The position numbers and the translations under genes are program-made. Below are positions 1-64,000 of a stretch of DNA of 64,000 nt, piece by piece (within the stretch, counting starts at the first letter, position 1; the number at the start of each line of letters is the position of its first letter). Origin of the DNA: Arenibacter sp. 6A1 (GTDB lineage: Bacteria; Bacteroidota; Bacteroidia; Flavobacteriales; Flavobacteriaceae); NCBI RefSeq assembly GCF_012272855.1, contig NZ_JAAXCQ010000003.1, positions 1 to 64,000 on the forward strand, in the 5' to 3' direction. The notes below the pieces were generated by a model. It was not told the DNA's origin, made no database searches, and was given only the letters and a program-made list of their open reading frames with translations.

Positions 1-2
1 TT

Positions 3-30
3 AGCTCATTGGGGCATGCCCCAATGAGCT
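3..30. repeat. Perfect 28-bp palindrome
   Basis: The bases from agctcattgggg to the matching arm are their own reverse complement over 28 bp without mismatch. It lies at the left edge of the window, upstream of the truncated hydrolase fragment. It could be a terminator-like hairpin or a recombination-associated stem; there is no poly-T tract beside it. Confidence 0.8.
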
Positions 31-50
31 TTAACTATGTACTATTGTTG

Positions 51-90
51 CCAAATTCTATGTATTCTTATTTACCAAATTCTATGTATT
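51..90. repeat. Two-copy short tandem repeat
   Basis: The 16-mer ccaaattctatgtatt occurs at 51-66 and again at 75-90, a period of 24 bp. It sits directly against the point where homology of the downstream RsbQ-like reading frame begins (about 102), so it may mark the junction that truncated that gene. Confidence 0.75.
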
Positions 91-101
91 TGTAATTACC
101 G

Positions 102-455
102 TTTACAGGATGGTCTAGCGCCATTACTCCTGTAATCATGGGAAATCCAGACAAACCTGAATTGACAGCCGAACTTAAAAATAGTTTTTGCCAAACAGAT
201 CCTGAAATAGCTAAACAATTCGCCGAAGTAACATTCAAGGGAGATGAAAGACAATATCTTGATAAATGCTTAGCAAAAACTTTAATTATTCAAAGTAAAG
301 TAGACATCATAGCTCCGGTAGAGGTGGGAGAATATGTTCATAAAAACCTTGTAAATAGCAAGTTGAAAATACTTGACACAAACGGTCATTGCCCTCATAT
401 GACTGCACCTCGAGAAACGATAGAAGCCATCAAAGAATACTTAGATGCTAAATAA
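102..455 (+). pseudogene. RsbQ-like alpha/beta hydrolase, C-terminal fragment
   Basis: From position 102 the frame reads FTGWSSAITPVIMGNPDKPEL, which matches the middle of RsbQ/KAI2-type alpha/beta hydrolases. The match upstream of the first ATG (138) shows that the ORF is the 3' part of a longer gene. An in-frame stop lies at 93-95. The roughly 150 N-terminal residues of a usual ~270-residue protein, including the nucleophile-Ser elbow, are missing. The catalytic Asp (in SKVDII) and His (in NGHCPHM) regions remain. It lies 35 bp before a PAS histidine kinase, an arrangement recalling RsbQ with its PAS partner RsbP in Bacillus. Without the serine it is unlikely to be an enzyme. I infer a remnant. 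Confidence 0.75.
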
Positions 456-490
456 ATTATACCAGTAAATTATACCAGTAAATAATACAA

Positions 491-1654
491 GTGAATTTAG
501 AGAATCATATTACTATAGATTTATTTAACAAAGCTCCTTTCGGTTATATTATAACACAGGAAGATGGCACTATCATAAAAATAAATGACACATTATTAAG
601 TCTGGTTCAAAGTAATAGAGATGCATTGGTAGGTAAAAAGAAATTTCAAGACTTGTTAAATGTCGGTGGACGCATATATTATGAAACCCACTATTTACCC
701 TTGCTCATCTATCAAAAGGAAGTTCAGGAAATCAATTTTGATATTAGAAGTAAAAAAGGCACTAATATTCCTGTACTAGTTAATACCAATGTTATTAAGG
801 AAAAGGGAGGACAATTGTTTTTCCTCTCAACGGTAATAAATATTTCGCAACGAAAACTTTACGAAAGAGAATTATTTCTTGCCAAAGAAAGGGCTCAAGA
901 AGTTACAAAAAAATTAGAAGAAGCTAATCAAGAACTCAAAAATTTTTCTCATGTCTTAACTCATGATGTAAAATCTCCTCTCGGTAATATTATTGGTTTA
1001 CTTGATTTGGTTGATAATGATATGCTATCCGAAGAAGAGCGATCTGAGTACTTTAATTTGGTCAGAAATTCAACTAGTGGCTTGTTAGATATGATTGATG
1101 GAATACTGAAGTATCATATCAATAGCGATATTGATAGTCAAATACCGGAAAAAATCAGTGTTCAGGATTTAATCACTAAAATAGCTCAAATAGCAGATCC
1201 AGAATCAAAAATTGAACTAACAGTTGTTGACGAAGAAAAAACCATCGAAACGTACAATGTAATAATTGAAATGATTTTACTCAATCTCTTGGTGAATGCT
1301 ATCAAGTATAATGATAAAGAAATAGTTAGGATTAACTTTCTAACTTCTTCAGATGAAAAATATTACCATTTTACAATATCCGATAATGGAAGAGGTATAG
1401 ATGAAAAAGACTTTAAAAGGATATTTGAACCCTCTAAGACCTTGGAAGTAAAAGATAGGTTTAATAGCAAGGGAACTGGGCTTGGTTTATCCTATGTAAA
1501 GAAAATGGTTGAGAAGTTGGGGGGGGCAATCAAAGTCCAATCAAAATTGGGCAGTGGATCAACTTTCTCATTTACAATAATCAAAGGGGGTATGAAGCCC
1601 ATCGGTGCGAAAACGTACGCCAAGAACTCAAGTTCAAATTTGGTAAGAATTTGA
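491..1654 (+). CDS. PAS-domain sensor histidine kinase
   Basis: A 387-residue soluble kinase with no membrane segments. A PAS domain spans about residues 10-120 and a coiled linker about 125-150. The HisKA region has phospho-acceptor His158 in the motif FSHVLTHDVKSPLG. The HATPase domain shows an N box (LLNLLVNAIKYN, ~263-274), a G1 box (DNGRG, ~298-302) and a G2 box (GTGLGL, ~328-333). The start is GTG at 491. The tail after about residue 365 (GGMKPIGAKTYAK...) runs past the usual end of the fold and may be read-through into spacer sequence. No response regulator gene is adjacent. The preceding RsbQ-like fragment suggests it once received a signal from a ligand-hydrolysing partner; that is inference. 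Confidence 0.88.
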   Translation: MNLENHITIDLFNKAPFGYIITQEDGTIIKINDTLLSLVQSNRDALVGKKKFQDLLNVGGRIYYETHYLPLLIYQKEVQEINFDIRSKKGTNIPVLVNTNVIKEKGGQLFFLSTVINISQRKLYERELFLAKERAQEVTKKLEEANQELKNFSHVLTHDVKSPLGNIIGLLDLVDNDMLSEEERSEYFNLVRNSTSGLLDMIDGILKYHINSDIDSQIPEKISVQDLITKIAQIADPESKIELTVVDEEKTIETYNVIIEMILLNLLVNAIKYNDKEIVRINFLTSSDEKYYHFTISDNGRGIDEKDFKRIFEPSKTLEVKDRFNSKGTGLGLSYVKKMVEKLGGAIKVQSKLGSGSTFSFTIIKGGMKPIGAKTYAKNSSSNLVRI

Positions 1655-2069
1655 AATAGGCCCAGTGGATTAACAACTATCAACAGAGGACATGTGCTAA
1701 ATATGATATAGTTATCTGGCATATCACTGGGTTATACAATTCTGACCCGTCAAGCGATATGTACGGACGGGTCATGTCGATTACCCTCAATAGAATTTTT
1801 TGTACACTTACGATTTGCCAACAATGCATATGGTTCATTTTGCCGTATAGTGTATTGAATAATTTTCTTACAAACGATATATTTCCTAAATTGAGACATT
1901 GTTTCGGCGCCCTCCGCTATTTTGCTATTGAGATTTTGCTAAAATATAGCGGATAAGTGGGTAAAACTGCTTCGCTGCGGTCGCCTTACTTAAAACAAAA
2001 CGAAACCATATTCGAGCCGTTGGCAACAAGCAAAACAAATCTCAAATAATTCTTGTAAACAAAAATAAT
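1655..2069. other. Structured spacer with stacked inverted repeats
   Basis: I see no convincing gene here. There are three inverted repeats: cccagtggat (1661-1670) with atcactggg (1723-1731); acccgtc (1745-1751) with gacgggt (1766-1772); and ccgctatttt (1914-1923) with aaaatatagcgg (1941-1952). Positions 1957-2010 match 20781-20834. Just before the next gene is the motif gagccgttggcaac (about 2014-2027). The layout resembles the other accessory spacers. Confidence 0.7.
1957..2010 (+). repeat. 54-bp spacer repeat, copy 1
   Basis: It shares a long run with 20781-20834, including the stretch aaaactgcttcgctgcgg. Only scattered differences separate the two copies, and both lie on the 3' side of a spacer, shortly before the next gene. 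Confidence 0.8.
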
Positions 2070-3224
2070 ATGGATCACGAGCCCAAACCCAAAAAGACAA
2101 GTACTGCTAAAAAATTATTTAATATTTTTAGAGGTGGCTCAGTAGTTCTAGGTTTTATTTTATTCGTAGTTGGAGGTTTATTAATCAATTGGACTAATTC
2201 TATAGAAGTCAATCAAAATCCTTTAATCGGAATTCCTATCGCTTTTGTATGGCTTGTCTCTACAATTGCCTCTTCAATTGGCTTTATCATACTTATAATC
2301 AATCTGGTTCTATGGATTGTAATTAATAATAACAGGCTAAAGAATTACGTTGCGCTATCCTTGGTGTTAATTATCGCCTTAAGCGTTAGCTATAACTATT
2401 ATACCGATCACCAGCGTGCAAATGGAATCACAATCGAATATTACGGAGATGGAAGTGGTTTTAAAGAATCGGAGGGCGAATTATGTAATGGGTATAAAAT
2501 TGGGAAATGGGTTTATTATCATTACGGTGGAATACCCTCACTAGAGCGCACCTACGTAATTATAGATGTAGTCACCAACCGTAGGGTAGACACAAAAAAT
2601 AAATCTTTTAAATTTGGATTACCAGAAGATTCTTGGCTTAAAAGTGTTGAAGAAGGACTAACTAGCCATTGGGATGAACAAGGACAATTGGTGTCTCAAG
2701 GTATGGAATCTATTGGTAATCGAGTTGGTATTTGGAAGACATGGTATCCAAGTGGAGCAAAAGAGTCCGAAACCAATCACGAAGATCATTCTGAAACACA
2801 TTGGTACGAGAATGGTGTAAAGAAATCATTTTCAAACTATGGTTACGGCGTAGCCGGTTTTAAACAAGAATGGAATGAAAAGGGACAGTTAATTTCAGAA
2901 AGAGAATACAACAAAGATGGTGATTTTGTTGATGCTGTTTATGGTCGGTTTTTTATTGATTATGAGTCAAGTCATTATACGGCTTATGAACCCAGAAATA
3001 TTTCTGACTCAAATAAAAAAAATGTTGGCTTTTATCGCAACGGTAACAAAAAATATGAATTTGATTGGGTGGATGGGAAAACTAAAGGCCCAGTAAAAGA
3101 GTGGTTTATAAATGGGCAGCAAAAATCGGAAATGTATTGGGTTGATCATCAAGAAGATGGTACTTGGAAGTCATGGAATTATGATGGAAGTTTACAATCA
3201 GAAAAAATATATCACAAAGAATAA
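2070..3224 (+). CDS. Membrane-anchored MORN-2 repeat (YwqK-like) protein
   Basis: A 384-residue protein. Three hydrophobic segments at about 24-45, 52-84 and 90-108 place the N-terminus in the membrane. The remainder is a series of 20-25-residue MORN-2 type repeats with signatures such as G.W..Y...G: GIWKTWYPSGAKESE, HWYENGVKKSF, EWNEKGQLISE, GFYRNGNKKYEF, EWFINGQQKSEM, GTWKSWNYDGSLQSE. Proteins with these repeats are often labelled toxin-antitoxin YwqK-family antitoxins, but that name is not supported by function here. The role is unknown. It is a single-gene unit in the accessory array. Confidence 0.8.
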   Translation: MDHEPKPKKTSTAKKLFNIFRGGSVVLGFILFVVGGLLINWTNSIEVNQNPLIGIPIAFVWLVSTIASSIGFIILIINLVLWIVINNNRLKNYVALSLVLIIALSVSYNYYTDHQRANGITIEYYGDGSGFKESEGELCNGYKIGKWVYYHYGGIPSLERTYVIIDVVTNRRVDTKNKSFKFGLPEDSWLKSVEEGLTSHWDEQGQLVSQGMESIGNRVGIWKTWYPSGAKESETNHEDHSETHWYENGVKKSFSNYGYGVAGFKQEWNEKGQLISEREYNKDGDFVDAVYGRFFIDYESSHYTAYEPRNISDSNKKNVGFYRNGNKKYEFDWVDGKTKGPVKEWFINGQQKSEMYWVDHQEDGTWKSWNYDGSLQSEKIYHKE

Positions 3225-3503
3225 ATAGAATAGTTAATAATGATCAGTCTGAAAGTTGAACCCTTTTATACCAAAACTAATAATATAATCCTCAAGCATT
3301 ATTACTGTTTAGTAGTATCATTAGATTTTTAAATGCCAATTGTCAACACCGTATAAAAATAATAGCGGTTTAATAGATGAACCAAAAATGATTTAAAAAT
3401 TAAAGAATAGTTGTAAACGGAAAATTAAGTGCATAAATTCCACTACTATTCTTATACGAGAACGTGAGCATCCATATAAAAAAACCGCACTGTATATAAG
3501 TAA
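3225..3503. other. Spacer with gaatagt/actattc stem and TTATACGAGAACGT motif
   Basis: No gene is seen. gaatagt (3405-3411) can pair with actattc (3445-3451). The latter begins the string actattcttatacgagaacgt (3445-3465), which recurs at 7872-7886 and, in variant form, at 8929-8949. The downstream gene starts about 40 bp later. Confidence 0.65.
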
Positions 3504-4250
3504 ATGATTATTGAAAAAACATATCATCCTAGTTTTCCTCTAAACCAATATGTTGATTTAATATGGATTGGTAAGGTATCTGAACTTGAAATAAGTTCAA
3601 GCCACCATGCTGCATTATTTACCGAACTTATTTTTAATTATGGAGACCAGTTCGAAATTGAAGGTCAGAATGTTGAGAATCTTGCTTCGAGTAATGACCA
3701 TCAAATTTTATCAGGTTTAAAAACCTCACCTTTTCACACCAAAATATCAGGAACTTATGGTAACGTTGGGCTTATTTTGAAACCATTTTGCTATGGAATG
3801 CTTACTGAAAAATTTGGTTCAAAGGCAATGGAGAATGTTTCTGCAATATTATTTGAACAACTTTTTGTGCCAACAAGCCCTGATTTTGGAAGAGTAGAAC
3901 AGCATCTATTAAAAATATTTGAATTTACTCCTATTGATAATGATTTAGTAAAGTTTGAAAATTATATTTCTAAAAACCTTTTGGAAAAAGGAAGTCTAAA
4001 AGACTTCAACATGTCTATTTCAATATCACAAAAAAGTTTTATTCAAAAGTTTAAAAAACACTTTCTGCTTACTCCAAGTGAGTACGTAAAACTAAAACAG
4101 GTGAATTATGCTATTCAGCTGCTACAAAGTAAAGATTCAGAAAAGCTTATAAATATTGGACTAGACTCAGGTTTTTACGACCAATCACACTTTATTAGAA
4201 TTTTTAAAAAATTCTGCGGAGTAACTCCAAAACAATTTTTAAATGGGTAA
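3504..4250 (+). CDS. AraC-family transcriptional regulator
   Basis: 248 residues. The C-terminal ~90 residues (about 155-248) hold the paired helix-turn-helix of AraC/XylS proteins; the diagnostic second helix pair reads SGFYDQSHFIRIFKKFCGVTPKQF. The N-terminal part begins HPSFPLNQYVDLIW, like the DUF6597 sensor domain of Bacteroidota AraC proteins. It lies 63 bp upstream of a DHFR-like gene and a UvrA-like ATPase gene on the same strand, so it probably controls them. A second AraC protein of the same build is at 10175-10990. Confidence 0.9.
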   Translation: MIIEKTYHPSFPLNQYVDLIWIGKVSELEISSSHHAALFTELIFNYGDQFEIEGQNVENLASSNDHQILSGLKTSPFHTKISGTYGNVGLILKPFCYGMLTEKFGSKAMENVSAILFEQLFVPTSPDFGRVEQHLLKIFEFTPIDNDLVKFENYISKNLLEKGSLKDFNMSISISQKSFIQKFKKHFLLTPSEYVKLKQVNYAIQLLQSKDSEKLINIGLDSGFYDQSHFIRIFKKFCGVTPKQFLNG

Positions 4251-4301
4251 ATTCTGTACAATTTTATCAATCGTTCATTATTTATTTTTGGGAAATAAAT
4301 T

Positions 4302-4307
4302 AAGGAG
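4302..4307 (+). promoter_or_regulatory. Canonical Shine-Dalgarno sequence before the DHFR-like gene
   Basis: AAGGAG lies 6 nt before the ATG at 4314. Strong Shine-Dalgarno sequences are uncommon in Bacteroidota genes, and few starts in this window have one, so this may hint at a foreign origin of the DHFR-like/UvrA-like pair. Confidence 0.6.
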
Positions 4308-4313
4308 AATATT

Positions 4314-4844
4314 ATGAGAAAGTTAGTATTGTACATTAGTATGAGTGTTGATGGTTATCTGGCAACAAAAGATGACGATTTGTCTTGGTTATCAATAGTT
4401 GAAAAGGAAGGTGAAGATTATGGTTATCATGATTTTTATAAGGATGTTGATACTTACATTGTTGGCAAAACAACATACGATACAATTTTAAAACTAACAG
4501 GAGGAAAGTTACCTCAAGCTGAAAATTTGGATTGCTATGTTATTACAAGACAAAATATAGCTGACAAAGAAAACGTTACTTTTTATAATGGAGACATTGA
4601 GAATTTAATACACAAATTAAAATCGGAAGAAGGAAAGAATATTGTTTGTGATGGTGGTGGTCAAATTGTAAAATTGTTGATGGAGAAAAACTTAATTGAC
4701 GAGTATATAATTTCTGTAATACCTGTATTCTTGGGTGAAGGAAAACGTTTATTTATTGGAGGTATAGATACGATAAACTTAAAAGCATTATCTAGTAAAA
4801 GCTTTGACACAGGACTTGTTCAACTTCATTATTCAAAGCAATGA
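4314..4844 (+). CDS. Dihydrofolate reductase-like (RibD C-terminal fold) protein
   Basis: 176 residues beginning MRKLVLYISMSVDGYLA, the typical opening of the YwjB/YyaP family of DHFR-fold reductases. Motifs include YIVGKTTYDTIL, NIVCDGGGQIVKLL and EYIISVIPVFLGEGKRLF. The family presumably uses NADPH; the substrate is not known and it is not a confirmed DHFR. It overlaps the UvrA-like gene by 4 bp (ATGA), so the two are translationally coupled. The start is fixed by the AAGGAG 6 nt upstream. Confidence 0.88.
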   Translation: MRKLVLYISMSVDGYLATKDDDLSWLSIVEKEGEDYGYHDFYKDVDTYIVGKTTYDTILKLTGGKLPQAENLDCYVITRQNIADKENVTFYNGDIENLIHKLKSEEGKNIVCDGGGQIVKLLMEKNLIDEYIISVIPVFLGEGKRLFIGGIDTINLKALSSKSFDTGLVQLHYSKQ

Positions 4845-7108
4845 AAAATATTATTATTAAGGGAGCAAGACAGAACAACCTGAAAAATTTGGATATAGAG
4901 ATACCAAGAAATCAGATTGTGCTGTTTACAGGAGTATCAGGTTCAGGTAAATCATCGCTAGTTTTTGAAACAATTAATTCTGAGGCTCAAAGACAACTTT
5001 ATGATACATTCAGCACATTTGCACGGAGCAGAATGCCTAAATATGAACAGGCAGATTATGATTTGATTGAAAATTTATCTCCTGTAATCCTAATTGAACA
5101 AAAGAGATTTTCTGGAAATTCAAGGTCAACAGTTGGTACGGTAACTGAAATTTATACATACCTGCGTTTGTTATACTCCCGTATCGGTTCAGAGCTTATT
5201 GGTGGTTCAAATCATTTTTCTTTTAATTCTCCCGAAGGCATGTGTGAGAATTGTAGCGGAACAGGAAAGGCAACAAAAATTGAAATAGACTCTTTGATAA
5301 ATTGGGATAAAACGATAAATAATGGTGGGATTCTATTTAGCGATTTCAAAGTTGATTCAATTTATTGGAAACAGATTGTAATATCTAATTTGTTTGATTG
5401 TGACAAACCTTTTAAAGATTTTTCAGAATCAGAAATAAATGACTTTTTGTATGCCAAATCCATTCGTTACAATATGGGGAGTGAAGAAGGATTTCTTAAA
5501 GGAAATTATGAAGGCATATACCGAAAAATAAACCGTTTGTATCTAAATAAAGATATTGCAAGTTTATCAAAGAAGAAACAGGATGTTATAAAGAATTACA
5601 TCCATCAAGGGACTTGTGATAAATGCGGTGGGGCACGCATAAACCAAAAAGCACTTTCGATTAAGATAAATGAAAAGAACATTTATGAATTGTGCCAGTT
5701 GCAATTGAATGAACTACTTGATTTTATTTCACAAATTGAAAACCCACTTGTAGAAACTGTTCTTCAACAAATTAAAACACGTTTGCAGAATTTAGTAAAT
5801 ATTGGTGTGGGGTATTTAAACCTATCACGTGAAACAAGTACCTTATCGGGCGGAGAAGCACAGCGAGTTAAGTTAGCAAAACAATTAGGAAGCAGCTTGA
5901 CCGAAATGCTCTACATATTAGACGAGCCAAGTGTTGGTTTGCACCCAAGAGATGTACATTTGGTTAATGAATTATTCAAAAAGTTAAAAGAAGCAGGGAA
6001 CACTGTTTTGGTAGTGGAGCATGACCCCGATATTATAAAAATAGCAGACCATATTATTGATATTGGGCCAAATGCAGGAGTCTTAGGTGGAGAAGTAGTT
6101 TATCAAGGTAATTATGTAGGATTAAAAAAATCTGATACTTTGACAGGTCAATTTTTAAATACACCAATAGAACGACAAAGCCCAATAAGAAAATCGGACG
6201 AGTACTATCAAATAACCAATGCGACAGCTAATAATCTGAAGAATATTTCCGTAAGAATTCCTAAGCAAGTTTTTGTTTGTATAACTGGAGTTGCTGGCTC
6301 AGGAAAAAGTTCTTTGATTCATAAAGAATTTGTAAAGAAAAATCCTGAATCAATTGTAATAGACCAAAGTCCTGTTGGTCAATCTGAACGCTCTAATTCT
6401 GCAACTTATACAGGAGTATTTGACTTAATTCGAAAAGAATTTGCGAAAACCAATAAAGTAAGTAGCTCTCTGTTTAGTTTTAACTCAAAAGGAGCTTGCC
6501 CTAAATGTAACGGATTGGGTTACATAACAATTGATATGGCATTTCTTGATTCAGTAAAATCAAAATGTGAAGAATGCGATGGGAAAAGATACAGCAAAGA
6601 CATTTTAAAGTATGCCTACCAAGGGAAGAACATATTTGAAGTTTTAGAACTAACGATCAATCAAGCTTATGAATTCTTTGGAAGCGGAGAAATCCAATCA
6701 AAACTTAAATTGCTTTTAGAAGTAGGATTAGGATATTTAAAACTTGGGCAACCGCTTTCAACATTATCTGGTGGTGAATGTCAAAGAGTAAAACTTGCAA
6801 GCGAATTACACAAGCAAGGGAACATTTACATCATGGACGAACCGACAACTGGTTTACATATGTCTGACATCAAAAAGATTATTGAACTAATGAATAAATT
6901 GGTTGATAACGGAAATTCATTAATTGTAATAGAACACAATTTGGACGTAATACATAATTCTGATTGGATAATTGACATCGGGCTTGAAGGAGGAATTGCA
7001 GGCGGTGAATTGATATTTGAAGGGACTCCCGACCAGATAATTGATTGTAAAGAAAGTTATACAGGGAAATACTTAAATGATTATATACTAATGAAATACG
7101 AATCCTAA
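4841..7108 (+). CDS. UvrA-like ABC ATPase (UvrA2 / DrrC class)
   Basis: 755 residues, against about 940 for repair UvrA. Two ABC modules are complete: Walker A GVSGSGKSS (31-39) and GVAGSGKSS (483-491), signatures LSGGEAQR (335-342) and LSGGECQR (642-649), and Walker B ILDEP (359-363) and IMDEP (664-668). Two four-Cys zinc modules remain (C135/C138 with C259/C262; C553/C556 with C576/C579). The shortfall lies in the first-module insertion that carries the UvrB-binding domain in UvrA, as in UvrA2/DrrC proteins linked to resistance to DNA-binding drugs. Coupling to a reductase-fold gene and an AraC gene suggests an inducible resistance unit (inference). Confidence 0.9.
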   Translation: MKNIIIKGARQNNLKNLDIEIPRNQIVLFTGVSGSGKSSLVFETINSEAQRQLYDTFSTFARSRMPKYEQADYDLIENLSPVILIEQKRFSGNSRSTVGTVTEIYTYLRLLYSRIGSELIGGSNHFSFNSPEGMCENCSGTGKATKIEIDSLINWDKTINNGGILFSDFKVDSIYWKQIVISNLFDCDKPFKDFSESEINDFLYAKSIRYNMGSEEGFLKGNYEGIYRKINRLYLNKDIASLSKKKQDVIKNYIHQGTCDKCGGARINQKALSIKINEKNIYELCQLQLNELLDFISQIENPLVETVLQQIKTRLQNLVNIGVGYLNLSRETSTLSGGEAQRVKLAKQLGSSLTEMLYILDEPSVGLHPRDVHLVNELFKKLKEAGNTVLVVEHDPDIIKIADHIIDIGPNAGVLGGEVVYQGNYVGLKKSDTLTGQFLNTPIERQSPIRKSDEYYQITNATANNLKNISVRIPKQVFVCITGVAGSGKSSLIHKEFVKKNPESIVIDQSPVGQSERSNSATYTGVFDLIRKEFAKTNKVSSSLFSFNSKGACPKCNGLGYITIDMAFLDSVKSKCEECDGKRYSKDILKYAYQGKNIFEVLELTINQAYEFFGSGEIQSKLKLLLEVGLGYLKLGQPLSTLSGGECQRVKLASELHKQGNIYIMDEPTTGLHMSDIKKIIELMNKLVDNGNSLIVIEHNLDVIHNSDWIIDIGLEGGIAGGELIFEGTPDQIIDCKESYTGKYLNDYILMKYES

Positions 7109-7244
7109 CATTTTGTAGAAGTAATGGCAGGCAATGTGGTAAATATCAAGGCTTGTAGCCCGCTCAAACTGTATATCGGTTTGACAGCTAATTATCACGT
7201 AATCTGAAGTGAGAAAAATCAAACTGAAATTTAAAACTATAGAT

Positions 7245-7670
7245 ATGAAAGCAACATTGAAGTTTACCAGAGCAATGCTAAATTTATTAATCGCTGTATT
7301 TGTATTAACGGGAAGTTGTACATTGATAGCACAAGAGAAAAAAACAACTGAGTTCAAAGACTTTAAAATTGTTGTGGAAAAGACGGAAAAAGGAATTAAA
7401 ATGGCGAGTGTTAAAGGAAGTGCTTGGATTGATTTAGCGTTTAACATTAACAACAACCAACCACAGGCAATTGATGAATATGGAATGACGGAATTGGACA
7501 ACATTTCTTCGGACAAAGACACTAATCTTGCGGATTTCTTATTCACAGTATCTAAAACTGACGATGGAATTGCACTAAAAGGTATTGAAGGAACAGCATG
7601 GAAAGAATTAAGTTTTTCTCTTTCTGAAAATGAAAAACAAGGGATTGACCAATTTGGAATGGTAAACTGA
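7245..7670 (+). CDS. Secreted protein with two internal repeats, unknown function
   Basis: ATG 7245 is preferred over the upstream GTG at 7209, because the frame then opens with a signal peptide (MKATLKFTRAMLNLLIAVFVLTG..., cleavage near AQ-EKK). The 141-residue product is two copies of a ~47-residue unit: DFKIVVEKTEKGIKM...GSAWIDLAF...QAIDEYGM, then DFLFTVSKTDDGIAL...GTAWKELSF...QGIDQFGM. I do not recognise the family. Each repeat pairs a beta-rich start with an AW..L.F core. It is a single-gene unit between structured spacers. Confidence 0.7.
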   Translation: MKATLKFTRAMLNLLIAVFVLTGSCTLIAQEKKTTEFKDFKIVVEKTEKGIKMASVKGSAWIDLAFNINNNQPQAIDEYGMTELDNISSDKDTNLADFLFTVSKTDDGIALKGIEGTAWKELSFSLSENEKQGIDQFGMVN

Positions 7671-7896
7671 AATAACACCTACACACAGCAATGTATAAGG
7701 CCAATAAGTTTATAAACCCTTAAGGAGCATTCCAGGAAATAGAGGGCTCAGCTTGTTTGCGGCTCGGTTCGCCCACTATTTCTTAGCTAGAAGCCACAAG
7801 CAGTTTGAAAAAAACAGCTTGTTTTATTACCGGTAAATAATATTACAGTAACCGGAAAGAAACTTACTGGCCTTATACGAGAACGTACCACACTGT
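7671..7896. other. Structured spacer
   Basis: No gene is seen. The arms aaatagagggct and cgcccactattt (about 7737-7781) form an imperfect hairpin. The string cttatacgagaacgt (7872-7886), identical to one at 3451-3465, ends 10 bp before the next start codon. Confidence 0.6.
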
Positions 7897-8751
7897 ATGA
7901 AAAACATTATAGCATTCATAGCCATTTTTATATCCAATTGGGCGGTTGGACAAATTTCAGGAATTGTGACCGACGATTCGAATGGACAACCAATAGCCTA
8001 TGTCAACGTTTGGGTTAAAAATACTAGAGTTGGTGCAACAACGGGAGAAAACGGAAAGTTTGTCATTGAGAGCGCCAAAATTGGCGATTCAATGCTTGTT
8101 TCAAGTCTCGGATATGCGAGCACTGAATTTTCTGCCATCAGGGAAAATTATGTAACCCTTACACCAAAAGTTAATGAGTTGGACGAGGTAGTCGTTATTC
8201 CAATGAAGAACACAGAAACATTTTCGATAATATCTTTTAAGAAAGTCAAAAAGAACAGAAAATGGTATAACAATGGACACTATTCCCTAGCCAGATTCAT
8301 TAAATACGAACAGGAATACGATAAAACACCATTTCTTAATCAAATAAGCTTAATCACCCTAAATGCAAAAAGGGAAAATGTCATTTTTCGTATCCGTTTA
8401 GTAGAGATTGGTGAGAACGGAGAACCGTCGGAAAATGGATTAACAAATAATATAATTCTAGAATCTAAAAAAGGAGTTAATGAAATAACTCTAGAGTTAA
8501 GTGCTGAAAAAATTCTAATCCCTAAAAATGGTTTCTTTGTGGTAGTTGATAGGTTAAATATCGAAAAAAATAAAAGTTTCAACAAAAATGCAAAAATGGA
8601 CATTTTGCAACCTGCAATTGGAATAGAACTGTCAGACCAAGAGAAAAACACTTGGTTTGGATTTGGAGGTAAATGGATACCGCCATCGGAAATAAAAGAT
8701 TTTCTCGGGAGCAACGGAAATATAGCCGTAAATATTAAGCTCACGAATTAA
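7897..8751 (+). CDS. Carboxypeptidase-like regulatory domain protein, secreted
   Basis: 284 residues. A signal peptide (about 1-18, ending VGQ) is followed by a CarboxypepD_reg-like beta sandwich (about 19-95: ISGIVTDDSNGQPIAYVNVWV, TGENGKFVI, SLGYASTEF). The domain is the one found at the N-terminus of many SusC/TonB-dependent proteins, but here it is followed by a ~190-residue beta-rich domain of unknown role and no barrel. It is probably exported to the periplasm or outer membrane. Substrate and partners are unknown. Confidence 0.8.
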   Translation: MKNIIAFIAIFISNWAVGQISGIVTDDSNGQPIAYVNVWVKNTRVGATTGENGKFVIESAKIGDSMLVSSLGYASTEFSAIRENYVTLTPKVNELDEVVVIPMKNTETFSIISFKKVKKNRKWYNNGHYSLARFIKYEQEYDKTPFLNQISLITLNAKRENVIFRIRLVEIGENGEPSENGLTNNIILESKKGVNEITLELSAEKILIPKNGFFVVVDRLNIEKNKSFNKNAKMDILQPAIGIELSDQEKNTWFGFGGKWIPPSEIKDFLGSNGNIAVNIKLTN

Positions 8752-9030
8752 ATACCGTGTGGTAACAATGGCTATAATTAATACGGGTTTTAGTGCCAAA
8801 CCCAAAGTTGGTACTTATTAACAAAGTCCGCCAAATTTACAATTTGACGGTTAGATGAAAAAAGATAACAGTAAAATTGTAAATTTGGCTAAGTGCTAAA
8901 CCGAATAGTAAGTGACTTTTAATCCCTTACTATTCTTATACAAACTGTTGGCATTCATTGTTGGGTATACTCCAAATTAAAATGTAACAAATATTAATTT
9001 TAATCAACCAATTATATAGCATATCGAAAA
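8752..9030. other. Spacer with two perfect hairpins and cassette-like end motifs
   Basis: It opens with atggctataattaatacg (8769-8786). A perfect 15-bp inverted repeat joins 8831-8845 to 8874-8888 (ccaaatttacaattt). A perfect 10-bp one joins 8903-8912 to 8926-8935 (gaatagtaag). It ends with actattcttatacaaactgtt (8929-8949) followed by ggcatt. This is the clearest example of the spacer architecture in this region. Confidence 0.75.
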
Positions 9031-9204
9031 ATGAAAAATTACTCAATAATTAAACTTAGTACAATGTGGTCAACAGAAGGATTAAAAAATGACGTTGAAA
9101 GAATCTTAAATGAAAAAACTGCTCAAGGATTTGAAATCGTATCTGTAGCATTTGGAGTAAATTTATGGTGGATGCCTACTGCTTTTGTAACAGTATGTAA
9201 ATAA
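9031..9204 (+). CDS. Small DUF4177-like protein
   Basis: A 57-residue ORF, ATG to TAA, placed where the next cargo gene would be expected after a spacer. The sequence (YSIIKLSTMWSTEGLKNDVE...LNEKTAQGFEIVSVAFG...FVTVCK) has the strand-helix-strand pattern of small DUF4177-like proteins, in which ...GWELVSV... is diagnostic. It is short, so coding status rests on that similarity and on its position. Confidence 0.6.
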   Translation: MKNYSIIKLSTMWSTEGLKNDVERILNEKTAQGFEIVSVAFGVNLWWMPTAFVTVCK

Positions 9205-9533
9205 ATCATGAGGAAAAGAATTCTGACTTGTAAGTCGTTCGTGGTAAAAATCCTTAACCGAATTCACTCGAATTCAGAAAAACAGAAAACGGAATTAAGT
9301 CGGGTAAATAAAAACTTCAATAAAAACAGCGAGATGCCAATGATGGCTATAATTAATACGCGTTTTGGTGCTTAAACCAATGTTTGGGTATATTTTTTTA
9401 GTCCGCCAAATCTTTTGATTTGGTTTTTAGAAGAATAATATAAAACAACGTGTAAAGCATGTGGCTTTAACTTTGTAACTATGTGTCTTAACGAACGTTT
9501 GACATAGATTCGTCAAAATCAGAATAACCAATT
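9205..9533. other. Spacer homologous to 8752-9030
   Basis: atggctataattaatacgcgttttggtgc starting at 9343, then agtccgccaaat near 9402, repeat the order seen at 8769 and 8826. It ends with a gaacgtttgaca-type motif (about 9492) before the next gene. No coding sequence is seen. Confidence 0.65.
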
Positions 9534-10016
9534 ATGAGAATTTTTATTGTGATAGCTTTCATTCTTTGGACTACAGCTCGACACGAAGCAAGTCACGCTT
9601 TGATAGCTTATCTCGAAGGCTCAAAGATTGAGGAATTAAAGCTCTTGCCAGGTATTCATGATGAGTTAGGATTTTATTTTGGATATGTCAAGCATTCAGG
9701 AGATACAACTTGGTTAACAAAATGTGCGCCATTTTTTAGTGATTTACTAATCCTACTTTTCTCAACAATTTTACTTTTAAAGATAAAGTCTAAAAAATAT
9801 TATCGCGAAATTTTATTTTTCGGATTTGTATCACCAATTGTTGATTTAATTTACAATTACCAAGGCGGTTTATGGAGGAGTGGAACAGATGTTTCTGTTA
9901 TGCTAAACCAGCTCCCAAATTGGACTGTTCATTCCTCATTCATCTTAACCATTAGTGCTTCACTATACGGATTTATATATTTTAGAAATAGACAAAAAAC
10001 AGAAACAAAAAACTAA
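9534..10016 (+). CDS. Small membrane protein with HExxH motif, M50-like
   Basis: 160 residues. The N-terminal helix carries HEASH (18-22), a match to the HExxH zinc-protease motif in a membrane setting (ARHEASHALIAYLEG), as in M50 site-2-protease-like proteins. Further hydrophobic segments lie at about 62-82, 90-108 and 135-153. The region GTDVSVMLNQLP could hold a third ligand but is not a clear match. It is shorter than a typical M50 protease. Metalloprotease activity is inferred from the motif only. Confidence 0.65.
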   Translation: MRIFIVIAFILWTTARHEASHALIAYLEGSKIEELKLLPGIHDELGFYFGYVKHSGDTTWLTKCAPFFSDLLILLFSTILLLKIKSKKYYREILFFGFVSPIVDLIYNYQGGLWRSGTDVSVMLNQLPNWTVHSSFILTISASLYGFIYFRNRQKTETKN

Positions 10017-10174
10017 AGCCAACTATGCAAATAAAAAATAGGCTCATAAGCACTACAGTCAATGCTTATGACTCAGATCAAACTTTGTGTTACCCGAAAC
10101 TTTCGTGCTTCAAAATCGACTACTTTTCATATACTTAACCTTGTACGTCATTCAAAAAAAATAGTAATCAATAA

Positions 10175-10990
10175 ATGAATTACCAAACATTTCAGCCAAA
10201 TTCTGATTTGGAATCGCTTATCAGTTGCTATTGGACATTAGAAGTTCCCGCAGAATATGAAGCACAAAGACAGCGGATAATTCCAGACGGAACGATTGAA
10301 ATGGCTTTTATCCTTGGGGACGATATTAAACGATATACTTCCGAGGAAGAATTCATTATACAACCTCGTGCAATGGTTCTTGGACACACAATCGAGCCAT
10401 TTTACATTGAACCGACAGGATATGTAAACACTTTTGCAATTCGTTTTTACCCTTACGGTTTTGCTAATTTTGTAAATATGCCGATTAAGAATTTAGCAAA
10501 TAAGGAAACACCTATTGAATTACTGTTCGGAGAAAAAACCTCTAGTGACTTGGAGCGAAAAATAATTGAAGCCACTGATAGTAGTGAACGAATAGAAATT
10601 ATTGAAAACTTTCTTTCAGATAAATTAAACGAAAAAACTACGATTGACAATATCGTTAAAACTACGGTAGACGCACTTTTAGCAACAAACGGAAGTGCTT
10701 CGATAAGCACAATTCTTAAAGAAGATTTATCCAAACGGAGACAACTTGAACGAAATTTTAAAAAACAAATTGGTGTTAGCCCAAAACAGTTAGGTAAAGT
10801 AATCAGACTGCAAACTGCCTTAAAAATGCTTCTTAATAAAAAGTCAGAAAACCTGACTGACATTACTTATGAAAGTAAATATTTCGACCAAGCACATTTT
10901 ATAAAAGACTTTAAAGAGTTTACAGGAATCAACCCGAAGGAGTTTTTAGGTAATGAAAATATGGCACTTTCTACTTTATTCTACAAATAA
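10175..10990 (+). CDS. AraC-family transcriptional regulator
   Basis: 271 residues. The N-terminal sensor domain (about 1-150) opens YQTFQPNSDLESLISCYWTLE, typical of DUF6597 proteins. The C-terminal AraC double helix-turn-helix (about 165-260) ends in SKYFDQAHFIKDFKEFTGINPKEFL. The VOC lipoprotein gene follows 75 bp later on the same strand and may be its target, although no operator can be recognised. Confidence 0.9.
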   Translation: MNYQTFQPNSDLESLISCYWTLEVPAEYEAQRQRIIPDGTIEMAFILGDDIKRYTSEEEFIIQPRAMVLGHTIEPFYIEPTGYVNTFAIRFYPYGFANFVNMPIKNLANKETPIELLFGEKTSSDLERKIIEATDSSERIEIIENFLSDKLNEKTTIDNIVKTTVDALLATNGSASISTILKEDLSKRRQLERNFKKQIGVSPKQLGKVIRLQTALKMLLNKKSENLTDITYESKYFDQAHFIKDFKEFTGINPKEFLGNENMALSTLFYK

Positions 10991-11065
10991 TCAGCGAGTC
11001 GCATTTTTACAATTTTTGTTATTCTACGTAATCTAAATTTGCCCTGTCAAATCAAACAGGACCAA

Positions 11066-11560
11066 ATGAAAAATTCAATACTGTATACAGCTATAATCCT
11101 TTCTTTTAGTATTACAGCTTGTAACAGTCAAAACAAATCAAAAACCGAAACTACCCCGGTTACATCTAACATTAATCAAAAAACAAAAGAAATGAAAAGT
11201 CATATTTCAATTTTTGAAATTCCCGCAACGAATATATCGCGAGCGGTAAATTTTTATCAAGTAATTTTAGGTGTCAATATTGAAAAAGTGGAAATGCCAG
11301 GAATGGAAATGGGAATATTCCCTTACGAGGAACAAATGGTAACAGGAATAATTATTAAAGGAGAAGGATCCAAACCTTCTGCTGACGGAGTAACCATTTA
11401 TCTAAACGCAGGGGATGATCTTCAAACCATTCTTGACAAAGTTGAAAAAAATGGCGGAAAAATTCTTATGCCGAAAACGGCACACGCAGATGAAAGTGGA
11501 TTTTTTGCTTTGTTTTTGGACACAGAAGGAAATAGACTTGGGCTCAATTCTGAAAACTAA
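11066..11560 (+). CDS. Lipoprotein with VOC (glyoxalase-fold) domain
   Basis: The start is taken at ATG 11066 rather than the upstream TTG 11039, because the frame then opens with a lipoprotein signal (MKNSILYTAIILSFSITAC, lipobox Cys 19). After a short Ser/Thr/Lys-rich linker, a single VOC domain starts with ISIFEIPATNISRAVNFYQ and ends GFFALFLDTEGNRLGLNS. Most VOC proteins of this kind are cytosolic and would begin at the internal Met (about 11192). The signal suggests this one is exported. Substrate is unknown. Confidence 0.8.
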   Translation: MKNSILYTAIILSFSITACNSQNKSKTETTPVTSNINQKTKEMKSHISIFEIPATNISRAVNFYQVILGVNIEKVEMPGMEMGIFPYEEQMVTGIIIKGEGSKPSADGVTIYLNAGDDLQTILDKVEKNGGKILMPKTAHADESGFFALFLDTEGNRLGLNSEN

Positions 11561-11585
11561 ACGCAGGAAAAAGAACGAACGCACA

Positions 11586-11750
11586 AGGCGTGTTTAATCA
11601 AGCAAGGCTACAAAGTAGATTGCCAGTAATAATAATGATTAAGGGAAACCGAGACTAATCGCACACACCAGTTTTGCCGGCCGCCAATAGTGCTTACGCG
11701 ACGCATCATCCATCGTAAGCACGCCAAGGGTACAACACTGGTCAAGCCTT
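11586..11750 (+). repeat. 165-bp palindrome-rich repeat, copy 1
   Basis: It is nearly identical to 13997-14161, with a constant offset of 2411 bp. It begins 25 bp after the VOC gene's stop. Within it, gtgcttacg and cgtaagcac form a perfect 9-bp stem (about 11690-11722), nested in outer arms accagttttg and caacactggt. A 3'-of-gene position and a nested hairpin are what attC-like recombination sites show; identity as such is not established. Confidence 0.85.
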
Positions 11751-11949
11751 GCCAAATCATACACAAGAACGTTAGCAAACATGAATAATTAAATATAAAA
11801 AAAAGTCGAAACTGGCCTTTCACTAGAATCTATTAAAAACGGAGACAGACCTCACTCATCCCGATTAAAATCAGCATTTGTATTTCTAGATTAGGGGGCT
11901 AAGCCTTAATGTATATTGCTTTTTACAAACTTTATGTAGCCTTCCCTAA

Positions 11950-12400
11950 AAATGGGAAGGCTAAAAATGGGAGCGTATATTATAAGGCGGGCCACAAAGT
12001 CAAGCATTACAAGAACAGGCAGGCTTGAAGGGTATGCCTCGTAAGGCTCCTTTGTGCCACTAATAAAAATGAACGCTCCATCTATTACGAGGTCTTGGAG
12101 GAAAATCAAAATAGAGTAGAAGAAAATACAGAATATCAAAGACTTAGATAATAGATCACGGAACACCAGTTCGGAACTTTAAAAAGCAATGGGATTCACC
12201 CATCCATTGATGAAAGGAAAGCAGCACCTGCTCTCGGAAGTGAACCTGATCATGATCTGCTACAACCTTAGGAGACTTATAACCATACTTGGACCAAAAG
12301 AGCTCAAAAACTAGCTTAAAGAGCTTGGTCTTGAAATATTGGCCAAATATCATCCAATTTTCCACCATATAAGCCAACTCGTTCCAATACGAAGTCTTCA
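11950..12400 (+). pseudogene. IS1182-type transposase remnant
   Basis: Conceptual + strand translation gives YYKAGHKVKHYKNRQA, then NERSIYYEVLEENQNRVEEN, EHQFGTLK and MGFTHPLMKGKQHLLSEVN...ICYNLRRLITILG. This is the order seen in the C-terminal third of IS1182-family DDE transposases. Several stop codons and at least one frameshift (after EHQFGTLK) interrupt it. No intact ends or N-terminal half are visible. It is a decayed element inside the accessory array. Confidence 0.75.
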
Positions 12401-12742
12401 GACTCCAAAAAATCACGGTACAACAAAACTTCCCTTTTTGTTGTTTATATACAAATGTCGTCCTGAGATATTCCAAGGCGGTATGGGAGTTGAGAATAGT
12501 ACACCGAAGTACAAAGGCAGATAAATTAACAATTCGTTTTGGAGGCCGAGAATAGATTATCAATATTGTTAGCTGAAAAGAAAGTTTGCATAACACCTAC
12601 TCGTAAGAATCTTCAAAGACCTTAAATTTAAGGTTTAATCAATTGATTTTTAGATAATATTAACAAGGTTTTAATACGTTTTTAATGGGGGTCTAGTATC
12701 TAACCCTTATAATTGCATTTAACAATAAAAAACGAATTATTT
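12401..12742. other. Spacer before small protein gene
   Basis: I see no supportable gene. It consists of AT-rich sequence after the transposase remnant and ends in the leader of the 62-residue ORF. Confidence 0.4.
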
Positions 12743-12931
12743 ATGAGTGTAACCTATTTGAACACAAAGTCAAAAGGAATAACAAAAACAGTAGCAGAAT
12801 TCTCCAAACAGGAGAATCAGAGTAATAGGGAATTCCGTGAGTTTATCAAGGAACAAGTTTTGGAGCATAGAAAAGAGGGAATGGATGTATTTAAATCCCC
12901 TTGGCCTGGAGATGACCGGAAAAACAAATAA
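12743..12931 (+). CDS. Hypothetical 62-residue protein
   Basis: ATG 12743 is preferred to the upstream TTG. The product is hydrophilic and highly charged (SVTYLNTKSKGITKTVAEF, EFREFIKEQVLEHRKEGMD), probably helical, and ends in SPWPGDDRKNK. There are no signal or membrane segments. I do not recognise it. A good intrinsic terminator 35 bp downstream supports a real transcription unit. Confidence 0.6.
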   Translation: MSVTYLNTKSKGITKTVAEFSKQENQSNREFREFIKEQVLEHRKEGMDVFKSPWPGDDRKNK

Positions 12932-12966
12932 CATCCTATCTCAGCAAGAATAACAAGCAAATTACA

Positions 12967-12999
12967 AAAAGGCTATTTATATTTATTAAATAGCCTTTT
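12967..12999 (+). terminator. Intrinsic terminator after the 62-residue ORF
   Basis: The arms aaaaaggctattta and taaatagcctttt form a long stem followed by a short T-rich run. Confidence 0.8.
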
Positions 13000-13464
13000 G
13001 TTATTATATGTGCACAGGTCTACCTAGTAAAGGATATTGATTTTTGGTAGAGCGAAACTGTTAAAAAAGAGTCTCATTGCGATTTTGAAACCTCTGTTTG
13101 TCTAAGATAATATCTTTGTTTAGGTCAACAAATAGCATATTCTATCTATACTGCCAGAACCCCTGTCTAATGTCTCACCATCAGTTTTAAAGTGTGTCTT
13201 AACAGTGACCTTATTCGTTCTAGGGTCTAACAGCACTTCCAAGAAAAAGACGTACAGGCATAAAGCCTAAATTTTATATTCTTCTTCCAATCTTTAGGAT
13301 AGCAAAACCGATGCGCCATCAAAAGCTATAATTCAGTGCTACTCCTAAATAAGAAATAATCTTCCTATATTTAACAATGTATGATTTCTTGGTTGAAAAA
13401 TCCTGCCGGATTTACCGCCCCGATATCATAGCTAAACCGTTGGGCTATTTTTAAAACCAAATTT
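13000..13464. other. Spacer with a possible minus-strand remnant
   Basis: No intact gene is seen. On the minus strand, 13251 to 13120 reads 43 open codons (EVLLDPRTNKVTVKTHFKTDGE...) without a start, possibly the end of a lost gene. aaagctataattcagtgc (13322-13339) and ctaaaccgttgggcta (about 13431) are the spacer motifs seen elsewhere. Confidence 0.45.
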
Positions 13465-13995
13465 ATGAAACCAATTTCAAAGCTGTATTTAAAGACATTC
13501 TTCTATACAGGAATCCCGTACGGACTGATAATGATGGCGTTTGATTTCGTTGATGGCAATGGATTTAGATTATGGAAATTTTTGTTAATGGCGTCCTTTT
13601 TCGGAATTACGATGTCCTTGATTTTAGTTTCATTCCACAAACACAGACTTCAAAAAAATGGTATTCAGGTAATTACAGATGAAAATCTAGGGGTTACCCA
13701 GAGAAAAAGTCTTACATCAGAATTAAATAAATTAGAACTAATAGAAAAGCTTAAAATCGACCCAATAATCGGAAAAATGAAAATGACCAAAATCGAAAAT
13801 GGAATTCTGTTAAAAACCGGAATGACTTGGAAATCTTGGGGAGAAGAGATTAAAATAATTCAGAAAACCGACATAGTAACCGATTTTGAATATCAAATTT
13901 CGAGTAGTCCGAAATTGAGAACAACCTTAATCGATTATGGGAAAAATCTTGAAAATATCAACCGAATAGAGAAAGCAATAAAAAACATTGCCTAA
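13465..13995 (+). CDS. Hypothetical membrane-anchored protein
   Basis: 176 residues. Two N-terminal hydrophobic segments (about 10-28 and 36-56) are followed by a ~115-residue cytosolic domain rich in Lys, Ile and Thr (KIDPIIGKMKMTKIENGILLKTGMTWKSWGEEIKII). I do not recognise the family. Its stop codon lies directly against copy 2 of the 165-bp repeat. Confidence 0.65.
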   Translation: MKPISKLYLKTFFYTGIPYGLIMMAFDFVDGNGFRLWKFLLMASFFGITMSLILVSFHKHRLQKNGIQVITDENLGVTQRKSLTSELNKLELIEKLKIDPIIGKMKMTKIENGILLKTGMTWKSWGEEIKIIQKTDIVTDFEYQISSSPKLRTTLIDYGKNLENINRIEKAIKNIA

Positions 13996-13996
13996 G

Positions 13997-14161
13997 AGGC
14001 GTGTATAATCAAGCAAGCCTACAAAGTGGATTGCCAGTAATAATAATGATTAGGGAAAACCGAGACTAATCGCACAAACCAGTTTTGCTGGCCGCCAAGA
14101 GTACTTACACCTCGCATCACCCAATGTATGCACGCCAAGGGCACAAAACTGGTCAAACCTT
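13997..14161 (+). repeat. 165-bp palindrome-rich repeat, copy 2
   Basis: The partner of 11586-11750. It begins one base after the stop codon of the preceding gene and ends 37 bp before the next start, so it fills the whole spacer. The central stem is weaker than in copy 1, with mismatches, while the outer arms accagttttg and caaaactggt are perfectly complementary here. Confidence 0.85.
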
Positions 14162-14198
14162 TAAATCAAAGCCTAAAATTGGTGGCGCATGAGTAAAT

Positions 14199-15176
14199 AT
14201 GAAAGCATATACTATTAAAAACTACGGAGAGCCCGGGAGAGTACTCAAGCTTGTGGAAGCCGAACAACCAACAACTAAGAATACCGAGGTCCGGATTAAA
14301 GTTTGTGCAACAACAATCAATGATTACGATTGGTGCATTACTACCGGAAAACCTTTTGCTTATCGACTTTTCTTTGGGATAATAAGTCCCAGGAAAAAAT
14401 TAATGATACCAGGGATGGAGGTTTCAGGAATTGTGGAGCAGGTCGGAAATAATGCTACAAAATTTAACGTTGGTGATGCCGTTTACGGTGACATCTCACA
14501 ATTAGGATTTGGTAGCTTTGCTGAGTTTCTTTGCATAGACGAGAAAGCACTTGCTCGAAAGCCAGACGGCATGAGCTTTGAAGAGGCAGCTAGTATTCCG
14601 CACGCAACAATGCTTGCTTTACAAGGTCTGCGGGATGTGGGACAGATAAAAGATGGTCAGAAAATCTTGATCAACGGCGGTGGCGGCGGTGTTGGTTCAT
14701 TTGGACTTCAAATAGCAAAACTTTACAATGCAGATGTGACAGGGGTTGATACGGGTGAAAAATTAAAAGCGATGCAAACCCAGGGGTTTGACAACGTAAT
14801 TGACTATAAAAAAGAAGACTTTACTAAGAGTGATCAGCAATATGATTTAATCCTTGATTGCAAGACCAATAGATCGCCCTGGAAATTTTTAAAGGTTCTT
14901 GAACCAGAAGGAAAATACGTTTCAATAGGGGGTAGGCCCGGCAATATGTTGCAAATGCTTTATATGAGTCCAATACTAAAGTTATTTAGCAAGAAACGTT
15001 TTCACATTGTCATGTTACAAACTAATAAGGACTTGGAGTACATCAATCAACTTTATGAGAACAACAAGATAAATTGTGTTATTGATGGTCCTTATACTTT
15101 TGATAAAATTCCTTGGGCGATTCAACGATTTGGAGATGGACTGCACAATGGTAAAATTGTAATTTCAGTAAGCTAA
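14199..15176 (+). CDS. NAD(P)-dependent MDR oxidoreductase
   Basis: 325 residues, the usual size for zinc-independent medium-chain dehydrogenase/quinone reductase proteins. A GroES-like domain (about 25-130) is followed by a Rossmann fold with INGGGGGVGSFGLQIAK (~155-171). The zinc ligands of alcohol dehydrogenases are absent. It ends HNGKIVISV, as in the YhdH/quinone-oxidoreductase branch. It probably reduces quinones or alpha,beta-unsaturated carbonyls using NADPH; the substrate is not determinable. Single-gene unit. Confidence 0.88.
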   Translation: MKAYTIKNYGEPGRVLKLVEAEQPTTKNTEVRIKVCATTINDYDWCITTGKPFAYRLFFGIISPRKKLMIPGMEVSGIVEQVGNNATKFNVGDAVYGDISQLGFGSFAEFLCIDEKALARKPDGMSFEEAASIPHATMLALQGLRDVGQIKDGQKILINGGGGGVGSFGLQIAKLYNADVTGVDTGEKLKAMQTQGFDNVIDYKKEDFTKSDQQYDLILDCKTNRSPWKFLKVLEPEGKYVSIGGRPGNMLQMLYMSPILKLFSKKRFHIVMLQTNKDLEYINQLYENNKINCVIDGPYTFDKIPWAIQRFGDGLHNGKIVISVS

Positions 15177-15727
15177 CAGTGCCACAAAAATGGCTATAAT
15201 TCATCTGGCAATCCTAGGATGACGGCTTGGTAATATCGGAATAGTCCTCCCGGACTATTCCGCAACGAAAACCATAGCCCAAACCTTGCCAGTAATTAAA
15301 AAAAACCGCCGCGAAATCAAAAGCATGACGCCTTTGGGTCAATCTATAGAGTAATTGTTTTAAACATACCTTAGTGGCTTTTACATTGTAAATATTGAAT
15401 ATAATGATTAGCTTTGTAACTAGTTAATTTTTAATCCAAATGGCAGCAGTTTACTTTCTATATACTAAAAAAAATCCTTTAGGATTAGCGCTGTCATTAT
15501 CTTACTTACTTGACGATATTTTTTTAAAAAATTCAAAAGAGTTTATTAATTAATCCCTGTTACGACTCAAAACAGGGCTACTCTTTATTATTCTCAAATT
15601 CTAATCTTATTTTCTTCTTAACATTACTATTAGCACTCAAAAACAGGAGCTCAATATACTGCGCACTATTTTGAATGATTGGGTCACAACTATATAATAT
15701 TAAGAAGGAAATTCAAAAAAAAATATT
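15177..15727. other. Spacer with perfect hairpin and a possible tiny ORF
   Basis: It opens with atggctataattcatc (15190-15205). ggaatagtcc and ggactattcc (about 15238-15261) form a perfect 10-bp stem nested in ctggcaa/ttgccag arms. A 37-codon ORF lies at 15440-15553, followed by a ccctgtt/aacaggg hairpin. Confidence 0.6.
15440..15553 (+). CDS. Possible 37-residue peptide
   Basis: The ORF reads MAAVYFLYTKKNPLGLALSL, continuing to KEFIN. It is part hydrophobic. A ccctgtt/aacaggg hairpin just downstream would suit a terminator. I have no homology to offer; it may be chance. Confidence 0.25.
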   Translation: MAAVYFLYTKKNPLGLALSLSYLLDDIFLKNSKEFIN

Positions 15728-16102
15728 ATGTCAAAAAATGTAATTTTAACTACCGGGATATACGATATGATTAAAGATCATGTTCGAAGAAAAAAAGTAA
15801 CCAAACAAGAAGAAGAACTATTACTTTTAGAATTAAAAGAGGCCAAACAAGTATTTAGACGAGACTTACCTAATGATATTGTTACGGTAAACCGACGTGT
15901 AGTAATTAAAGATTATACGGAAAACAAAGAAAAAGAATATATGTTTGTGTCAACCACTAAAACAAACAATAAAAAAGGAAAATTATCTATTTTATGCGAT
16001 GTTGCCGTTGCCACAATTGGTAGACAGGTAGGCGATATAATAAATTGGCCTTTTAAGGATGGGGAAAGAAAACTAGAAATTTTAAAGGTTGAAAATATTT
16101 AG
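15728..16102 (+). CDS. GreA/GreB-family C-terminal domain protein
   Basis: 124 residues. The second half (RVVIKDYTENKEKEYMFVSTTK ... ILCDVAVATIGRQVGDIINWPF) matches the GreA/GreB/Rnk C-terminal FKBP-like domain that contacts RNA polymerase. The N-terminal part is a short helical region (KDHVRRKKVTKQEEELLLLEL), not the full coiled-coil finger of GreA with its acidic tip. It may bind RNA polymerase without transcript-cleavage activity, as Rnk does; this is inference. A strong terminator follows. Confidence 0.8.
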   Translation: MSKNVILTTGIYDMIKDHVRRKKVTKQEEELLLLELKEAKQVFRRDLPNDIVTVNRRVVIKDYTENKEKEYMFVSTTKTNNKKGKLSILCDVAVATIGRQVGDIINWPFKDGERKLEILKVENI

Positions 16103-16120
16103 CCATACCATCAAAAAAAT

Positions 16121-16161
16121 AAAAAAGAGTCTTTGTTTTAATAACGCAAAGGCTCTTTTTT
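16121..16161 (+). terminator. Intrinsic terminator after the Gre-like gene
   Basis: aaaaaagagtctttg pairs with caaaggctctttttt, with one mismatch, and a U-rich tail follows. Confidence 0.85.
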
Positions 16162-16774
16162 AATTTTCTAGGTACAATTAATATACTTTCAGGCTATGAA
16201 AAGGGAAATCTCACTTTATTCTGAAGCCAACAATTAATTAAATATATTTTATCACAATAATTTTTTACCAATAGATCATTCTATGAAATTTATATTTGAT
16301 AAATGGTTATTGAGTATTATATCTTACATTCTGTTCTTAATCGGAATTATATAGTACCCTAATCCGGAATAAAAAAACTACTGGCAATAAAGAGCTGAGG
16401 TGATAAACAATACTTTTCTACATTCATTTTTGACATTATTATTCTAGGCTACCTATACAGATGCACCCGTTTGGAACAAGTCGTAATGTCGCTTAATTTT
16501 TTTGATTGGTTCGCTGTAGATGTACTTGGAATTAATAAAATAATGGAGCATTTCACTGGTCGCAAAAAATAACTTTGACATTTTTGTAATAGCTTAAAGA
16601 TTATTTGTTGGATGAAAGATTACGACTACCAACATTCTGTATAACTAATTACTTCTAGACTACTTACGAAAATCCACGGATTTTCTATTCGGTTCTTATT
16701 TGCTAAATTAGGTGTTTAAAACAAGCAACACACCATATACAATTACCATAGTAACAATTTAAGAGCGGCAATAA
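16162..16774. other. Spacer carrying repeat ends shared with 19215-19586
   Basis: No gene is seen. Positions 16384-16424 (gctgaggtgataaacaatac core) and 16676-16724 (ctattcggttcttatttgct core) match 19215-19254 and 19541-19586. The interiors differ. It could be a decayed mobile unit or spacer class with conserved ends. Confidence 0.55.
16384..16724 (+). repeat. Spacer element with conserved ends, copy 1
   Basis: The left ~40 bp and right ~48 bp match the element at 19215-19586; the ~250-bp interior does not clearly match. Both copies lie directly before a + strand gene. Confidence 0.6.
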
Positions 16775-17851
16775 ATGAATAAACAAAGGCGAATATTACT
16801 TTCATTTGCATTTATTACGTTTTTAGCATATTCTGGTTTTTCGCAGCGTCAACAGAATTTTGAATATTCAAGTCCAGAAAGTTCAGGTTTTTCAACTGTA
16901 AAGCTTGACTCACTTTCGAGGTTTCTAACTAGTGCAGGATCTTCATCACTAGTCTTATTAGTGGATGGTAACATAATTTTTGAGTGGGGAAAGACGGATT
17001 ATAGACATACCATTCACTCTATAAGAAAACCACTTATAAGTGCGCTCTATGGAATTTATGTTGGCAGAGGTATAATTGATACTACTGCAACCTTAAAAGA
17101 CTTGAATATTGATGATATTATACCAAGTCTTTCAGAAAAGGAAAAATCAGCTAGAATTATTGATTTGTTGAAATCAAGGTCAGGAGTTTATCACGATGCT
17201 GCTGCAAACTCAAGTGGAATGGTTTCAAATAGACCCGAAAGAGACGAATTTATACCGAATGAAAACTATTTTTATAATAATTGGGATTTTAACGTTTTGG
17301 GAGCAATTCTAGAACAAGCCACAGGAAAAAGTGTGTTTGAACTTTTTAAAACTGAAATTGCCTATCCAATTGGTATGAATGACTATTTGGGTGAATACTC
17401 CCAAATTGATGGTGAAGATGAAAATACAAGGATTCCTAATGTAGATGGATTTTATCAATATGAAAAGAGCAAATCAAATTACCCAGCCTATCATTTTAGG
17501 CTTTCAGCTAGAGATATGGCTAAATTTGGACAACTATATCTCAACAATGGTAATTGGAAAGGAAAGCAAATAATTCCAAAATCTTGGATTGAAGTAAGTA
17601 CAAAAGCCTATTCTGTAACAAATCCAGGATATGGAATTGGTTATGGAATGATGTGGTTTGTTCTTATGGAAAACGAGTTTAGGAAAGGTGCATCCTTTTA
17701 CCATACAGGAAAAAATGTGCATATGTTAGGAATATATCCTTCTTCCAAAGTTGTTTTAGTTCATAGAGTGGATACAGAGAAAAAACACACATTTAACCAA
17801 AATGATTTTTATAAAATGATCGAATTGGTTTGGGATTCAAAAGTAGAATAA
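16775..17851 (+). CDS. Serine hydrolase, class C beta-lactamase fold
   Basis: 358 residues with a Sec signal peptide (about 1-23, ending GFSQ). The catalytic set is complete: SxxK as S82-I-R-K85, the Tyr motif Y167-N-N169 in NWDFNVLG context, and the third motif H310-T-G312. This is the family of DD-peptidases, esterases and class C-like enzymes. The HTG third motif is common in esterase-like members, so the name beta-lactamase should not be read as resistance. Periplasmic. Single-gene unit. Confidence 0.88.
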   Translation: MNKQRRILLSFAFITFLAYSGFSQRQQNFEYSSPESSGFSTVKLDSLSRFLTSAGSSSLVLLVDGNIIFEWGKTDYRHTIHSIRKPLISALYGIYVGRGIIDTTATLKDLNIDDIIPSLSEKEKSARIIDLLKSRSGVYHDAAANSSGMVSNRPERDEFIPNENYFYNNWDFNVLGAILEQATGKSVFELFKTEIAYPIGMNDYLGEYSQIDGEDENTRIPNVDGFYQYEKSKSNYPAYHFRLSARDMAKFGQLYLNNGNWKGKQIIPKSWIEVSTKAYSVTNPGYGIGYGMMWFVLMENEFRKGASFYHTGKNVHMLGIYPSSKVVLVHRVDTEKKHTFNQNDFYKMIELVWDSKVE

Positions 17852-17970
17852 GCTACTGACATTGTATGTGAAATCACGGCACCCTACGGAATGCTACGCC
17901 TTATATACGATCTGTTGGCAGTACTTAGACAAAGTTGAAAATAACCATTATTTAGAATTGAATAAATAAT

Positions 17971-18399
17971 ATGAAAACAAAAACATTTTTAACTTTTGTA
18001 GGCGACCAATGCGGAAAGGCTGAGGAAGCGATAAACTTTTACACTTCCATCTTTCCGAATTCTAAAATTAAAATTATAATAAATTACTCCGAGGGAGAGG
18101 CAGGAGGTACACCTGAACTAATTAAATATGCAGTATTTACATTAAATGGAACTGATTATTTGGTTTCTGAAAGTAATTATAATCATGCTTGGTCATTTAC
18201 ACCTGCAGTTTCAATTTTTATAAGTGACAATTCTGATGATGTGATACATACACTTTTTGAAAAACTTTCTTCAAACGGTGGACAGGTAATGGTTCCTTTA
18301 GACAACTACGAAGGTGATGGGGATTACGGATTTGGTAAGAAGTTTGGATGGTGTCAAGACAAATATGGTATATCCTGGCAATTTGTACTTACTGAATAA
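17971..18399 (+). CDS. VOC family protein, PhnB-like
   Basis: 142 residues. TFLTFVGDQCGKAEEAINFYTSIFP at the start and GWCQDKYGISWQFVL at the end are hallmarks of the PhnB/3-demethylubiquinone methyltransferase-like branch of the VOC superfamily (PF06983). Cytosolic. The substrate is unknown; family names implying methyltransferase activity are historical. It is preceded by a spacer with a ttatatacgatctgttggca motif (17901-17920). Confidence 0.88.
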   Translation: MKTKTFLTFVGDQCGKAEEAINFYTSIFPNSKIKIIINYSEGEAGGTPELIKYAVFTLNGTDYLVSESNYNHAWSFTPAVSIFISDNSDDVIHTLFEKLSSNGGQVMVPLDNYEGDGDYGFGKKFGWCQDKYGISWQFVLTE

Positions 18400-18570
18400 C
18401 TAATTATGAGCAAACTATCGAAATAGAAAATTATTACTGCCAACTATATGTATTTTTGGTAGGGAAGGTCTTTATGATGTAGGCAGCAATAGAGGGATAA
18501 TTTCCAAATTTCAATTTGATGAATATGTTAGATTAGTACAACTACCATTAAACGATAACCATAAGACATC

Positions 18571-19197
18571 ATGCGAATAATAATATTCCTTATATTTTTA
18601 TCCATTTTAGCACCAATATTTAACGGCTGCAATAAGACTCAAGAAAAAACAGGACTTGAGGCTATAAATGCGTACGTAGAAAACAATGTCAACAACATAA
18701 GATATGACATTAGGATATTTGATCCGCCACCCCCTCCAGAATGGCAAGACAGCCTAAAACATAACGGTAGGACAAGACCAGATTCTGTGATTAAGCACCT
18801 AAAGCCACTTAAAGTTTATGTGACTATAGATATAGAATACGATTCAGCTTTTATTTCGGATTTAAAACCTGTCAAGGGATTTAGTTTTGTTAAGGACATT
18901 AAACCGTATAAGGCTTCCCTATCTTTGGATAGCACTTCTTTTTCTAAAAAACAGGGAATAATTTTGGAGTTCTTATCCAGAAAGGATTTTTTTTTAAAAC
19001 ACGAAAGGATACAACATGAAGAGGACTATGGCGGTATTGTAAGTTTTAGGAATTTGATTTGTTCCGTAGATGGCAGTAGGGCCGTGTTTGAAGTTTCATA
19101 TTTTAAAGGAAAGTTGAACGCAAGTACAGCTATTGTATATGCCGAAAAACAGGATGGGACTTGGATATTTCATTCTAAGCCAATATCCATATCTTAA
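18571..19197 (+). CDS. Hypothetical lipoprotein
   Basis: 208 residues. A lipoprotein signal peptide (MRIIIFLIFLSILAPIFNGC, lipobox Cys 20) is followed by a ~185-residue soluble domain. The sequence contains a Pro-rich stretch (FDPPPPPEWQ) and a C-terminal beta region ending AIVYAEKQDGTWIFHSKPI, which resembles the end of NTF2-like or nuclear-transport-fold lipoproteins. The family is not recognised with confidence. Confidence 0.65.
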   Translation: MRIIIFLIFLSILAPIFNGCNKTQEKTGLEAINAYVENNVNNIRYDIRIFDPPPPPEWQDSLKHNGRTRPDSVIKHLKPLKVYVTIDIEYDSAFISDLKPVKGFSFVKDIKPYKASLSLDSTSFSKKQGIILEFLSRKDFFLKHERIQHEEDYGGIVSFRNLICSVDGSRAVFEVSYFKGKLNASTAIVYAEKQDGTWIFHSKPISIS

Positions 19198-19676
19198 CTA
19201 TTTATACTAGCCACAACAAAGTGCTGAGGTGAAAAACAATACTTTTCTGCATTTAATTTGAGTCCTGTTTACCCTTTGGCTATTTCGAAGCTACCATGTA
19301 CATCAAGACATCCGTATTGATGTCAACTCCAAAAGATTTTTTATCTTTATTAGTAAGAACTAATTTAGGCAAGGACATTCTACTTTACTCACAACAACTT
19401 GAAAACCAGATGTAAGTTCTCACAGAACTGAAGGTGGTACAAGGGGTAATAGACGGAGAGAGACTTATTAATGTTGTCGAAGTTTTTAGCTTCCTTGAGT
19501 ATGATTAATTATTTGGATCTGAATTCCTTAAGAAAATTATCACGGAGTTTCTATTCGGTTTTTATTTGCTAAATTAGTTACTTAACCACGCAATTAACGA
19601 TTCACAAGCCTACAGGCAACAATTATGGAATAAGTAATTTTAAATTATTATAGAAATTTTATAAAAAAATTAATCT
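19198..19676. other. Spacer containing element copy 2
   Basis: It holds the conserved-end element at 19215-19586 and no supportable gene. The 90 bp before the MscS start are AT-rich. Confidence 0.55.
19215..19586 (+). repeat. Spacer element with conserved ends, copy 2
   Basis: Its ends match 16384-16424 and 16676-16724; the interior is divergent and slightly longer (372 versus 341 bp). Confidence 0.6.
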
Positions 19677-20699
19677 ATGCTAAACTATTTACTTTTAATT
19701 CAAAGTACACCCAAGGACGAAAAAGGCGTATTGGATGTAAACCCACAATCTATCATTGAAAAATTGGATACTTGGTTGGACGGGTTAATTAAAGCCATAC
19801 CAAATATTCTAATAGGATTAGCAGTATTTATCGCTATGCTCTATTTAGGACGTTGGCTTGGGCGGTTAGTAAAGCGTATTTTAAAAAATAAGGGGCGTCA
19901 AAATTTTGGCGACTTGCTCGGTGCCTTTACGAGGTATATTGTTGTTATTTTTGGCCTTGCCTTATCGTTGACCATAATGGCACCAAACTTAAGTCCGGCC
20001 GATTTAATTGCCAGCTTGGGTGTTTCATCGGTAGCTATTGGCTTCGCATTTCAAGATATTTTACAAAACTGGTTGGCTGGTATTCTAATACTACTTCGAC
20101 AACCATTTGAACTTGGCGACCAAATTGTGGTGAACAATTACGAAGGTACGGTGGAAAAGATTAAAACCCGAGCCACAATCATCATCACGTATGACGGTAG
20201 GCGTGTAGTAATCCCTAACAATACTGTTTACAATAGTTCTGTGGTTGTAAATACCGCACACGAATTTATTCGCTCACAATATGATGTAGGTCTAGGATAT
20301 GATGAAAATTATATGGAAGCGATGAAAATTTTAAAAGAAACCATTGAAAAGGTAGAAGGCGTGACTTCAGAAAAACCAGTTGAAACTTTAGTTTGGGACC
20401 AATCTGACAGCTGGTTAACAATCCGTGTTCGTTGGTGGACAAAAAGTGATCGAGCCAGTGTGGTACACGTATGGTCAAAAGTTTTACACGATACTCAAAA
20501 AGCAATGGAAGATGCTGGTATAGACTTGCCATTCCCAACGCAAGTAGAAATTCAGAATGCACACGACTTAAAAGAGGCTAGACAAGATATGGAAAGAAAA
20601 TTCAATACCGATAAAAAGGTGAAATCGAAACGAGCCAAGGAAATTGAAAAAAAGGAAGCAGAAAATAATTCCGATGACCAAGGGAAGAAAAGCGAATAA
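19677..20699 (+). CDS. Small-conductance mechanosensitive channel (MscS family)
   Basis: 340 residues. Three transmembrane helices lie at about 39-60, 80-100 and the pore-lining TM3 at about 110-145. TM3 contains the conserved pore pattern ASLGVSSVAIGFAFQDILQNWLAGILILLRQPF that precedes the beta domain (GDQIVVNNYEGTVEKIKTRATII). The C-terminal ~50 residues are highly charged (KRAKEIEKKEAENN). It gates in response to membrane tension and releases osmolytes on hypo-osmotic shock. The product is well formed and probably functional. Confidence 0.92.
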   Translation: MLNYLLLIQSTPKDEKGVLDVNPQSIIEKLDTWLDGLIKAIPNILIGLAVFIAMLYLGRWLGRLVKRILKNKGRQNFGDLLGAFTRYIVVIFGLALSLTIMAPNLSPADLIASLGVSSVAIGFAFQDILQNWLAGILILLRQPFELGDQIVVNNYEGTVEKIKTRATIIITYDGRRVVIPNNTVYNSSVVVNTAHEFIRSQYDVGLGYDENYMEAMKILKETIEKVEGVTSEKPVETLVWDQSDSWLTIRVRWWTKSDRASVVHVWSKVLHDTQKAMEDAGIDLPFPTQVEIQNAHDLKEARQDMERKFNTDKKVKSKRAKEIEKKEAENNSDDQGKKSE

Positions 20700-20780
20700 A
20701 TCCAATAAAAAGAATGGTTTAATAGAACAATATATGAATGACATTTATTGTAATCGTTGCTACAAATGAAATTGGCTAAC

Positions 20781-20834
20781 TGGGCAAAACTGCTTCGCTG
20801 CGGACGCCTTGGTTAAAACAAAATGAAAGCATAT
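20781..20834 (+). repeat. 54-bp spacer repeat, copy 2
   Basis: The partner of 1957-2010, nearly 19 kb away, again in the 3' half of a spacer before a + strand gene. Confidence 0.8.
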
Positions 20835-20898
20835 ATGATAAGCTTGTAAGCAAGCGTTAAACTCCGAACGACCACGGAAAATAATTAAAAAGTATTAT

Positions 20899-21375
20899 AT
20901 GAGATATTCAATTTTTACTCTATTTATGTTAGCCCCTCTATATTTATCTGCCCAAAGTTCCGATTATTCCGTTTCCTCCTATCTTACGGAGGGTACGAAG
21001 GCACCCAATACGCATTATATTGGAGAAGCTTGGTTGAATGCCATCATTCATGATGATGCCGACTTGGGTTATAACATAACGAAAGCAACCTTTAGAGCCA
21101 ACTCCACCCTGGATTGGCATAAACATAGTTCTGTACAGGTTTTAATAATTGTAGAAGGTAAAGCCTATTATCAGGAGAGAGGAAAAGAACCTGTAATACT
21201 GAAAGAAGGTGACGTAATTAAATGTGGCAAGGATATCGAGCATTGGCATTCCTCTACCAAGGACAGTGATGTAACGTATATGGCCTTCTATGGCGGTGAC
21301 CAGCCTACTATTTGGACAGAGGTACTAACACAAGAGTATTATGATAAGGTGGCTGACAAGCTAAAATGTGACTAA
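20899..21375 (+). CDS. Secreted cupin-domain protein
   Basis: 158 residues. A signal peptide (about 1-18, ending LSAQ) is followed by a single cupin barrel. The metal-ligand motif is WHKH (H74, H76) with Q80, and the second motif has EHWH (H115, H117). Single-domain cupins of this kind are found in small carbohydrate- or quercetin-related proteins; the substrate cannot be told from the sequence. Periplasmic, presumably metal-binding. Confidence 0.82.
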   Translation: MRYSIFTLFMLAPLYLSAQSSDYSVSSYLTEGTKAPNTHYIGEAWLNAIIHDDADLGYNITKATFRANSTLDWHKHSSVQVLIIVEGKAYYQERGKEPVILKEGDVIKCGKDIEHWHSSTKDSDVTYMAFYGGDQPTIWTEVLTQEYYDKVADKLKCD

Positions 21376-21573
21376 TGATGACCAAAATTGTTCAGGATGT
21401 ATATTCGATTTAAAGTATACCAGCGTACAATAACGGCTATAATTCATTGCGATATCATGCAAAAAACAACAATAAGGATTACTAAACGGCCTGATTCCAT
21501 CAGTAGAAATGTCTACGACGTTCCCCACAACGAAATGATAGCTTAGAAGCTGTAAGAATTGTTTAGAAATTAA
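21376..21573. other. Spacer with GGCTATAATT motif
   Basis: acggctataattcattgc at 21433-21450 is the spacer opening motif. No gene is seen. Confidence 0.55.
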
Positions 21574-22368
21574 ATGGATAAAACGATATTTGAAATTGCC
21601 AAAATGGACTGTCCTTCAGAGGAAAATCTTATCCGAATGAAATTGGACGGAATTTCAAGTATTGCGAATTTGGACTTTGACATTCCGAACCGAAAATTGA
21701 CTATTTTTCACAGCGGAGAAATAGACCAAATCGAACAGTCGGTTATCGAACTGAATTTAGGCGGAAAAAAAATCTCGACCAGACAGACCGACCAAACGGA
21801 ATTTAAAGAAAATGAAAGCCAAAAAAAGCTACTTTGGTCTGTACTTGCAATCAATTTTGCATTTTTCATAATCGAAATGACCACAGGAATTATATCAAAA
21901 TCTATGGGACTTGTTGCCGATAGTCTAGATATGCTTGCCGACAGTTTCGTTTACGGAATTAGTTTGTTTGCCGTTGGTGGAACATTAATCAAGAAAAAAC
22001 GGATTGCAAAACTTGCCGGATATTTTCAAATTACACTTGCGATTCTCGGATTTCTAGAAGTTTTAAGGAGATTTTTCGGAGACGAGAAACTTCCGAATTT
22101 TTCGACTATGATTATCGTGTCGATTTTTGCTCTTTTTGCAAACGGAATTTGTCTTTATATTTTACAAAAGTCAAAGAGCAAAGAAGAGGCACATATGAAA
22201 GCGAGTATGATTTTTACCTCGAATGACGTGATTATAAATTTAGGTGTTATAATTGCAGGGGTTTTGGTCAATTGGTTGAGTTCCAATAAACCTGATTTGA
22301 TTATAGGAACGATCGTTTTTATTTTGGTAATTCAAGGGGCCATTCGGATATTGAAATTGAGCAAGTGA
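21574..22368 (+). CDS. CDF-type cation transporter with N-terminal HMA-like domain
   Basis: 264 residues. The first ~65 (MDKTIFEIAKMDCPSEENLIRMKL...) resemble a heavy-metal-associated fold. They are followed by about five or six membrane segments from residue ~88 on. The motif GLVADSLDMLADSFVYG matches the TM2 region of cation diffusion facilitators; a second Asp-containing helix (SNDVIINLGVIIAG) supplies the other site. Several usual His ligands are replaced by Asp, so the metal is uncertain; zinc, cobalt or cadmium export is the family's role. Confidence 0.82.
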   Translation: MDKTIFEIAKMDCPSEENLIRMKLDGISSIANLDFDIPNRKLTIFHSGEIDQIEQSVIELNLGGKKISTRQTDQTEFKENESQKKLLWSVLAINFAFFIIEMTTGIISKSMGLVADSLDMLADSFVYGISLFAVGGTLIKKKRIAKLAGYFQITLAILGFLEVLRRFFGDEKLPNFSTMIIVSIFALFANGICLYILQKSKSKEEAHMKASMIFTSNDVIINLGVIIAGVLVNWLSSNKPDLIIGTIVFILVIQGAIRILKLSK

Positions 22369-22527
22369 GCTAAAAAAACTACTTACAATATAATGGAACT
22401 AAAATAACGAAGTATTCAACTACGTCCGAATCTATTTGAAAATGCAAAAGATTGTTCAAAAACGAAAAATTAACGCCTAAATGACGATTATATGAGAGCG
22501 TTATGTGCAGCTAAAAAATTGAAATAA

Positions 22528-22872
22528 ATGGGAAATACTACCATAGATATAAATGAATCTTCAATAAAAAATTTCATTGAATCGCTAAGACCAGAAGATC
22601 CTGATATTAGAAAAAAACTCGATTTCGGCTATTCCTATGATGGGAAAACAGCTATACTTTATGAAATCAGACCTTTTTGGGATAATCCAGAAGAGATACT
22701 AAACATTGAGTTTGCAAAAATCAGATTTTATAAATCTCGAAAAGAATGGAATTTATATTGGATGCGTGCAAGTGGAAAATGGCAACTGTACGGACCGTTT
22801 CCGAAATCAACCTATATAGAAAAGATAATTAATGTTATAAAAGAAGATGAATACGGTTGCTTTTTTGGATAA
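22528..22872 (+). CDS. DUF3024 family protein
   Basis: 114 residues. The signatures EIRPFWDNPEE, AKIRFYKSRKEWNLYWMRASGKWQLY and the end EDEYGCFFG are those of DUF3024 proteins, small cytosolic proteins of unknown function scattered across bacteria. There are no signal or membrane segments. Single-gene unit. Confidence 0.8.
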   Translation: MGNTTIDINESSIKNFIESLRPEDPDIRKKLDFGYSYDGKTAILYEIRPFWDNPEEILNIEFAKIRFYKSRKEWNLYWMRASGKWQLYGPFPKSTYIEKIINVIKEDEYGCFFG

Positions 22873-23060
22873 TCACTACAAAAATATCATCAAGAATATT
22901 GCCCAAGAATTAGATTGCTGATTTAACTGCTATTTCAATTTAAGAACAGAGGAAATGCAAATGGCTGTAGCTAGGGTAGAAGCAATTAGTAAATATATAT
23001 CCTAGGGTCGAATAGCAAGATTTAGGAGAGGAAATAAATTGAAGGAGATAGTGACAAGCA

Positions 23061-23294
23061 GAATATGTCCGTTTCGGCATACTTGGTGTCGGGTTTTTCT
23101 TAGCCTCCTTTACGGCTCTCGCACAAGCGGTAAAAGGTTTCGATCTCTCCATTGCCTATGCAATTTGGGGCGGCACAGGTCTCTTATTTACTACCATAGC
23201 CGGAATTATACTTTTTAAACAAAAGCTTACTAAAATCGGATGGATAGGTGTTGTTTTGATGGTAGGAGGGATACTGCTATTACGACTATCCTAA
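23061..23294 (+). pseudogene. SMR efflux transporter, C-terminal fragment
   Basis: The frame reads FFLASFTALAQAVKGFDLSI, then AYAIWGGTGLLFTTIAGIILF, ending VVLMVGGILLLRLS. This is helices 2-4 of a small multidrug resistance/EmrE-like protein, including the AYA.W.G motif of helix 3. In-frame stops at 23040, 23049 and 23052 cut it off, and helix 1 with its essential Glu is missing. It cannot be functional as seen. Confidence 0.75.
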
Positions 23295-23417
23295 GGGAGG
23301 TATCCAACTTTTTTTTTTGGAATCATAAAATGGCCCATTTAAATCAGTTAACCTAAAATAAATGTCAAGAAACCCTTGAGTCACATCTTAATAGGTTTTT
23401 TATAAAGTATTATTTAG
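23295..23417. other. Region upstream of the tyrS leader
   Basis: An AT-rich stretch with no gene, ending in the tyrS leader promoter. Confidence 0.4.
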
Positions 23418-23425
23418 TAGCTTTG
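23418..23425 (+). promoter_or_regulatory. Promoter -7 element of the tyrS leader
   Basis: TAGCTTTG is an exact match to the Bacteroidota -7 consensus TAnnTTTG. No good TTG is found 19 bp upstream. Transcription would start around 23430, only a few bases before the leader ATG (23434). Confidence 0.6.
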
Positions 23426-23433
23426 CACCAGAA

Positions 23434-23535
23434 ATGAAATTTTTGAACAGCATATTACGTCTTCCATTTTTCAGCACTTATTATTATACTCTAATAATAT
23501 CTGCTCGGAATGGTTATATATATACTTCAAATTGA
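23434..23535 (+). CDS. tyrL: Tyrosine-rich leader peptide of tyrS
   Basis: A 33-codon ORF: MKFLNSILRLPFFST, YYY, TLIISARNGYIYTSN, stop. Three consecutive Tyr codons sit at 23479-23487, with two more at 23515 and 23521. It lies between a TAnnTTTG promoter and an intrinsic terminator just before tyrosyl-tRNA synthetase. The segment TGCTCGG (23502-23508), 14 nt after the YYY run, is complementary to the terminator's left arm (CCGAGCA, 23570-23576). A ribosome stalled at YYY would leave it free to form an antiterminator. The symbol is descriptive. The reading is by analogy with trpL/pheL-type attenuation and not demonstrated. Confidence 0.7.
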   Translation: MKFLNSILRLPFFSTYYYTLIISARNGYIYTSN

Positions 23536-23564
23536 TTTAAAAAACAATAAATAGTAACATCATT

Positions 23565-23596
23565 AAAGCCCGAGCATTTGCTCGGGCTTTTTTTTT
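23565..23596 (+). terminator. tyrS attenuator terminator
   Basis: A perfect 11-bp stem aaagcccgagc/gctcgggcttt with an attt loop, followed by a further six T residues. It ends 13 nt before the tyrS ATG, so it cannot serve a distant upstream gene without also being read by transcripts entering tyrS. Together with the Tyr leader it forms an attenuator. Confidence 0.85.
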
Positions 23597-23609
23597 ATTT
23601 AAAAATGAA

Positions 23610-24815
23610 ATGGATACAGTAGACAAATTAAAAGAAAACGTAGAAATTATATTTCCAGAGAACGGCTTAAAGGAAAAATTGGAACAATCCGAAAAAGACG
23701 GAAAGAAGCTAATTATTAAACTTGGTTTTGACCCAACGGCACCAGATTTACACTTGGGACATGCCGTTGTACTTAAGAAAGTAAAACAATTTCAAGATTT
23801 AGGGCATCAAATTGTTATTTTGGTTGGAGATTTTACAGCTAGAATAGGAGATCCAACAGGGAAAAATAAGAGCCGTAAACCTTTGAGTAATGACGAAGTG
23901 TTGTTGAATGCTGAAACGTATATTACGCAGCTATCCAAGATAATTGATGTAAATAAAAGTAAAATAGTTTTTAACTCAGAGTGGTTGGACAAGCTTTCTT
24001 TTTCTGAAATTATCCAAATTTTATCTAAAGTTACCGTTGCTCAGTTGATGCACCGAAACGACTTTAACAAGCGGTTCTCCGAAAACTCCCCTATAGCCAT
24101 GCACGAGCTTGTATATCCTATATTACAAGGTTTTGACTCCATAAAAGTTAACTGTGACATAGAAATGGGCGGCACGGACCAGCTTTTTAACTGTACAATG
24201 GGAAGGCAGTTACAGCAAACTTATGGAACTAGTCCACAAACTGTCATGTGTATGCCACTATTAAAGGGGTTAGACGGTAAGGAAAAAATGAGTAAATCCT
24301 TAAATAATATCATAGGCTTAACAGACGTGCCCAATGAAATGTTTGGTAAGACAATGTCCATACCCGATACCTTAATTACAGAATTTTTAGATTTGACAAC
24401 TGACTTTTCTGCCGAGGAAAAACAAGCGTTAAAAGTCCGCTTGGCAAACGGAGAAAACCCTATGGGCCTTAAAAAAATTATTGCAAAAAACATAATTACG
24501 CAATACCATAATAAGGAAGCAGCACAACAAGCCGAGGACTTTTTTACGAATCAATTTCAAAACAAAAAATTTGAAGAAAAAGTATTTGAACCTGTTTTAC
24601 TTGAATCCATTGAATCTGAAAACGGAAGCATTAATTTAATTGATTTATGTATCCATTTAAAAGACGATTTGAGTAAATCTGCCATGAGAAGACTCATTGA
24701 AAGCGGAGCCGTTCAGATCAATAACGAAAAGATAACAGATGCTTACATACATATTCCACTAGAAAAGGAAACTAAGATTAAAGTGGGAAAAAGAAATTTT
24801 TATGAATTAAAATAA
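23610..24815 (+). CDS. tyrS: Tyrosyl-tRNA synthetase, second (TyrZ-like) type
   Basis: 401 residues. Class I signature HLGH (48-51, HIGH equivalent), the tyrosine pocket region IEMGGTDQLFNCTMG, KMSKS at 226-230, and a C-terminal S4 RNA-binding domain (about 335-400). The GFDPTAPDLHLGH opening and ~400-residue length place it with the TyrZ/second bacterial type rather than the ~430-residue type (...GIDPTADSLHIGH...) that I expect as the housekeeping enzyme in this family. It may therefore be a second, acquired copy. ATG 23610 is chosen for homology; an ATG at 23605 is out of frame. It is preceded by a Tyr attenuator. Confidence 0.93.
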   Translation: MDTVDKLKENVEIIFPENGLKEKLEQSEKDGKKLIIKLGFDPTAPDLHLGHAVVLKKVKQFQDLGHQIVILVGDFTARIGDPTGKNKSRKPLSNDEVLLNAETYITQLSKIIDVNKSKIVFNSEWLDKLSFSEIIQILSKVTVAQLMHRNDFNKRFSENSPIAMHELVYPILQGFDSIKVNCDIEMGGTDQLFNCTMGRQLQQTYGTSPQTVMCMPLLKGLDGKEKMSKSLNNIIGLTDVPNEMFGKTMSIPDTLITEFLDLTTDFSAEEKQALKVRLANGENPMGLKKIIAKNIITQYHNKEAAQQAEDFFTNQFQNKKFEEKVFEPVLLESIESENGSINLIDLCIHLKDDLSKSAMRRLIESGAVQINNEKITDAYIHIPLEKETKIKVGKRNFYELK

Positions 24816-25151
24816 TAAATCCAGCCAGGACCAAAGTTGTGTAAAACTATTTCTTTGAATTGGCCTATAGCGGGTGTCCGACACGGAAGGTAGACATGCA
24901 GGGTACACTAGTTCTGTCGGTAAAATTTGGTACGAGTTTTGCTAATTCTTCATCTGCAGCACATCAGCGACTTTAATGTGGCGAGGCATTATTTGAAAGC
25001 GTAGCGAACCGGCCCATGGAAGGCCGTTATCTATGGTGCTGGGCAAGGGAAGGGTAGAAACTCCTTTTCCTACTCGGCCAATAATCGTTGGTGGTCATGG
25101 CTAGAACAACGGGAGAAACAATTAAATATTAATAATAATTATAAAAAGAAA
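24816..25151. other. Spacer between tyrS and MliC-like gene
   Basis: No gene is seen. It is more GC-rich than its neighbours, with several short inverted repeats such as gggtgtccgacacgg and an aatcgttggtggtc motif near the right end that resembles the gttggca ends of other spacers. Confidence 0.45.
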
Positions 25152-25730
25152 ATGGCAAAAAACATTTTGACAATGGCAGTGCTAACAGCATTATTTTTAA
25201 ATTCTTGTAAAGAATCACCAAAGCAAGAAAACGCAGCAACGACCACCACAGAAACTGTTGAAAAAGTTACTGACGAAATTGTCAATATTTCATCAACTGA
25301 CAAGGACGGAAAAAAAATAAAAATTTCATATAACAACACAAAAGAAACTGCTACTCTAAATTTTAACGGAGAAACTATTGAATTGGTTAGTCAAAAACCT
25401 GCCTCGGGAATTTGGTATAAAAACGACCGTTATGAATTAAGTGGAAAAGGAAACGATATTGAATTAAAAAAAGAAGGAAAAGTAGTTTTTACTCATGAAG
25501 ACGATATTGTAAAAACTTCACTGAGAAATAAGGAAGGTCAAACTCTTGATATGACTTTTAACAACACAACAAATCAGGTAAAAGTTTATGTAAACGGAGG
25601 CGAACAAATAGAATTGGTTGGTCAAATATCTGCCTCGGGAATTTGGTATAAAAATGACCGTTATGAATTAAGGGGGAAAGGTGAAAACCTTGAATTGACC
25701 GAAGACGGAAAAACAATATTTAAAAATTAA
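25152..25730 (+). CDS. Two-domain MliC-like lipoprotein
   Basis: 192 residues with a lipobox (AVLTALFLNSC, Cys 19). After a Thr-rich linker come two copies of an MliC-type beta domain (about 45-115 and 120-192), each with the motif SGIWYKNDRYEL followed by GKG.., ending KVVF and KTIF. MliC proteins are membrane-bound inhibitors of C-type lysozyme. Most have a single domain, so this is a tandem duplication. Lysozyme inhibition is known for the family and inferred here. Cell envelope. Confidence 0.82.
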   Translation: MAKNILTMAVLTALFLNSCKESPKQENAATTTTETVEKVTDEIVNISSTDKDGKKIKISYNNTKETATLNFNGETIELVSQKPASGIWYKNDRYELSGKGNDIELKKEGKVVFTHEDDIVKTSLRNKEGQTLDMTFNNTTNQVKVYVNGGEQIELVGQISASGIWYKNDRYELRGKGENLELTEDGKTIFKN

Positions 25731-26389
25731 AACTCCACTTTGTAAACATAAGAAGTGTCAGGACCGACGAAAGGTCCATTGTCAAAACCTGGTAGATGGA
25801 GCGGCTATTTTTTTATGTTATTATTAAGGAATTATAGATCTTTCTCCAAAGGATGTTTTAATTCAACAAAGTATCATTCATTGAGCCGATTAGGACAACT
25901 GATCGGCTCATTTTTTTGCCATAACTGAGCCGAATACGGCTAGAAATTGGCCTACATGCTATAGAAGTGGGGCAGGGGCCTAATAGCTAAATCTTTAGTG
26001 AGGTAGGCCTTATTGATAATGGGGTGCTCTTCTTAATAGTTAGAATAAATTGAATGTCTCCCCATTTTTATTTCATGAATTCTGCTTTAAGTGACCCAAG
26101 GATGGTATTTTATCCTAATTCATGCGAATTGGTCGGGTATTTTTTGTGGTTCTCATAGCTAATAGTACCTTTTTTTTATTTAATAATCCATACCAGCCAT
26201 ACTTACCGATCGAAAACCTTATTGCAAAAACTACCGAACCTAGTAAACAAAGCTATTTGTTCTAGTATCTTGGGAGGTATTCCTAAGTGTTGGTAGGGTT
26301 CTGGAGAATTAGAAGGAACGTAATAGCCTCCTTTAATACAATAGGATGAATACTTTATTATTGTATAATTAATATAAAATACCAAGAAA
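25731..26389. other. Intergenic region, right edge of accessory stretch
   Basis: No supportable gene is seen. It includes a ggacc/ggtcc hairpin near 25770 and the terminator at 25882-25917. The rest is AT-rich without recognisable signals. Confidence 0.5.
25882..25917 (+). terminator. Intrinsic terminator
   Basis: tgagccgat and atcggctca form a perfect 9-bp stem followed by seven T residues. Confidence 0.85.
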
Positions 26390-26677
26390 ATGACGCAAAA
26401 ACCTACTTTTTGGATAGTTGTATTAGCGGTGGTGATCCTAGCTTTTGGCGTAGGCATTTATCTTCAGGACATACAACACCAGAAAAGCACAAAAGCCGCA
26501 TGGCAAGCCAATCGTTTTAATATTACGAGATTTGATAAAATTATGAAATATGCCGCCGAAATGGATGCTGAAAATTGGTCCATGATGCGAGATAGTATCG
26601 GAATGCAACTAGATAGTCTGATGATTTTAAGATTTAGGAAGGAAAAGGACAGTTTGGATGCCCTTAAGAAAAAATAA
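26390..26677 (+). CDS. Hypothetical single-pass membrane protein
   Basis: 95 residues. One N-terminal transmembrane helix (about 7-26, FWIVVLAVVILAFGVGIYL) is followed by a charged, probably helical domain (FNITRFDKIMKYAAEMDAE ... RFRKEKDSLDALKKK). No recognised family. Confidence 0.6.
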   Translation: MTQKPTFWIVVLAVVILAFGVGIYLQDIQHQKSTKAAWQANRFNITRFDKIMKYAAEMDAENWSMMRDSIGMQLDSLMILRFRKEKDSLDALKKK

Positions 26678-26843
26678 TCCTATCATGTAGTTGGATAGTT
26701 CTAGACAATACTCGGAAAAGGGTATTCCTATATATGGCCGGCTGCTATTTTTCTTATGTAAGATGGGCAAATAAACACAACTAGTACTCCGGTTGGTTAG
26801 CTTGCCAAGCTTATAAGTATAGTAATTCTACAGAACCCTTGGC

Positions 26844-26972
26844 TTACTTAAAGAAACCAAAGGCGGCCAAAATAAGACAAATAACTACCGATACCAAAAT
26901 GATGACCAAAACCACTACCATAAGGCTAAGGAATCCGTTAAGCACCTTAGTACCAAAAGAAAGATCTTTCAT
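26844..26972 (-). CDS. 42-residue single-helix membrane peptide
   Basis: The frame opens MKDLSFGTKVLNGFLSLM, continues with an unbroken run of Val, Ile and Leu from about residue 17 to 38, and ends AAFGFFK. This is one transmembrane helix with a positively charged C-terminus. It is too short for usual ORF cut-offs. I have no family to offer; the clean membrane-helix pattern argues against chance. Confidence 0.5.
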   Translation of the reverse strand: MKDLSFGTKVLNGFLSLMVVVLVIILVSVVICLILAAFGFFK

Positions 26973-27286
26973 ACGTTAAGATTTTACTACAATTTAGGGA
27001 ATATTTGTTTAATAATTTGCAGTCCTCTTTCCAATTCGTTTAAATGTTCTACAAATAAGATGTTTTTAGGTTAAGTGGTAAGCTTAATGGATAAAATACT
27101 GAAAACGAGGCATTCTTTAGAAGGCGGCAGCTTATGGAGAGAACGGTCGTGGTATTTGCAAAGGTGCTTAGTTACTACGGCTGCAAATGAGTTAATACAT
27201 AATGTTAAACCCCCTTCTTAGAAAAAGAATGGTCGCACTAAACTTAATTGTCGCCTGTCTATATTAGAATCTCTAACTAATAAGTC
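26973..27286. other. Intergenic region downstream of waaA
   Basis: No gene, clear terminator or repeat is seen. Confidence 0.4.
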
Positions 27287-28528
27287 CTACTGCTCCATTA
27301 TAGTGCCAATGTAATTCATGATTTGGGTGCTTGCTCCCATATTACGGTTCACATAACTGCTGTTGATGCTTCCTGTAGTTTTCAAATAATCAGCGTCTTT
27401 TATAAAGCTATCCAAGATTTTTGCGAAGTCGGCCTTGTTATTTGTTGTTAATACCCCTTTTAGGGCCACCAATTCCTCGGCTTCTTTAAAGCCCTGGTAG
27501 TGCGGTCCTATAATTACCGGGATGCCAAATGCAGCGGGTTCCAAGGTATTGTGCAAGCCCGTAGCATAGCCGCCACCGACATATCCGATATCTGCATAAC
27601 TATATATTTTGGTCAGTATCCCAATAGTGTCTACAATCAATACCTCAAATTCTGATAAGTCCTGAGTGCCGATTTGGCTATACAATATTGTTTTCCTTTG
27701 TATAGATGCCGCCAAATTATGAATGTGGTCTTCTTTTATATTATGGGGGGCCAATACATATTTTATGGAAGCATTGCTTGAATTGATATAGGGGACGATA
27801 GCTTCTTCGTCCTCGGGCCAAGTACTGCCGGCCACAAAAGTGCTGCCGTTGTTTTTAAAGGCTTCCATAAACGCCAGTGAATTGTCTCTTTGGAGAATTT
27901 CGCCCACCCGGTCAAACCTAGTATCGCCACCAATGGCCGTATTGGTTAATTGAATGTTTTTAAGTGCCGTTATGGACTGTTGGTCCTGAACAAAAATAAA
28001 GGAGAAATTTCGCAGGGCCTCTCGCATAAATCCGCCATAAGGTTTAAAGAATATCTGTTTTTTCTTAAAAATCGCGGAGATAAGTAGCGTCGGTACCTGA
28101 CTTTGTTTTAGTGCGTTCAAATAATTGGGCCAAATTTCGTATTTCACAAATATGGCTAGTTCGGGACGTACAATTTTTAGAAACTTGGCAACATTCGCTT
28201 TGGTATCCATAGGAAGATAGGTTACCAAATCTGCGGCAGTAGTATTTTTTTTAACCTCATAACCAGAAGGGGAAAAAAAGGTCACTAAAATTTTATGGGA
28301 AGGATATTTCTTTTTTAATCGTTCTATAATAGGGAGCCCCTGTTCAAATTCGCCCAAGGAGGCGGTATGTATCCATAGAATATGGTCGTCAGGTAAGATA
28401 TGGCTGTTTAGATAAGAAAACACGGTCTTTCGACCTTCTGTGAAAAGTTTGATTTTGGGATGGAACAAGGCTATCAATCGCAAAAAAAAGGAACTTATCT
28501 GTATGGCTATATTATATATGGTAAACAC
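27287..28528 (-). CDS. waaA: 3-deoxy-D-manno-octulosonic acid transferase
   Basis: 413 residues, the normal length for KdtA/WaaA. It transfers KDO from CMP-KDO to lipid A precursor at the inner membrane. An N-terminal hydrophobic anchor (about 5-22) is followed by the GT-B fold: ILWIHTASLGEFEQGLPIIERL, VTFFSPSGYEV, GGDTRFDRV, the donor-site region GYVGGGYATGLHNTLEPAAFGIPVIIGP. It is divergent from the DegT aminotransferase gene with a ~97-bp gap. Confidence 0.93.
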   Translation of the reverse strand: MFTIYNIAIQISSFFLRLIALFHPKIKLFTEGRKTVFSYLNSHILPDDHILWIHTASLGEFEQGLPIIERLKKKYPSHKILVTFFSPSGYEVKKNTTAADLVTYLPMDTKANVAKFLKIVRPELAIFVKYEIWPNYLNALKQSQVPTLLISAIFKKKQIFFKPYGGFMREALRNFSFIFVQDQQSITALKNIQLTNTAIGGDTRFDRVGEILQRDNSLAFMEAFKNNGSTFVAGSTWPEDEEAIVPYINSSNASIKYVLAPHNIKEDHIHNLAASIQRKTILYSQIGTQDLSEFEVLIVDTIGILTKIYSYADIGYVGGGYATGLHNTLEPAAFGIPVIIGPHYQGFKEAEELVALKGVLTTNNKADFAKILDSFIKDADYLKTTGSINSSYVNRNMGASTQIMNYIGTIMEQ

Positions 28529-28625
28529 ACTAATTTCGTTTGGGGCTAAAATACACTTCTTTAAATAATATCCATTAGCTGCGAATCCTTATTTTTGTAA
28601 TATTATTTTTGAATAAATACTGACG

Positions 28626-29780
28626 ATGAAGAAAATACAGATGGTAGACCTTAATGGGCAATACCAAACTATAAAAGAACAAGTAAACGATTCTATTGCC
28701 AATGTTTTGGAGACTTCTGCCTTTATCAACGGGCCCGAAGTACATGCCTTTCAAAAAGAATTGGAAGACTATTTGGGGGTAAAACACGTTATTCCTTGTG
28801 CCAATGGTACAGACGCTTTGCAAATAGCCATGATGGGATTGGGATTAAAGCCTGGGGACGAGGTTATCACTGCCGATTTTACATTCGCAGCAACAGTAGA
28901 GGTTATAGCCTTGTTAAACCTGACTCCGGTTTTGGTTGATGTAGAGCTAGATAGTTTTAATATAGATCCGGTTGCCTTGGAAAAGGCCATTACCCCAAAA
29001 ACAAAGGCTATTGTACCCGTACATTTATTTGGACAATGTGCCAATATGGATGCTATTATGGAAATAGCAGAAAAACATAACCTATATGTTATAGAAGACA
29101 ATGCACAAGCTATAGGGGCTAGCTATACCCAAAAGGATGGCAGTAAGAAAAAGGCCGGTACTTTTGGTCATGTAGCAGCGACTTCCTTTTTCCCTTCTAA
29201 AAACTTAGGTTGTTATGGCGATGGTGGGGCTATTTTTACCAATGACGATGCCTTGGCGCATACGTTAAGGGGGGTTGTAAATCATGGGATGTACGAACGT
29301 TACCATCACGATGTTGTTGGGGTAAACTCTAGGTTAGATTCTATCCAAGCCGTTGTTTTACGAGCAAAATTACCGTTGTTAGATCAGTATAATAAAAGCC
29401 GTAGAGAGGCAGCAGAGAAATATTCTAAGGCCTTGGCAGGACATAATAATATTATAGTGCCTACATTGGTGAATACTTGTGCTACACAATGTGAGAATTG
29501 CGATTGCCATGTCTTTCATCAGTATACCCTGAGGATTACCAACGGACAAAGAGATGCTTTGGTAAAGCACTTGGGGGAACTTCAAATACCATGTGGGGTG
29601 TACTATCCTATTCCATTGCACCTGCAAAAGGCATATTTGGATGAACGATATAAGGAAGAAAATTTTCCGGTAACCAATCAATTGGTAAAAGAAGTAATCT
29701 CCTTGCCGATGCATACAGAATTAGACGATGAACAAATAGCATATATCACATCGACCATCCTGGCGTTCGTTAATCAATAG
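28626..29780 (+). CDS. DegT/DnrJ/EryC1-type PLP aminotransferase
   Basis: 384 residues. The PLP-lysine K192 is in SFFPSKNLGCYGDGG. Other family motifs are GTDALQIAMMGLGLKPGDEVI, VDVELDSFNID and IEDNAQAIGA. The family aminates keto-sugar nucleotides for surface polysaccharides and glycans. An unusual Cys cluster, CATQCENCDCH, lies at about 281-291, in the region before the C-terminal fold; such clusters occur in some Bacteroidota members. It lies 109 bp upstream of galE, suggesting joint work in nucleotide-sugar supply. Confidence 0.9.
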   Translation: MKKIQMVDLNGQYQTIKEQVNDSIANVLETSAFINGPEVHAFQKELEDYLGVKHVIPCANGTDALQIAMMGLGLKPGDEVITADFTFAATVEVIALLNLTPVLVDVELDSFNIDPVALEKAITPKTKAIVPVHLFGQCANMDAIMEIAEKHNLYVIEDNAQAIGASYTQKDGSKKKAGTFGHVAATSFFPSKNLGCYGDGGAIFTNDDALAHTLRGVVNHGMYERYHHDVVGVNSRLDSIQAVVLRAKLPLLDQYNKSRREAAEKYSKALAGHNNIIVPTLVNTCATQCENCDCHVFHQYTLRITNGQRDALVKHLGELQIPCGVYYPIPLHLQKAYLDERYKEENFPVTNQLVKEVISLPMHTELDDEQIAYITSTILAFVNQ

Positions 29781-29889
29781 TCACGGATCGGTTTTTTCCA
29801 TTCAATAGCTAAGGTTATAAAAATTGAAGCCTTTTTGGACAGGAATGGTATGCTTTAAAGTTATAAGTAATTTAATAGATATATTATAA

Positions 29890-30906
29890 ATGAAAATACT
29901 AGTTACAGGAGGATTGGGATTTATTGGTTCCCATACAACGGTAGAATTACAGAACAAAGGGTTTGAAGTGGTCATTATAGACGACCTTTCAAATTCGACA
30001 GAAAAGGTATTGGACGGTATCGTGGCCATTACTGGTAAAAAGCCGATTTTTGAAAAACTGGATTTAAAGGAAAAATCTAAGGTCGAGGATTTTTTTAAAA
30101 GACATCAGGATATTGCAGGGGTCATTCATTTTGCCGCTTCTAAGGCTGTAGGAGAAAGTGTAGAAAAACCGTTGCTATATTATGAGAACAATATAGGTAC
30201 CCTTGTGTACTTGTTAAAAGAGCTTTCTAAAAAAGAGAAGGCTAGTTTTATATTTAGTTCTTCTTGTACAGTATACGGTCAGGCAGATAAAATGCCGATT
30301 ACAGAAGACGCTCCGGTAAAAGCAGCAGAGTCTCCTTATGGGAACACCAAGCAAATCGGAGAAGAGATCATTCAAGAGACCTGTAAGGTTACTCCGGCTA
30401 TAAACGCCATAGCCCTTCGATATTTTAACCCAATGGGAGCGCATCCTTCCACGGAAATAGGGGAATTGCCAATAGGGGTACCACAGAATTTAGTGCCTTT
30501 TATCACGCAAACAGGAGCAGGGATTAGAGAGCAAATAGCGGTCTTTGGAGGAGATTATCCTACAGAAGACGGTACCTGTATTCGCGATTATATTCATGTG
30601 GTCGATTTGGCAAAGGCCCATGTAGTGGCTTTAGAAAGGCTGTTGAATGCTAAAAATGAAGAAAATTACGAGGTTTTTAATGTGGGTACCGGAAAGGGTA
30701 GTTCTGTATTGGAGGCAATTCAAAGTTTTGAAAGGGTTTCGGGCAAAAAACTTAATTATAAGATTGTCGATAGAAGACCTGGAGATATTATGACGGCGTA
30801 TGCCGATACTACCAAAGCAAATAATGTTTTAGGATGGAAAGCCCAATCTACGCTAGATGAAGCTATGAAATCGGCTTGGTTGTGGGAACAAAAAATTAGA
30901 AAGTAA
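29890..30906 (+). CDS. galE: UDP-glucose 4-epimerase
   Basis: 338 residues, the family norm. The Rossmann NAD motif GGLGFIGSH (about 7-15), the SSSCTVYG region, the catalytic YxxxK (YGNTK) and the substrate region ALRYFNPMGAHPS are all present. It interconverts UDP-glucose and UDP-galactose in the cytosol, feeding polysaccharide synthesis. A strong terminator follows. Confidence 0.95.
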   Translation: MKILVTGGLGFIGSHTTVELQNKGFEVVIIDDLSNSTEKVLDGIVAITGKKPIFEKLDLKEKSKVEDFFKRHQDIAGVIHFAASKAVGESVEKPLLYYENNIGTLVYLLKELSKKEKASFIFSSSCTVYGQADKMPITEDAPVKAAESPYGNTKQIGEEIIQETCKVTPAINAIALRYFNPMGAHPSTEIGELPIGVPQNLVPFITQTGAGIREQIAVFGGDYPTEDGTCIRDYIHVVDLAKAHVVALERLLNAKNEENYEVFNVGTGKGSSVLEAIQSFERVSGKKLNYKIVDRRPGDIMTAYADTTKANNVLGWKAQSTLDEAMKSAWLWEQKIRK

Positions 30907-30913
30907 AAATCGC

Positions 30914-30948
30914 AATGCCTCTTTCTATTGGAAAGGGGCATTTTTTTT
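30914..30948 (+). terminator. galE terminator
   Basis: aatgcctctttc and gaaaggggcatt form a stem with a tattg loop, followed by a T tract. Confidence 0.85.
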
Positions 30949-31057
30949 GCCTTTTAGCGAGTGTTGATCCCGTTGCAAATCAACAAGGAGTTTTTTTATA
31001 AAAAGTATAGTTGATAAGTTTTTTGATCCGTTTAAGGGTATAGCCCGTAGATTATAT

Positions 31058-31414
31058 ATGGTTGTAAATTTCCCAAATAGTTCCGAGCTCTTAAGCCATA
31101 TTGTGGCCGAAAAGTTGTACCAAAACTTGGTAGCACAATTGCAAAAAGATTTTGGATTGGCCAATGTTTTTATAGATATCTCTGCTGAGATATCCCCAAA
31201 AGACTTAAAGACGTTGGTACATGAAAAGGTATATTATCTTATTCTAGAAAAATTTACCGACTACTTAAATCTTTTGTATATTATAGATGTATCTGAGAAG
31301 GCGATTAAAGGAATTAATGCTACCGATGTAGTAGAGATTTCGGAGCAGGTAACTTTTGAAATTCTAAAACGAGAGTGGCAAAAGGTATGGTTCAAGAATA
31401 AATATAAGTCTTAA
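31058..31414 (+). CDS. Hypothetical cytosolic protein
   Basis: 118 residues with no signal or membrane segment and a mixed alpha/beta pattern (NFPNSSELLSHIVAEKLY, FVDYL-like FTDYLNLLYIIDVSEKAI, EISEQVTFEILKREWQKVW). It looks like a conserved small protein of Flavobacteriaceae, but I cannot name the family. Same strand as galE but separated by its terminator. Confidence 0.65.
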   Translation: MVVNFPNSSELLSHIVAEKLYQNLVAQLQKDFGLANVFIDISAEISPKDLKTLVHEKVYYLILEKFTDYLNLLYIIDVSEKAIKGINATDVVEISEQVTFEILKREWQKVWFKNKYKS

Positions 31415-32009
31415 CAATAAACGCAACCAAGGGCATTGTTAAAGATTCTTTTATGGCCCTTTTACAAGACCTTGTGCCAATCTGCTTACATTACACATAG
31501 CAATCTGTGGCTGAGACATGTAAAAAAGGCAGGAGGTTAATTGAGGTATTGATAATTTTCCCAACAAACACAGGAGTCCTGCGTTTTATAGCCGGTTCTA
31601 ATGCTAGGCGGCCCTCTTTTTTAGGGGTGAGATAACACAACCCTTTAAGCTTACCGATAGAGGTTCTTAACTTTGTGTACGAAAAATGGGTGTAATAAAA
31701 AAGGCTCTCTTTTTAGACCTTCCAAAAAGGATATTAGCGGCATTAAATGAGTAAGGGTCAAACCTTAGGCTAAAACTTTCGACGAATTGAACTTTATTTC
31801 AAAAAGAGGGATTGTGAAGTTTTCCTTTGGTACACATAATAGTTGTTAAAAGGCTAAAGAACAGTGAAGAAAAAGGTATTTTGGGTAAGAGTAATCCACT
31901 TTTTATGAATATTATAAAAATTTTCTATTATTAATACCTAAGATAAGCTTAGATATCTTAAATGTTGTATTTTTGAATAAATTTTGTTCAAAAGACAGAG
32001 AGAATTTTC
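31415..32009. other. Intergenic region upstream of sucA
   Basis: aagggc/gcccttt arms (about 31430-31465) could terminate the preceding gene. TATTTTTG at 31968-31975 fits the TAnnTTTG -7 consensus and is a candidate sucA promoter. No gene is seen. Confidence 0.5.
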
Positions 32010-34823
32010 ATGGATAAATATTCCTTTTTAAACGCTGCGCACACTTCTTATTTCGCAGAATTATACGATAAGTATTTAATACACCCCGACAGTGTAGAAC
32101 CTAGTTGGCGGGCATTTTTTCAAGGTTTCGATTTTGGAATGGAAAGTGCCGAAGCAGGTGAGGGTGTAGAACAATCAACAGCTCCATTGTCCGTCGAGGG
32201 CGGGCAAAATGTAAATGTAGAAGTGCCACTATCGCTTCAAAAGGAGTTTCAAGTGGTGCGGCTAATCGATGGCTATAGAACAAGAGGACATCTGTTTACC
32301 AGAACCAACCCAGTAAGGGAAAGACGTCAGTACTTCCCATCCTTGGAGTTGGAGACTTTTGGTTTACAGGCCAGCGATCTTGATACCCAGTTTACGGCAG
32401 GGGATATCTTAGGTATTGGCCCAAGTACCTTGCGTCAAATTATTGAACACTTGAAACGCATCTATTGCGACGCTATTGGGGTCGAGTATATGTACATTAG
32501 AAACCCGGAAAGGGTAGCGTGGATTCAAAATTGGCTGAATGTCAACGATAACCACCCTAATTTCGATGTAGAAAAAAAGAAGCATATTCTGCATAAATTG
32601 AATGAGGCTGTTTCTTTTGAAAGTTTCTTGCACACGAAATATGTTGGGCAAAAAAGATTCTCTCTGGAAGGAAATGAATCGTTGATTCCTGCCTTGGATG
32701 CCATGGTAGAAAAGGCCGCCGAAATGGGGGTTGAGCAATTTGTGATGGGAATGGCCCACCGTGGAAGGTTGAATGTGTTGACCAATATTTTTGGCAAAAA
32801 AGCAAAAGATATTTTTAGTGAATTTGACGGTAAGGATTATGAGCTGGAAATTTTTGATGGAGATGTAAAGTACCATTTAGGGTGGACTTCGGAACGAAAG
32901 GCTGCCAATGGTAACAATATAAAAATGAACATAGCCCCAAACCCCTCCCACTTAGAGACGGTAGGGGCTGTGGTAGAAGGGATCGCTAGAGCTAAACAAG
33001 ACGATCACTATCCCGAGGATTTTTCGAAGGTATTGCCGATAGTAGTACACGGAGATGCGGCAATTGCCGGTCAAGGTTTAGTGTACGAATTGGTGCAAAT
33101 GGCCAATTTGGACGGTTATAAAACTAACGGAACCATTCATATAGTGGTCAATAACCAAATTGGGTTTACAACCAACTATTTAGATGCGCGTAGTTCTACC
33201 TATTGTACCGATGTGGCTAAGGTTACCTTAAGTCCGGTGTTGCATGTCAATGCCGATGATGCCGAAGCTGTGGTGCATGCCTCTAATTTTGCGTTAGAGT
33301 TTAGAATGCGTTTTAAAAGAGATGTGTTTTTAGATCTTTTAGGGTATCGTAAATATGGGCATAACGAAGGTGATGAGCCTCGTTTTACCCAGCCTAAATT
33401 ATATAAAGCAATCGCCAAACAGAAAAATCCAAGAGACCTTTACGCAGATATCCTGATCGCTCAAGGAGTGATCGAAGAAGGCTATGTGAAAAAACTGGAG
33501 GAAGAGTACAAGGCTACCTTAGAGGAAGAACTAGAAGATTCTAGAAAAGAAGCGAAGACGGTAATTACTCCGTTTATGCAGGACGAATGGAAAGGTTTTG
33601 ATGCGGTACGCGAATGGGAAATGCTCGAGACTATAGATACTACCTACGATAAAGATAAATTGGTGGCTGTAGCTAAGGTGCTTACCGAGCTTCCGAAAGA
33701 TAAAAAATTCTTGCGTAAAGTAGAGAAACTGGTGAAGGATCGTAAAGATATGTTTTTCAAAAACGATACCTTGGATTGGGCTATGGGCGAGCTTTTGGCC
33801 TTTGGAAGTTTGTTAGAAGAGGGGTATTGTGTGCGTATGTCCGGACAGGATGTAGAACGAGGTACCTTTTCTCACCGACATGCTGTTATGAAAGTGGAGG
33901 AAAGTGAGGAAGAAGTGATTCTCTTGAATAAAATATCAGAGAAACCAGAAGCCTTTCAAATATACAATTCCCTATTGTCCGAATATGGTGTGGTTGGATT
34001 TGATTATGGATATGCCATGGCTAGTCCTAATACCTTGACGATTTGGGAAGCACAGTTTGGAGATTTTAGTAATGGTGCCCAGATAATGATCGACCAGTAT
34101 ATTTCTGCTGCCGAAGATAAATGGAAACTGCAAAACGGATTGGTGATGTTGTTGCCTCATGGTTATGAGGGTCAGGGAGCCGAACATTCTTCCGCACGTA
34201 TGGAGCGTTATTTGCAATTGTGTGCTAGGGATAACATGTATATAGCCGATGTAAGTACACCGGCCAACTTGTTTCATATGTTGAGAAGGCAAATGAAGGT
34301 GAACTTTAGAAAGCCGTTGATCGTATTTACCCCGAAAAGTTTGCTTAGACATCCAAAGGCAGTTTCTACTGTAGAAGAATTTGCCAACGGAAGTTTCCAA
34401 GAAGTTATAGATGATCATTCCGCAGACGTGAAAGATATAAAAAGCTTGGTATTCTGTACCGGGAAGTTTTATTACGATCTTTTGGCCTTTAAGGAAGAGC
34501 ATAATAGAAATGATGTTGCCTTGGTGCGTGTAGAGCAATTATTTCCGCTACCTGCCAAGAAAATGATCGCTATCATGGATAAGTATAAAAATGCCGATGA
34601 TATGGTTTGGGCTCAAGAAGAACCTAGAAACATGGGGGCTTGGGGGCATATGACCATGCATTTTAGCGAAGCCCATAAATTGAGAGTGGCTTCTAGAAGA
34701 TTTTATGCGTCCCCGGCAGCAGGTAGCGCGGTCCGTTCTAAACGTCGTCATCAGCAAGTGATCGATTACGTTTTTGACAAGACCAAAAACAATATGAGTA
34801 GACAGCCAGAAAAAGATAATTAA
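32010..34823 (+). CDS. sucA: 2-oxoglutarate dehydrogenase E1
   Basis: 937 residues, the normal length. The N-terminal segment (SFLNAAHTSYFAELYDKYL, then DSVEPSWRAFFQGF) is the E2-interacting region of SucA. The thiamin-diphosphate domain contains GMAHRGRLNVL, HGDAAIAGQG and NNQIGFTT. The C-terminal transketolase-like part includes HGYEGQGAEHSSARMERYLQL and ends with the acetyl-CoA site region. It decarboxylates 2-oxoglutarate in the TCA cycle. sucB follows after 93 bp. Confidence 0.96.
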   Translation: MDKYSFLNAAHTSYFAELYDKYLIHPDSVEPSWRAFFQGFDFGMESAEAGEGVEQSTAPLSVEGGQNVNVEVPLSLQKEFQVVRLIDGYRTRGHLFTRTNPVRERRQYFPSLELETFGLQASDLDTQFTAGDILGIGPSTLRQIIEHLKRIYCDAIGVEYMYIRNPERVAWIQNWLNVNDNHPNFDVEKKKHILHKLNEAVSFESFLHTKYVGQKRFSLEGNESLIPALDAMVEKAAEMGVEQFVMGMAHRGRLNVLTNIFGKKAKDIFSEFDGKDYELEIFDGDVKYHLGWTSERKAANGNNIKMNIAPNPSHLETVGAVVEGIARAKQDDHYPEDFSKVLPIVVHGDAAIAGQGLVYELVQMANLDGYKTNGTIHIVVNNQIGFTTNYLDARSSTYCTDVAKVTLSPVLHVNADDAEAVVHASNFALEFRMRFKRDVFLDLLGYRKYGHNEGDEPRFTQPKLYKAIAKQKNPRDLYADILIAQGVIEEGYVKKLEEEYKATLEEELEDSRKEAKTVITPFMQDEWKGFDAVREWEMLETIDTTYDKDKLVAVAKVLTELPKDKKFLRKVEKLVKDRKDMFFKNDTLDWAMGELLAFGSLLEEGYCVRMSGQDVERGTFSHRHAVMKVEESEEEVILLNKISEKPEAFQIYNSLLSEYGVVGFDYGYAMASPNTLTIWEAQFGDFSNGAQIMIDQYISAAEDKWKLQNGLVMLLPHGYEGQGAEHSSARMERYLQLCARDNMYIADVSTPANLFHMLRRQMKVNFRKPLIVFTPKSLLRHPKAVSTVEEFANGSFQEVIDDHSADVKDIKSLVFCTGKFYYDLLAFKEEHNRNDVALVRVEQLFPLPAKKMIAIMDKYKNADDMVWAQEEPRNMGAWGHMTMHFSEAHKLRVASRRFYASPAAGSAVRSKRRHQQVIDYVFDKTKNNMSRQPEKDN

Positions 34824-34916
34824 TTAGACGATATATACGTATTGTTTAGAGTTGGATTTCTTTTTTTAGAAAGGAAAATATAAAAACAGACTAGACGTAA
34901 ATTAAAATTATAAAGA

Positions 34917-36128
34917 ATGATTTTAGAAATGAAAGTGCCCTCGCCAGGAGAGTCTATTACCGAGGTAGAGATTGCAGAATGGTTGGTTAGTGATGGGGAT
35001 TATGTAGAGAAAGACCAAGCGATTGCAGAAGTAGATTCTGATAAGGCGACCTTAGAATTGCCAGCGGAAGAAAGTGGAATTATTACCTTGAAAGCAGAAG
35101 TAGGTGACGCTGTTGCTGTAGGAGCGGTGGTGTGTTTGATAGATACGTCGGCCGAAAAACCAAGTGGGGCTACTAAGACCGAAACGAAGCCAGCAGCTAA
35201 GGAAGAGGTTAAGGAAAAAGCGCCGGCACCTAAAGAAGAAAAAACTTCTTACGCTACTGGAGCAGCATCTCCGGCAGCAAAGAAAATATTAGCAGAAAAA
35301 AACATCGATACCGCTACTATTAAAGGAACTGGTAAAGATGGAAGAATTACCAAAGACGATGCCGTAAAAGCAGTGCCGTCCATGGGAACTCCAAAAGGTG
35401 GATCTAGAGGTGAGAGCAGGACCAAATTGTCCATGCTTCGTCGTAAAGTTGCAGAGCGTTTAGTGTCGGTTAAAAATGAAACCGCCATGTTGACGACTTT
35501 TAACGAAATAGATATGTCTGCAATTTTTGCTTTAAGAGAGCAGTATAAGGAAGACTTTAAGAGTAAGCATGGCGTAGGATTAGGATTTATGTCCTTCTTT
35601 ACGCAGGCAGTGATAAGAGCACTACAATTATATCCTTCGGTAAATTCAATGATTGATGGTAAGGAAATGATAAGCTTTGATTTCTGTGATATCAGTATCG
35701 CTGTTTCCGGACCTAAAGGTCTTATGGTGCCAGTGATCAGAAATGCAGAAAACTTAAGCTTTAGAGGGGTAGAGGCTGAGGTAAAAAGATTGGCCATACG
35801 TGCCCGTGAAGGCGATATTACTGTTGATGAAATGACAGGCGGTACCTTTACTATTACCAATGGAGGAGTGTTTGGTTCTATGTTGTCAACTCCAATCATC
35901 AACCCTCCTCAGAGTGCTATTTTAGGGATGCACAATATCGTAGAAAGACCAATTGCTAAAAATGGGGCAGTGGTAATTGCACCTATTATGTATTTGGCCT
36001 TGTCATACGATCACCGAATTATTGACGGTAAGGAGTCTGTTGGATTCTTGGTTGCTATTAAGGAAGCCTTAGAAAATCCGGAAGAATTACTCATGGGTAA
36101 TAATGTGAAAAAAGCCTTGGAACTATAG
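34917..36128 (+). CDS. sucB: 2-oxoglutarate dehydrogenase E2, dihydrolipoyl succinyltransferase
   Basis: 403 residues. The lipoyl domain (1-75) has lipoyl-Lys43 in [10 protein letters not shown]. An Ala/Lys/Pro-rich linker (about 80-120) is followed by the peripheral subunit-binding domain ([14 protein letters not shown]...[11 protein letters not shown]), and a catalytic domain with [16 protein letters not shown] at the C-terminus (His and Asp of HRxxDG). It is the E2 core of the complex. The lipoamide dehydrogenase gene is not in the window. Confidence 0.96.
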
Positions 36129-36165
36129 GGTGACCGACTAGTACAAGTCTAATTTTTTAGATAGT

Positions 36166-36200
36166 AAGACCTGCAATGTGTTATACATTTTGCAGGTCTT
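36166..36200. terminator. Bidirectional terminator between sucB and the retropepsin-like gene
   Basis: aagacctgcaa and ttgcaggtctt form an 11-bp stem between convergent genes, with A/T-rich flanks on both sides. Confidence 0.75.
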
Positions 36201-36639
36201 ATAGTTTTAAATAGAGTTGCGTTTTTTTATAGTCTATAATGGCTTTCCCTTTTTTAAGAACATCGGCACCTATAATACCATCAACAGGAAGGGCTTGGTG
36301 TGAAGTAAGGGCTTCGTTCACATGAACCAGGTCGAAAAGCACTATTTTTTGTTTGTTTTTAGACCAACTCCCGAGCGCAACGGTATTCTTAGTAGATATT
36401 TTAGTGTACATTTCCGTAGCTCCTGCCCCCGCAGCTTTTATTTTGGATTCCTTGGAGTTTAATTTGAAAAAATCGATTTTGTCCAAACCTATACAGGTGT
36501 TAGATGCCCCGGTATCTAAGATAAAACGGCCGCTGATTCCATTTATTTGTGCCGTGACTTCAAAGTGGTTGGTCTTAGTGAGGAGTAAGGGGATTTTTAT
36601 ATAATTCTTTTTCTTTAAAAATTTTTTTAGGCTGGACAT
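36199..36639 (-). CDS. Retropepsin-like aspartic protease
   Basis: 146 residues forming one retropepsin-type lobe. The catalytic motif is LDTGASNTCI (Asp42), a second typical region is AAGAGATEMYTK, and DGIIGADVLKKGKAIIDY lies at the end (the hydrophobic-GxD region). A single lobe implies a homodimer. There is no signal peptide. Substrate is unknown. It is convergent with sucB and divergent from tatD. Confidence 0.85.
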   Translation of the reverse strand: MSSLKKFLKKKNYIKIPLLLTKTNHFEVTAQINGISGRFILDTGASNTCIGLDKIDFFKLNSKESKIKAAGAGATEMYTKISTKNTVALGSWSKNKQKIVLFDLVHVNEALTSHQALPVDGIIGADVLKKGKAIIDYKKTQLYLKL

Positions 36640-36679
36640 CTTGTTCTCTTTTTAACAAAGATAGTTCTATTTTTGCACT

Positions 36680-37447
36680 ATGATATTAACAGATACGCAT
36701 ACGCATTTATACAGTGAAGCCTTTGATGAGGATAGGGATTTGGTAATGGCCAACGCCATAGATATGGGGGTGTCCCGTTTTTTTATTCCTGCTATAGATT
36801 CTACTTATACAGAATCTATGTTGACCCTTGAAAAAGCCTATCCGGAGAATGTATTCTTAATGATGGGGCTGCACCCAACCTATGTCAAAGAAAATTATTT
36901 GGAAGAATTGTCCCATGTCGAGGAAATGCTTGCATCTCGTAAGTTTTATGCCGTTGGTGAAATAGGGATCGATCTGTATTGGGATAAAACCTTTTTAAAG
37001 CAACAACAAGAGGCTTTTAAATTACAGATTCAATGGGCTAAAAAATATAACTACCCAATAGTGATTCACTGCCGTGATGGGTTTAATGAAGTCTTTGAAG
37101 TGCTGGAAGAAGAAAAGGGAGACGATTTGTACGGTATTTTTCATTGTTTTACTGGGACCCTAGAGCAGGCACAACGGGCAATTTCTTATAATATGAAATT
37201 GGGTATTGGGGGAGTTCTTACCTATAAGAATGGTAAAATAGATACCTTCTTAAATGAAATTCCGGTTGAACATATAGTATTGGAAACAGATGCTCCTTAT
37301 TTAGCTCCGGTTCCTTACCGTGGAAAACGAAATGAAAGCGCATACTTGGTGCAAGTGCTCGAGAAATTGTCGCTTATATATAATAGGAGTAAGGAAGACT
37401 TGGCGGCTATTACTACCGAAAACTCAAAAAGGGTGTTTGGGATATAG
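36680..37447 (+). CDS. tatD: TatD-family metal-dependent hydrolase
   Basis: 255 residues. Metal-site motifs are DTHTHLYSEAFD (start), GEIGID (Glu), VIHCRDGFNEV, HCFTG and ETDAPYLAP. TatD proteins are 3'-5' DNA/RNA exonucleases with a TIM-barrel amidohydrolase fold. The motif set is complete. Confidence 0.92.
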   Translation: MILTDTHTHLYSEAFDEDRDLVMANAIDMGVSRFFIPAIDSTYTESMLTLEKAYPENVFLMMGLHPTYVKENYLEELSHVEEMLASRKFYAVGEIGIDLYWDKTFLKQQQEAFKLQIQWAKKYNYPIVIHCRDGFNEVFEVLEEEKGDDLYGIFHCFTGTLEQAQRAISYNMKLGIGGVLTYKNGKIDTFLNEIPVEHIVLETDAPYLAPVPYRGKRNESAYLVQVLEKLSLIYNRSKEDLAAITTENSKRVFGI

Positions 37448-37532
37448 TTTTATAGCTATGCAAGTTTAGAAGTGTAAAAGTTCCTTTGAAGATGTTATTA
37501 TAATAGAAGGTATAACTTGGTTGACAATTTAA

Positions 37533-38579
37533 ATGCTTAATTTCATCGATGTGATAAAACAGGCTAATATTTTAATTATATATACTGGTGGTACCATTGG
37601 TATGGTGAAGGATTATGAAACCGGTGCCTTAAAAGCATTCAATTTTAAAAAATTGGTCAAACATATTCCAGAGCTTCACCAGATAGATTGTAAGATCGAT
37701 ACCTTTTCTTTTGATACGCCTATAGATTCCTCTAATATGAATAGTAGTCATTGGGCGGCCATAGCAACTATTATAGAAGATCATTACGATTCTCATGATG
37801 GGTTCGTGGTGCTTCATGGAAGTGATACGATGAGCTATACCGCTTCGGCTTTAAGTTATATGTTAGAGAATTTGAGAAAGCCGGTGGTTTTTACGGGGTC
37901 GCAACTGCCTATAGGCGACTTAAGGACCGATGCCAAGGAAAACCTGATTACTTCTATTCAAATAGCGGCCTTACAAGAAAACAATAAGGCGGTGATACAA
38001 GAGGTATGTTTGTATTTTGAATATAAATTGTACCGAGGCAATAGGACTACTAAGATCAATGCAGAGCATTTTGAAGCTTTTGCTTCTTTAAATTATCCTG
38101 CGTTGGCAGAGTCCGGGGTACATTTAAAAGTAAATAAGGAATACTTGTTAAGACCAAAAGGTACTAAAAAGCTTGTGGTTCATAAGGATATGGATCAAAA
38201 TGTAGCTATTTTAAAAATATTTCCGGGTTTTAACAAATTTGTATTGCAGAGTGTATTAAATTCGCCCCACCTAAAAGCATTGGTTTTGGAGACCTATGGT
38301 TCTGGTAACGCTCCTACGGAAGAGTGGTTTGTAAAGGAACTTAAAAAGGCGATTGAAAAAGGTATTTTTATTGTGAATGTGACACAATGCTCGGGCGGAA
38401 GTGTCATTATGGGGCAATATGAGACCAGTAAACAACTCCAAAATCTAGGTGTTATTAATGGAAAGGATATAACTACAGAGGCAGCAATTACCAAATTGAT
38501 GTATGTATTGGGAAATAAAGTTTCTTCTAAGTTGTTCAAAACCATCTATGAAACATCGCTGCGAGGGGAAATGCAATAA
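37533..38579 (+). CDS. ansA: Type I (cytosolic) asparaginase
   Basis: 348 residues without a signal peptide. The two catalytic threonine motifs are ILIIYTGGTIGMV and VVLHGSDTMSYTASALSYML (Thr with Asp). It hydrolyses asparagine to aspartate and ammonia. Length and the lack of export signal place it with AnsA rather than the periplasmic type II enzyme. It lies 85 bp after tatD on the same strand. Confidence 0.9.
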   Translation: MLNFIDVIKQANILIIYTGGTIGMVKDYETGALKAFNFKKLVKHIPELHQIDCKIDTFSFDTPIDSSNMNSSHWAAIATIIEDHYDSHDGFVVLHGSDTMSYTASALSYMLENLRKPVVFTGSQLPIGDLRTDAKENLITSIQIAALQENNKAVIQEVCLYFEYKLYRGNRTTKINAEHFEAFASLNYPALAESGVHLKVNKEYLLRPKGTKKLVVHKDMDQNVAILKIFPGFNKFVLQSVLNSPHLKALVLETYGSGNAPTEEWFVKELKKAIEKGIFIVNVTQCSGGSVIMGQYETSKQLQNLGVINGKDITTEAAITKLMYVLGNKVSSKLFKTIYETSLRGEMQ

Positions 38580-38647
38580 AAATAACGTTCTAAATTTCTT
38601 TAACTAATATATTTTTTGTTATTTGGACGTCTGAAATCATTGAAAAT

Positions 38648-38735
38648 AGAGAGGTGGCCGAGTGGTCGAAGGCGCACGCCTGGAAAGTGTGTATACCCCA
38701 AAAGGGTATCGAGGGTTCGAATCCCTTCCTCTCTG
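38648..38735 (+). tRNA. tRNA-Ser, anticodon GGA
   Basis: Acceptor arms agagagg (38648-38654) and cctctct (38728-38734) pair fully, with discriminator G at 38735. The anticodon stem cacgc/gtgtg encloses loop ctGGAaa (GGA at 38682-38684). A long variable arm (tataccccaaaagggtat) is typical of serine tRNAs, and the T arm contains ggttcgaatcc. CCA is not encoded. Confidence 0.96.
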
Positions 38736-38812
38736 CAGTTAAGTTTTATTTAAGTATTATAATTTTTTTTTATCTTTAACCCATTAACTAACTAAAATTA
38801 AGTTTTAAAAAA

Positions 38813-39562
38813 ATGAAAAAATCATTCTCTATCCTAGCAGCGGCTGGGTTATTTGTGGCAGGTACAAATACAGTAAGTGCAAAAGTTGCAGCTGCGGCAG
38901 TGGTTTTGCAGGATGCAGCTCCAGAAGCTGAAAAAGGATTTACTCAAGTATTGAAAGAACAGTTTATCCAAGGGGGCGCAGGCTTCATGGGAATTGTACT
39001 TTTATGTTTGATTCTAGGATTGGCAGTAGCTATCGAAAGAATTATCTACCTTAATTTGGCTACAACAAATACAACAAAATTAAAACAACAAGTAGAAGAC
39101 GCTTTGGCTTCCGGTGGTATTGATGCAGCGAAAGAAGTTTGTAGAAATACAAAAGGACCTGTTGCTTCTATTTTCTACCAAGGATTGGAAAGAGCTGGAG
39201 ATAGCATCGAATCTGCTGAAAAAGCGGTTGTTGCTTACGGTGGTGTTCAAATGGGACAATTAGAGAAAAACGTTTCTTGGTTGTCATTATTTATTGCTGT
39301 TGCTCCTATGCTTGGGTTTATGGGTACGGTAATTGGTATGATCCAGGCCTTCCAGAAGATTGCTGCAGTAGGTAACTTAAGTGCCTCTCTTATTGCTGGT
39401 GATATTCAGGTAGCATTATTAACTACGGTATTTGGTCTTATTACTGCGATTATCCTACAGATTTTTTACAACTACATCATCGCTAAGATTGATAGTATTG
39501 TAAATGATATGGAAGACTCTTCAATCACTTTGATTGATATGTTGTCAGATCACAAAAAATAA
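38813..39562 (+). CDS. exbB: ExbB/TolQ/MotA-family proton channel
   Basis: 249 residues. An N-terminal signal-like helix (about 1-23) is followed by an Ala-rich stretch and the three ExbB helices: GFMGIVLLCLILGLAVAIERI (~56-76), and a C-terminal pair including MLGFMGTVIGMIQAFQKIA and VALLTTVFGLITAIILQIFYN. It forms the inner-membrane proton channel that with ExbD and TonB energises outer-membrane transport. It is first in a four-gene cluster starting just after tRNA-Ser. Confidence 0.92.
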   Translation: MKKSFSILAAAGLFVAGTNTVSAKVAAAAVVLQDAAPEAEKGFTQVLKEQFIQGGAGFMGIVLLCLILGLAVAIERIIYLNLATTNTTKLKQQVEDALASGGIDAAKEVCRNTKGPVASIFYQGLERAGDSIESAEKAVVAYGGVQMGQLEKNVSWLSLFIAVAPMLGFMGTVIGMIQAFQKIAAVGNLSASLIAGDIQVALLTTVFGLITAIILQIFYNYIIAKIDSIVNDMEDSSITLIDMLSDHKK

Positions 39563-39586
39563 GTCGGACTTAATACTTATAGTATC

Positions 39587-40030
39587 ATGCATAAAATAAT
39601 AAAAATAATATTGGTTATTCTTGGAGCTGTTGGAGCCATACTATGGTTTCAGTTGCCTTCAACAGATATGCCAGCAGGAGAAGCGGTAAATAGCGCTTCC
39701 ATGAACTTTATGTTCATTATTACGTACTTGTTGTTAGGAATCGCTGTGGCAGCTTCATTGATTTTCGGATTAGTCAATTTGTTGACTTCGAAAGAGGCTA
39801 TTAAAAAGGCAGCATTTGCAGTGATAGGTTTATTGGTTGTAGTAGGGGTATCTTACGCCTTGGCCGATGGAACTGACATTGATTTGAACGAAATGGCCAG
39901 AAAGGGCATTCCAACAACCGAAAGTACAGTGAAGTCAATTGGAATGGGATTAAACGTATTCTTTATATTGACAATTATTGCGGTTGCCGCCATGTTATGG
40001 TCGGGAGTTAAGAAAATGATTAGTAAATAA
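39587..40030 (+). CDS. Hypothetical membrane protein of the exb cluster
   Basis: 147 residues with about four hydrophobic helices (4-22, 42-66, 75-92 and 120-142). It sits between exbB and the first exbD with 24- and 13-bp gaps and is surely co-transcribed. The same arrangement recurs in Flavobacteriaceae (from memory). Function is unknown; it may be an accessory subunit of the ExbBD motor. Confidence 0.8.
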   Translation: MHKIIKIILVILGAVGAILWFQLPSTDMPAGEAVNSASMNFMFIITYLLLGIAVAASLIFGLVNLLTSKEAIKKAAFAVIGLLVVVGVSYALADGTDIDLNEMARKGIPTTESTVKSIGMGLNVFFILTIIAVAAMLWSGVKKMISK

Positions 40031-40043
40031 TAAATAAAATATT

Positions 40044-40670
40044 ATGCCAAAAAGAGGAGCACCACCAGAGGTTAATGCGGGTTCTATGGCAGACATAGCG
40101 TTCTTATTGCTGATCTTTTTCCTAGTGACAACCACTATTGAGACAGATGCAGGTCTAGATCGTATGTTACCACCGATTGAACCGCCAGATCAAGATGTCG
40201 TTATTAAGGAAAAAAACATTTTTCAAGTTAGCATTAATAAGGACGGACAATTATTGGCAGATGAAGAGTTGACAGAGCTTAAAAATCTTAGGGCAAAAGC
40301 CATTGCCTTTTTAGATAATGGAGGCGCTCCTGCCGGTAGTGCAGATTACTGTAACTACTGTCAAGGAGAAAGAGATGTAGCTTCTTCAGATAGTCCACAG
40401 AAAGCTATTATTTCGCTAAAGAATGATAGAGAGACGAAATACGGTACTTACATTACGGTTCAGAATGAATTGGTAGGAGCGTATAACGAATTAAGGAATA
40501 GAGAGGCTCAACGTTTGTACAAGAGAAACTTTACAGACATGGAAGCAGAATATCTAAACCCCGAAACGCCAGATGATGTTAGGGATGCCTTAAAAGAGAA
40601 AGTGAAGAGAATTCAAGATTTGTTTCCTCAAAAACTTTCAGAAGCAGAGACAGCATCTTCGTCAAAATAA
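40044..40670 (+). CDS. exbD: ExbD/TolR-family protein, long form
   Basis: 208 residues. One transmembrane helix near the N-terminus carries the conserved proton-site Asp (GSMADIAFLLLIFFLVTTT, Asp18). The periplasmic part is longer than in classical ExbD (about 140 residues), with an insertion around SADYCNYCQGERD that holds a Cys pair. It is a partner of ExbB. Confidence 0.9.
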   Translation: MPKRGAPPEVNAGSMADIAFLLLIFFLVTTTIETDAGLDRMLPPIEPPDQDVVIKEKNIFQVSINKDGQLLADEELTELKNLRAKAIAFLDNGGAPAGSADYCNYCQGERDVASSDSPQKAIISLKNDRETKYGTYITVQNELVGAYNELRNREAQRLYKRNFTDMEAEYLNPETPDDVRDALKEKVKRIQDLFPQKLSEAETASSSK

Positions 40671-40693
40671 TTTAGAAGTTAAAAGAATTTACT

Positions 40694-41176
40694 ATGTCAA
40701 AATTTAACAAGAAAAAAGATGCGGCATTACCTGCAGTGAATACTGCATCGTTGCCAGATATCGTTTTTATGCTCTTGTTCTTCTTTATGACGGTTACAGT
40801 AATGAAAGATAGCACCCTTAAGGTAGAGAATGTTCTGCCAAATGCTACTGAAGTTAAAAAGCTAGAAAAAAAGGACAGGATTATCTATATCTATGTTGGG
40901 AAACCTACTCGTGAATACGAGAAAACATATGGTACAGAATCTAAAATTCAATTAAACGATAAGTTTGCTCAGGCATCGGATGTTGGAGATTACATTTTAC
41001 AGGAAAGAGCTAAAAAACCTCAAGAACTGCAAGATGTTTTAACAACAGCTCTTAAAGTAGATAAGAATGCTAATATGGGTATCATATCCGATATTAAACA
41101 AGAACTTAGAAAAGTAAATGCCTTGAAAGTAAATTATACCACCTATGAGGGTGATGCTTTCAAGAATATACAATAG
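40694..41176 (+). CDS. exbD: ExbD/TolR-family protein, second copy
   Basis: 160 residues. The helix ASLPDIVFMLLFFFMTVTVM has the conserved Asp (about residue 22). The periplasmic domain differs from the first copy, so the two probably form a heteromeric motor. It lies 23 bp after the first exbD and is followed by a strong terminator. Confidence 0.9.
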   Translation: MSKFNKKKDAALPAVNTASLPDIVFMLLFFFMTVTVMKDSTLKVENVLPNATEVKKLEKKDRIIYIYVGKPTREYEKTYGTESKIQLNDKFAQASDVGDYILQERAKKPQELQDVLTTALKVDKNANMGIISDIKQELRKVNALKVNYTTYEGDAFKNIQ

Positions 41177-41199
41177 TTAGTAAAAAGGATAAGAGAATT

Positions 41200-41237
41200 A
41201 AAACGCTTCAAATACTATATTTGAAGCGTTTTTTTAT
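41200..41237 (+). terminator. exb cluster terminator
   Basis: aaacgcttcaaata pairs with tatttgaagcgttt around a short loop and is followed by T residues. This separates the barrel gene at 41268 from the exb operon. Confidence 0.9.
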
Positions 41238-41267
41238 TGATATTAGAATCATTATCTTAAGAAGGTT

Positions 41268-41957
41268 ATGAAGCGTTTTATTATTTTAATTTTCCTTTTT
41301 ACACAGCCCTTTGTTCATTCTCAGGAAATAGAACAATCCGCGGCAGCCGCCTCTAATTACTTAGAAGATCAATTCTATCTAGGAGTTACTTACAACCTCT
41401 TTACAAAGCTGCCCAAGGATATTTCGCATCGAAACCTTTCTTATGGGTTACAGGGTGGTTTTATTAAGGATATCCCTTTAAATGAAGCCAGAACAATTGC
41501 TATGGGTGCTGGGATAGGGTTTGGTATAAATTCATATTACACTAACTTATTGGCCTCTAAAACCGATGAAAACATTACTTATAGTAGAATAGAGAGCAAA
41601 ACTGATTACAGTAGAAATAAGATAGAAACTCATATGCTCGAATTTCCCCTGGAATTCAGATGGCGTAATTCTACTCCTGAAGAATATAAGTTTTGGCGTG
41701 TGTATGGCGGTTTAAAATTTGGCTATGTGGTCAATGCTAGGTCTAAATATGTTTCCGACTTGGAAAACATAAGTTTCTCGAACGAAGAAATTAAAAAGTT
41801 TCAATACGGGCTTACCTTTAGTGTTGGATATAATACCTTTAATTTTCATGCGTATTACGCACTTAGCCCTTTATTTAATAAGGACGTTACCCTCGATTCC
41901 GGAGAGCAGTTAAAAGTAAAACCCCTTCGGGTAGGCTTGATTTTTTATATTCTATAA
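41268..41957 (+). CDS. PorT-like outer-membrane beta-barrel protein
   Basis: 229 residues. A signal peptide (about 1-18, ending VHSQ) is followed by alternating aromatic/polar strands (FYLGVTYNLF, YGLQGGFIKDIPLN, GAGIGFGINSYYTN, YGLTFSVGYNTFNFHAYYALSPLF) and a terminal strand VGLIFYIL ending in an aromatic-rich pattern. It fits the PorT/porin-family-2 barrels of Bacteroidota. I do not claim it is PorT of the type IX system. It overlaps the end of the convergent membrane protein gene by 6 bp. Confidence 0.78.
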   Translation: MKRFIILIFLFTQPFVHSQEIEQSAAAASNYLEDQFYLGVTYNLFTKLPKDISHRNLSYGLQGGFIKDIPLNEARTIAMGAGIGFGINSYYTNLLASKTDENITYSRIESKTDYSRNKIETHMLEFPLEFRWRNSTPEEYKFWRVYGGLKFGYVVNARSKYVSDLENISFSNEEIKKFQYGLTFSVGYNTFNFHAYYALSPLFNKDVTLDSGEQLKVKPLRVGLIFYIL

Positions 41958-42557
41958 CCAAAACTTCACGGTTAACAATTGGGTGGTTACGCCTAAGAGA
42001 AACCCTAATAATAGTTCTGGAGCCGTATGTGCCCTTAAATAAAGTCTTGCCGTAGCGGTTAATCCGCATAGTAATGTCATGATGGCAATGGCGATGGCAA
42101 TATTGATCTCAAAATGGATACTAAGGTTAATAAGGAACATTAGCAGGCTTCCTAATCCCAGAAGGTGCATACTGCACTTAAAGTTTATAAACAGCAGGAA
42201 AAGGGCGCTAAAGCTCGCTGCGACGAGTCCTAAGAAATAATAGTGGAGCTCTATGCTGAAGTGGTTTGGGATAACCTTTAAAAGAACCAATAAAAGGAGG
42301 GCCAGATTTAAATATAAAGGGTACTTTCTCTCCTTTAGGTTCGGCATAAAAACCGAACTAACGACGCCCAGGTGCTGTAATAGGATATAAAAAAGTATGG
42401 GAATGATAATGGTTAAAAGAAAAATTGGCAGTATGGTGGCTGCCTGAAAGCTTGTAGGGATAAATCTAGGGGTAATAATAAAATAGGCAGATGTGCCCGA
42501 TAAAGGAATAAAAAGTGGATGAAGCAGGTAAGATATGGCCGTTGAAAACTGTCGCAT
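41952..42557 (-). CDS. Integral membrane protein, PAP2-like
   Basis: 201 residues with about six hydrophobic helices. The C-terminal region (RLYLRAHTAPELLLGFLLG) resembles the end of PAP2-type membrane phosphatases, where a His is catalytic, but the full phosphatase signature is not present. It overlaps the rpoN stop codon by one base (TAATG), so it is translationally coupled to it. Confidence 0.7.
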   Translation of the reverse strand: MRQFSTAISYLLHPLFIPLSGTSAYFIITPRFIPTSFQAATILPIFLLTIIIPILFYILLQHLGVVSSVFMPNLKERKYPLYLNLALLLLVLLKVIPNHFSIELHYYFLGLVAASFSALFLLFINFKCSMHLLGLGSLLMFLINLSIHFEINIAIAIAIMTLLCGLTATARLYLRAHTAPELLLGFLLGVTTQLLTVKFWL

Positions 42558-44014
42558 TAAATTTCTTTACGTAACCTAGCGACCGGTATACCCAATTGCT
42601 CCCGATATTTTGCCACCGTCCGTCTTGCGATGGGATATCCTTTTTCCTTTAAAATAGCGGCCAATTTATCATCGGTTAAAGGTTTTCTTTTGGTTTCTTC
42701 CCCAATAACCGTCTCTAGGATCTTTTTAATCTCTTTGGTCGATACGTCTTCACCTTGTTCGTTTTTCATCGACTCTGAAAAATATTCCTTTATTAATTTG
42801 GTACCATAAGGAGTGTCTACGTATTTGCTATTGGCAACCCTAGATACGGTAGAAACATCCATTTGAATGGTATCGGCAATATCTTTAAGGATCATTGGTC
42901 GCAGTTTGCGTTCATCTCCTGTTAAAAAGTATTCCTTTTGATACTGCATAATGGCATTCATAGTCACATAAAGGGTCTGTTGCCGTTGTCTAACGGCATC
43001 TATAAACCATTTGGCGGCATCGAGCTTTTGTTTTATAAAAATGACAGTATCCTTTTGGGATTTCGATTTCTCCTTGGCATTTTTATAGCCTTCCAGCATA
43101 TTGTTATATTCTCTGGAAACATGTAATTCTGGTGCATTTCGACCGTTTAGGCTAAGTTCTAATTCGCCTTCGGTGATACGGATGCTAAAATCTGGTACTA
43201 CGTGTTCTACCATCCTTGTATTGCCAGAATAAGAACCGCCAGGTTTTGGGTTTAAACGCTCAATCTCCGCAATGGCATCCTTTAATTCTTCTTCAGAGAC
43301 ATTGTGTTTTTGAAGAAGTTTCTGATAATGCTTTTTAGTAAACTGTTCAAAAGATTTTTCTAGCAATTCTAGGGCTAACCTTGTGCTGGGAGTAGCATCC
43401 TTTCTTTTCAATTGGATGATCAGACATTCTTCCAAAGATCTGGCTGCTACTCCAGCAGGGTCTAAATCTTGAACTATATGTAATATTCTTTCTATGGTAT
43501 TCTCATCGGTATAGATGTTTTGGGTAAAAGCCAAGTCGTCCATAATGTCTGACAATGGTCGTCTAATATACCCGCCTTCATCTACACTGCCCACCAAAAA
43601 CTCGGCAATAGCCCATTCCTCATCATTTAAATAAACCGTGTTAAGTTGGCTTATCAAATACTGGGTAAAGGAGATGCCGGCTGCATAGGGTAGGTTTTTT
43701 TCCTCATCGTCCGAACTGTAGTTGTTTATTTGGGTTCTATAGTCTGGAATTTCATCATCACTTAAGTATTCGTCTATATTAATGTCATCGGCACTAATGT
43801 TTTCACTATCGGTTTCGTTGTCATAGATGTCCTCGAACTCGTCTTGTTGAAGTTCGCCTTCTTCCTTACCGCTCTCCAATGCAGGATTCTCCTCCAATTC
43901 TTGTTTCAAACGTTGTTCAAAGGCCTGTGTAGGCAATTGAATCAACTTCATCAACTGAATTTGCTGAGGAGATAATTTCTGCGATAGCTTAAACTGTAAG
44001 TGTTGTTTTAACAT
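42557..44014 (-). CDS. rpoN: RNA polymerase sigma-54 factor
   Basis: 485 residues. Region I is the Gln/Leu-rich N-terminus (QFKLSQKLSPQQIQLMKLIQ ... EENPALE), then an acidic region II (about 50-100), the core-binding region III, and the RpoN box ARRTVAKYREQL near the C-terminus, the determinant for -24 promoter binding. It requires AAA+ activators, none of which is in this window. Confidence 0.95.
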   Translation of the reverse strand: MLKQHLQFKLSQKLSPQQIQLMKLIQLPTQAFEQRLKQELEENPALESGKEEGELQQDEFEDIYDNETDSENISADDINIDEYLSDDEIPDYRTQINNYSSDDEEKNLPYAAGISFTQYLISQLNTVYLNDEEWAIAEFLVGSVDEGGYIRRPLSDIMDDLAFTQNIYTDENTIERILHIVQDLDPAGVAARSLEECLIIQLKRKDATPSTRLALELLEKSFEQFTKKHYQKLLQKHNVSEEELKDAIAEIERLNPKPGGSYSGNTRMVEHVVPDFSIRITEGELELSLNGRNAPELHVSREYNNMLEGYKNAKEKSKSQKDTVIFIKQKLDAAKWFIDAVRQRQQTLYVTMNAIMQYQKEYFLTGDERKLRPMILKDIADTIQMDVSTVSRVANSKYVDTPYGTKLIKEYFSESMKNEQGEDVSTKEIKKILETVIGEETKRKPLTDDKLAAILKEKGYPIARRTVAKYREQLGIPVARLRKEI

Positions 44015-44059
44015 ATAGTCTTAAATACTTGTTACCCTATAAAGTTAAATAATAAAAGC

Positions 44060-45493
44060 TTAAAATTCGGCATTTTGTGGTGTTCTTGGAAAAGGAATTA
44101 CGTCTCTGATATTACCCATTCCTGTAGCGAAAAGCACCAACCTTTCAAAACCAAGGCCAAAACCACTATGGGTTGCCGTTCCAAATTTTCTTAGGTCTAA
44201 ATACCACCAGAGTTCTTTCTCATCGATATCTAGGGCCTTAATTTTCTCTTTTAGCACATCTAAACGCTCTTCACGCTGCGATCCACCTACGATCTCACCA
44301 ATGCCTGGGAACAAAATATCCATGGCTCTTACGGTTTTCTGGTCCTCGTTTAAACGCATGTAAAATGCCTTTATTTTTGCAGGGTAATCAAATAGGATTA
44401 CTGGACATTTAAAATGCTTCTCTACTAAATAGCGTTCGTGCTCACTTTGTAAATCGGCACCCCATTCGTCAATAATATATTTAAATTGTTTCTTCTTGTT
44501 GGGTTTGCAACTTCTTAAAATATCGATAGCCTCGGTATAAGATACACGCTTAAAGGTGTTATCTACCACAAATTTTAATTTTTCTATCAAAGGCATGTCA
44601 CTGCGTTCTGCTTGTGGTTTGCTCTTTTCCTCATCGAGTAAACGCTGTTCCAAGAATTTTAAATCTTCTTCACAGTTTTCTAAAACATAGGTTAGAACAT
44701 CCTTGATAAAGTCTTCGGCAAGATCCATGTTGGCGTCCAAATCATTAAAAGCTACTTCTGGTTCTATCATCCAGAATTCTGCCAAATGTCTCGAAGTATT
44801 AGAGTTTTCTGCTCTAAAAGTAGGGCCAAAGGTATATACTTTGCCTAAAGCCATGGCATATGTTTCGGCTTCTAACTGTCCAGAAACGGTTAAGTTGGTT
44901 TCTTTTCCGAAAAAATCTTCGCTATAATCAATAGTGCCTTCGGCTGTTAGAGGTGGATTTTTACTGTCTAAGGTCGATACGCGAAACATTTCGCCTGCTC
45001 CCTCGGCATCAGAACCTGTAATGATAGGAGTGTGCACATGGTAGAATCCGTTTTTCTGAAAATATTGGTGTACCGCAAAAGATAGGGCAGAACGCATACG
45101 CATAATGGCCGAAAAGGTATTGGTGCGAACACGTAGGTGAGCCTTTTCACGTAAAAATTCCAAGGAATGCTTTTTAGGCTGTATAGGGTAGGTCTCCGGA
45201 TCGGCACCACCGTGAACAATCACTTCTTTGACCTGTATCTCTACATTCTGGCCTTTTCCCTGACTTTCGGTTAGTGTTCCTACAATTTTTAAGGCAGCAC
45301 CGGTGTTGATTTGCTTTAGTAGATTTTCGTCAAAATCCTCAAAATTGACCACGCACTGAATATTATTAATGGTAGATCCGTCGTTTAAAGCAATAAACCT
45401 GTTGCTTCTAAAGGTTTTAACCCAACCATTAACCGTTACTTCTTTGTGTAAATGATCGGAAGAAAGTAATTCTTTTACGCTGTAGGTGTTCAT
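44060..45493 (-). CDS. asnS: Asparaginyl-tRNA synthetase
   Basis: 477 residues from the ATG at 45493 (MNTYSVKELL). The frame is open to 45538, but a TAnnTTTG element on the minus strand at 45525-45518 (TATCTTTG) would place transcription start near 45512, which rules out the longer version. An N-terminal OB-fold anticodon domain (VTVNGWVKTFRSNRFIALNDGS) precedes the class II core: FRAENSNTSRHLAEFWMIEPE (motif 2) and GFGLGFERLVLFATGMGNIRDVIPFPRTP (motif 3). Cytosolic. Confidence 0.95.
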   Translation of the reverse strand: MNTYSVKELLSSDHLHKEVTVNGWVKTFRSNRFIALNDGSTINNIQCVVNFEDFDENLLKQINTGAALKIVGTLTESQGKGQNVEIQVKEVIVHGGADPETYPIQPKKHSLEFLREKAHLRVRTNTFSAIMRMRSALSFAVHQYFQKNGFYHVHTPIITGSDAEGAGEMFRVSTLDSKNPPLTAEGTIDYSEDFFGKETNLTVSGQLEAETYAMALGKVYTFGPTFRAENSNTSRHLAEFWMIEPEVAFNDLDANMDLAEDFIKDVLTYVLENCEEDLKFLEQRLLDEEKSKPQAERSDMPLIEKLKFVVDNTFKRVSYTEAIDILRSCKPNKKKQFKYIIDEWGADLQSEHERYLVEKHFKCPVILFDYPAKIKAFYMRLNEDQKTVRAMDILFPGIGEIVGGSQREERLDVLKEKIKALDIDEKELWWYLDLRKFGTATHSGFGLGFERLVLFATGMGNIRDVIPFPRTPQNAEF

Positions 45494-45517
45494 TTGAATT
45501 CTTTGTAAATTAAGTGG

Positions 45518-45525
45518 CAAAGATA
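45518..45525 (-). promoter_or_regulatory. asnS promoter -7 element
   Basis: On the minus strand this reads TATCTTTG, matching TAnnTTTG. The expected start of transcription is about 20 nt before the chosen asnS ATG. No TTG at the expected -33 spacing is present. Confidence 0.55.
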
Positions 45526-45755
45526 GCCTTTTTAACAAAAAAAAGGATTGAGATTCCCAAGGGTTGTGGATTATTTTTAGATAAAGTGCTAACCGCTAAG
45601 ATATGGGCAGGCTAAAGCTGGTCTTTTAGCTGTGTTTACGGAGCTTTAAAACGTCGGTATAGCCGATTTTAGGGCTGTGTAGACCAGTGTATATCACTAG
45701 TCAAACCAATGGAACCAGCGATATTAAATACCTCTTGTCTAAAAAAAATCGAATC

Positions 45756-48146
45756 TTACCTGTCCTTGTCTTCTTCTTTTGGTAGAATATCAATCATTGG
45801 TTCCTTTAAGGTCTGCTTGTTCGCAATACTTCTTTCTAGGGAAAGTAGTAGGGAGGGCAATAAAACAAGGTTAGACAACATGGCAAAGAGCAAGGTTGCC
45901 GATACCAGGGCACCAAGGGCTACCGTACCACCAAAACTGGAGATTACGAAGACCGAGAACCCAAAAAACAAAACAATGGACGTATAAAACATACTAACAC
46001 CAGATTCGCGTAAAGCAGCATAGACCGATTTTTTGATACGCCACTTATTGCTAGTCAGTTCTTGCCTGTATTTGGCCAGGAAGTGTATGGTGTCATCTAC
46101 CGAAATTCCAAAGGCAATACTAAACACCAAAATAGTGGACGGTTTTATAGGAACCCCCACAAAGCCCATGACCCCTGCGGTAATGACCAGTGGCAATAAG
46201 TTGGGGATTAAAGAAATTACAATCATCCTGAAGGAACGGAACAAGTACGCCATAAACAACGCTATCAATCCTATGGCCAAGGCTAAGGACATAATTAAGT
46301 TCTTAACCAAGTACTTGGTGCCCTTTAAAAATAACAAGGCACTACCGGTCATGCTGACCTCGTATCGTTCGGCAGGGAAAATTTTATCAATGTTATCTTG
46401 AAGTGTCGCCTCTATCTCCTCCATACGCTCCGTCTTAACATCCTTGATGTAGGTGGTAATACGTGCCACTTGGCCGGTGCTGTCCACAAAACCGTTCAGC
46501 ATATTGCTTTGACCGGAAGATTTTCGTGCCACATCCATGATAAAGGTGTTTTCTTGGGTCGTTGGCAGTTGATAGTATTTTGGGATGCCGCTATAAAAAG
46601 CTTGTTTAGAATACTTCACTATATCTACTACGGAAATAGGACGGGAAAGTTCCGGGATTTCAAGGATTACCGTTCCTAATTGGTCTAACCTTTTTAAGGT
46701 CGCCGGTTTTAAAACCCCTTTTGGCCTTTTGGTGTCTACCACAATTTCAATGGGCATGATACCATCAAATTCTTCCTCAAAAAAACGGATGTCCTTAAAG
46801 AACTGCTCTCCCTTTGGCATGTCTTCAATTGGACTGCCAGAAATATTGATTTGATAGATACCGATAATACTGGTTACCAAAAGTAGAATGGAAACAATAT
46901 AGACTGAGATTCTTTTGTTTCTGACGATGTTTTCCATCCAGCTGACAACGGCATCTATCCATTTGGTATTTAGATGTTTTAAATGCTTGTCTTTAGGCAA
47001 GTACATAAAACTGTAAATAATCGGAATGATTAATATCGACAATACAAATATGCCCAGAATATTAATAGAAGCAACAATCCCGAATTCTTTAAGTAGTTTA
47101 CTGTCCGTGATTATAAAAGTGGCAAAGCCCGAAGCAGTAGTAACGTTGGTCATCAGGGTCGCATTCCCGATTTTGGAAATTACACGCTGTAAAGAAAGGG
47201 CCTGGTTACCGTGTTTTTTTACTTCTTGTTGGTACTTGTTAATCAAGAAAATACAGTTCGGGATACCAATTACGATGATCAATGGCGGTATCAAGGCTGT
47301 TAGAACGGTAATTTCATATTGTAAGAGTCCAAGAACGCCAAAGGACCACATAACCCCTATTATCACTACGAACATAGAAATAAAAGTGGCTCTAAAGCTT
47401 CTAAAAAAGAAAAAGAATATCAAGGAAGTAACCCCTAAAGCGGCAAGAATAAACTTCCCGATTTCGTCTATAATGTTTTGGGAGTTCATGGTCCGGATAT
47501 AGGGCATGCCCGACACACGGACGTCAAGACCGGTTTCCTTTTCAAAGTTTGCTATCAGAACATTTAAATCTTCAAGAATAAAATCTTTACGAGCCGATGT
47601 GTTAATAATGTCCTTGTCTATATAAATGACGGTGCGGATGGTGCTCGTTTCTTTATTGAAAAGGAGGTTATCGTAAAAAGGAAGGTTGTTAAACAGTCGA
47701 TGGGTTAAACTATCCACAGCCGCTTTGGACGCCGGCGGGGATTTCATAAAAGGCTGCAAAACAAATTCTTGTTTTATGCTGTCCTTTACCAGCTCTTTAA
47801 GGTTGTCCGTAGACAATACAAAATCTACTTCTGGAAAAGCTTCTAACTGTTTGCTGAGTTTGTTCCAGCGGTTATATTTTTCGGGAGTAAATAAGGAGCT
47901 GTCCTTTACGGCCAAAACGACCACATTGCCTTCTTCCCCAAATTTTTCCAAAAACGATAGGTATTCCAAGTTTACAGGGTGATGATCTGGCAATAAATTG
48001 GCTTGGGTATTAGAAAACCTCATGTTCTCCCATTGCATAGCCAAAAAAACAGTCAATACCGTTAGTAGTACCAGGATTAAGATCCTATTTCTAAGAATTA
48101 TTCTTGCTGTTTTTGCCCAAAATCCTTGTGTAAGCTTGGTAACCAT
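45756..48146 (-). CDS. RND/MMPL-family transporter
   Basis: 796 residues with the typical duplicated layout: TM1 (about 16-34), a periplasmic loop to ~225, a helix bundle (~230-395), then TM7 and a second loop, and a final bundle (~620-770). Motifs include GVMWSFGVLGLLQYEITVLTAL and AFGISVDDTIHFLAKYRQEL (sterol-sensing/MMPL region, with Asp pair). The MMPL/HpnN-like branch exports lipids or hydrophobic compounds; the substrate is unknown. It lies between asnS and frr on the same strand, with large gaps on either side. Confidence 0.87.
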   Translation of the reverse strand: MVTKLTQGFWAKTARIILRNRILILVLLTVLTVFLAMQWENMRFSNTQANLLPDHHPVNLEYLSFLEKFGEEGNVVVLAVKDSSLFTPEKYNRWNKLSKQLEAFPEVDFVLSTDNLKELVKDSIKQEFVLQPFMKSPPASKAAVDSLTHRLFNNLPFYDNLLFNKETSTIRTVIYIDKDIINTSARKDFILEDLNVLIANFEKETGLDVRVSGMPYIRTMNSQNIIDEIGKFILAALGVTSLIFFFFFRSFRATFISMFVVIIGVMWSFGVLGLLQYEITVLTALIPPLIIVIGIPNCIFLINKYQQEVKKHGNQALSLQRVISKIGNATLMTNVTTASGFATFIITDSKLLKEFGIVASINILGIFVLSILIIPIIYSFMYLPKDKHLKHLNTKWIDAVVSWMENIVRNKRISVYIVSILLLVTSIIGIYQINISGSPIEDMPKGEQFFKDIRFFEEEFDGIMPIEIVVDTKRPKGVLKPATLKRLDQLGTVILEIPELSRPISVVDIVKYSKQAFYSGIPKYYQLPTTQENTFIMDVARKSSGQSNMLNGFVDSTGQVARITTYIKDVKTERMEEIEATLQDNIDKIFPAERYEVSMTGSALLFLKGTKYLVKNLIMSLALAIGLIALFMAYLFRSFRMIVISLIPNLLPLVITAGVMGFVGVPIKPSTILVFSIAFGISVDDTIHFLAKYRQELTSNKWRIKKSVYAALRESGVSMFYTSIVLFFGFSVFVISSFGGTVALGALVSATLLFAMLSNLVLLPSLLLSLERSIANKQTLKEPMIDILPKEEDKDR

Positions 48147-48451
48147 TTTCTTTTATTTTCGGGGCCAAAGGTAGAAAATGATTGTTAGTGTTCCTAGAAA
48201 GGATGCCCTAAATAATGGGGAGGGATGATGGGGGAACTACTTTGGAAAATTAGAGTTGTTTTTATGCCTTATCCTGACTAGTGAGACCGGGTGGTGGCAT
48301 ATGCTTTTTTGAGAAGCATAGCGGATGGACGCAAGGTAAAAGGGATAGGATAAAAAAAAGAGTCTTTGGATATAAAAAGCTATATTCTAAACAGTATAAA
48401 ATAAAAACGGGCGACCAAAAGTCGCCCGTTTTTAAAGTAAGGTTGAAAAGC
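48147..48451. other. Intergenic region between frr and the MMPL gene
   Basis: No gene is seen. The frr terminator lies at 48403-48433 on the minus strand. Confidence 0.5.
48403..48433 (-). terminator. pyrH-frr terminator
   Basis: aaaaacgggcgac and gtcgcccgttttt form a perfect 13-bp stem. In the minus direction it ends in a U tract 18 bp after the frr stop. Confidence 0.9.
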
Positions 48452-49006
48452 TTATATTTTCATGATCTCTACCTCTTTTAATTCAAGATGAGCATCAATT
48501 TTTTTAATGTATTTGTTCGTCAGTTCTTGAACGTCGGCTTCTGCACTCTTTTGTAGGTCTTCAGAAACTTCAATACTTCTCAGTTCTTTGTTCGCTTCCT
48601 GTCTGGCATTACGAACCCCTATCTTAGCATCTTCGGCTTCGGCTTTTGCTTGTTTTACCAAGTCTCTCCTGCGTTCCTCAGTCAAAGGTGGCACATTGAT
48701 AATAACCATATCCCCATTGTTCATTGGGTTAAATCCAAGGTTGGAATTCATGATGGCCTTCTCTATTTCGTGAAGGAGTTTTTTTTCCCAAGGCTGTACC
48801 GTTATGGTTCTAGCATCTGGTGTACCTACATTGGCTACTTGTGCTAATGGGGTAGGGGAACCGTAATAATCGACCATCACACTCGATAGCATCACTGGAT
48901 TCGCTTTTCCTGCCCTAATTTTGATAAACATTTTCTCAAGATGGGCCATGGCACCTTCCATTCCTTCCTTAGCAGAGTCTAATATAAATGTAATCTCTTC
49001 GTTCAT
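48452..49006 (-). CDS. frr: Ribosome recycling factor
   Basis: 184 residues, standard length. Characteristic sequences: LEKMFIKIRAGKANPVMLSSV, VDYYGSPTPLAQVANV, VQPWEKKLLHEIEKAI, PPLTEERRRDLVKQAK. It splits post-termination ribosomes with EF-G. It lies 43 bp after pyrH, the usual neighbour. Confidence 0.97.
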   Translation of the reverse strand: MNEEITFILDSAKEGMEGAMAHLEKMFIKIRAGKANPVMLSSVMVDYYGSPTPLAQVANVGTPDARTITVQPWEKKLLHEIEKAIMNSNLGFNPMNNGDMVIINVPPLTEERRRDLVKQAKAEAEDAKIGVRNARQEANKELRSIEVSEDLQKSAEADVQELTNKYIKKIDAHLELKEVEIMKI

Positions 49007-49049
49007 ATACTTACAGATTTATAAATTGAAAACACTAATAGTGTGTAAA

Positions 49050-49757
49050 TTATAGATTTACAACGGTTCCTATATTTTCTCCGGAAACCAATTTCATAAG
49101 GTTGCCCTTTTTGTTCATATCAAATACAACGATAGGCAGTTCGTTTTCCTGACTAAGGGTAAAAGCTGTGGTATCCATAACTTTTAAGCCTTTTGTCAAC
49201 ACATCTTTAAAAGAAATCGTATCAAATTTGGTAGCTGTTTTGTCTTTCTCAGGATCGGAAGTATAAATTCCGTCTACTCTAGTTCCTTTAAGGATCACAT
49301 CGGCTTCAATTTCTATCGCTCTAAGTACAGCGGCAGAGTCGGTCGTAAAATAAGGATTCCCGGTGCCTCCTCCAAAAATAACAACTCTTCCTTTTTCTAA
49401 ATGCCTCATGGCGCGTCTTCTGATAAAAGGTTCGGCTACCTCATTGATCATAATGGCCGATTGCAATCTTGTCTGTACTCCCTTTACCTCCAAAGCGCTT
49501 TGTAGTGCCAGGCCGTTGATTACGGTCGCCAACATTCCCATATGGTCGCCTTGAACCCTGTCCATGCCTTCGCTGGCACCAGACAAGCCTCTAAATATAT
49601 TTCCACCGCCAATAACAATTGCCACTTCTATACCCTTGTTTACAACAGCTTGTATTTCATCTGCATATTCGGAAAGTCGTTGTGGGTCTATACCATATTG
49701 TTTATCACCCATTAGAGCTTCCCCACTGAGTTTTAAAAGTATTCTTTTGTATTGCAT
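49050..49757 (-). CDS. pyrH: UMP kinase
   Basis: 235 residues of the amino-acid-kinase fold. Motifs [26 protein letters not shown], the central [18 protein letters not shown] and [14 protein letters not shown] are all present. It phosphorylates UMP to UDP. Operon partner of frr. Confidence 0.97.
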
Positions 49758-50002
49758 GTTGTGTTAGATTTAGTCCCAGCAAAAATAATCAAAATTATTT
49801 AGGCTACAGCCTGTGCAGAAAGTTTAGTGATGCCTTAATTATTTCATAATGAAAATGAAGGCTTGCTTAAAAATTTATAATCTTGTGGTACAATAGGAAG
49901 GAGAGGCCTGATATTGATGTGGAATGATTATTTTTCTATAAAAAATATAGGGATTCGACCTTTAAATGGATTGCGATAAAATAATTGAACCTTGATAAAA
50001 AG

Positions 50003-51895
50003 ATGAAAAAAGACATGTTTTATTTTAAAAAAATGCTGCTAATTGGGGCAATTGGTCTAGTGTTGTATGGTTGTGGCCCTGCAAAAGCCTTGCAATATGC
50101 AGATAAAGCTACAATTGTAACCCAAATGGATTTGGTAAATGTCGTAGACGACCGGGTTCTGGTTACTGTAGATCCTGGAGTTTTTAATCAGGATACAATA
50201 ACCTTTTTTATACCCAAGATCGTACCGGGGACCTATAGTTTGGATAACTATGGAAAATATGTAGAGGGGCTTAAAGCTATAGATTATAAGGGGAATGAAC
50301 TGTCGGTAAACCGCTTGGACGATAACTCTTGGCAAATAGCGAATGCCAAGGAACTGGATAAACTTACTTATTTGGTGAATGATACTTATGATACGGAACA
50401 GCAAGTAGCGGATAAAGTTTTTTCTCCGGCAGGGACAAATATACTGAGTGGCGAAAATTATATGCTGAACCTTCATGGGTTTATAGGGTATTTTAATGGC
50501 TTAAAAGAAATCCCTTATCGGTTAGAAATAAAGGTTCCCAATGGCTTGTCGGGGGCTACTTCCTTAAAGAAGTTGCCTACAGAGCCTAAACTTCCAGGCG
50601 TAGATGTGTATTGGGCAAATAGATATTTCGAGGTCATAGATAACCCTATTCTATATGCCAAGCCCAATACGGAAACCTTTCAAATCAATGATATTTCGGT
50701 AACCTTAAGCGTGTATTCTCCCAATGGGATTTATACAGCTGCTGGTTTAAAAGCCGATATGGAACGTATGATGCGGGCTCAAAAACAGTTTTTGGGAGAT
50801 ATAAACAGTACCAAACAGTATACGATCTTGCTATATTTTAGCACCTTAAATGAGGACGATGCTATTGGTTTTGGGGCCTTAGAGCATCACACTTCTACCA
50901 CGGTGGTGCTTCCAGAGCAAATGCCAAGGGAAATGTTGGTAGAGGCTTTGGTAGATGTGGTTTCGCACGAATTTTTCCATATAGTGACTCCTTTGAGTAT
51001 TCATTCTAAAGAAATAAAGTATTTTGATTTTAACGATCCCAAAATGTCCAAACACCTTTGGATGTATGAGGGTACCACAGAGTACTTTGCAAATTTGTTC
51101 CAGATCCAACAGGGTTTAATCGATGAAGAAAATTTTTACGAACGTTTAATGGAAAAGGTGCAAAATGCGAAGGCCTATAACGACTCACAATCATTTACAG
51201 AAATGAGCAAGAACGTATTAGAGGAGCCTTATAAAGAGAACTATGGCAATGTCTATGAAAAAGGCGCGCTGATCAATATGGCGCTTGATATTCGATTACG
51301 AGAATTGAGCCATGGGGAGAAAGGGGTTTTGTGGTTGATGAAACAGCTTTCGCAAAAATATGGAAACCATATTCCCTTTGAGGATGAAGCCTTGTTCAAT
51401 GAGATTGTAGCGATGACATACCCCGAGCTCAACGCTTTTTTCGATACCTATGTCATCGGGAATACGCCTATCAATTATGAAGAGTTTTGGGAAAAGGTCG
51501 GACTAACCGTCACCTCTGTAATCGAGGAAAGCGGATTTTTCCTTATGGAAAACATTCCCTTTATAGATGTAGATCCAAGCAAGGGTGACGCCGTTTTTAT
51601 TCGAGAGGACATTCCGTTAAACTCCTTTCTAAAAAACTTGGATGTGCAAGGTGGCGATATTATTAAAAGTATAAACGACAAAGAAATTAGTGTCGAGACT
51701 ATGCGCGAAATTATTGGCGAAAGTTTTGGTTGGGCCCCGGATAAAGAAATAACGATGAGGGTGCTTAGAGATGGGCAACCGTTGCTATTAAAGAGCAGGG
51801 CCGGTACTCCGGTAGTGACCTTAGAAGTGCTAGTTCCAATGGAAAACGCTTCGGAAAAACAATTAAAGCTAAGAGAGCATTGGTTAAAGGGCTAA
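50003..51895 (+). CDS. M61-family glycyl aminopeptidase-like lipoprotein with PDZ domain
   Basis: The start is at ATG 50003 rather than TTG 49985, because a lipoprotein signal (…LLIGAIGLVLYGC) then lies at the N-terminus. 630 residues. A beta-rich N-domain is followed by the catalytic domain with zinc motif HEFFH (residues 322-326 from this start) and the downstream Glu in MYEGTTEYFANLF. A PDZ domain lies in the last ~100 residues (GGDIIKSINDKEISVETMREI). Predicted to be lipid-anchored in the envelope. It is the only + strand gene between pyrH and tsf. Confidence 0.9.
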   Translation: MKKDMFYFKKMLLIGAIGLVLYGCGPAKALQYADKATIVTQMDLVNVVDDRVLVTVDPGVFNQDTITFFIPKIVPGTYSLDNYGKYVEGLKAIDYKGNELSVNRLDDNSWQIANAKELDKLTYLVNDTYDTEQQVADKVFSPAGTNILSGENYMLNLHGFIGYFNGLKEIPYRLEIKVPNGLSGATSLKKLPTEPKLPGVDVYWANRYFEVIDNPILYAKPNTETFQINDISVTLSVYSPNGIYTAAGLKADMERMMRAQKQFLGDINSTKQYTILLYFSTLNEDDAIGFGALEHHTSTTVVLPEQMPREMLVEALVDVVSHEFFHIVTPLSIHSKEIKYFDFNDPKMSKHLWMYEGTTEYFANLFQIQQGLIDEENFYERLMEKVQNAKAYNDSQSFTEMSKNVLEEPYKENYGNVYEKGALINMALDIRLRELSHGEKGVLWLMKQLSQKYGNHIPFEDEALFNEIVAMTYPELNAFFDTYVIGNTPINYEEFWEKVGLTVTSVIEESGFFLMENIPFIDVDPSKGDAVFIREDIPLNSFLKNLDVQGGDIIKSINDKEISVETMREIIGESFGWAPDKEITMRVLRDGQPLLLKSRAGTPVVTLEVLVPMENASEKQLKLREHWLKG

Positions 51896-52001
51896 AATTT
51901 GAAGGTATTATTTGTAAGCTGTCTGAAAAGGCAGCTTTTTTTAGCGCCATTCGTAAAGACTGGGAAAGTTAGAATAGGTGTAAGGTGGTTTAGAATAATG
52001 T

Positions 52002-52081
52002 GGGCGTTCCCTCCTTTGTCGGGCGGGCCCTTGGCTATATCCCTTGCCCTGCTGCGGGGATGCCGCCGCGGTCCCTAACGC
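52002..52081 (+). repeat. 80-bp GC-rich GGGCGTT...CCCTAACGC repeat, copy 1
   Basis: It begins gggcgttccctcc, contains gggcgggccctt and ctgcggggatgccgccgcgg, and ends tccctaacgc. It matches 62592-62671 in inverted orientation at 76 of 80 positions by my count. The GC content is far above its surroundings. Confidence 0.9.
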
Positions 52082-52403
52082 GGGTTTTTAGTTAACAGTA
52101 GCTCCCTCGCTAAATGACGGGGCTACTGGGCAATATGACTTTCGCTGGAATAATTGATACTACTTCTCTCAAATTGTTAACATCAAAAGAATCCGGCTTA
52201 TTTCAGTTTTCGTGAGGACCTAATGGAAAATGCAAGGATTTGTATTTCGAGCGTAGAGGTCGGGTGCTGTGTTGGCTTTCACAACAGGTGGCAGAAGCCG
52301 TCCGGCAGCCCATTTCATCCTTGTGAAAGCGGCCAGGGCGGTGCGGCGTGGAAAGTCTGTGGCAACAAAACTGCTTTTAATGGCCCTGTAGTGCTAAAAA
52401 AGA

Positions 52404-52436
52404 AACCCCCGCTTTATAAAATAAAGCGGGGGTTTT
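52404..52436 (-). terminator. tsf terminator
   Basis: aacccccgctttat and ataaagcgggggtt form a perfect 14-bp stem around aaa. It is 21 bp beyond the tsf stop; flanking A/T runs allow use in both directions. Confidence 0.9.
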
Positions 52437-52456
52437 AAAGTATAGGTATTAAAAGA

Positions 52457-53281
52457 TTACCCTAGGGCTACTCTTTTAAAGTCTGTAACTGTTACAGTGT
52501 CACCTAAAGACTTAACGTATTGAGAAACGCTAACTTTACTGTCTTTAATAAAGTCTTGGTTCACCAAAGTGTTGTCTTTAAAGAAACGCTTTATTTTACC
52601 TTTAGCGATGTTGTCTAACATTGCTTCTGGCTTACCTTCTTGACGCAATTGGTCCTTAGCGATCTCGATTTCTTTATCGATAATGCTTTGGTCAACGCCA
52701 GTTTCATCTAAAGCAACTGGGTTCATTGCGGCAGCCTGCATTGCTACATCTTTAGCAACAACATCAGCACCGTCAACAGCGGCAGAAAGTCCAACTAAAG
52801 TGGCGATTTTGTTACCAGCATGGATATAAGAACCAACAAAAGGAGCATTTAATTTGCTAAATCCTTTGATCTCGATTTTTTCTCCAATAACACCAGTTTG
52901 CTCAGTTAACTTTTCTTGAACGGAAATACCGTTAAAATCAGCAGCCAACAATTCTTCAATAGTGTTAAGACCTAAAGCTACATCAGCAATTTCATTCGCT
53001 AGAGCAACAAAAGAATCGTTCTTAGCTACGAAATCTGTTTCACAGTTAAGGGAAATAACAACACCAGAAGTGTTATCACCATTTACCTTAGCAATAGCAG
53101 CTCCTTCAGAAGAATCTCTATCTGCTCTGTTAGCAGCTACTTTTTGACCTTTCTTACGTAAGATCTCAATAGCAGTGTCAAAATTTCCTTCTGCTTCAAC
53201 CAATGCTTTCTTGCAATCCATCATGCCTGCACCAGTTGTTTGTCTTAGTTTGTTTACCTCAGCGGCGGTAATTTTAGCCAT
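52457..53281 (-). CDS. tsf: Elongation factor Ts
   Basis: 274 residues. The N-terminal UBA-like module (ITAAEVNKLRQTTGAGMMDCKKALVEAEGN) is followed by the core TDFVAKND region (NCETDFVAKNDSFVALA) and the dimerisation part. It exchanges GDP on EF-Tu. It lies 102 bp after rpsB, the usual pair. Confidence 0.97.
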   Translation of the reverse strand: MAKITAAEVNKLRQTTGAGMMDCKKALVEAEGNFDTAIEILRKKGQKVAANRADRDSSEGAAIAKVNGDNTSGVVISLNCETDFVAKNDSFVALANEIADVALGLNTIEELLAADFNGISVQEKLTEQTGVIGEKIEIKGFSKLNAPFVGSYIHAGNKIATLVGLSAAVDGADVVAKDVAMQAAAMNPVALDETGVDQSIIDKEIEIAKDQLRQEGKPEAMLDNIAKGKIKRFFKDNTLVNQDFIKDSKVSVSQYVKSLGDTVTVTDFKRVALG

Positions 53282-53383
53282 TTTATTTTGGGTTTAATTT
53301 TCGCCTAAATTAAGATTACAATGCAATCTTGGTTTAGGTTAATGTTAAATTTATGTTCTATTTAGTAAAGAAAAAGAATAAGA

Positions 53384-54202
53384 CTATTCTTCGCTCTTAG
53401 CGTTTGCTGCAGCGTCTTCCGTTGCTACAGTGTCAGCTTTAGGAGCTTTAGGAGCTTTTGCTTCCTTTGGCTTAGCCTCTTCGTTTCCTTCTTTATCAGC
53501 TTGTTTTTCTGACTTGCGCTCCGTTAAACCTTCAGCGATAGCACCGGTAACAGATGCCATGATAGCTTCGATAGATTTAGAAGCATCGTCGTTAGATGGA
53601 ATAATGAAATCGATAGGTCTTGGATCAGAATTGGTATCGACCATTGCAAAAATAGGAATGTTCAATTTTTGAGCTTCTTTTACAGCAATGTGCTCACGCA
53701 TAGTATCTACGATGAACAATGCAGCTGGTAGACGCGTCATATCAGAAATAGAACCTAAGTTCTTGTCTAATTTTTGACGTAAACGATCTACTTGTAAACG
53801 CTCTTTTTTAGATAGTGTGTTAAAAGTACCGTCTTTCTTCATTCTATCGATAGTAGCCATTTTTTTAACAGCTTTACGGATAGTAACAAAGTTAGTCAAC
53901 ATACCACCTGGCCATCTTTCAGTGATGAAAGGCATATTCACTTTCCCTGCTTTTTCAGCAACGATATCTTTTGCTTGTTTTTTGGTAGCTACGAAAAGAA
54001 TTTTTCTACCTGAAGCTGCAATTTTTTTAAGGGCCTCGTTAGACTCCTCTAATTTTGCAACTGTTTTATAAAGATTGATAACGTGAATCCCGTTACGCTC
54101 CATGTAGATATAAGGAGCCATGTTTGGATTCCATTTTCTGGTAAGGTGTCCAAAATGTACACCTGCCTCCAATAGGTCTTTTACTTCAATATTGTTTGCC
54201 AT
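53384..54202 (-). CDS. rpsB: Ribosomal protein S2
   Basis: 272 residues. The S2 core (LLEAGVHFGHLTRKWNPNM, RWPGGMLTNF, DTNSDPRPIDFIIPSNDDA) is followed by a ~45-residue extension rich in Ala, Lys and Glu (EAKPKEAKAPKAPKAD...), a common tail in Bacteroidota. Part of the small subunit. Confidence 0.97.
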   Translation of the reverse strand: MANNIEVKDLLEAGVHFGHLTRKWNPNMAPYIYMERNGIHVINLYKTVAKLEESNEALKKIAASGRKILFVATKKQAKDIVAEKAGKVNMPFITERWPGGMLTNFVTIRKAVKKMATIDRMKKDGTFNTLSKKERLQVDRLRQKLDKNLGSISDMTRLPAALFIVDTMREHIAVKEAQKLNIPIFAMVDTNSDPRPIDFIIPSNDDASKSIEAIMASVTGAIAEGLTERKSEKQADKEGNEEAKPKEAKAPKAPKADTVATEDAAANAKSEE

Positions 54203-54495
54203 TTTTGTTTTAGTTTACGTTCCTTTGAATTAGCAATATTAAAGTGAGGCCCTAAGGACAGCCTTTAACATTTAGATGCTAAACTAATTTTTTCCGGTAC
54301 GGGGAGTCCAAACGATCGCTAGGACGGTTTGTGGTCACTTTCCGGAATTATTATTACCCTATGACAAGGGTTTTCAATGAACAATTGTAACTTCCCTATA
54401 AATAGGGCTTTTGTTTGAACTTTTAAATCCTGTAAGGGATTTGAACAGTAAGGTAGTTAGATGAAATAAATTCATATAAGCTGCCAAACCAAGTA
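54203..54495. other. Intergenic region between rpsI and rpsB
   Basis: No gene is seen. Short arms such as tccaaacgatcgctaggacggtttg are present, but there is no clear terminator. Confidence 0.4.
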
Positions 54496-54882
54496 TTAAC
54501 GTTTAGAGAACTGGAATTTCTTACGAGCTTTCTTCTGACCGAATTTCTTACGTTCAACCATTCTTGGATCTCTAGTTAAAAGTCCTTCTGGTTTAAGCAC
54601 CAATCTGTTTTCAGCATCTACTTCGCATAATGCTCTAGAGATAGCCAAACGAACAGCTTCTGCTTGTCCAGTAATACCACCACCGTAAACATTAACAGTA
54701 ACATCAAAGTTTTCTTCGTTGTTAGTCAATGCAAAAGGTTGTTTTACTTTGTACTGCAAAGTTGGAGTTGGAAAATACGTACCAAGATCTTTCTTGTTAA
54801 TAGTGATATTTCCATTTCCTTGAGAAACATAAACACGGGCTACCGCTGTTTTTCTTCTACCAATCTTATGAATTATTTCCAT
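54496..54882 (-). CDS. rpsI: Ribosomal protein S9
   Basis: 128 residues. IGRRKTAVARVYV at the start and the C-terminal RDPRMVERKKFGQKKARKKFQFSKR, whose basic tail reaches the decoding P site, are diagnostic. It starts 1 bp after the rplM stop (same operon). Confidence 0.97.
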   Translation of the reverse strand: MEIIHKIGRRKTAVARVYVSQGNGNITINKKDLGTYFPTPTLQYKVKQPFALTNNEENFDVTVNVYGGGITGQAEAVRLAISRALCEVDAENRLVLKPEGLLTRDPRMVERKKFGQKKARKKFQFSKR

Positions 54883-54883
54883 A

Positions 54884-55339
54884 TTACTTAAGGTCGTTTA
54901 CGTTAATTGCTGTCGGTTTTTGAGCTTCTTGATTGTGAGTAGAACCTGCATTTACTTTTAGATTACGGAATAAAGCAGCACCTAATTTGTTCTTAGGTAA
55001 CATCCCTTTAATCGATTTTTCTAAAATTTTTGCTGGGTCCTTGGCCAACAATTCTTTAGCTGTTGTAAACCTCTGGCCTCCTGGGTATCCGGTATGACGG
55101 ACATAGGTTTTTGAATCCCACTTCTTTCCAGTTAAGTTGATTTTTTCTGCATTGATAATAACAACATTATCTCCACAATCAACATGTGGTGTAAAATTAG
55201 GTTTATGCTTCCCTCTAAGTAACTGAGCTACTTTAGAAGCAAGACGGCCCAATGTTTCTCCTTCAGCATCAACTAGTAACCATTGTTTTTCAACGGTTGC
55301 CTTATTGGCCGAAATCGTCTTGTAGCTTAATGTATCCAC
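54884..55339 (-). CDS. rplM: Ribosomal protein L13
   Basis: 151 residues. [38 protein letters not shown] and [11 protein letters not shown] are standard L13 motifs. First gene of rplM-rpsI, with a well-formed promoter at 55388-55417. Confidence 0.97.
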
Positions 55340-55387
55340 ACTAAATAAATTTATTTATTAAACACTTCTATCCCGTTTAACGGGCTG

Positions 55388-55417
55388 CAAATGTACAATT
55401 ATTAAGTTGAATTCCAA
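55388..55417 (-). promoter_or_regulatory. rplM promoter (TTG-N19-TAnnTTTG)
   Basis: The minus strand reads TTG, 19 bp, TACATTTG: an exact match to the Bacteroidota housekeeping promoter consensus including spacing. Transcription would start near 55382, just at the cccgtttaacggg palindrome, giving a leader of about 43 nt. Confidence 0.85.
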
Positions 55418-55720
55418 ATGGTTGTTTCTTATTATTTATTGTTTTTTCTTTTTTATGGTGAAAAAAAGCCGCTTTTCCGATGAAATACAATTTTGTATTG
55501 CCTTGGGGGCTAGCTAAATTAAGAAATGTTGGCGACATAGAATATATTTATTTTCAGCTAAAATTTAACAAATTCACATAGCAACTAAAAAAGAAAACCA
55601 TTGATGATCTATCTATATAAAGAATCTTTCAAAACCTGCTTTTCTTTTATTGTCAAGAAGAATTAATTTCCTTTTTTTTTTTTGGAAGGTATGGGGTTTA
55701 GCGTAGTTTCAAAAACCAAA

Positions 55721-55752
55721 AAATGCCCCGTTACAGAAGTAATGGGGCATTT
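55721..55752 (-). terminator. polA terminator
   Basis: aaatgccccgttac and gtaatggggcattt form a 14-bp stem with one G-T-type mismatch, and a U-rich tail follows on the minus strand. It lies 24 bp beyond the polA stop. Confidence 0.88.
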
Positions 55753-55775
55753 AAGCAAGTGATTTTGTTAAATCC

Positions 55776-58613
55776 TTAATGGGCTTCTAACCAATTGTCT
55801 CCAATACCTATTTCTACGTCTAAGGGTACTGGTAGGGTGTAAGCATTTTCCATTTCCGATTTTATCATGGTTTTTATGTCCTCTAATTCGGGTTTGTAAA
55901 CATCAAAGACCAATTCATCATGTACTTGAAGGAGCATCTTGGTTTTGTAGTTCCCTTCTTGTAGTTTTTGATAAATATTGATCATCGCAATTTTGATAAT
56001 GTCGGCTGCGCTTCCCTGTATAGGGGCATTGACGGCATTACGTTCTGCTGCGCCTCTTACGATGGCATTACTTCCGTTAATATCTTTTAAATACCTACGC
56101 CTGCCCAATACGGTTTGTACATAACCATTTTCCCGGGCAAAATTTACCTGATTGCTCATATAACTGCGCAATTTTGGATACGTCTCATAATAAGTATCTA
56201 TCAGTTCTTTTGCTTCGGCACGCGATAAGTCTGTTTGGTTGCTCAGTCCAAAGGCCGATACTCCATAAATAATCCCGAAGTTTACGGTTTTGGCATTGCT
56301 TCGTTGTTCACGGGTAACTTCTTCTAGTGGTACGTTAAATACTTTTGAGGCGGTAGAGGCGTGAATATCCTCGCCTTTTTTAAAAGCTTCTATCATAGTA
56401 GACTCTTCGCTAAGTGCCGCAATGATCCGCAATTCTATCTGTGAATAATCTGCCGCTAACAAAAGATAATTTTCATCCCTCGGAACAAAGGCCTTTCGTA
56501 CCTGTCTTCCTCTTTCGGTTCGTATGGGAATGTTCTGTAGGTTAGGGTTGTTGCTGCTTAACCTTCCTGTAGCTGCTACGGTTTGCATATAATCTGTATG
56601 TATCCTTCCTGTGTTGGCCTCAATTTGTTCTGGCAGTGCATCTATATAGGTGCTTTTTAATTTTGCCAATCCACGGTAATCCAATACACGCTGAATAATT
56701 TCGTGGTCCTTTGCCAAAAATGACAGCACGTCTTCGGAAGTAGAATACTGACCAGTTTTGGTTTTCTTTGGTTTGGCCACCAATTTTAATTTATCGAACA
56801 ATATTTCTCCCAACTGCTTTGGGGAAGCGATATTAAATTCGGCTCCGGCATCTTGGTAAATTTGTGTCTCTAGCGCTTTAATGTCATCATTTAGCGCCTG
56901 GGAGAGTGAATTTAAAAAGTCCTTGTCCAAGTTTATTCCCTCCTCTTCCATGGCTGCCAACACATGAAGTAGCGGAATTTCTATATCGTTGAATAAGGAT
57001 TCTGTATTGGCTTCCTTTAATTCTGGCCTAAAATGTTGTGCCAACTGATATGTAATGTCCGCATCTTCTACGGCATACTCGGTTTGTTGGTCTAAGGGAA
57101 CTTCGCGCATCGACAATTGGTTTTTTCCTTTTTTGCCAATGAGTTCGGTAATAGAGACAGGGGTGTAATTTAAATAGGTCTCGGCCAATATATCCATGTT
57201 ATGGCGCATATCGGGATTTATAAGGTAGTGAGCCAACATGGTGTCAAAACATTTCCCTTTGATGGTAATGTTGTATTTGCGAAGGACCTTGATGTCGTAT
57301 TTTAAATTCTGACCTATTTTTTCAATATGTTCTGCTTCGAAAAAGGGACGTAATTGCTCAATAATTTCTTGTGCTTCTGTCTTGTCTTCTGGAAAAGGAA
57401 TGTAAAAGCCTTTCCCTGCTTCCCAGCTAAAGGCTATACCCACTAATTCTGCTGTAAGCGGATTTAGGCCTGTAGTTTCGGTATCGAAGCACACCGAAGG
57501 TTGCTTCATGATATTTTGAAGAAAAAGCTTCATAGCCATCCCTGGAGCCACGTTTTGATAGACATGGGCTACATCCTTGATGGTTTTTCGGCTCGAACTT
57601 TCTTTAATGGTCCCCGATGCAGTATCGTCACCGCCTCCAAAGAGGGAGAACTGACCTACTCCGGCCTCGGGTGTTGGCTTCTGTTCGGACGGCTTGTCTT
57701 CCGAAGCTTCTTGCGTGGCTTCGGCATCCCTGGTGAACAATCTTAAGAATTGATCTTTTAACCTTCTAAACTCCAATTCTTCAAATAGCTCTTGTACCTT
57801 GTCCCCATCGGGCATGCTGAGCTCATAATCCTTAGCGTTAAAGGTAACATCGCAATCGGTATAAATAGTGGCTAGTTTTTTGGATAGGATACCTAATTCG
57901 GCATTTTCGATAATTTTCTCCTTCATTTTGCCCTTTAGTTTATCGGTATTGGCTAAAAGACCTTCCATAGAGCCAAATTGTTCAATAAACTTTTTAGCGG
58001 TTTTGTCCCCAACACCTGGTAAGCCAGGAATATTGTCACTGGCATCGCCCATCATCCCTAAATAGTCAATAACCTGTTCTGGGCGTTCTACGCCAAAACG
58101 TTCTTGGATCTCTGGAATACCCCAAATTTCTATCCCGTTGCCCATACGTGCTGGGCGGTACATAAAAATATTTTCGGAGACCAATTGTCCAAAGTCCTTG
58201 TCCGGGGTAACCATAAATACCTTGTAGTCTTCTTTCTCTGCTTGCTTGGCCAGGGTTCCTATAATATCATCGGCTTCCCAGCCCTCTAGTTCCACTACTG
58301 GAATATGCATGGCCTTTAAAATCTCTTGTATATAAGGTACAGCAATTTTAATGGCATCGGGAGTAGCATCTCTGTTGGCCTTGTAATCGGCAAACATTTC
58401 GGTACGGTCTACACTGCCGCCCTTATCAAAACAAACCGCAAGATGGTCTGGTTTCTCGCGCCGGATAACATCCAATAACGAATTCATAAATCCCATGATG
58501 GCAGAGGTGTCCATGCCTTTGGAATTGATTCTAGGGTTTTTTATGAGTGCATAGTACCCACGGAAAATTAATGCGAAAGCATCGAGTAGGAAAAGTTTTT
58601 TTTGTTCTGCCAT
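55776..58613 (-). CDS. polA: DNA polymerase I
   Basis: 945 residues, full three-domain enzyme. The 5' nuclease domain (about 1-290) has LFLLDAFALIFRGYYA and GVGDKTAKKFIEQFG. The 3'-5' exonuclease domain (about 330-530) keeps its DxE motif (CFDTETTGL), so proofreading is likely intact. The polymerase domain has motif A (LAADYSQIELRIIAALS), the O helix (RSNAKTVNFGIIYG) and motif C (LQVHDELVFDV). A Ser/Glu-rich linker follows the nuclease domain. Confidence 0.97.
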   Translation of the reverse strand: MAEQKKLFLLDAFALIFRGYYALIKNPRINSKGMDTSAIMGFMNSLLDVIRREKPDHLAVCFDKGGSVDRTEMFADYKANRDATPDAIKIAVPYIQEILKAMHIPVVELEGWEADDIIGTLAKQAEKEDYKVFMVTPDKDFGQLVSENIFMYRPARMGNGIEIWGIPEIQERFGVERPEQVIDYLGMMGDASDNIPGLPGVGDKTAKKFIEQFGSMEGLLANTDKLKGKMKEKIIENAELGILSKKLATIYTDCDVTFNAKDYELSMPDGDKVQELFEELEFRRLKDQFLRLFTRDAEATQEASEDKPSEQKPTPEAGVGQFSLFGGGDDTASGTIKESSSRKTIKDVAHVYQNVAPGMAMKLFLQNIMKQPSVCFDTETTGLNPLTAELVGIAFSWEAGKGFYIPFPEDKTEAQEIIEQLRPFFEAEHIEKIGQNLKYDIKVLRKYNITIKGKCFDTMLAHYLINPDMRHNMDILAETYLNYTPVSITELIGKKGKNQLSMREVPLDQQTEYAVEDADITYQLAQHFRPELKEANTESLFNDIEIPLLHVLAAMEEEGINLDKDFLNSLSQALNDDIKALETQIYQDAGAEFNIASPKQLGEILFDKLKLVAKPKKTKTGQYSTSEDVLSFLAKDHEIIQRVLDYRGLAKLKSTYIDALPEQIEANTGRIHTDYMQTVAATGRLSSNNPNLQNIPIRTERGRQVRKAFVPRDENYLLLAADYSQIELRIIAALSEESTMIEAFKKGEDIHASTASKVFNVPLEEVTREQRSNAKTVNFGIIYGVSAFGLSNQTDLSRAEAKELIDTYYETYPKLRSYMSNQVNFARENGYVQTVLGRRRYLKDINGSNAIVRGAAERNAVNAPIQGSAADIIKIAMINIYQKLQEGNYKTKMLLQVHDELVFDVYKPELEDIKTMIKSEMENAYTLPVPLDVEIGIGDNWLEAH

Positions 58614-58664
58614 TTTGGGATGTCTAGGATCTATTAAATTGTATGCTTTATAATATGAATAGTA

Positions 58665-59657
58665 TTATTGGTAGAATGATGCTGGTTTTTTGTCAAAATG
58701 TCCTTCTTCGGAATAAGAACGATAGCTAAATCCTGGGTGTACGCAATAGCCTCCGGTTTCGCCTTTTTTGTTAATGGCAATAAATCCGATCTGGAAATCC
58801 TTACGGCCTTTATTTTTGGCCATGATACGTTTTACTCCTTCTTCACAGGCTTCTTGAGGCGATTTTCCCTGGCGCATTAATTCTACGATCAAAAAACTAC
58901 CTACGGTTCTGACCACTTCTTCGCCTACTCCTGTGGCTGTAGCAGCACCTACCTCGTTGTCTACAAATAGCCCTGCTCCAATAATAGGGGAGTCGCCAAC
59001 CCTTCCGGCCATTTTGTATCCCATACCACTAGTGGTACAAGCACCGGCAATATCGCCATTTTTATCGATGGCCAGCATACCTATAGTGTCGTGGTTCTCT
59101 ATGTTGATGATGGTTTCGTATTTAGAGGTCTCTTTCCATGCCAACCAATCTTTCTTAGCCTTTTCGGTCAGAAGGTTTACTTTAGGAAACCCTTTTTCGT
59201 ATGCGAATTGTTCGGCTCCTTTTCCTGCGAGCATTACATGAGGGGTGTCTTCCATCACCTTACGGGCCACAGAAACAGGGTGTTCTATATTTTCCATGCA
59301 CAACACTGCCCCGCAGTTGCCGTCCTTGTCCATAATACAGGCATCAAGGGTTACATTCCCATCTCTATCGGGTCTTCCTCCGTTCCCTACGGTTTCGTTG
59401 CTTAGGTCGGCCTCTTCAACCATAACACCTTGTTCTACGGCGTCTAGGGCAGAACCACCTTTGTCCAAAACTTCCCAGGCTTTTGCCGTGGCATTCATAA
59501 AATTCCAAGTGCAAATGGCAATAGGGATAATCGCTTTTCCCTCTCCGCCGGGTAGGGTAGCTGCTTTTTTATCTTCTTGGCAAGAGGCTAAAATAGGGGC
59601 TGTAATTAGACCTGCGGTGCTAAGGGTCGAATTTTTAAGGAAGTTTCTTCTTTTCAT
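58665..59657 (-). CDS. Glycosylasparaginase (N4-GlcNAc-asparaginase), exported
   Basis: 330 residues. The start MKRRNFLKNSTLSTAGLITAPILASC has a twin-Arg-like motif and a Cys at 26, so it is likely exported via Tat or as a lipoprotein. The catalytic Thr191 lies in ENHDTIGMLA, the autocleavage site of Ntn hydrolases of this family. Other family motifs include NVTLDACIMDKDGNCGAV and GRVGDSPIIGAGLFVDN. It cleaves the GlcNAc-Asn bond of N-glycan remnants. It is divergent from cutC. Confidence 0.92.
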   Translation of the reverse strand: MKRRNFLKNSTLSTAGLITAPILASCQEDKKAATLPGGEGKAIIPIAICTWNFMNATAKAWEVLDKGGSALDAVEQGVMVEEADLSNETVGNGGRPDRDGNVTLDACIMDKDGNCGAVLCMENIEHPVSVARKVMEDTPHVMLAGKGAEQFAYEKGFPKVNLLTEKAKKDWLAWKETSKYETIINIENHDTIGMLAIDKNGDIAGACTTSGMGYKMAGRVGDSPIIGAGLFVDNEVGAATATGVGEEVVRTVGSFLIVELMRQGKSPQEACEEGVKRIMAKNKGRKDFQIGFIAINKKGETGGYCVHPGFSYRSYSEEGHFDKKPASFYQ

Positions 59658-59699
59658 TGCTTTGTGATACTTAAATTTAAGGCATTAAATATAAGAAAT

Positions 59700-60425
59700 A
59701 TGATTGTAGAAGTGTGTGCCAATTCCGTAGAATCTGCCATAAATGCCCAAAGTGCTGGTGCTGATAGAATTGAACTTTGTGCAGAACTAGCGGTAGGAGG
59801 GCTTACCCCCTCCCTAGGGTTTCTGAAATTGATAAAGGAACATATCAGTATCCCTGTCAATGTCCTGATTAGGCCAAGAAGTGGCGATTTTAGTTATTCG
59901 GACTATGAATTCCAGATTATGAAAAACGATATTGAACGTTGTGTCGATATGGGGTTTAATGGGATTGTTACCGGAGTATTACAGCGCGACTGCACTTTGG
60001 ATGTAGTCCGTACAAAGGAATTGGTTGCGTTGGCGAAACCTTTGGAATTTACCTTTCACCGGGCTTTTGATTGGGTGAGGGATCCTTTCGAGACCTTGGC
60101 TCAATTAGAATCTATGGGGGTCCATACAATTTTGAGTTCCGGACAGCAGCCCTCTAGCGTAAAAGGTATAGACACCTTGATAAAGTTAAAGGAACAAGCT
60201 AAAAAATGTACTATTATGCCGGGTGGAGGTGTGCGTCCTAATAATGTGAACAATTTTAAATCACAGGGCTTTAAAGCAATTCATTTGTCTGGGGTGCAAT
60301 TCCAAAAAAACTTGGAAGTAGTTCCTGCAATACCTATGAGTAGTCCGGGCTTTTTAAAAGACGACGAAATTCTTATTAGTAATATAGATACTTTGAAAGA
60401 GGTAGTGCGGATTGTAAAAGAATAG
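59700..60425 (+). CDS. cutC: CutC family protein
   Basis: 241 residues from ATG 59700. A GTG at 59664 in the same frame is less likely, because the CutC homology begins at IVEVCANSVESAINAQSAGADRIELC. Further TIM-barrel motifs: GGLTPSLGFL, VLIRPRSGDF, FHRAFDW, ILSSGQ and MPGGGVRPNNV. The family is linked to copper homeostasis, but the biochemical role remains unsettled. Confidence 0.93.
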   Translation: MIVEVCANSVESAINAQSAGADRIELCAELAVGGLTPSLGFLKLIKEHISIPVNVLIRPRSGDFSYSDYEFQIMKNDIERCVDMGFNGIVTGVLQRDCTLDVVRTKELVALAKPLEFTFHRAFDWVRDPFETLAQLESMGVHTILSSGQQPSSVKGIDTLIKLKEQAKKCTIMPGGGVRPNNVNNFKSQGFKAIHLSGVQFQKNLEVVPAIPMSSPGFLKDDEILISNIDTLKEVVRIVKE

Positions 60426-60474
60426 GCGTTGCTGTCATAAAATGAAATACCTTTATACATATTAAAATAGGCTT

Positions 60475-61704
60475 ATGTTGCGTTGGATAGTTTTTGTTGT
60501 CATTTACATAGTACTTGGTATATATACATTACAGGCCTTGCGGACCGCTTCTCGATTTCCGTGGGTATATTATATGTATATGTTGCTATCGTTTTTGGTG
60601 TTGGGTAATTTTATGTACCAATTTACATGGGGCGATAACGAAGGGCGGGTACTCAGTATCGCTAAAAGTTATGCCTTTGGGTTATTATTGGCCATGCTTA
60701 CCTTTAAGATAATAACGATGGTATTCTTGTTTTCCGAGGATATGTTTAGGTTCCTTACTGCCACTTACCATAAAATTTTCGGAAAGTCTAAGGAGTTTAG
60801 CTTTCCCGAACGTCGCCGAATTTTAAGCCTTATAGCGATGGGGATTGCTGCTTTGCCGTTCTCGGCCTTGTTGTACGGGATGTATAAGGGTAAATATAAT
60901 TTTAAGGTGTTGAAGTACGAATTGGAGTTTGATGATTTGCCACCCGCTTTTAATGGCTATCAAATTACACAAATCTCGGACATACATAGTGGTAGTTTCG
61001 ATGATAGGGAGAAAATTGCCTATGCCATAGACCTTATTAACGAACAAAAAAGCGATCTGCTTGTTTTTACTGGCGATATGGTTAATAACAAGGCCGAAGA
61101 AATGTTTCCATGGAAAGATCTTTTTGCTAGTCTGGAGGCTAAAGATGGCAAGTATTCGGTCTTGGGGAACCACGATTATGGCGACTATGTAAATTGGGAG
61201 ACCGATGCTGCGAAAAAAGAAAACCTTGAAGCCCTTAAGGCATTGCAGAAAGATATGGGGTTTAACTTGTTGCTGAACGAAAGTAGGTATTTGCAAAAGG
61301 GCGACGATAAAATAGCCCTTATCGGAGTGGAGAATTGGGGAAGAGGCGGATTTAAAAAAGCAGGAGACCTAGGGAAAGCTACGGCCGAAATAGGTAATAA
61401 TGATTTTAAAATTCTAATGAGTCACGATCCCTCGCATTGGGAAGATGTGGTACTTCATGACAAACTTCATTACCATCTTACCTTAAGCGGCCATACCCAT
61501 GGGATGCAATTTGGTATTGAGATCCCTGGTTGGGTTAAATGGAGTCCGGCGAAGTGGCGCTATAAATACTGGGCGGGAGTATATGAGGAAATGGGGCAGT
61601 TGATAAATGTAAACCGTGGTTTTGGGTTTTTGGGCTATCCTGGTAGGGTAGGCATTTGGCCAGAGGTAACGGTGATTACCTTAAAAAAGAAGTCGTTAAG
61701 CTGA
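60475..61704 (+). CDS. Membrane-anchored metallophosphoesterase
   Basis: 409 residues. Four hydrophobic segments (about 2-20, 30-48, 60-82, 115-133) are followed by a calcineurin-type phosphoesterase domain (about 158-400). Metal motifs are QISDIHSGSFDD, FTGDMVNNK, GNHDYGDY, MSHDPSHW and SGHTHGMQ. The layout is that of YkuE/YaeI-like enzymes acting at the cytoplasmic membrane; the substrate (for example lipid diphosphates) is not known here. Confidence 0.92.
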   Translation: MLRWIVFVVIYIVLGIYTLQALRTASRFPWVYYMYMLLSFLVLGNFMYQFTWGDNEGRVLSIAKSYAFGLLLAMLTFKIITMVFLFSEDMFRFLTATYHKIFGKSKEFSFPERRRILSLIAMGIAALPFSALLYGMYKGKYNFKVLKYELEFDDLPPAFNGYQITQISDIHSGSFDDREKIAYAIDLINEQKSDLLVFTGDMVNNKAEEMFPWKDLFASLEAKDGKYSVLGNHDYGDYVNWETDAAKKENLEALKALQKDMGFNLLLNESRYLQKGDDKIALIGVENWGRGGFKKAGDLGKATAEIGNNDFKILMSHDPSHWEDVVLHDKLHYHLTLSGHTHGMQFGIEIPGWVKWSPAKWRYKYWAGVYEEMGQLINVNRGFGFLGYPGRVGIWPEVTVITLKKKSLS

Positions 61705-61793
61705 TTTTAATGTAGCTTTAGAGGCAAAAGACTGCGTGGGGTAAACCTTTTCGCATTTTTTCTTACTTTTGAATATAACCAAACACATGGTAT

Positions 61794-62090
61794 ATGTCTA
61801 AATTTGGCGAATTAATAGATGTTAATGTTCCGGTCCTATTAAATTTTTATGCGGAATGGAACGAACCCTCCACTTCAATGCATCCGGTTTTAAAGGATGT
61901 GGCAGCTGCTTTGGGCGACAAGGGCAAGGTTATAAAAATTGATGTGGATAAAAACAGAGAGCTTTCTCAGGCATTAAGGGTAAGCGGATTGCCTACGCTG
62001 ATGATCTACAGAAAAGGGGAAATGGTTTGGCGCCAAAGTGGGGAGCAGGATGCCAATACCCTTATTGGGATCTTAAATGAATATATCTAA
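61794..62090 (+). CDS. Thioredoxin-fold protein lacking the CxxC motif
   Basis: 98 residues of thioredoxin fold: PVLLNFYAEWNEPSTSMHPVLKDVA, VIKIDVDKNRELSQALRVSGLPTLMIYRKG (with the cis-Pro GLPT) and ILNEYI. Where redox-active thioredoxins have WCGPC, this has WNEPS (22-26), so both cysteines are gone and it cannot act as a dithiol reductase. It may serve as a binding or chaperone protein. There is no signal peptide. Confidence 0.85.
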   Translation: MSKFGELIDVNVPVLLNFYAEWNEPSTSMHPVLKDVAAALGDKGKVIKIDVDKNRELSQALRVSGLPTLMIYRKGEMVWRQSGEQDANTLIGILNEYI

Positions 62091-62591
62091 AAGCGGGATT
62101 CCCTTGGCTTGTATAGCGGTAGTATAATTGGTTTTTCTCTAGGGTAAAACCTAACTGTTGTCATTGCGGCTATCCTAATTGATTTTCTTGCTAGCTGAAG
62201 CAGGCTAAAGTCGGGACTTTATTATCGTATCGTTTTTTTTAATTGATACTTTGTAAAGAAGACCATATACAGTACTTACTATAATGTACCCCTTATTGAG
62301 AACCTAGTGGAAAATATAGGTTTTATAGATTAGGGGCGAATCTTAATTCTGTATTCCTCTGAAATCTTCTTAATATCTAATGTATATATGGAGGCCTAGT
62401 TTTTGGACCCTTTTTTTAAAGGCTGATTCTGAACAACTAGGACTATTTCTGTTTTATATTTTCAAGGTACTTCTTCCGTAGAGTGTACGTTCAAATGTGG
62501 CTATATGTTCTTGCTTTGTAATGCATTAGCTCTTGTTTGATGGCTACCATAGATCATTGGTTCTAAGTGGTGTTTTTGTTGTAATATTTTT

Positions 62592-62671
62592 GCGTTAGGG
62601 ACCGCGGCGGCATCCCCGCAGCGGAGCAAGGGATATAGACAAGGGCCCGCCCGACGAAGGAGGGAACGCCC
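62592..62671 (-). repeat. 80-bp GC-rich repeat, copy 2 (inverted)
   Basis: On the minus strand it reads gggcgttccctccttcgtcg ... ending tccctaacgc, matching 52002-52081 with four differences by my count. Confidence 0.9.
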
Positions 62672-62696
62672 AAATAATAAGAAGAATGGCCATAAA

Positions 62697-62724
62697 AAAT
62701 TCCCGAGCCATAGACCCGGGAATT
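62697..62724 (-). terminator. Terminator of the DUF2723 gene
   Basis: aattcccg and cgggaatt arms, with a longer imperfect stem inside, and a U tract on the minus strand. It lies 34 bp after the gene's stop. Confidence 0.85.
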
Positions 62725-62757
62725 GTTGTTTTACTTGCTTTAATATCGCTATGTGAG

Positions 62758-64000
62758 CTACTCTTGCAACTCGGGAATAGACTCTATTTCCATGGAATCT
62801 GAAAGATCGGGATTAGCGGCTTCAGGATCTATGTCGTCTAAAGGGCTGCTGCCATAAAAACGTTCAAATTTATTGACGTACTCGTTAAAAATAAGCGTTT
62901 CTTTTTCTGCAAGTTCCTTATCCCTATTTCTGATCAGTATGTCTATATTTCTACTATACGCCTCTAAATCTGGGATAATTTCGGTTAAATTAAGCTGTTG
63001 TTCATCGAAGGGCAAACCGGCATAATAATTTAACCTTTCTTGGTAAATGGTTTTAAGTTTATTGAAAAGGGCTCTAGCCTTTTCCGTTTCACCAACTTTG
63101 TAATAGCCGTCTACAAAAGGCTCTACAAAAGTATAGTAGCCATAATGCTCAACCGGCATGTTTTCCATGGTAATATTAATGATATCCTTTGCCTTTTCGA
63201 TCTTGTTTTCATTGATCAAGGTCTCAGTGAGACGCGCTAAATTGCCGCGGAAAGACAATCCTTGAATCCTGATCTGTGCATCGTGGTAAATATCTGGGCT
63301 GCCTGAATTGCCCCAATCCCATTTTTTAACAATATCGTACATTAAATCGCTGTCGATACGTCCCATTTCATAGGCGCTCTGATTTTTGGTTTTTATAGGA
63401 ACCAGTTTATATACCAGGCCATCTAACTGAAGGTAGTCCTTCATATAGATATATTCGGCGTTGTCAAAACTTCCGCCAGAGAAATAGATAGGGCGTTTCC
63501 AATCGTTGTTGGCCAAAATATCTAACATTAAGATCCTGTTTTTTGGCAAGGCAGATTTAGGGAGGTCAATATCGATATAATCTACGATCAGGGCCGAGTC
63601 TTTTGCTTTTACCAAACCACTTTCAAGAACGTTTTTCTTGTTCACCGGAACCCTTATCTTGTTGGTGGGGTAATACACTACATCTAAATTGCTTTCGGAG
63701 TACTGACTAAGATCGGCACCTTGCTTTTGAAGGATAGACCTGAATTTTGTTTGCTCCTTATCGCTGTCTACCCAGTTCATAAAGTCTTTAATATCCCATC
63801 GGTTTTCGGTAAGTCCGTTGTAATAAATAACGTCCCTAGATCCAAATCGGTATTTTTCATGGGTCAGTTGCGATGGAATAGGCTCGCTTTCATAAGCTTG
63901 CATTTTCATCTGGTCTATATACCAATCCGTAGCAAAAAGGCTGGTATTGATAACCCTTACATCGGTGCGGTAGCCTTCTATTTCTTGGGCATACCATAGC
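62758..64000 (-). CDS. DUF2723 family protein (partial, N-terminus beyond window)
   Basis: The frame is open to the window edge. Upstream of the Met at 63909 it continues LWYAQEIEGYRTDVRVINTS then LFATDWYIDQMKMQAY, so the gene starts outside. That region and the following PIYFSGGSFDNAEYIYM match the soluble C-terminal part of DUF2723 proteins, large Bacteroidota membrane proteins (usually ~1000 residues or more) with a PMT-like glycosyltransferase half. The visible ~414 residues are a helical, TPR-like C-terminal domain with an acidic end. The substrate is unknown. Confidence 0.85.
   Translation of the reverse strand, partial: LWYAQEIEGYRTDVRVINTSLFATDWYIDQMKMQAYESEPIPSQLTHEKYRFGSRDVIYYNGLTENRWDIKDFMNWVDSDKEQTKFRSILQKQGADLSQYSESNLDVVYYPTNKIRVPVNKKNVLESGLVKAKDSALIVDYIDIDLPKSALPKNRILMLDILANNDWKRPIYFSGGSFDNAEYIYMKDYLQLDGLVYKLVPIKTKNQSAYEMGRIDSDLMYDIVKKWDWGNSGSPDIYHDAQIRIQGLSFRGNLARLTETLINENKIEKAKDIINITMENMPVEHYGYYTFVEPFVDGYYKVGETEKARALFNKLKTIYQERLNYYAGLPFDEQQLNLTEIIPDLEAYSRNIDILIRNRDKELAEKETLIFNEYVNKFERFYGSSPLDDIDPEAANPDLSDSMEIESIPELQE

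Follow-up and report, generated by a model that had tools for sequence, protein, structure and literature searches.

Ribosome-mediated attenuation of transcription is a classical mechanism. In Escherichia coli, the attenuators of pheST (pheM), trp, his and pheA follow a 1:2 / 2:3 / 3:4 logic of alternative RNA pairings. Such control of an auxiliary synthetase is known for TrpRS: the inhibitor-resistant enzyme of the trpRS1 type is reportedly under leader-peptide attenuation, with Trp-cognate codons in the leader and a terminator before the gene. The tyrZ gene of Bacillus subtilis is controlled by a T-box and a MarR-type repressor. Its product is an auxiliary TyrRS (PMC9437257, in part). The BmrB leader of bmrCD, also in B. 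subtilis, is a translated leader that controls transcription together with alternative stem-loops; according to the part of the article covered, it is induced by antibiotics targeting protein synthesis and controls a transporter, unlike the leader described here (PMC4191407). For Flavobacterium psychrophilum, clues to leader-peptide attenuation before amino acid operons and structured 5' UTRs of synthetases have been described (PMC9723704, in part). The Bacteroid-trp motif of Rfam is a leader before amino acid operons of Bacteroidota (PMC2864571, in part). Neither article names a tyrS leader in the text covered. In the main text of open-licence articles, no report of an attenuator before tyrS was found for Bacteroidota, which is no proof of absence. 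An earlier note on this DNA had called such control little described in the phylum. Flavobacterial attenuation is not wholly undescribed (PMC9723704).

The locus analysed here belongs to tyrS2, a second tyrosine--tRNA ligase gene of Arenibacter sp. 6A1. It shares with the TrpRS system a second synthetase beside the housekeeping one, a leader peptide with cognate codons and a terminator before the gene. Phylum, amino acid and gene differ, and at tyrS2 conservation of the leader peptide extends over four families, on an mRNA that is probably near-leaderless. Like the E. coli attenuators, the tyrS2 leader has its sensing codons inside region 1 and a terminator before the gene. It differs from them in that just two of its sensing codons are invariant, the 6-7 bp helix of the core is joined by a second helix, and conservation of the peptide extends beyond the sensing codons. 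Where B. subtilis tyrZ has a T-box and a repressor, tyrS2 has a leader ORF that would be translated.

The window, a stretch of 64,000 nucleotides of the 4.67 Mb genome, carries the locus at 23418-24815 with the following features.

23418-23425, plus strand: Bacteroidota-type -7 promoter element TAGCTTTG, 8 nt 5' of the leader ATG
23434-23535, plus strand: leader ORF of 33 codons, MKFLNSILRLPFFSTYYYTLIISARNGYIYTSN, with a counterpart in 81/81 tyrS2 loci
23434-23484, plus strand: conserved part of the peptide, codons 1-17, MKFLNSILRLPFFSTYY
23464-23486, plus strand: region 1, left side of the protector 1:2, from the fold of the window
23479-23484, plus strand: Y16 and Y17, putative sensing codons, invariant across 81 loci
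23492-23514, plus strand: region 2, right side of the protector, containing the antiterminator core TGCTCGG (23502-23508)
23559-23576, plus strand: region 3, partner of region 2, with CCGAGCA (23570-23576) pairing with the core
23565-23596, plus strand: intrinsic terminator 3:4 with 11 bp, a 4-nt loop and a T run
23610-24815, plus strand: tyrS2, auxiliary tyrosine--tRNA ligase of 401 aa (TIGR00234, E 2.2e-101; PF00579)

In the window, YYY forms codons 16-18 of the leader, which has two more Tyr codons. The core begins 14 nt past the Tyr run. The terminator hairpin AAAGCCCGAGC-ATTT-GCTCGGGCTTT spans 23565-23590 and is followed by the T run. The earlier note had listed the TAnnTTTG element, the Tyr-rich ORF, the complementary TGCTCGG, the terminator and tyrS, and all were found again as described. 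Added to it here are the identity of tyrS2 as a second tyrS, the conservation of the peptide and two RNA elements, namely the protector 1:2 and a second helix of the antiterminator.

In 3000 dinucleotide shuffles of 23291-23609, an ORF of 15-50 codons with YYY occurred 11 times, a terminator with nine perfect pairs never and both together never. Chance is ruled out by the conservation of leader ORF and terminator in all 81 tyrS2 loci. The terminator ranks first of the 10 terminator-like sites listed in 15000-32000, where shuffles give an expected 11.3 sites of any strength. Strong plus-strand terminator-like hairpins also lie at 25882-25910 and 30914-30942. Directly 5' of the leader, 23070-23295 is an open coding sequence without a start where one is expected, apparently a broken gene. 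By eye it looks like the final part of a membrane protein of the small multidrug-resistance (SMR) type.

The 81 loci comprise the window and the best 80 of 298 named relatives. Their organism labels are Flavobacteriaceae, Weeksellaceae, Sphingobacteriaceae and Hymenobacteraceae, with 42-44 loci from Chryseobacterium. The nearest of the best 80 of the 298 relatives is tyrS of Arenibacter nanhaiticus, 91% identical to the tyrS of the window. Each locus encodes a leader ORF, starting with ATG in 79 loci and with GTG and TTG in one each. The consensus of the peptide is MKxLNxILRLPFFSxYY with L8, P11, Y16 and Y17 invariant, and the leaders are 24-37 aa long. The third Tyr codon encodes Tyr in 37/81 loci and changed 14 times on the tree. 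A terminator-like hairpin precedes tyrS2 in all 81 loci. Loci with the terminator and without a Tyr-rich ORF, which would speak against the attenuator proposed in the earlier note, were looked for; all 81 keep the ORF.

TAnnTTTG is present in 53/81 loci, 5-9 nt 5' of the start codon in 52 of them and 15 nt in one, counting the last pattern match before the start codon. TAnnTTTA occurs in 20 further loci, and eight have another element or none. In most loci only a few nt separate this -7-like element from the start codon of the leader, and thus a near-leaderless leader mRNA, with transcription starting a few nt 5' of the ATG as the earlier note had predicted, is plausible.

Two genome surveys gave the same association. 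Of 376 genomes of the order, a sample not tied to the 81 loci, 22 encode tyrS2 (E <= 1e-140), and the leader accompanies it in 22/22; these genomes come from two genera only. Among 395 genomes of the phylum, tyrS2 (at least 72% identity) was found in three, and the next TyrS among the matches listed was at most 49% identical. The leader search of the same 395 genomes gave nine matches at E <= 0.01. Three were strong (E <= 1e-16) and are the three tyrS2 genomes; the other six were weak (E 0.0056-0.0077). Weak matches in the genus search start at E 0.02. The profile search of the genome of strain 6A1 gave a single match at E <= 10 and no second one. A general module using this leader scaffold was considered and rejected on the single match in the own genome and the restriction of strong phylum matches to tyrS2 genomes.

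Strain 6A1 encodes another tyrosine--tRNA ligase, tyrS1, on a different contig, 31% identical to tyrS2. By eye, no leader was seen upstream of tyrS1. In 11 genomes searched for both genes, all eight with tyrS2 also have tyrS1, and the other three have tyrS1 only. The leader is present in 4/13 genomes of the genus. This co-occurrence and distribution identify tyrS2 as an auxiliary, patchily distributed gene beside a housekeeping tyrS1.

The leader RNA can, as judged from sequence and folding, form a protector 1:2, an antiterminator 2:3 and a terminator 3:4. Protector and antiterminator are mutually exclusive and placed such that a stall at the sensing codons would free region 2. In the fold of the window, the protector consists of an inner helix (23479-23486 with 23492-23499), a short helix (23473-23476 with 23502-23505) and an outer helix (23464-23470 with 23507-23513). 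The core, G[C/U][U/C]CGG 3' of the Tyr codons, base-pairs with the terminator's left arm in 81/81 loci. Its second position is C:G in 38 loci and U:A in 43, with no mismatch. The core starts 13 nt after codon 17 in 47 loci, 15 nt in 32, 12 nt in one and 18 nt in one, the window. Across the loci it is read in two frames, and so its conservation is at the level of the RNA and not of the peptide.

A second antiterminator helix follows 3' of the core and differs between leaders of F-type and C-type. In the window's own fold it joins ATCATT (23559-23564) with AATGGT (23509-23514). In the per-type alignments (29/38 F-type and 29/39 C-type distinct sequences), core cells were paired in 98% of F-type and 100% of C-type, and second-helix cells in 69% and 92%, respectively. 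Slid partners as a control paired 22-45% of cells over the whole structure with all helices. The F-type protector pairs codons 13-17 with AAUAAUA and the core, each pair being kept in 33-35 of 35 sequences. The C-type protector pairs CCCG of codons 18-19 with CGGG of the core, each pair in 36-41 of 41. A further protector helix is suggested in C-type, where GUCUUCC of codons 9-11 matches GGAAGAC directly 3' of the core with 7/7 pairs in 33/43 loci (e.g., L063:1327-1419). This pairing, spotted post hoc, is the best of all offsets in C-type and weak in F-type.

The free energy of the duplex was -15.75 kcal/mol with own partners, -15.58 with same-type swaps and -12.0 with cross-type swaps. As good as the own partner were 355/2964 cross-type pairs and 538/15400 shuffles, and 30/77 leaders beat every cross-type partner. 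The window's own duplex, with a z-score of -1.4, is among the weaker ones.

The earlier note had proposed to test whether Tyr codons, complementary segment and terminator co-vary. The pairing of core and left arm held up in every locus; the Tyr run is conserved as two codons only, and covariation is limited to one deep change. Within F-type, antiterminator covariation measures were not above shuffles. In C-type the antiterminator signal was weak, with shuffles as high in 1/500 for cells paired, 6/500 for the covariation score and 82/500 for two-sided cells. The F-type protector was likewise weak (23/500 for cells paired, 14/500 for two-sided cells, 10/500 for the score), and the C-type protector had no informative variation (500/500 shuffles as high). 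The switch of the core from C:G to U:A is one change on the tree, which left one pair and no power for an independent-pairs test. A further two-sided change is found in a single locus, L043. The evidence for the pairings is thus conservation, one deep compensatory change, the change in L043 and G-U variants, and not many independent events. The median free energy was -19.9 kcal/mol for the terminator alone and -14.0 kcal/mol for the antiterminator. The terminator is the more stable, and the switch must therefore be kinetic, settled while the RNA is made.

We consider it likely that this leader acts by ribosome-mediated transcription attenuation, responding to the charging of tRNA-Tyr and thereby controlling the auxiliary, patchily distributed tyrS2. 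As expected for an attenuator, the leader ORF carries codons for the very amino acid that the downstream gene product uses, with Y16 and Y17 in 81/81 loci and tyrS2 downstream, and an intrinsic terminator lies between ORF and gene in 81/81. This supports the trpL/pheL-type logic put forward in the earlier note. From these parts and their conservation we infer that the promoter is used, that the leader is translated, that ribosomes stall on it and that tyrosine evokes a response. Transcription probably begins a few nt 5' of the leader ATG. At sufficient levels of Tyr-tRNA, the ribosome would pass codons 16-17 and region 1 would re-pair with region 2 behind it. Once near the leader stop codon, the ribosome may mask a portion of the second antiterminator helix; formation of the terminator 5' of tyrS2 would follow. 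With Tyr-tRNA in short supply, the ribosome would stall at codons 16-17 and occupy region 1, leaving the core free. The free core could then base-pair with the terminator's left arm, and transcription would continue into tyrS2. If the E. coli footprint applies, a ribosome whose A site holds codon 16 or 17 would extend roughly 7-10 nt past codon 17, occupying region 1 and leaving the core uncovered. The same assumed footprint disagrees with one step of the earlier note, in which a ribosome completing the leader covers the complementary segment: from the leader stop codon the core is not reached in 74/81 loci, the window included.

The small number of sensing codons speaks against attenuation; two invariant Tyr codons are few for a codon-counting sensor. 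In favour of it, a plain His leader (HHHHFH) with a terminator, seen by eye, precedes hisG in this genome, and the genus Arenibacter appears to use such attenuation control. This His leader (L202, G000:C11) reads MKNKNTHHHHFHTGHQAR and is followed by the terminator-like hairpin. TACTTTTA closely precedes it, making it a second candidate for a near-leaderless attenuator in this genome. By eye, no Phe leader was seen upstream of pheS in this genome.

A refinement compatible with the attenuator concerns the peptide. The nascent chain in the exit tunnel might hold or slow the ribosome at the two Tyr codons, giving a sharper response to low Tyr-tRNA or a response to another signal, e.g., a drug or a metabolite. 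We put this forward tentatively. Codons 2-17 have a pS of 0.656 and a pN of 0.108 (pN/pS 0.165), similar to tyrS2 itself (0.194). Codons 2-6 combine a pS of 0.855 with a pN/pS of 0.192. Codons 18-26 evolve freely as protein (pN/pS 0.88). As in arrest-peptide leaders of the TnaC, ErmC and BmrB type, the peptide is conserved at the protein level before the stall site, and a mere carrier peptide need not be conserved. The variability of the third Tyr also fits an assisted stall, as do the His leaders of two genera. In the genus of the window, HHHHF leaders precede hisG in 13/13 genomes and begin with MKN (MLN in one). In a second genus, taken to be Chryseobacterium because the coordinates of G284 and L060 match, MKPxFLxxHHYHHHLC precedes hisG in 11/16 genomes; the pattern was not found in the other five loci, one of them on a short contig. 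Little beyond the His codons agrees between these leaders, their scaffolds being unrelated, and the two genera share 65% identity in HisG (two comparisons) and 70-74% in TyrS2.

The constraint may partly be on RNA. Codons 9-17 also take part in RNA pairings, and codons 7-10 have a low pS of 0.423 (pN/pS 0.10), so constraint on RNA or codons may add there. A comparison with known families, made in NCBIfam with three leaders and in Pfam with two, gave no match, and likeness to arrest peptides was compared only there. The simplest reading of the peptide conservation may be that the nascent chain has a role in stalling. In a two-layer sensor, which we offer as a conjecture, the nascent MKxLNxILRLPFFSx would act in the exit tunnel so that a sharp stall occurs at the two Tyr codons, and the ribosome halted there would flip the RNA switch. 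If true, codon-sensing attenuation and peptide-dependent arrest would be combined on one near-leaderless mRNA, with an RNA switch that stays with the spare TyrRS across Bacteroidota. It would require coupling of transcription and translation at the leader. The locus in any case poses the question why a throw-away leader peptide evolves as slowly as the enzyme.

The constraint on codons 2-17 would also suit a small protein with a function of its own, the terminator merely limiting tyrS2 expression. This is improbable. The unconstrained codons 18-26 and the varying length speak against it, as do the core-terminator pairing kept in 81/81 loci and the restriction of the leader, bar one decayed relic, to tyrS2 in the genomes searched. 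We give still less credence to a terminator that belongs to an upstream gene, with the leader as an unconnected short ORF. The degenerate coding sequence just 5' of the leader in the window could be read in this way, but the interval from 23300 to the leader contains no end of an intact gene. The upstream flanks also differ: 407/3240 locus pairs share 200 nt, none of them with the window, while leader and terminator stay. Direct binding of tRNA-Tyr by a T-box, the control of many Firmicutes tyrS genes, or by another RNA is the least credible reading, given a protein-coding constraint foreign to T-boxes, no Rfam leader match at the gathering score and one tRNA only in the window scan. The known amino acid operon leaders of Rfam were rejected as well. 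Their best match, Leu_leader, reached 34.4 bits with a gathering score of 50 and spans the terminator hairpin; 25 of 27 weak Rfam matches, all below gathering, span this hairpin.

The likely attenuator links control by tRNA charging to a spare, patchy synthetase, an arrangement known for the inhibitor-resistant TrpRS. Bacteroidota make little use of Shine-Dalgarno sequences. A well-conserved and easily tested case of attenuation in such a phylum makes transcription-translation coupling in Bacteroidota directly testable.

The gene may have moved. On a quick tree of the 81 TyrS2 proteins, two label changes are needed for Arenibacter and three for Gelidibacter, which suggests, without proving, transfer between lineages. 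The downstream flank of the window (24816-26312) has 613 nt in common with L003 and 586 nt with L009 (Oceanihabitans sediminis), and perhaps moved together with tyrS2. For the upstream flank, no counterpart was found among the other 80 loci. In the order, a 23rd leader lies on the minus strand of a genome with tyrS1 and without tyrS2 (L169, G476:C1:540400-540495, E 3.2e-5). It keeps the core and part of the terminator and is, by eye, a decayed relic of a Tyr leader.
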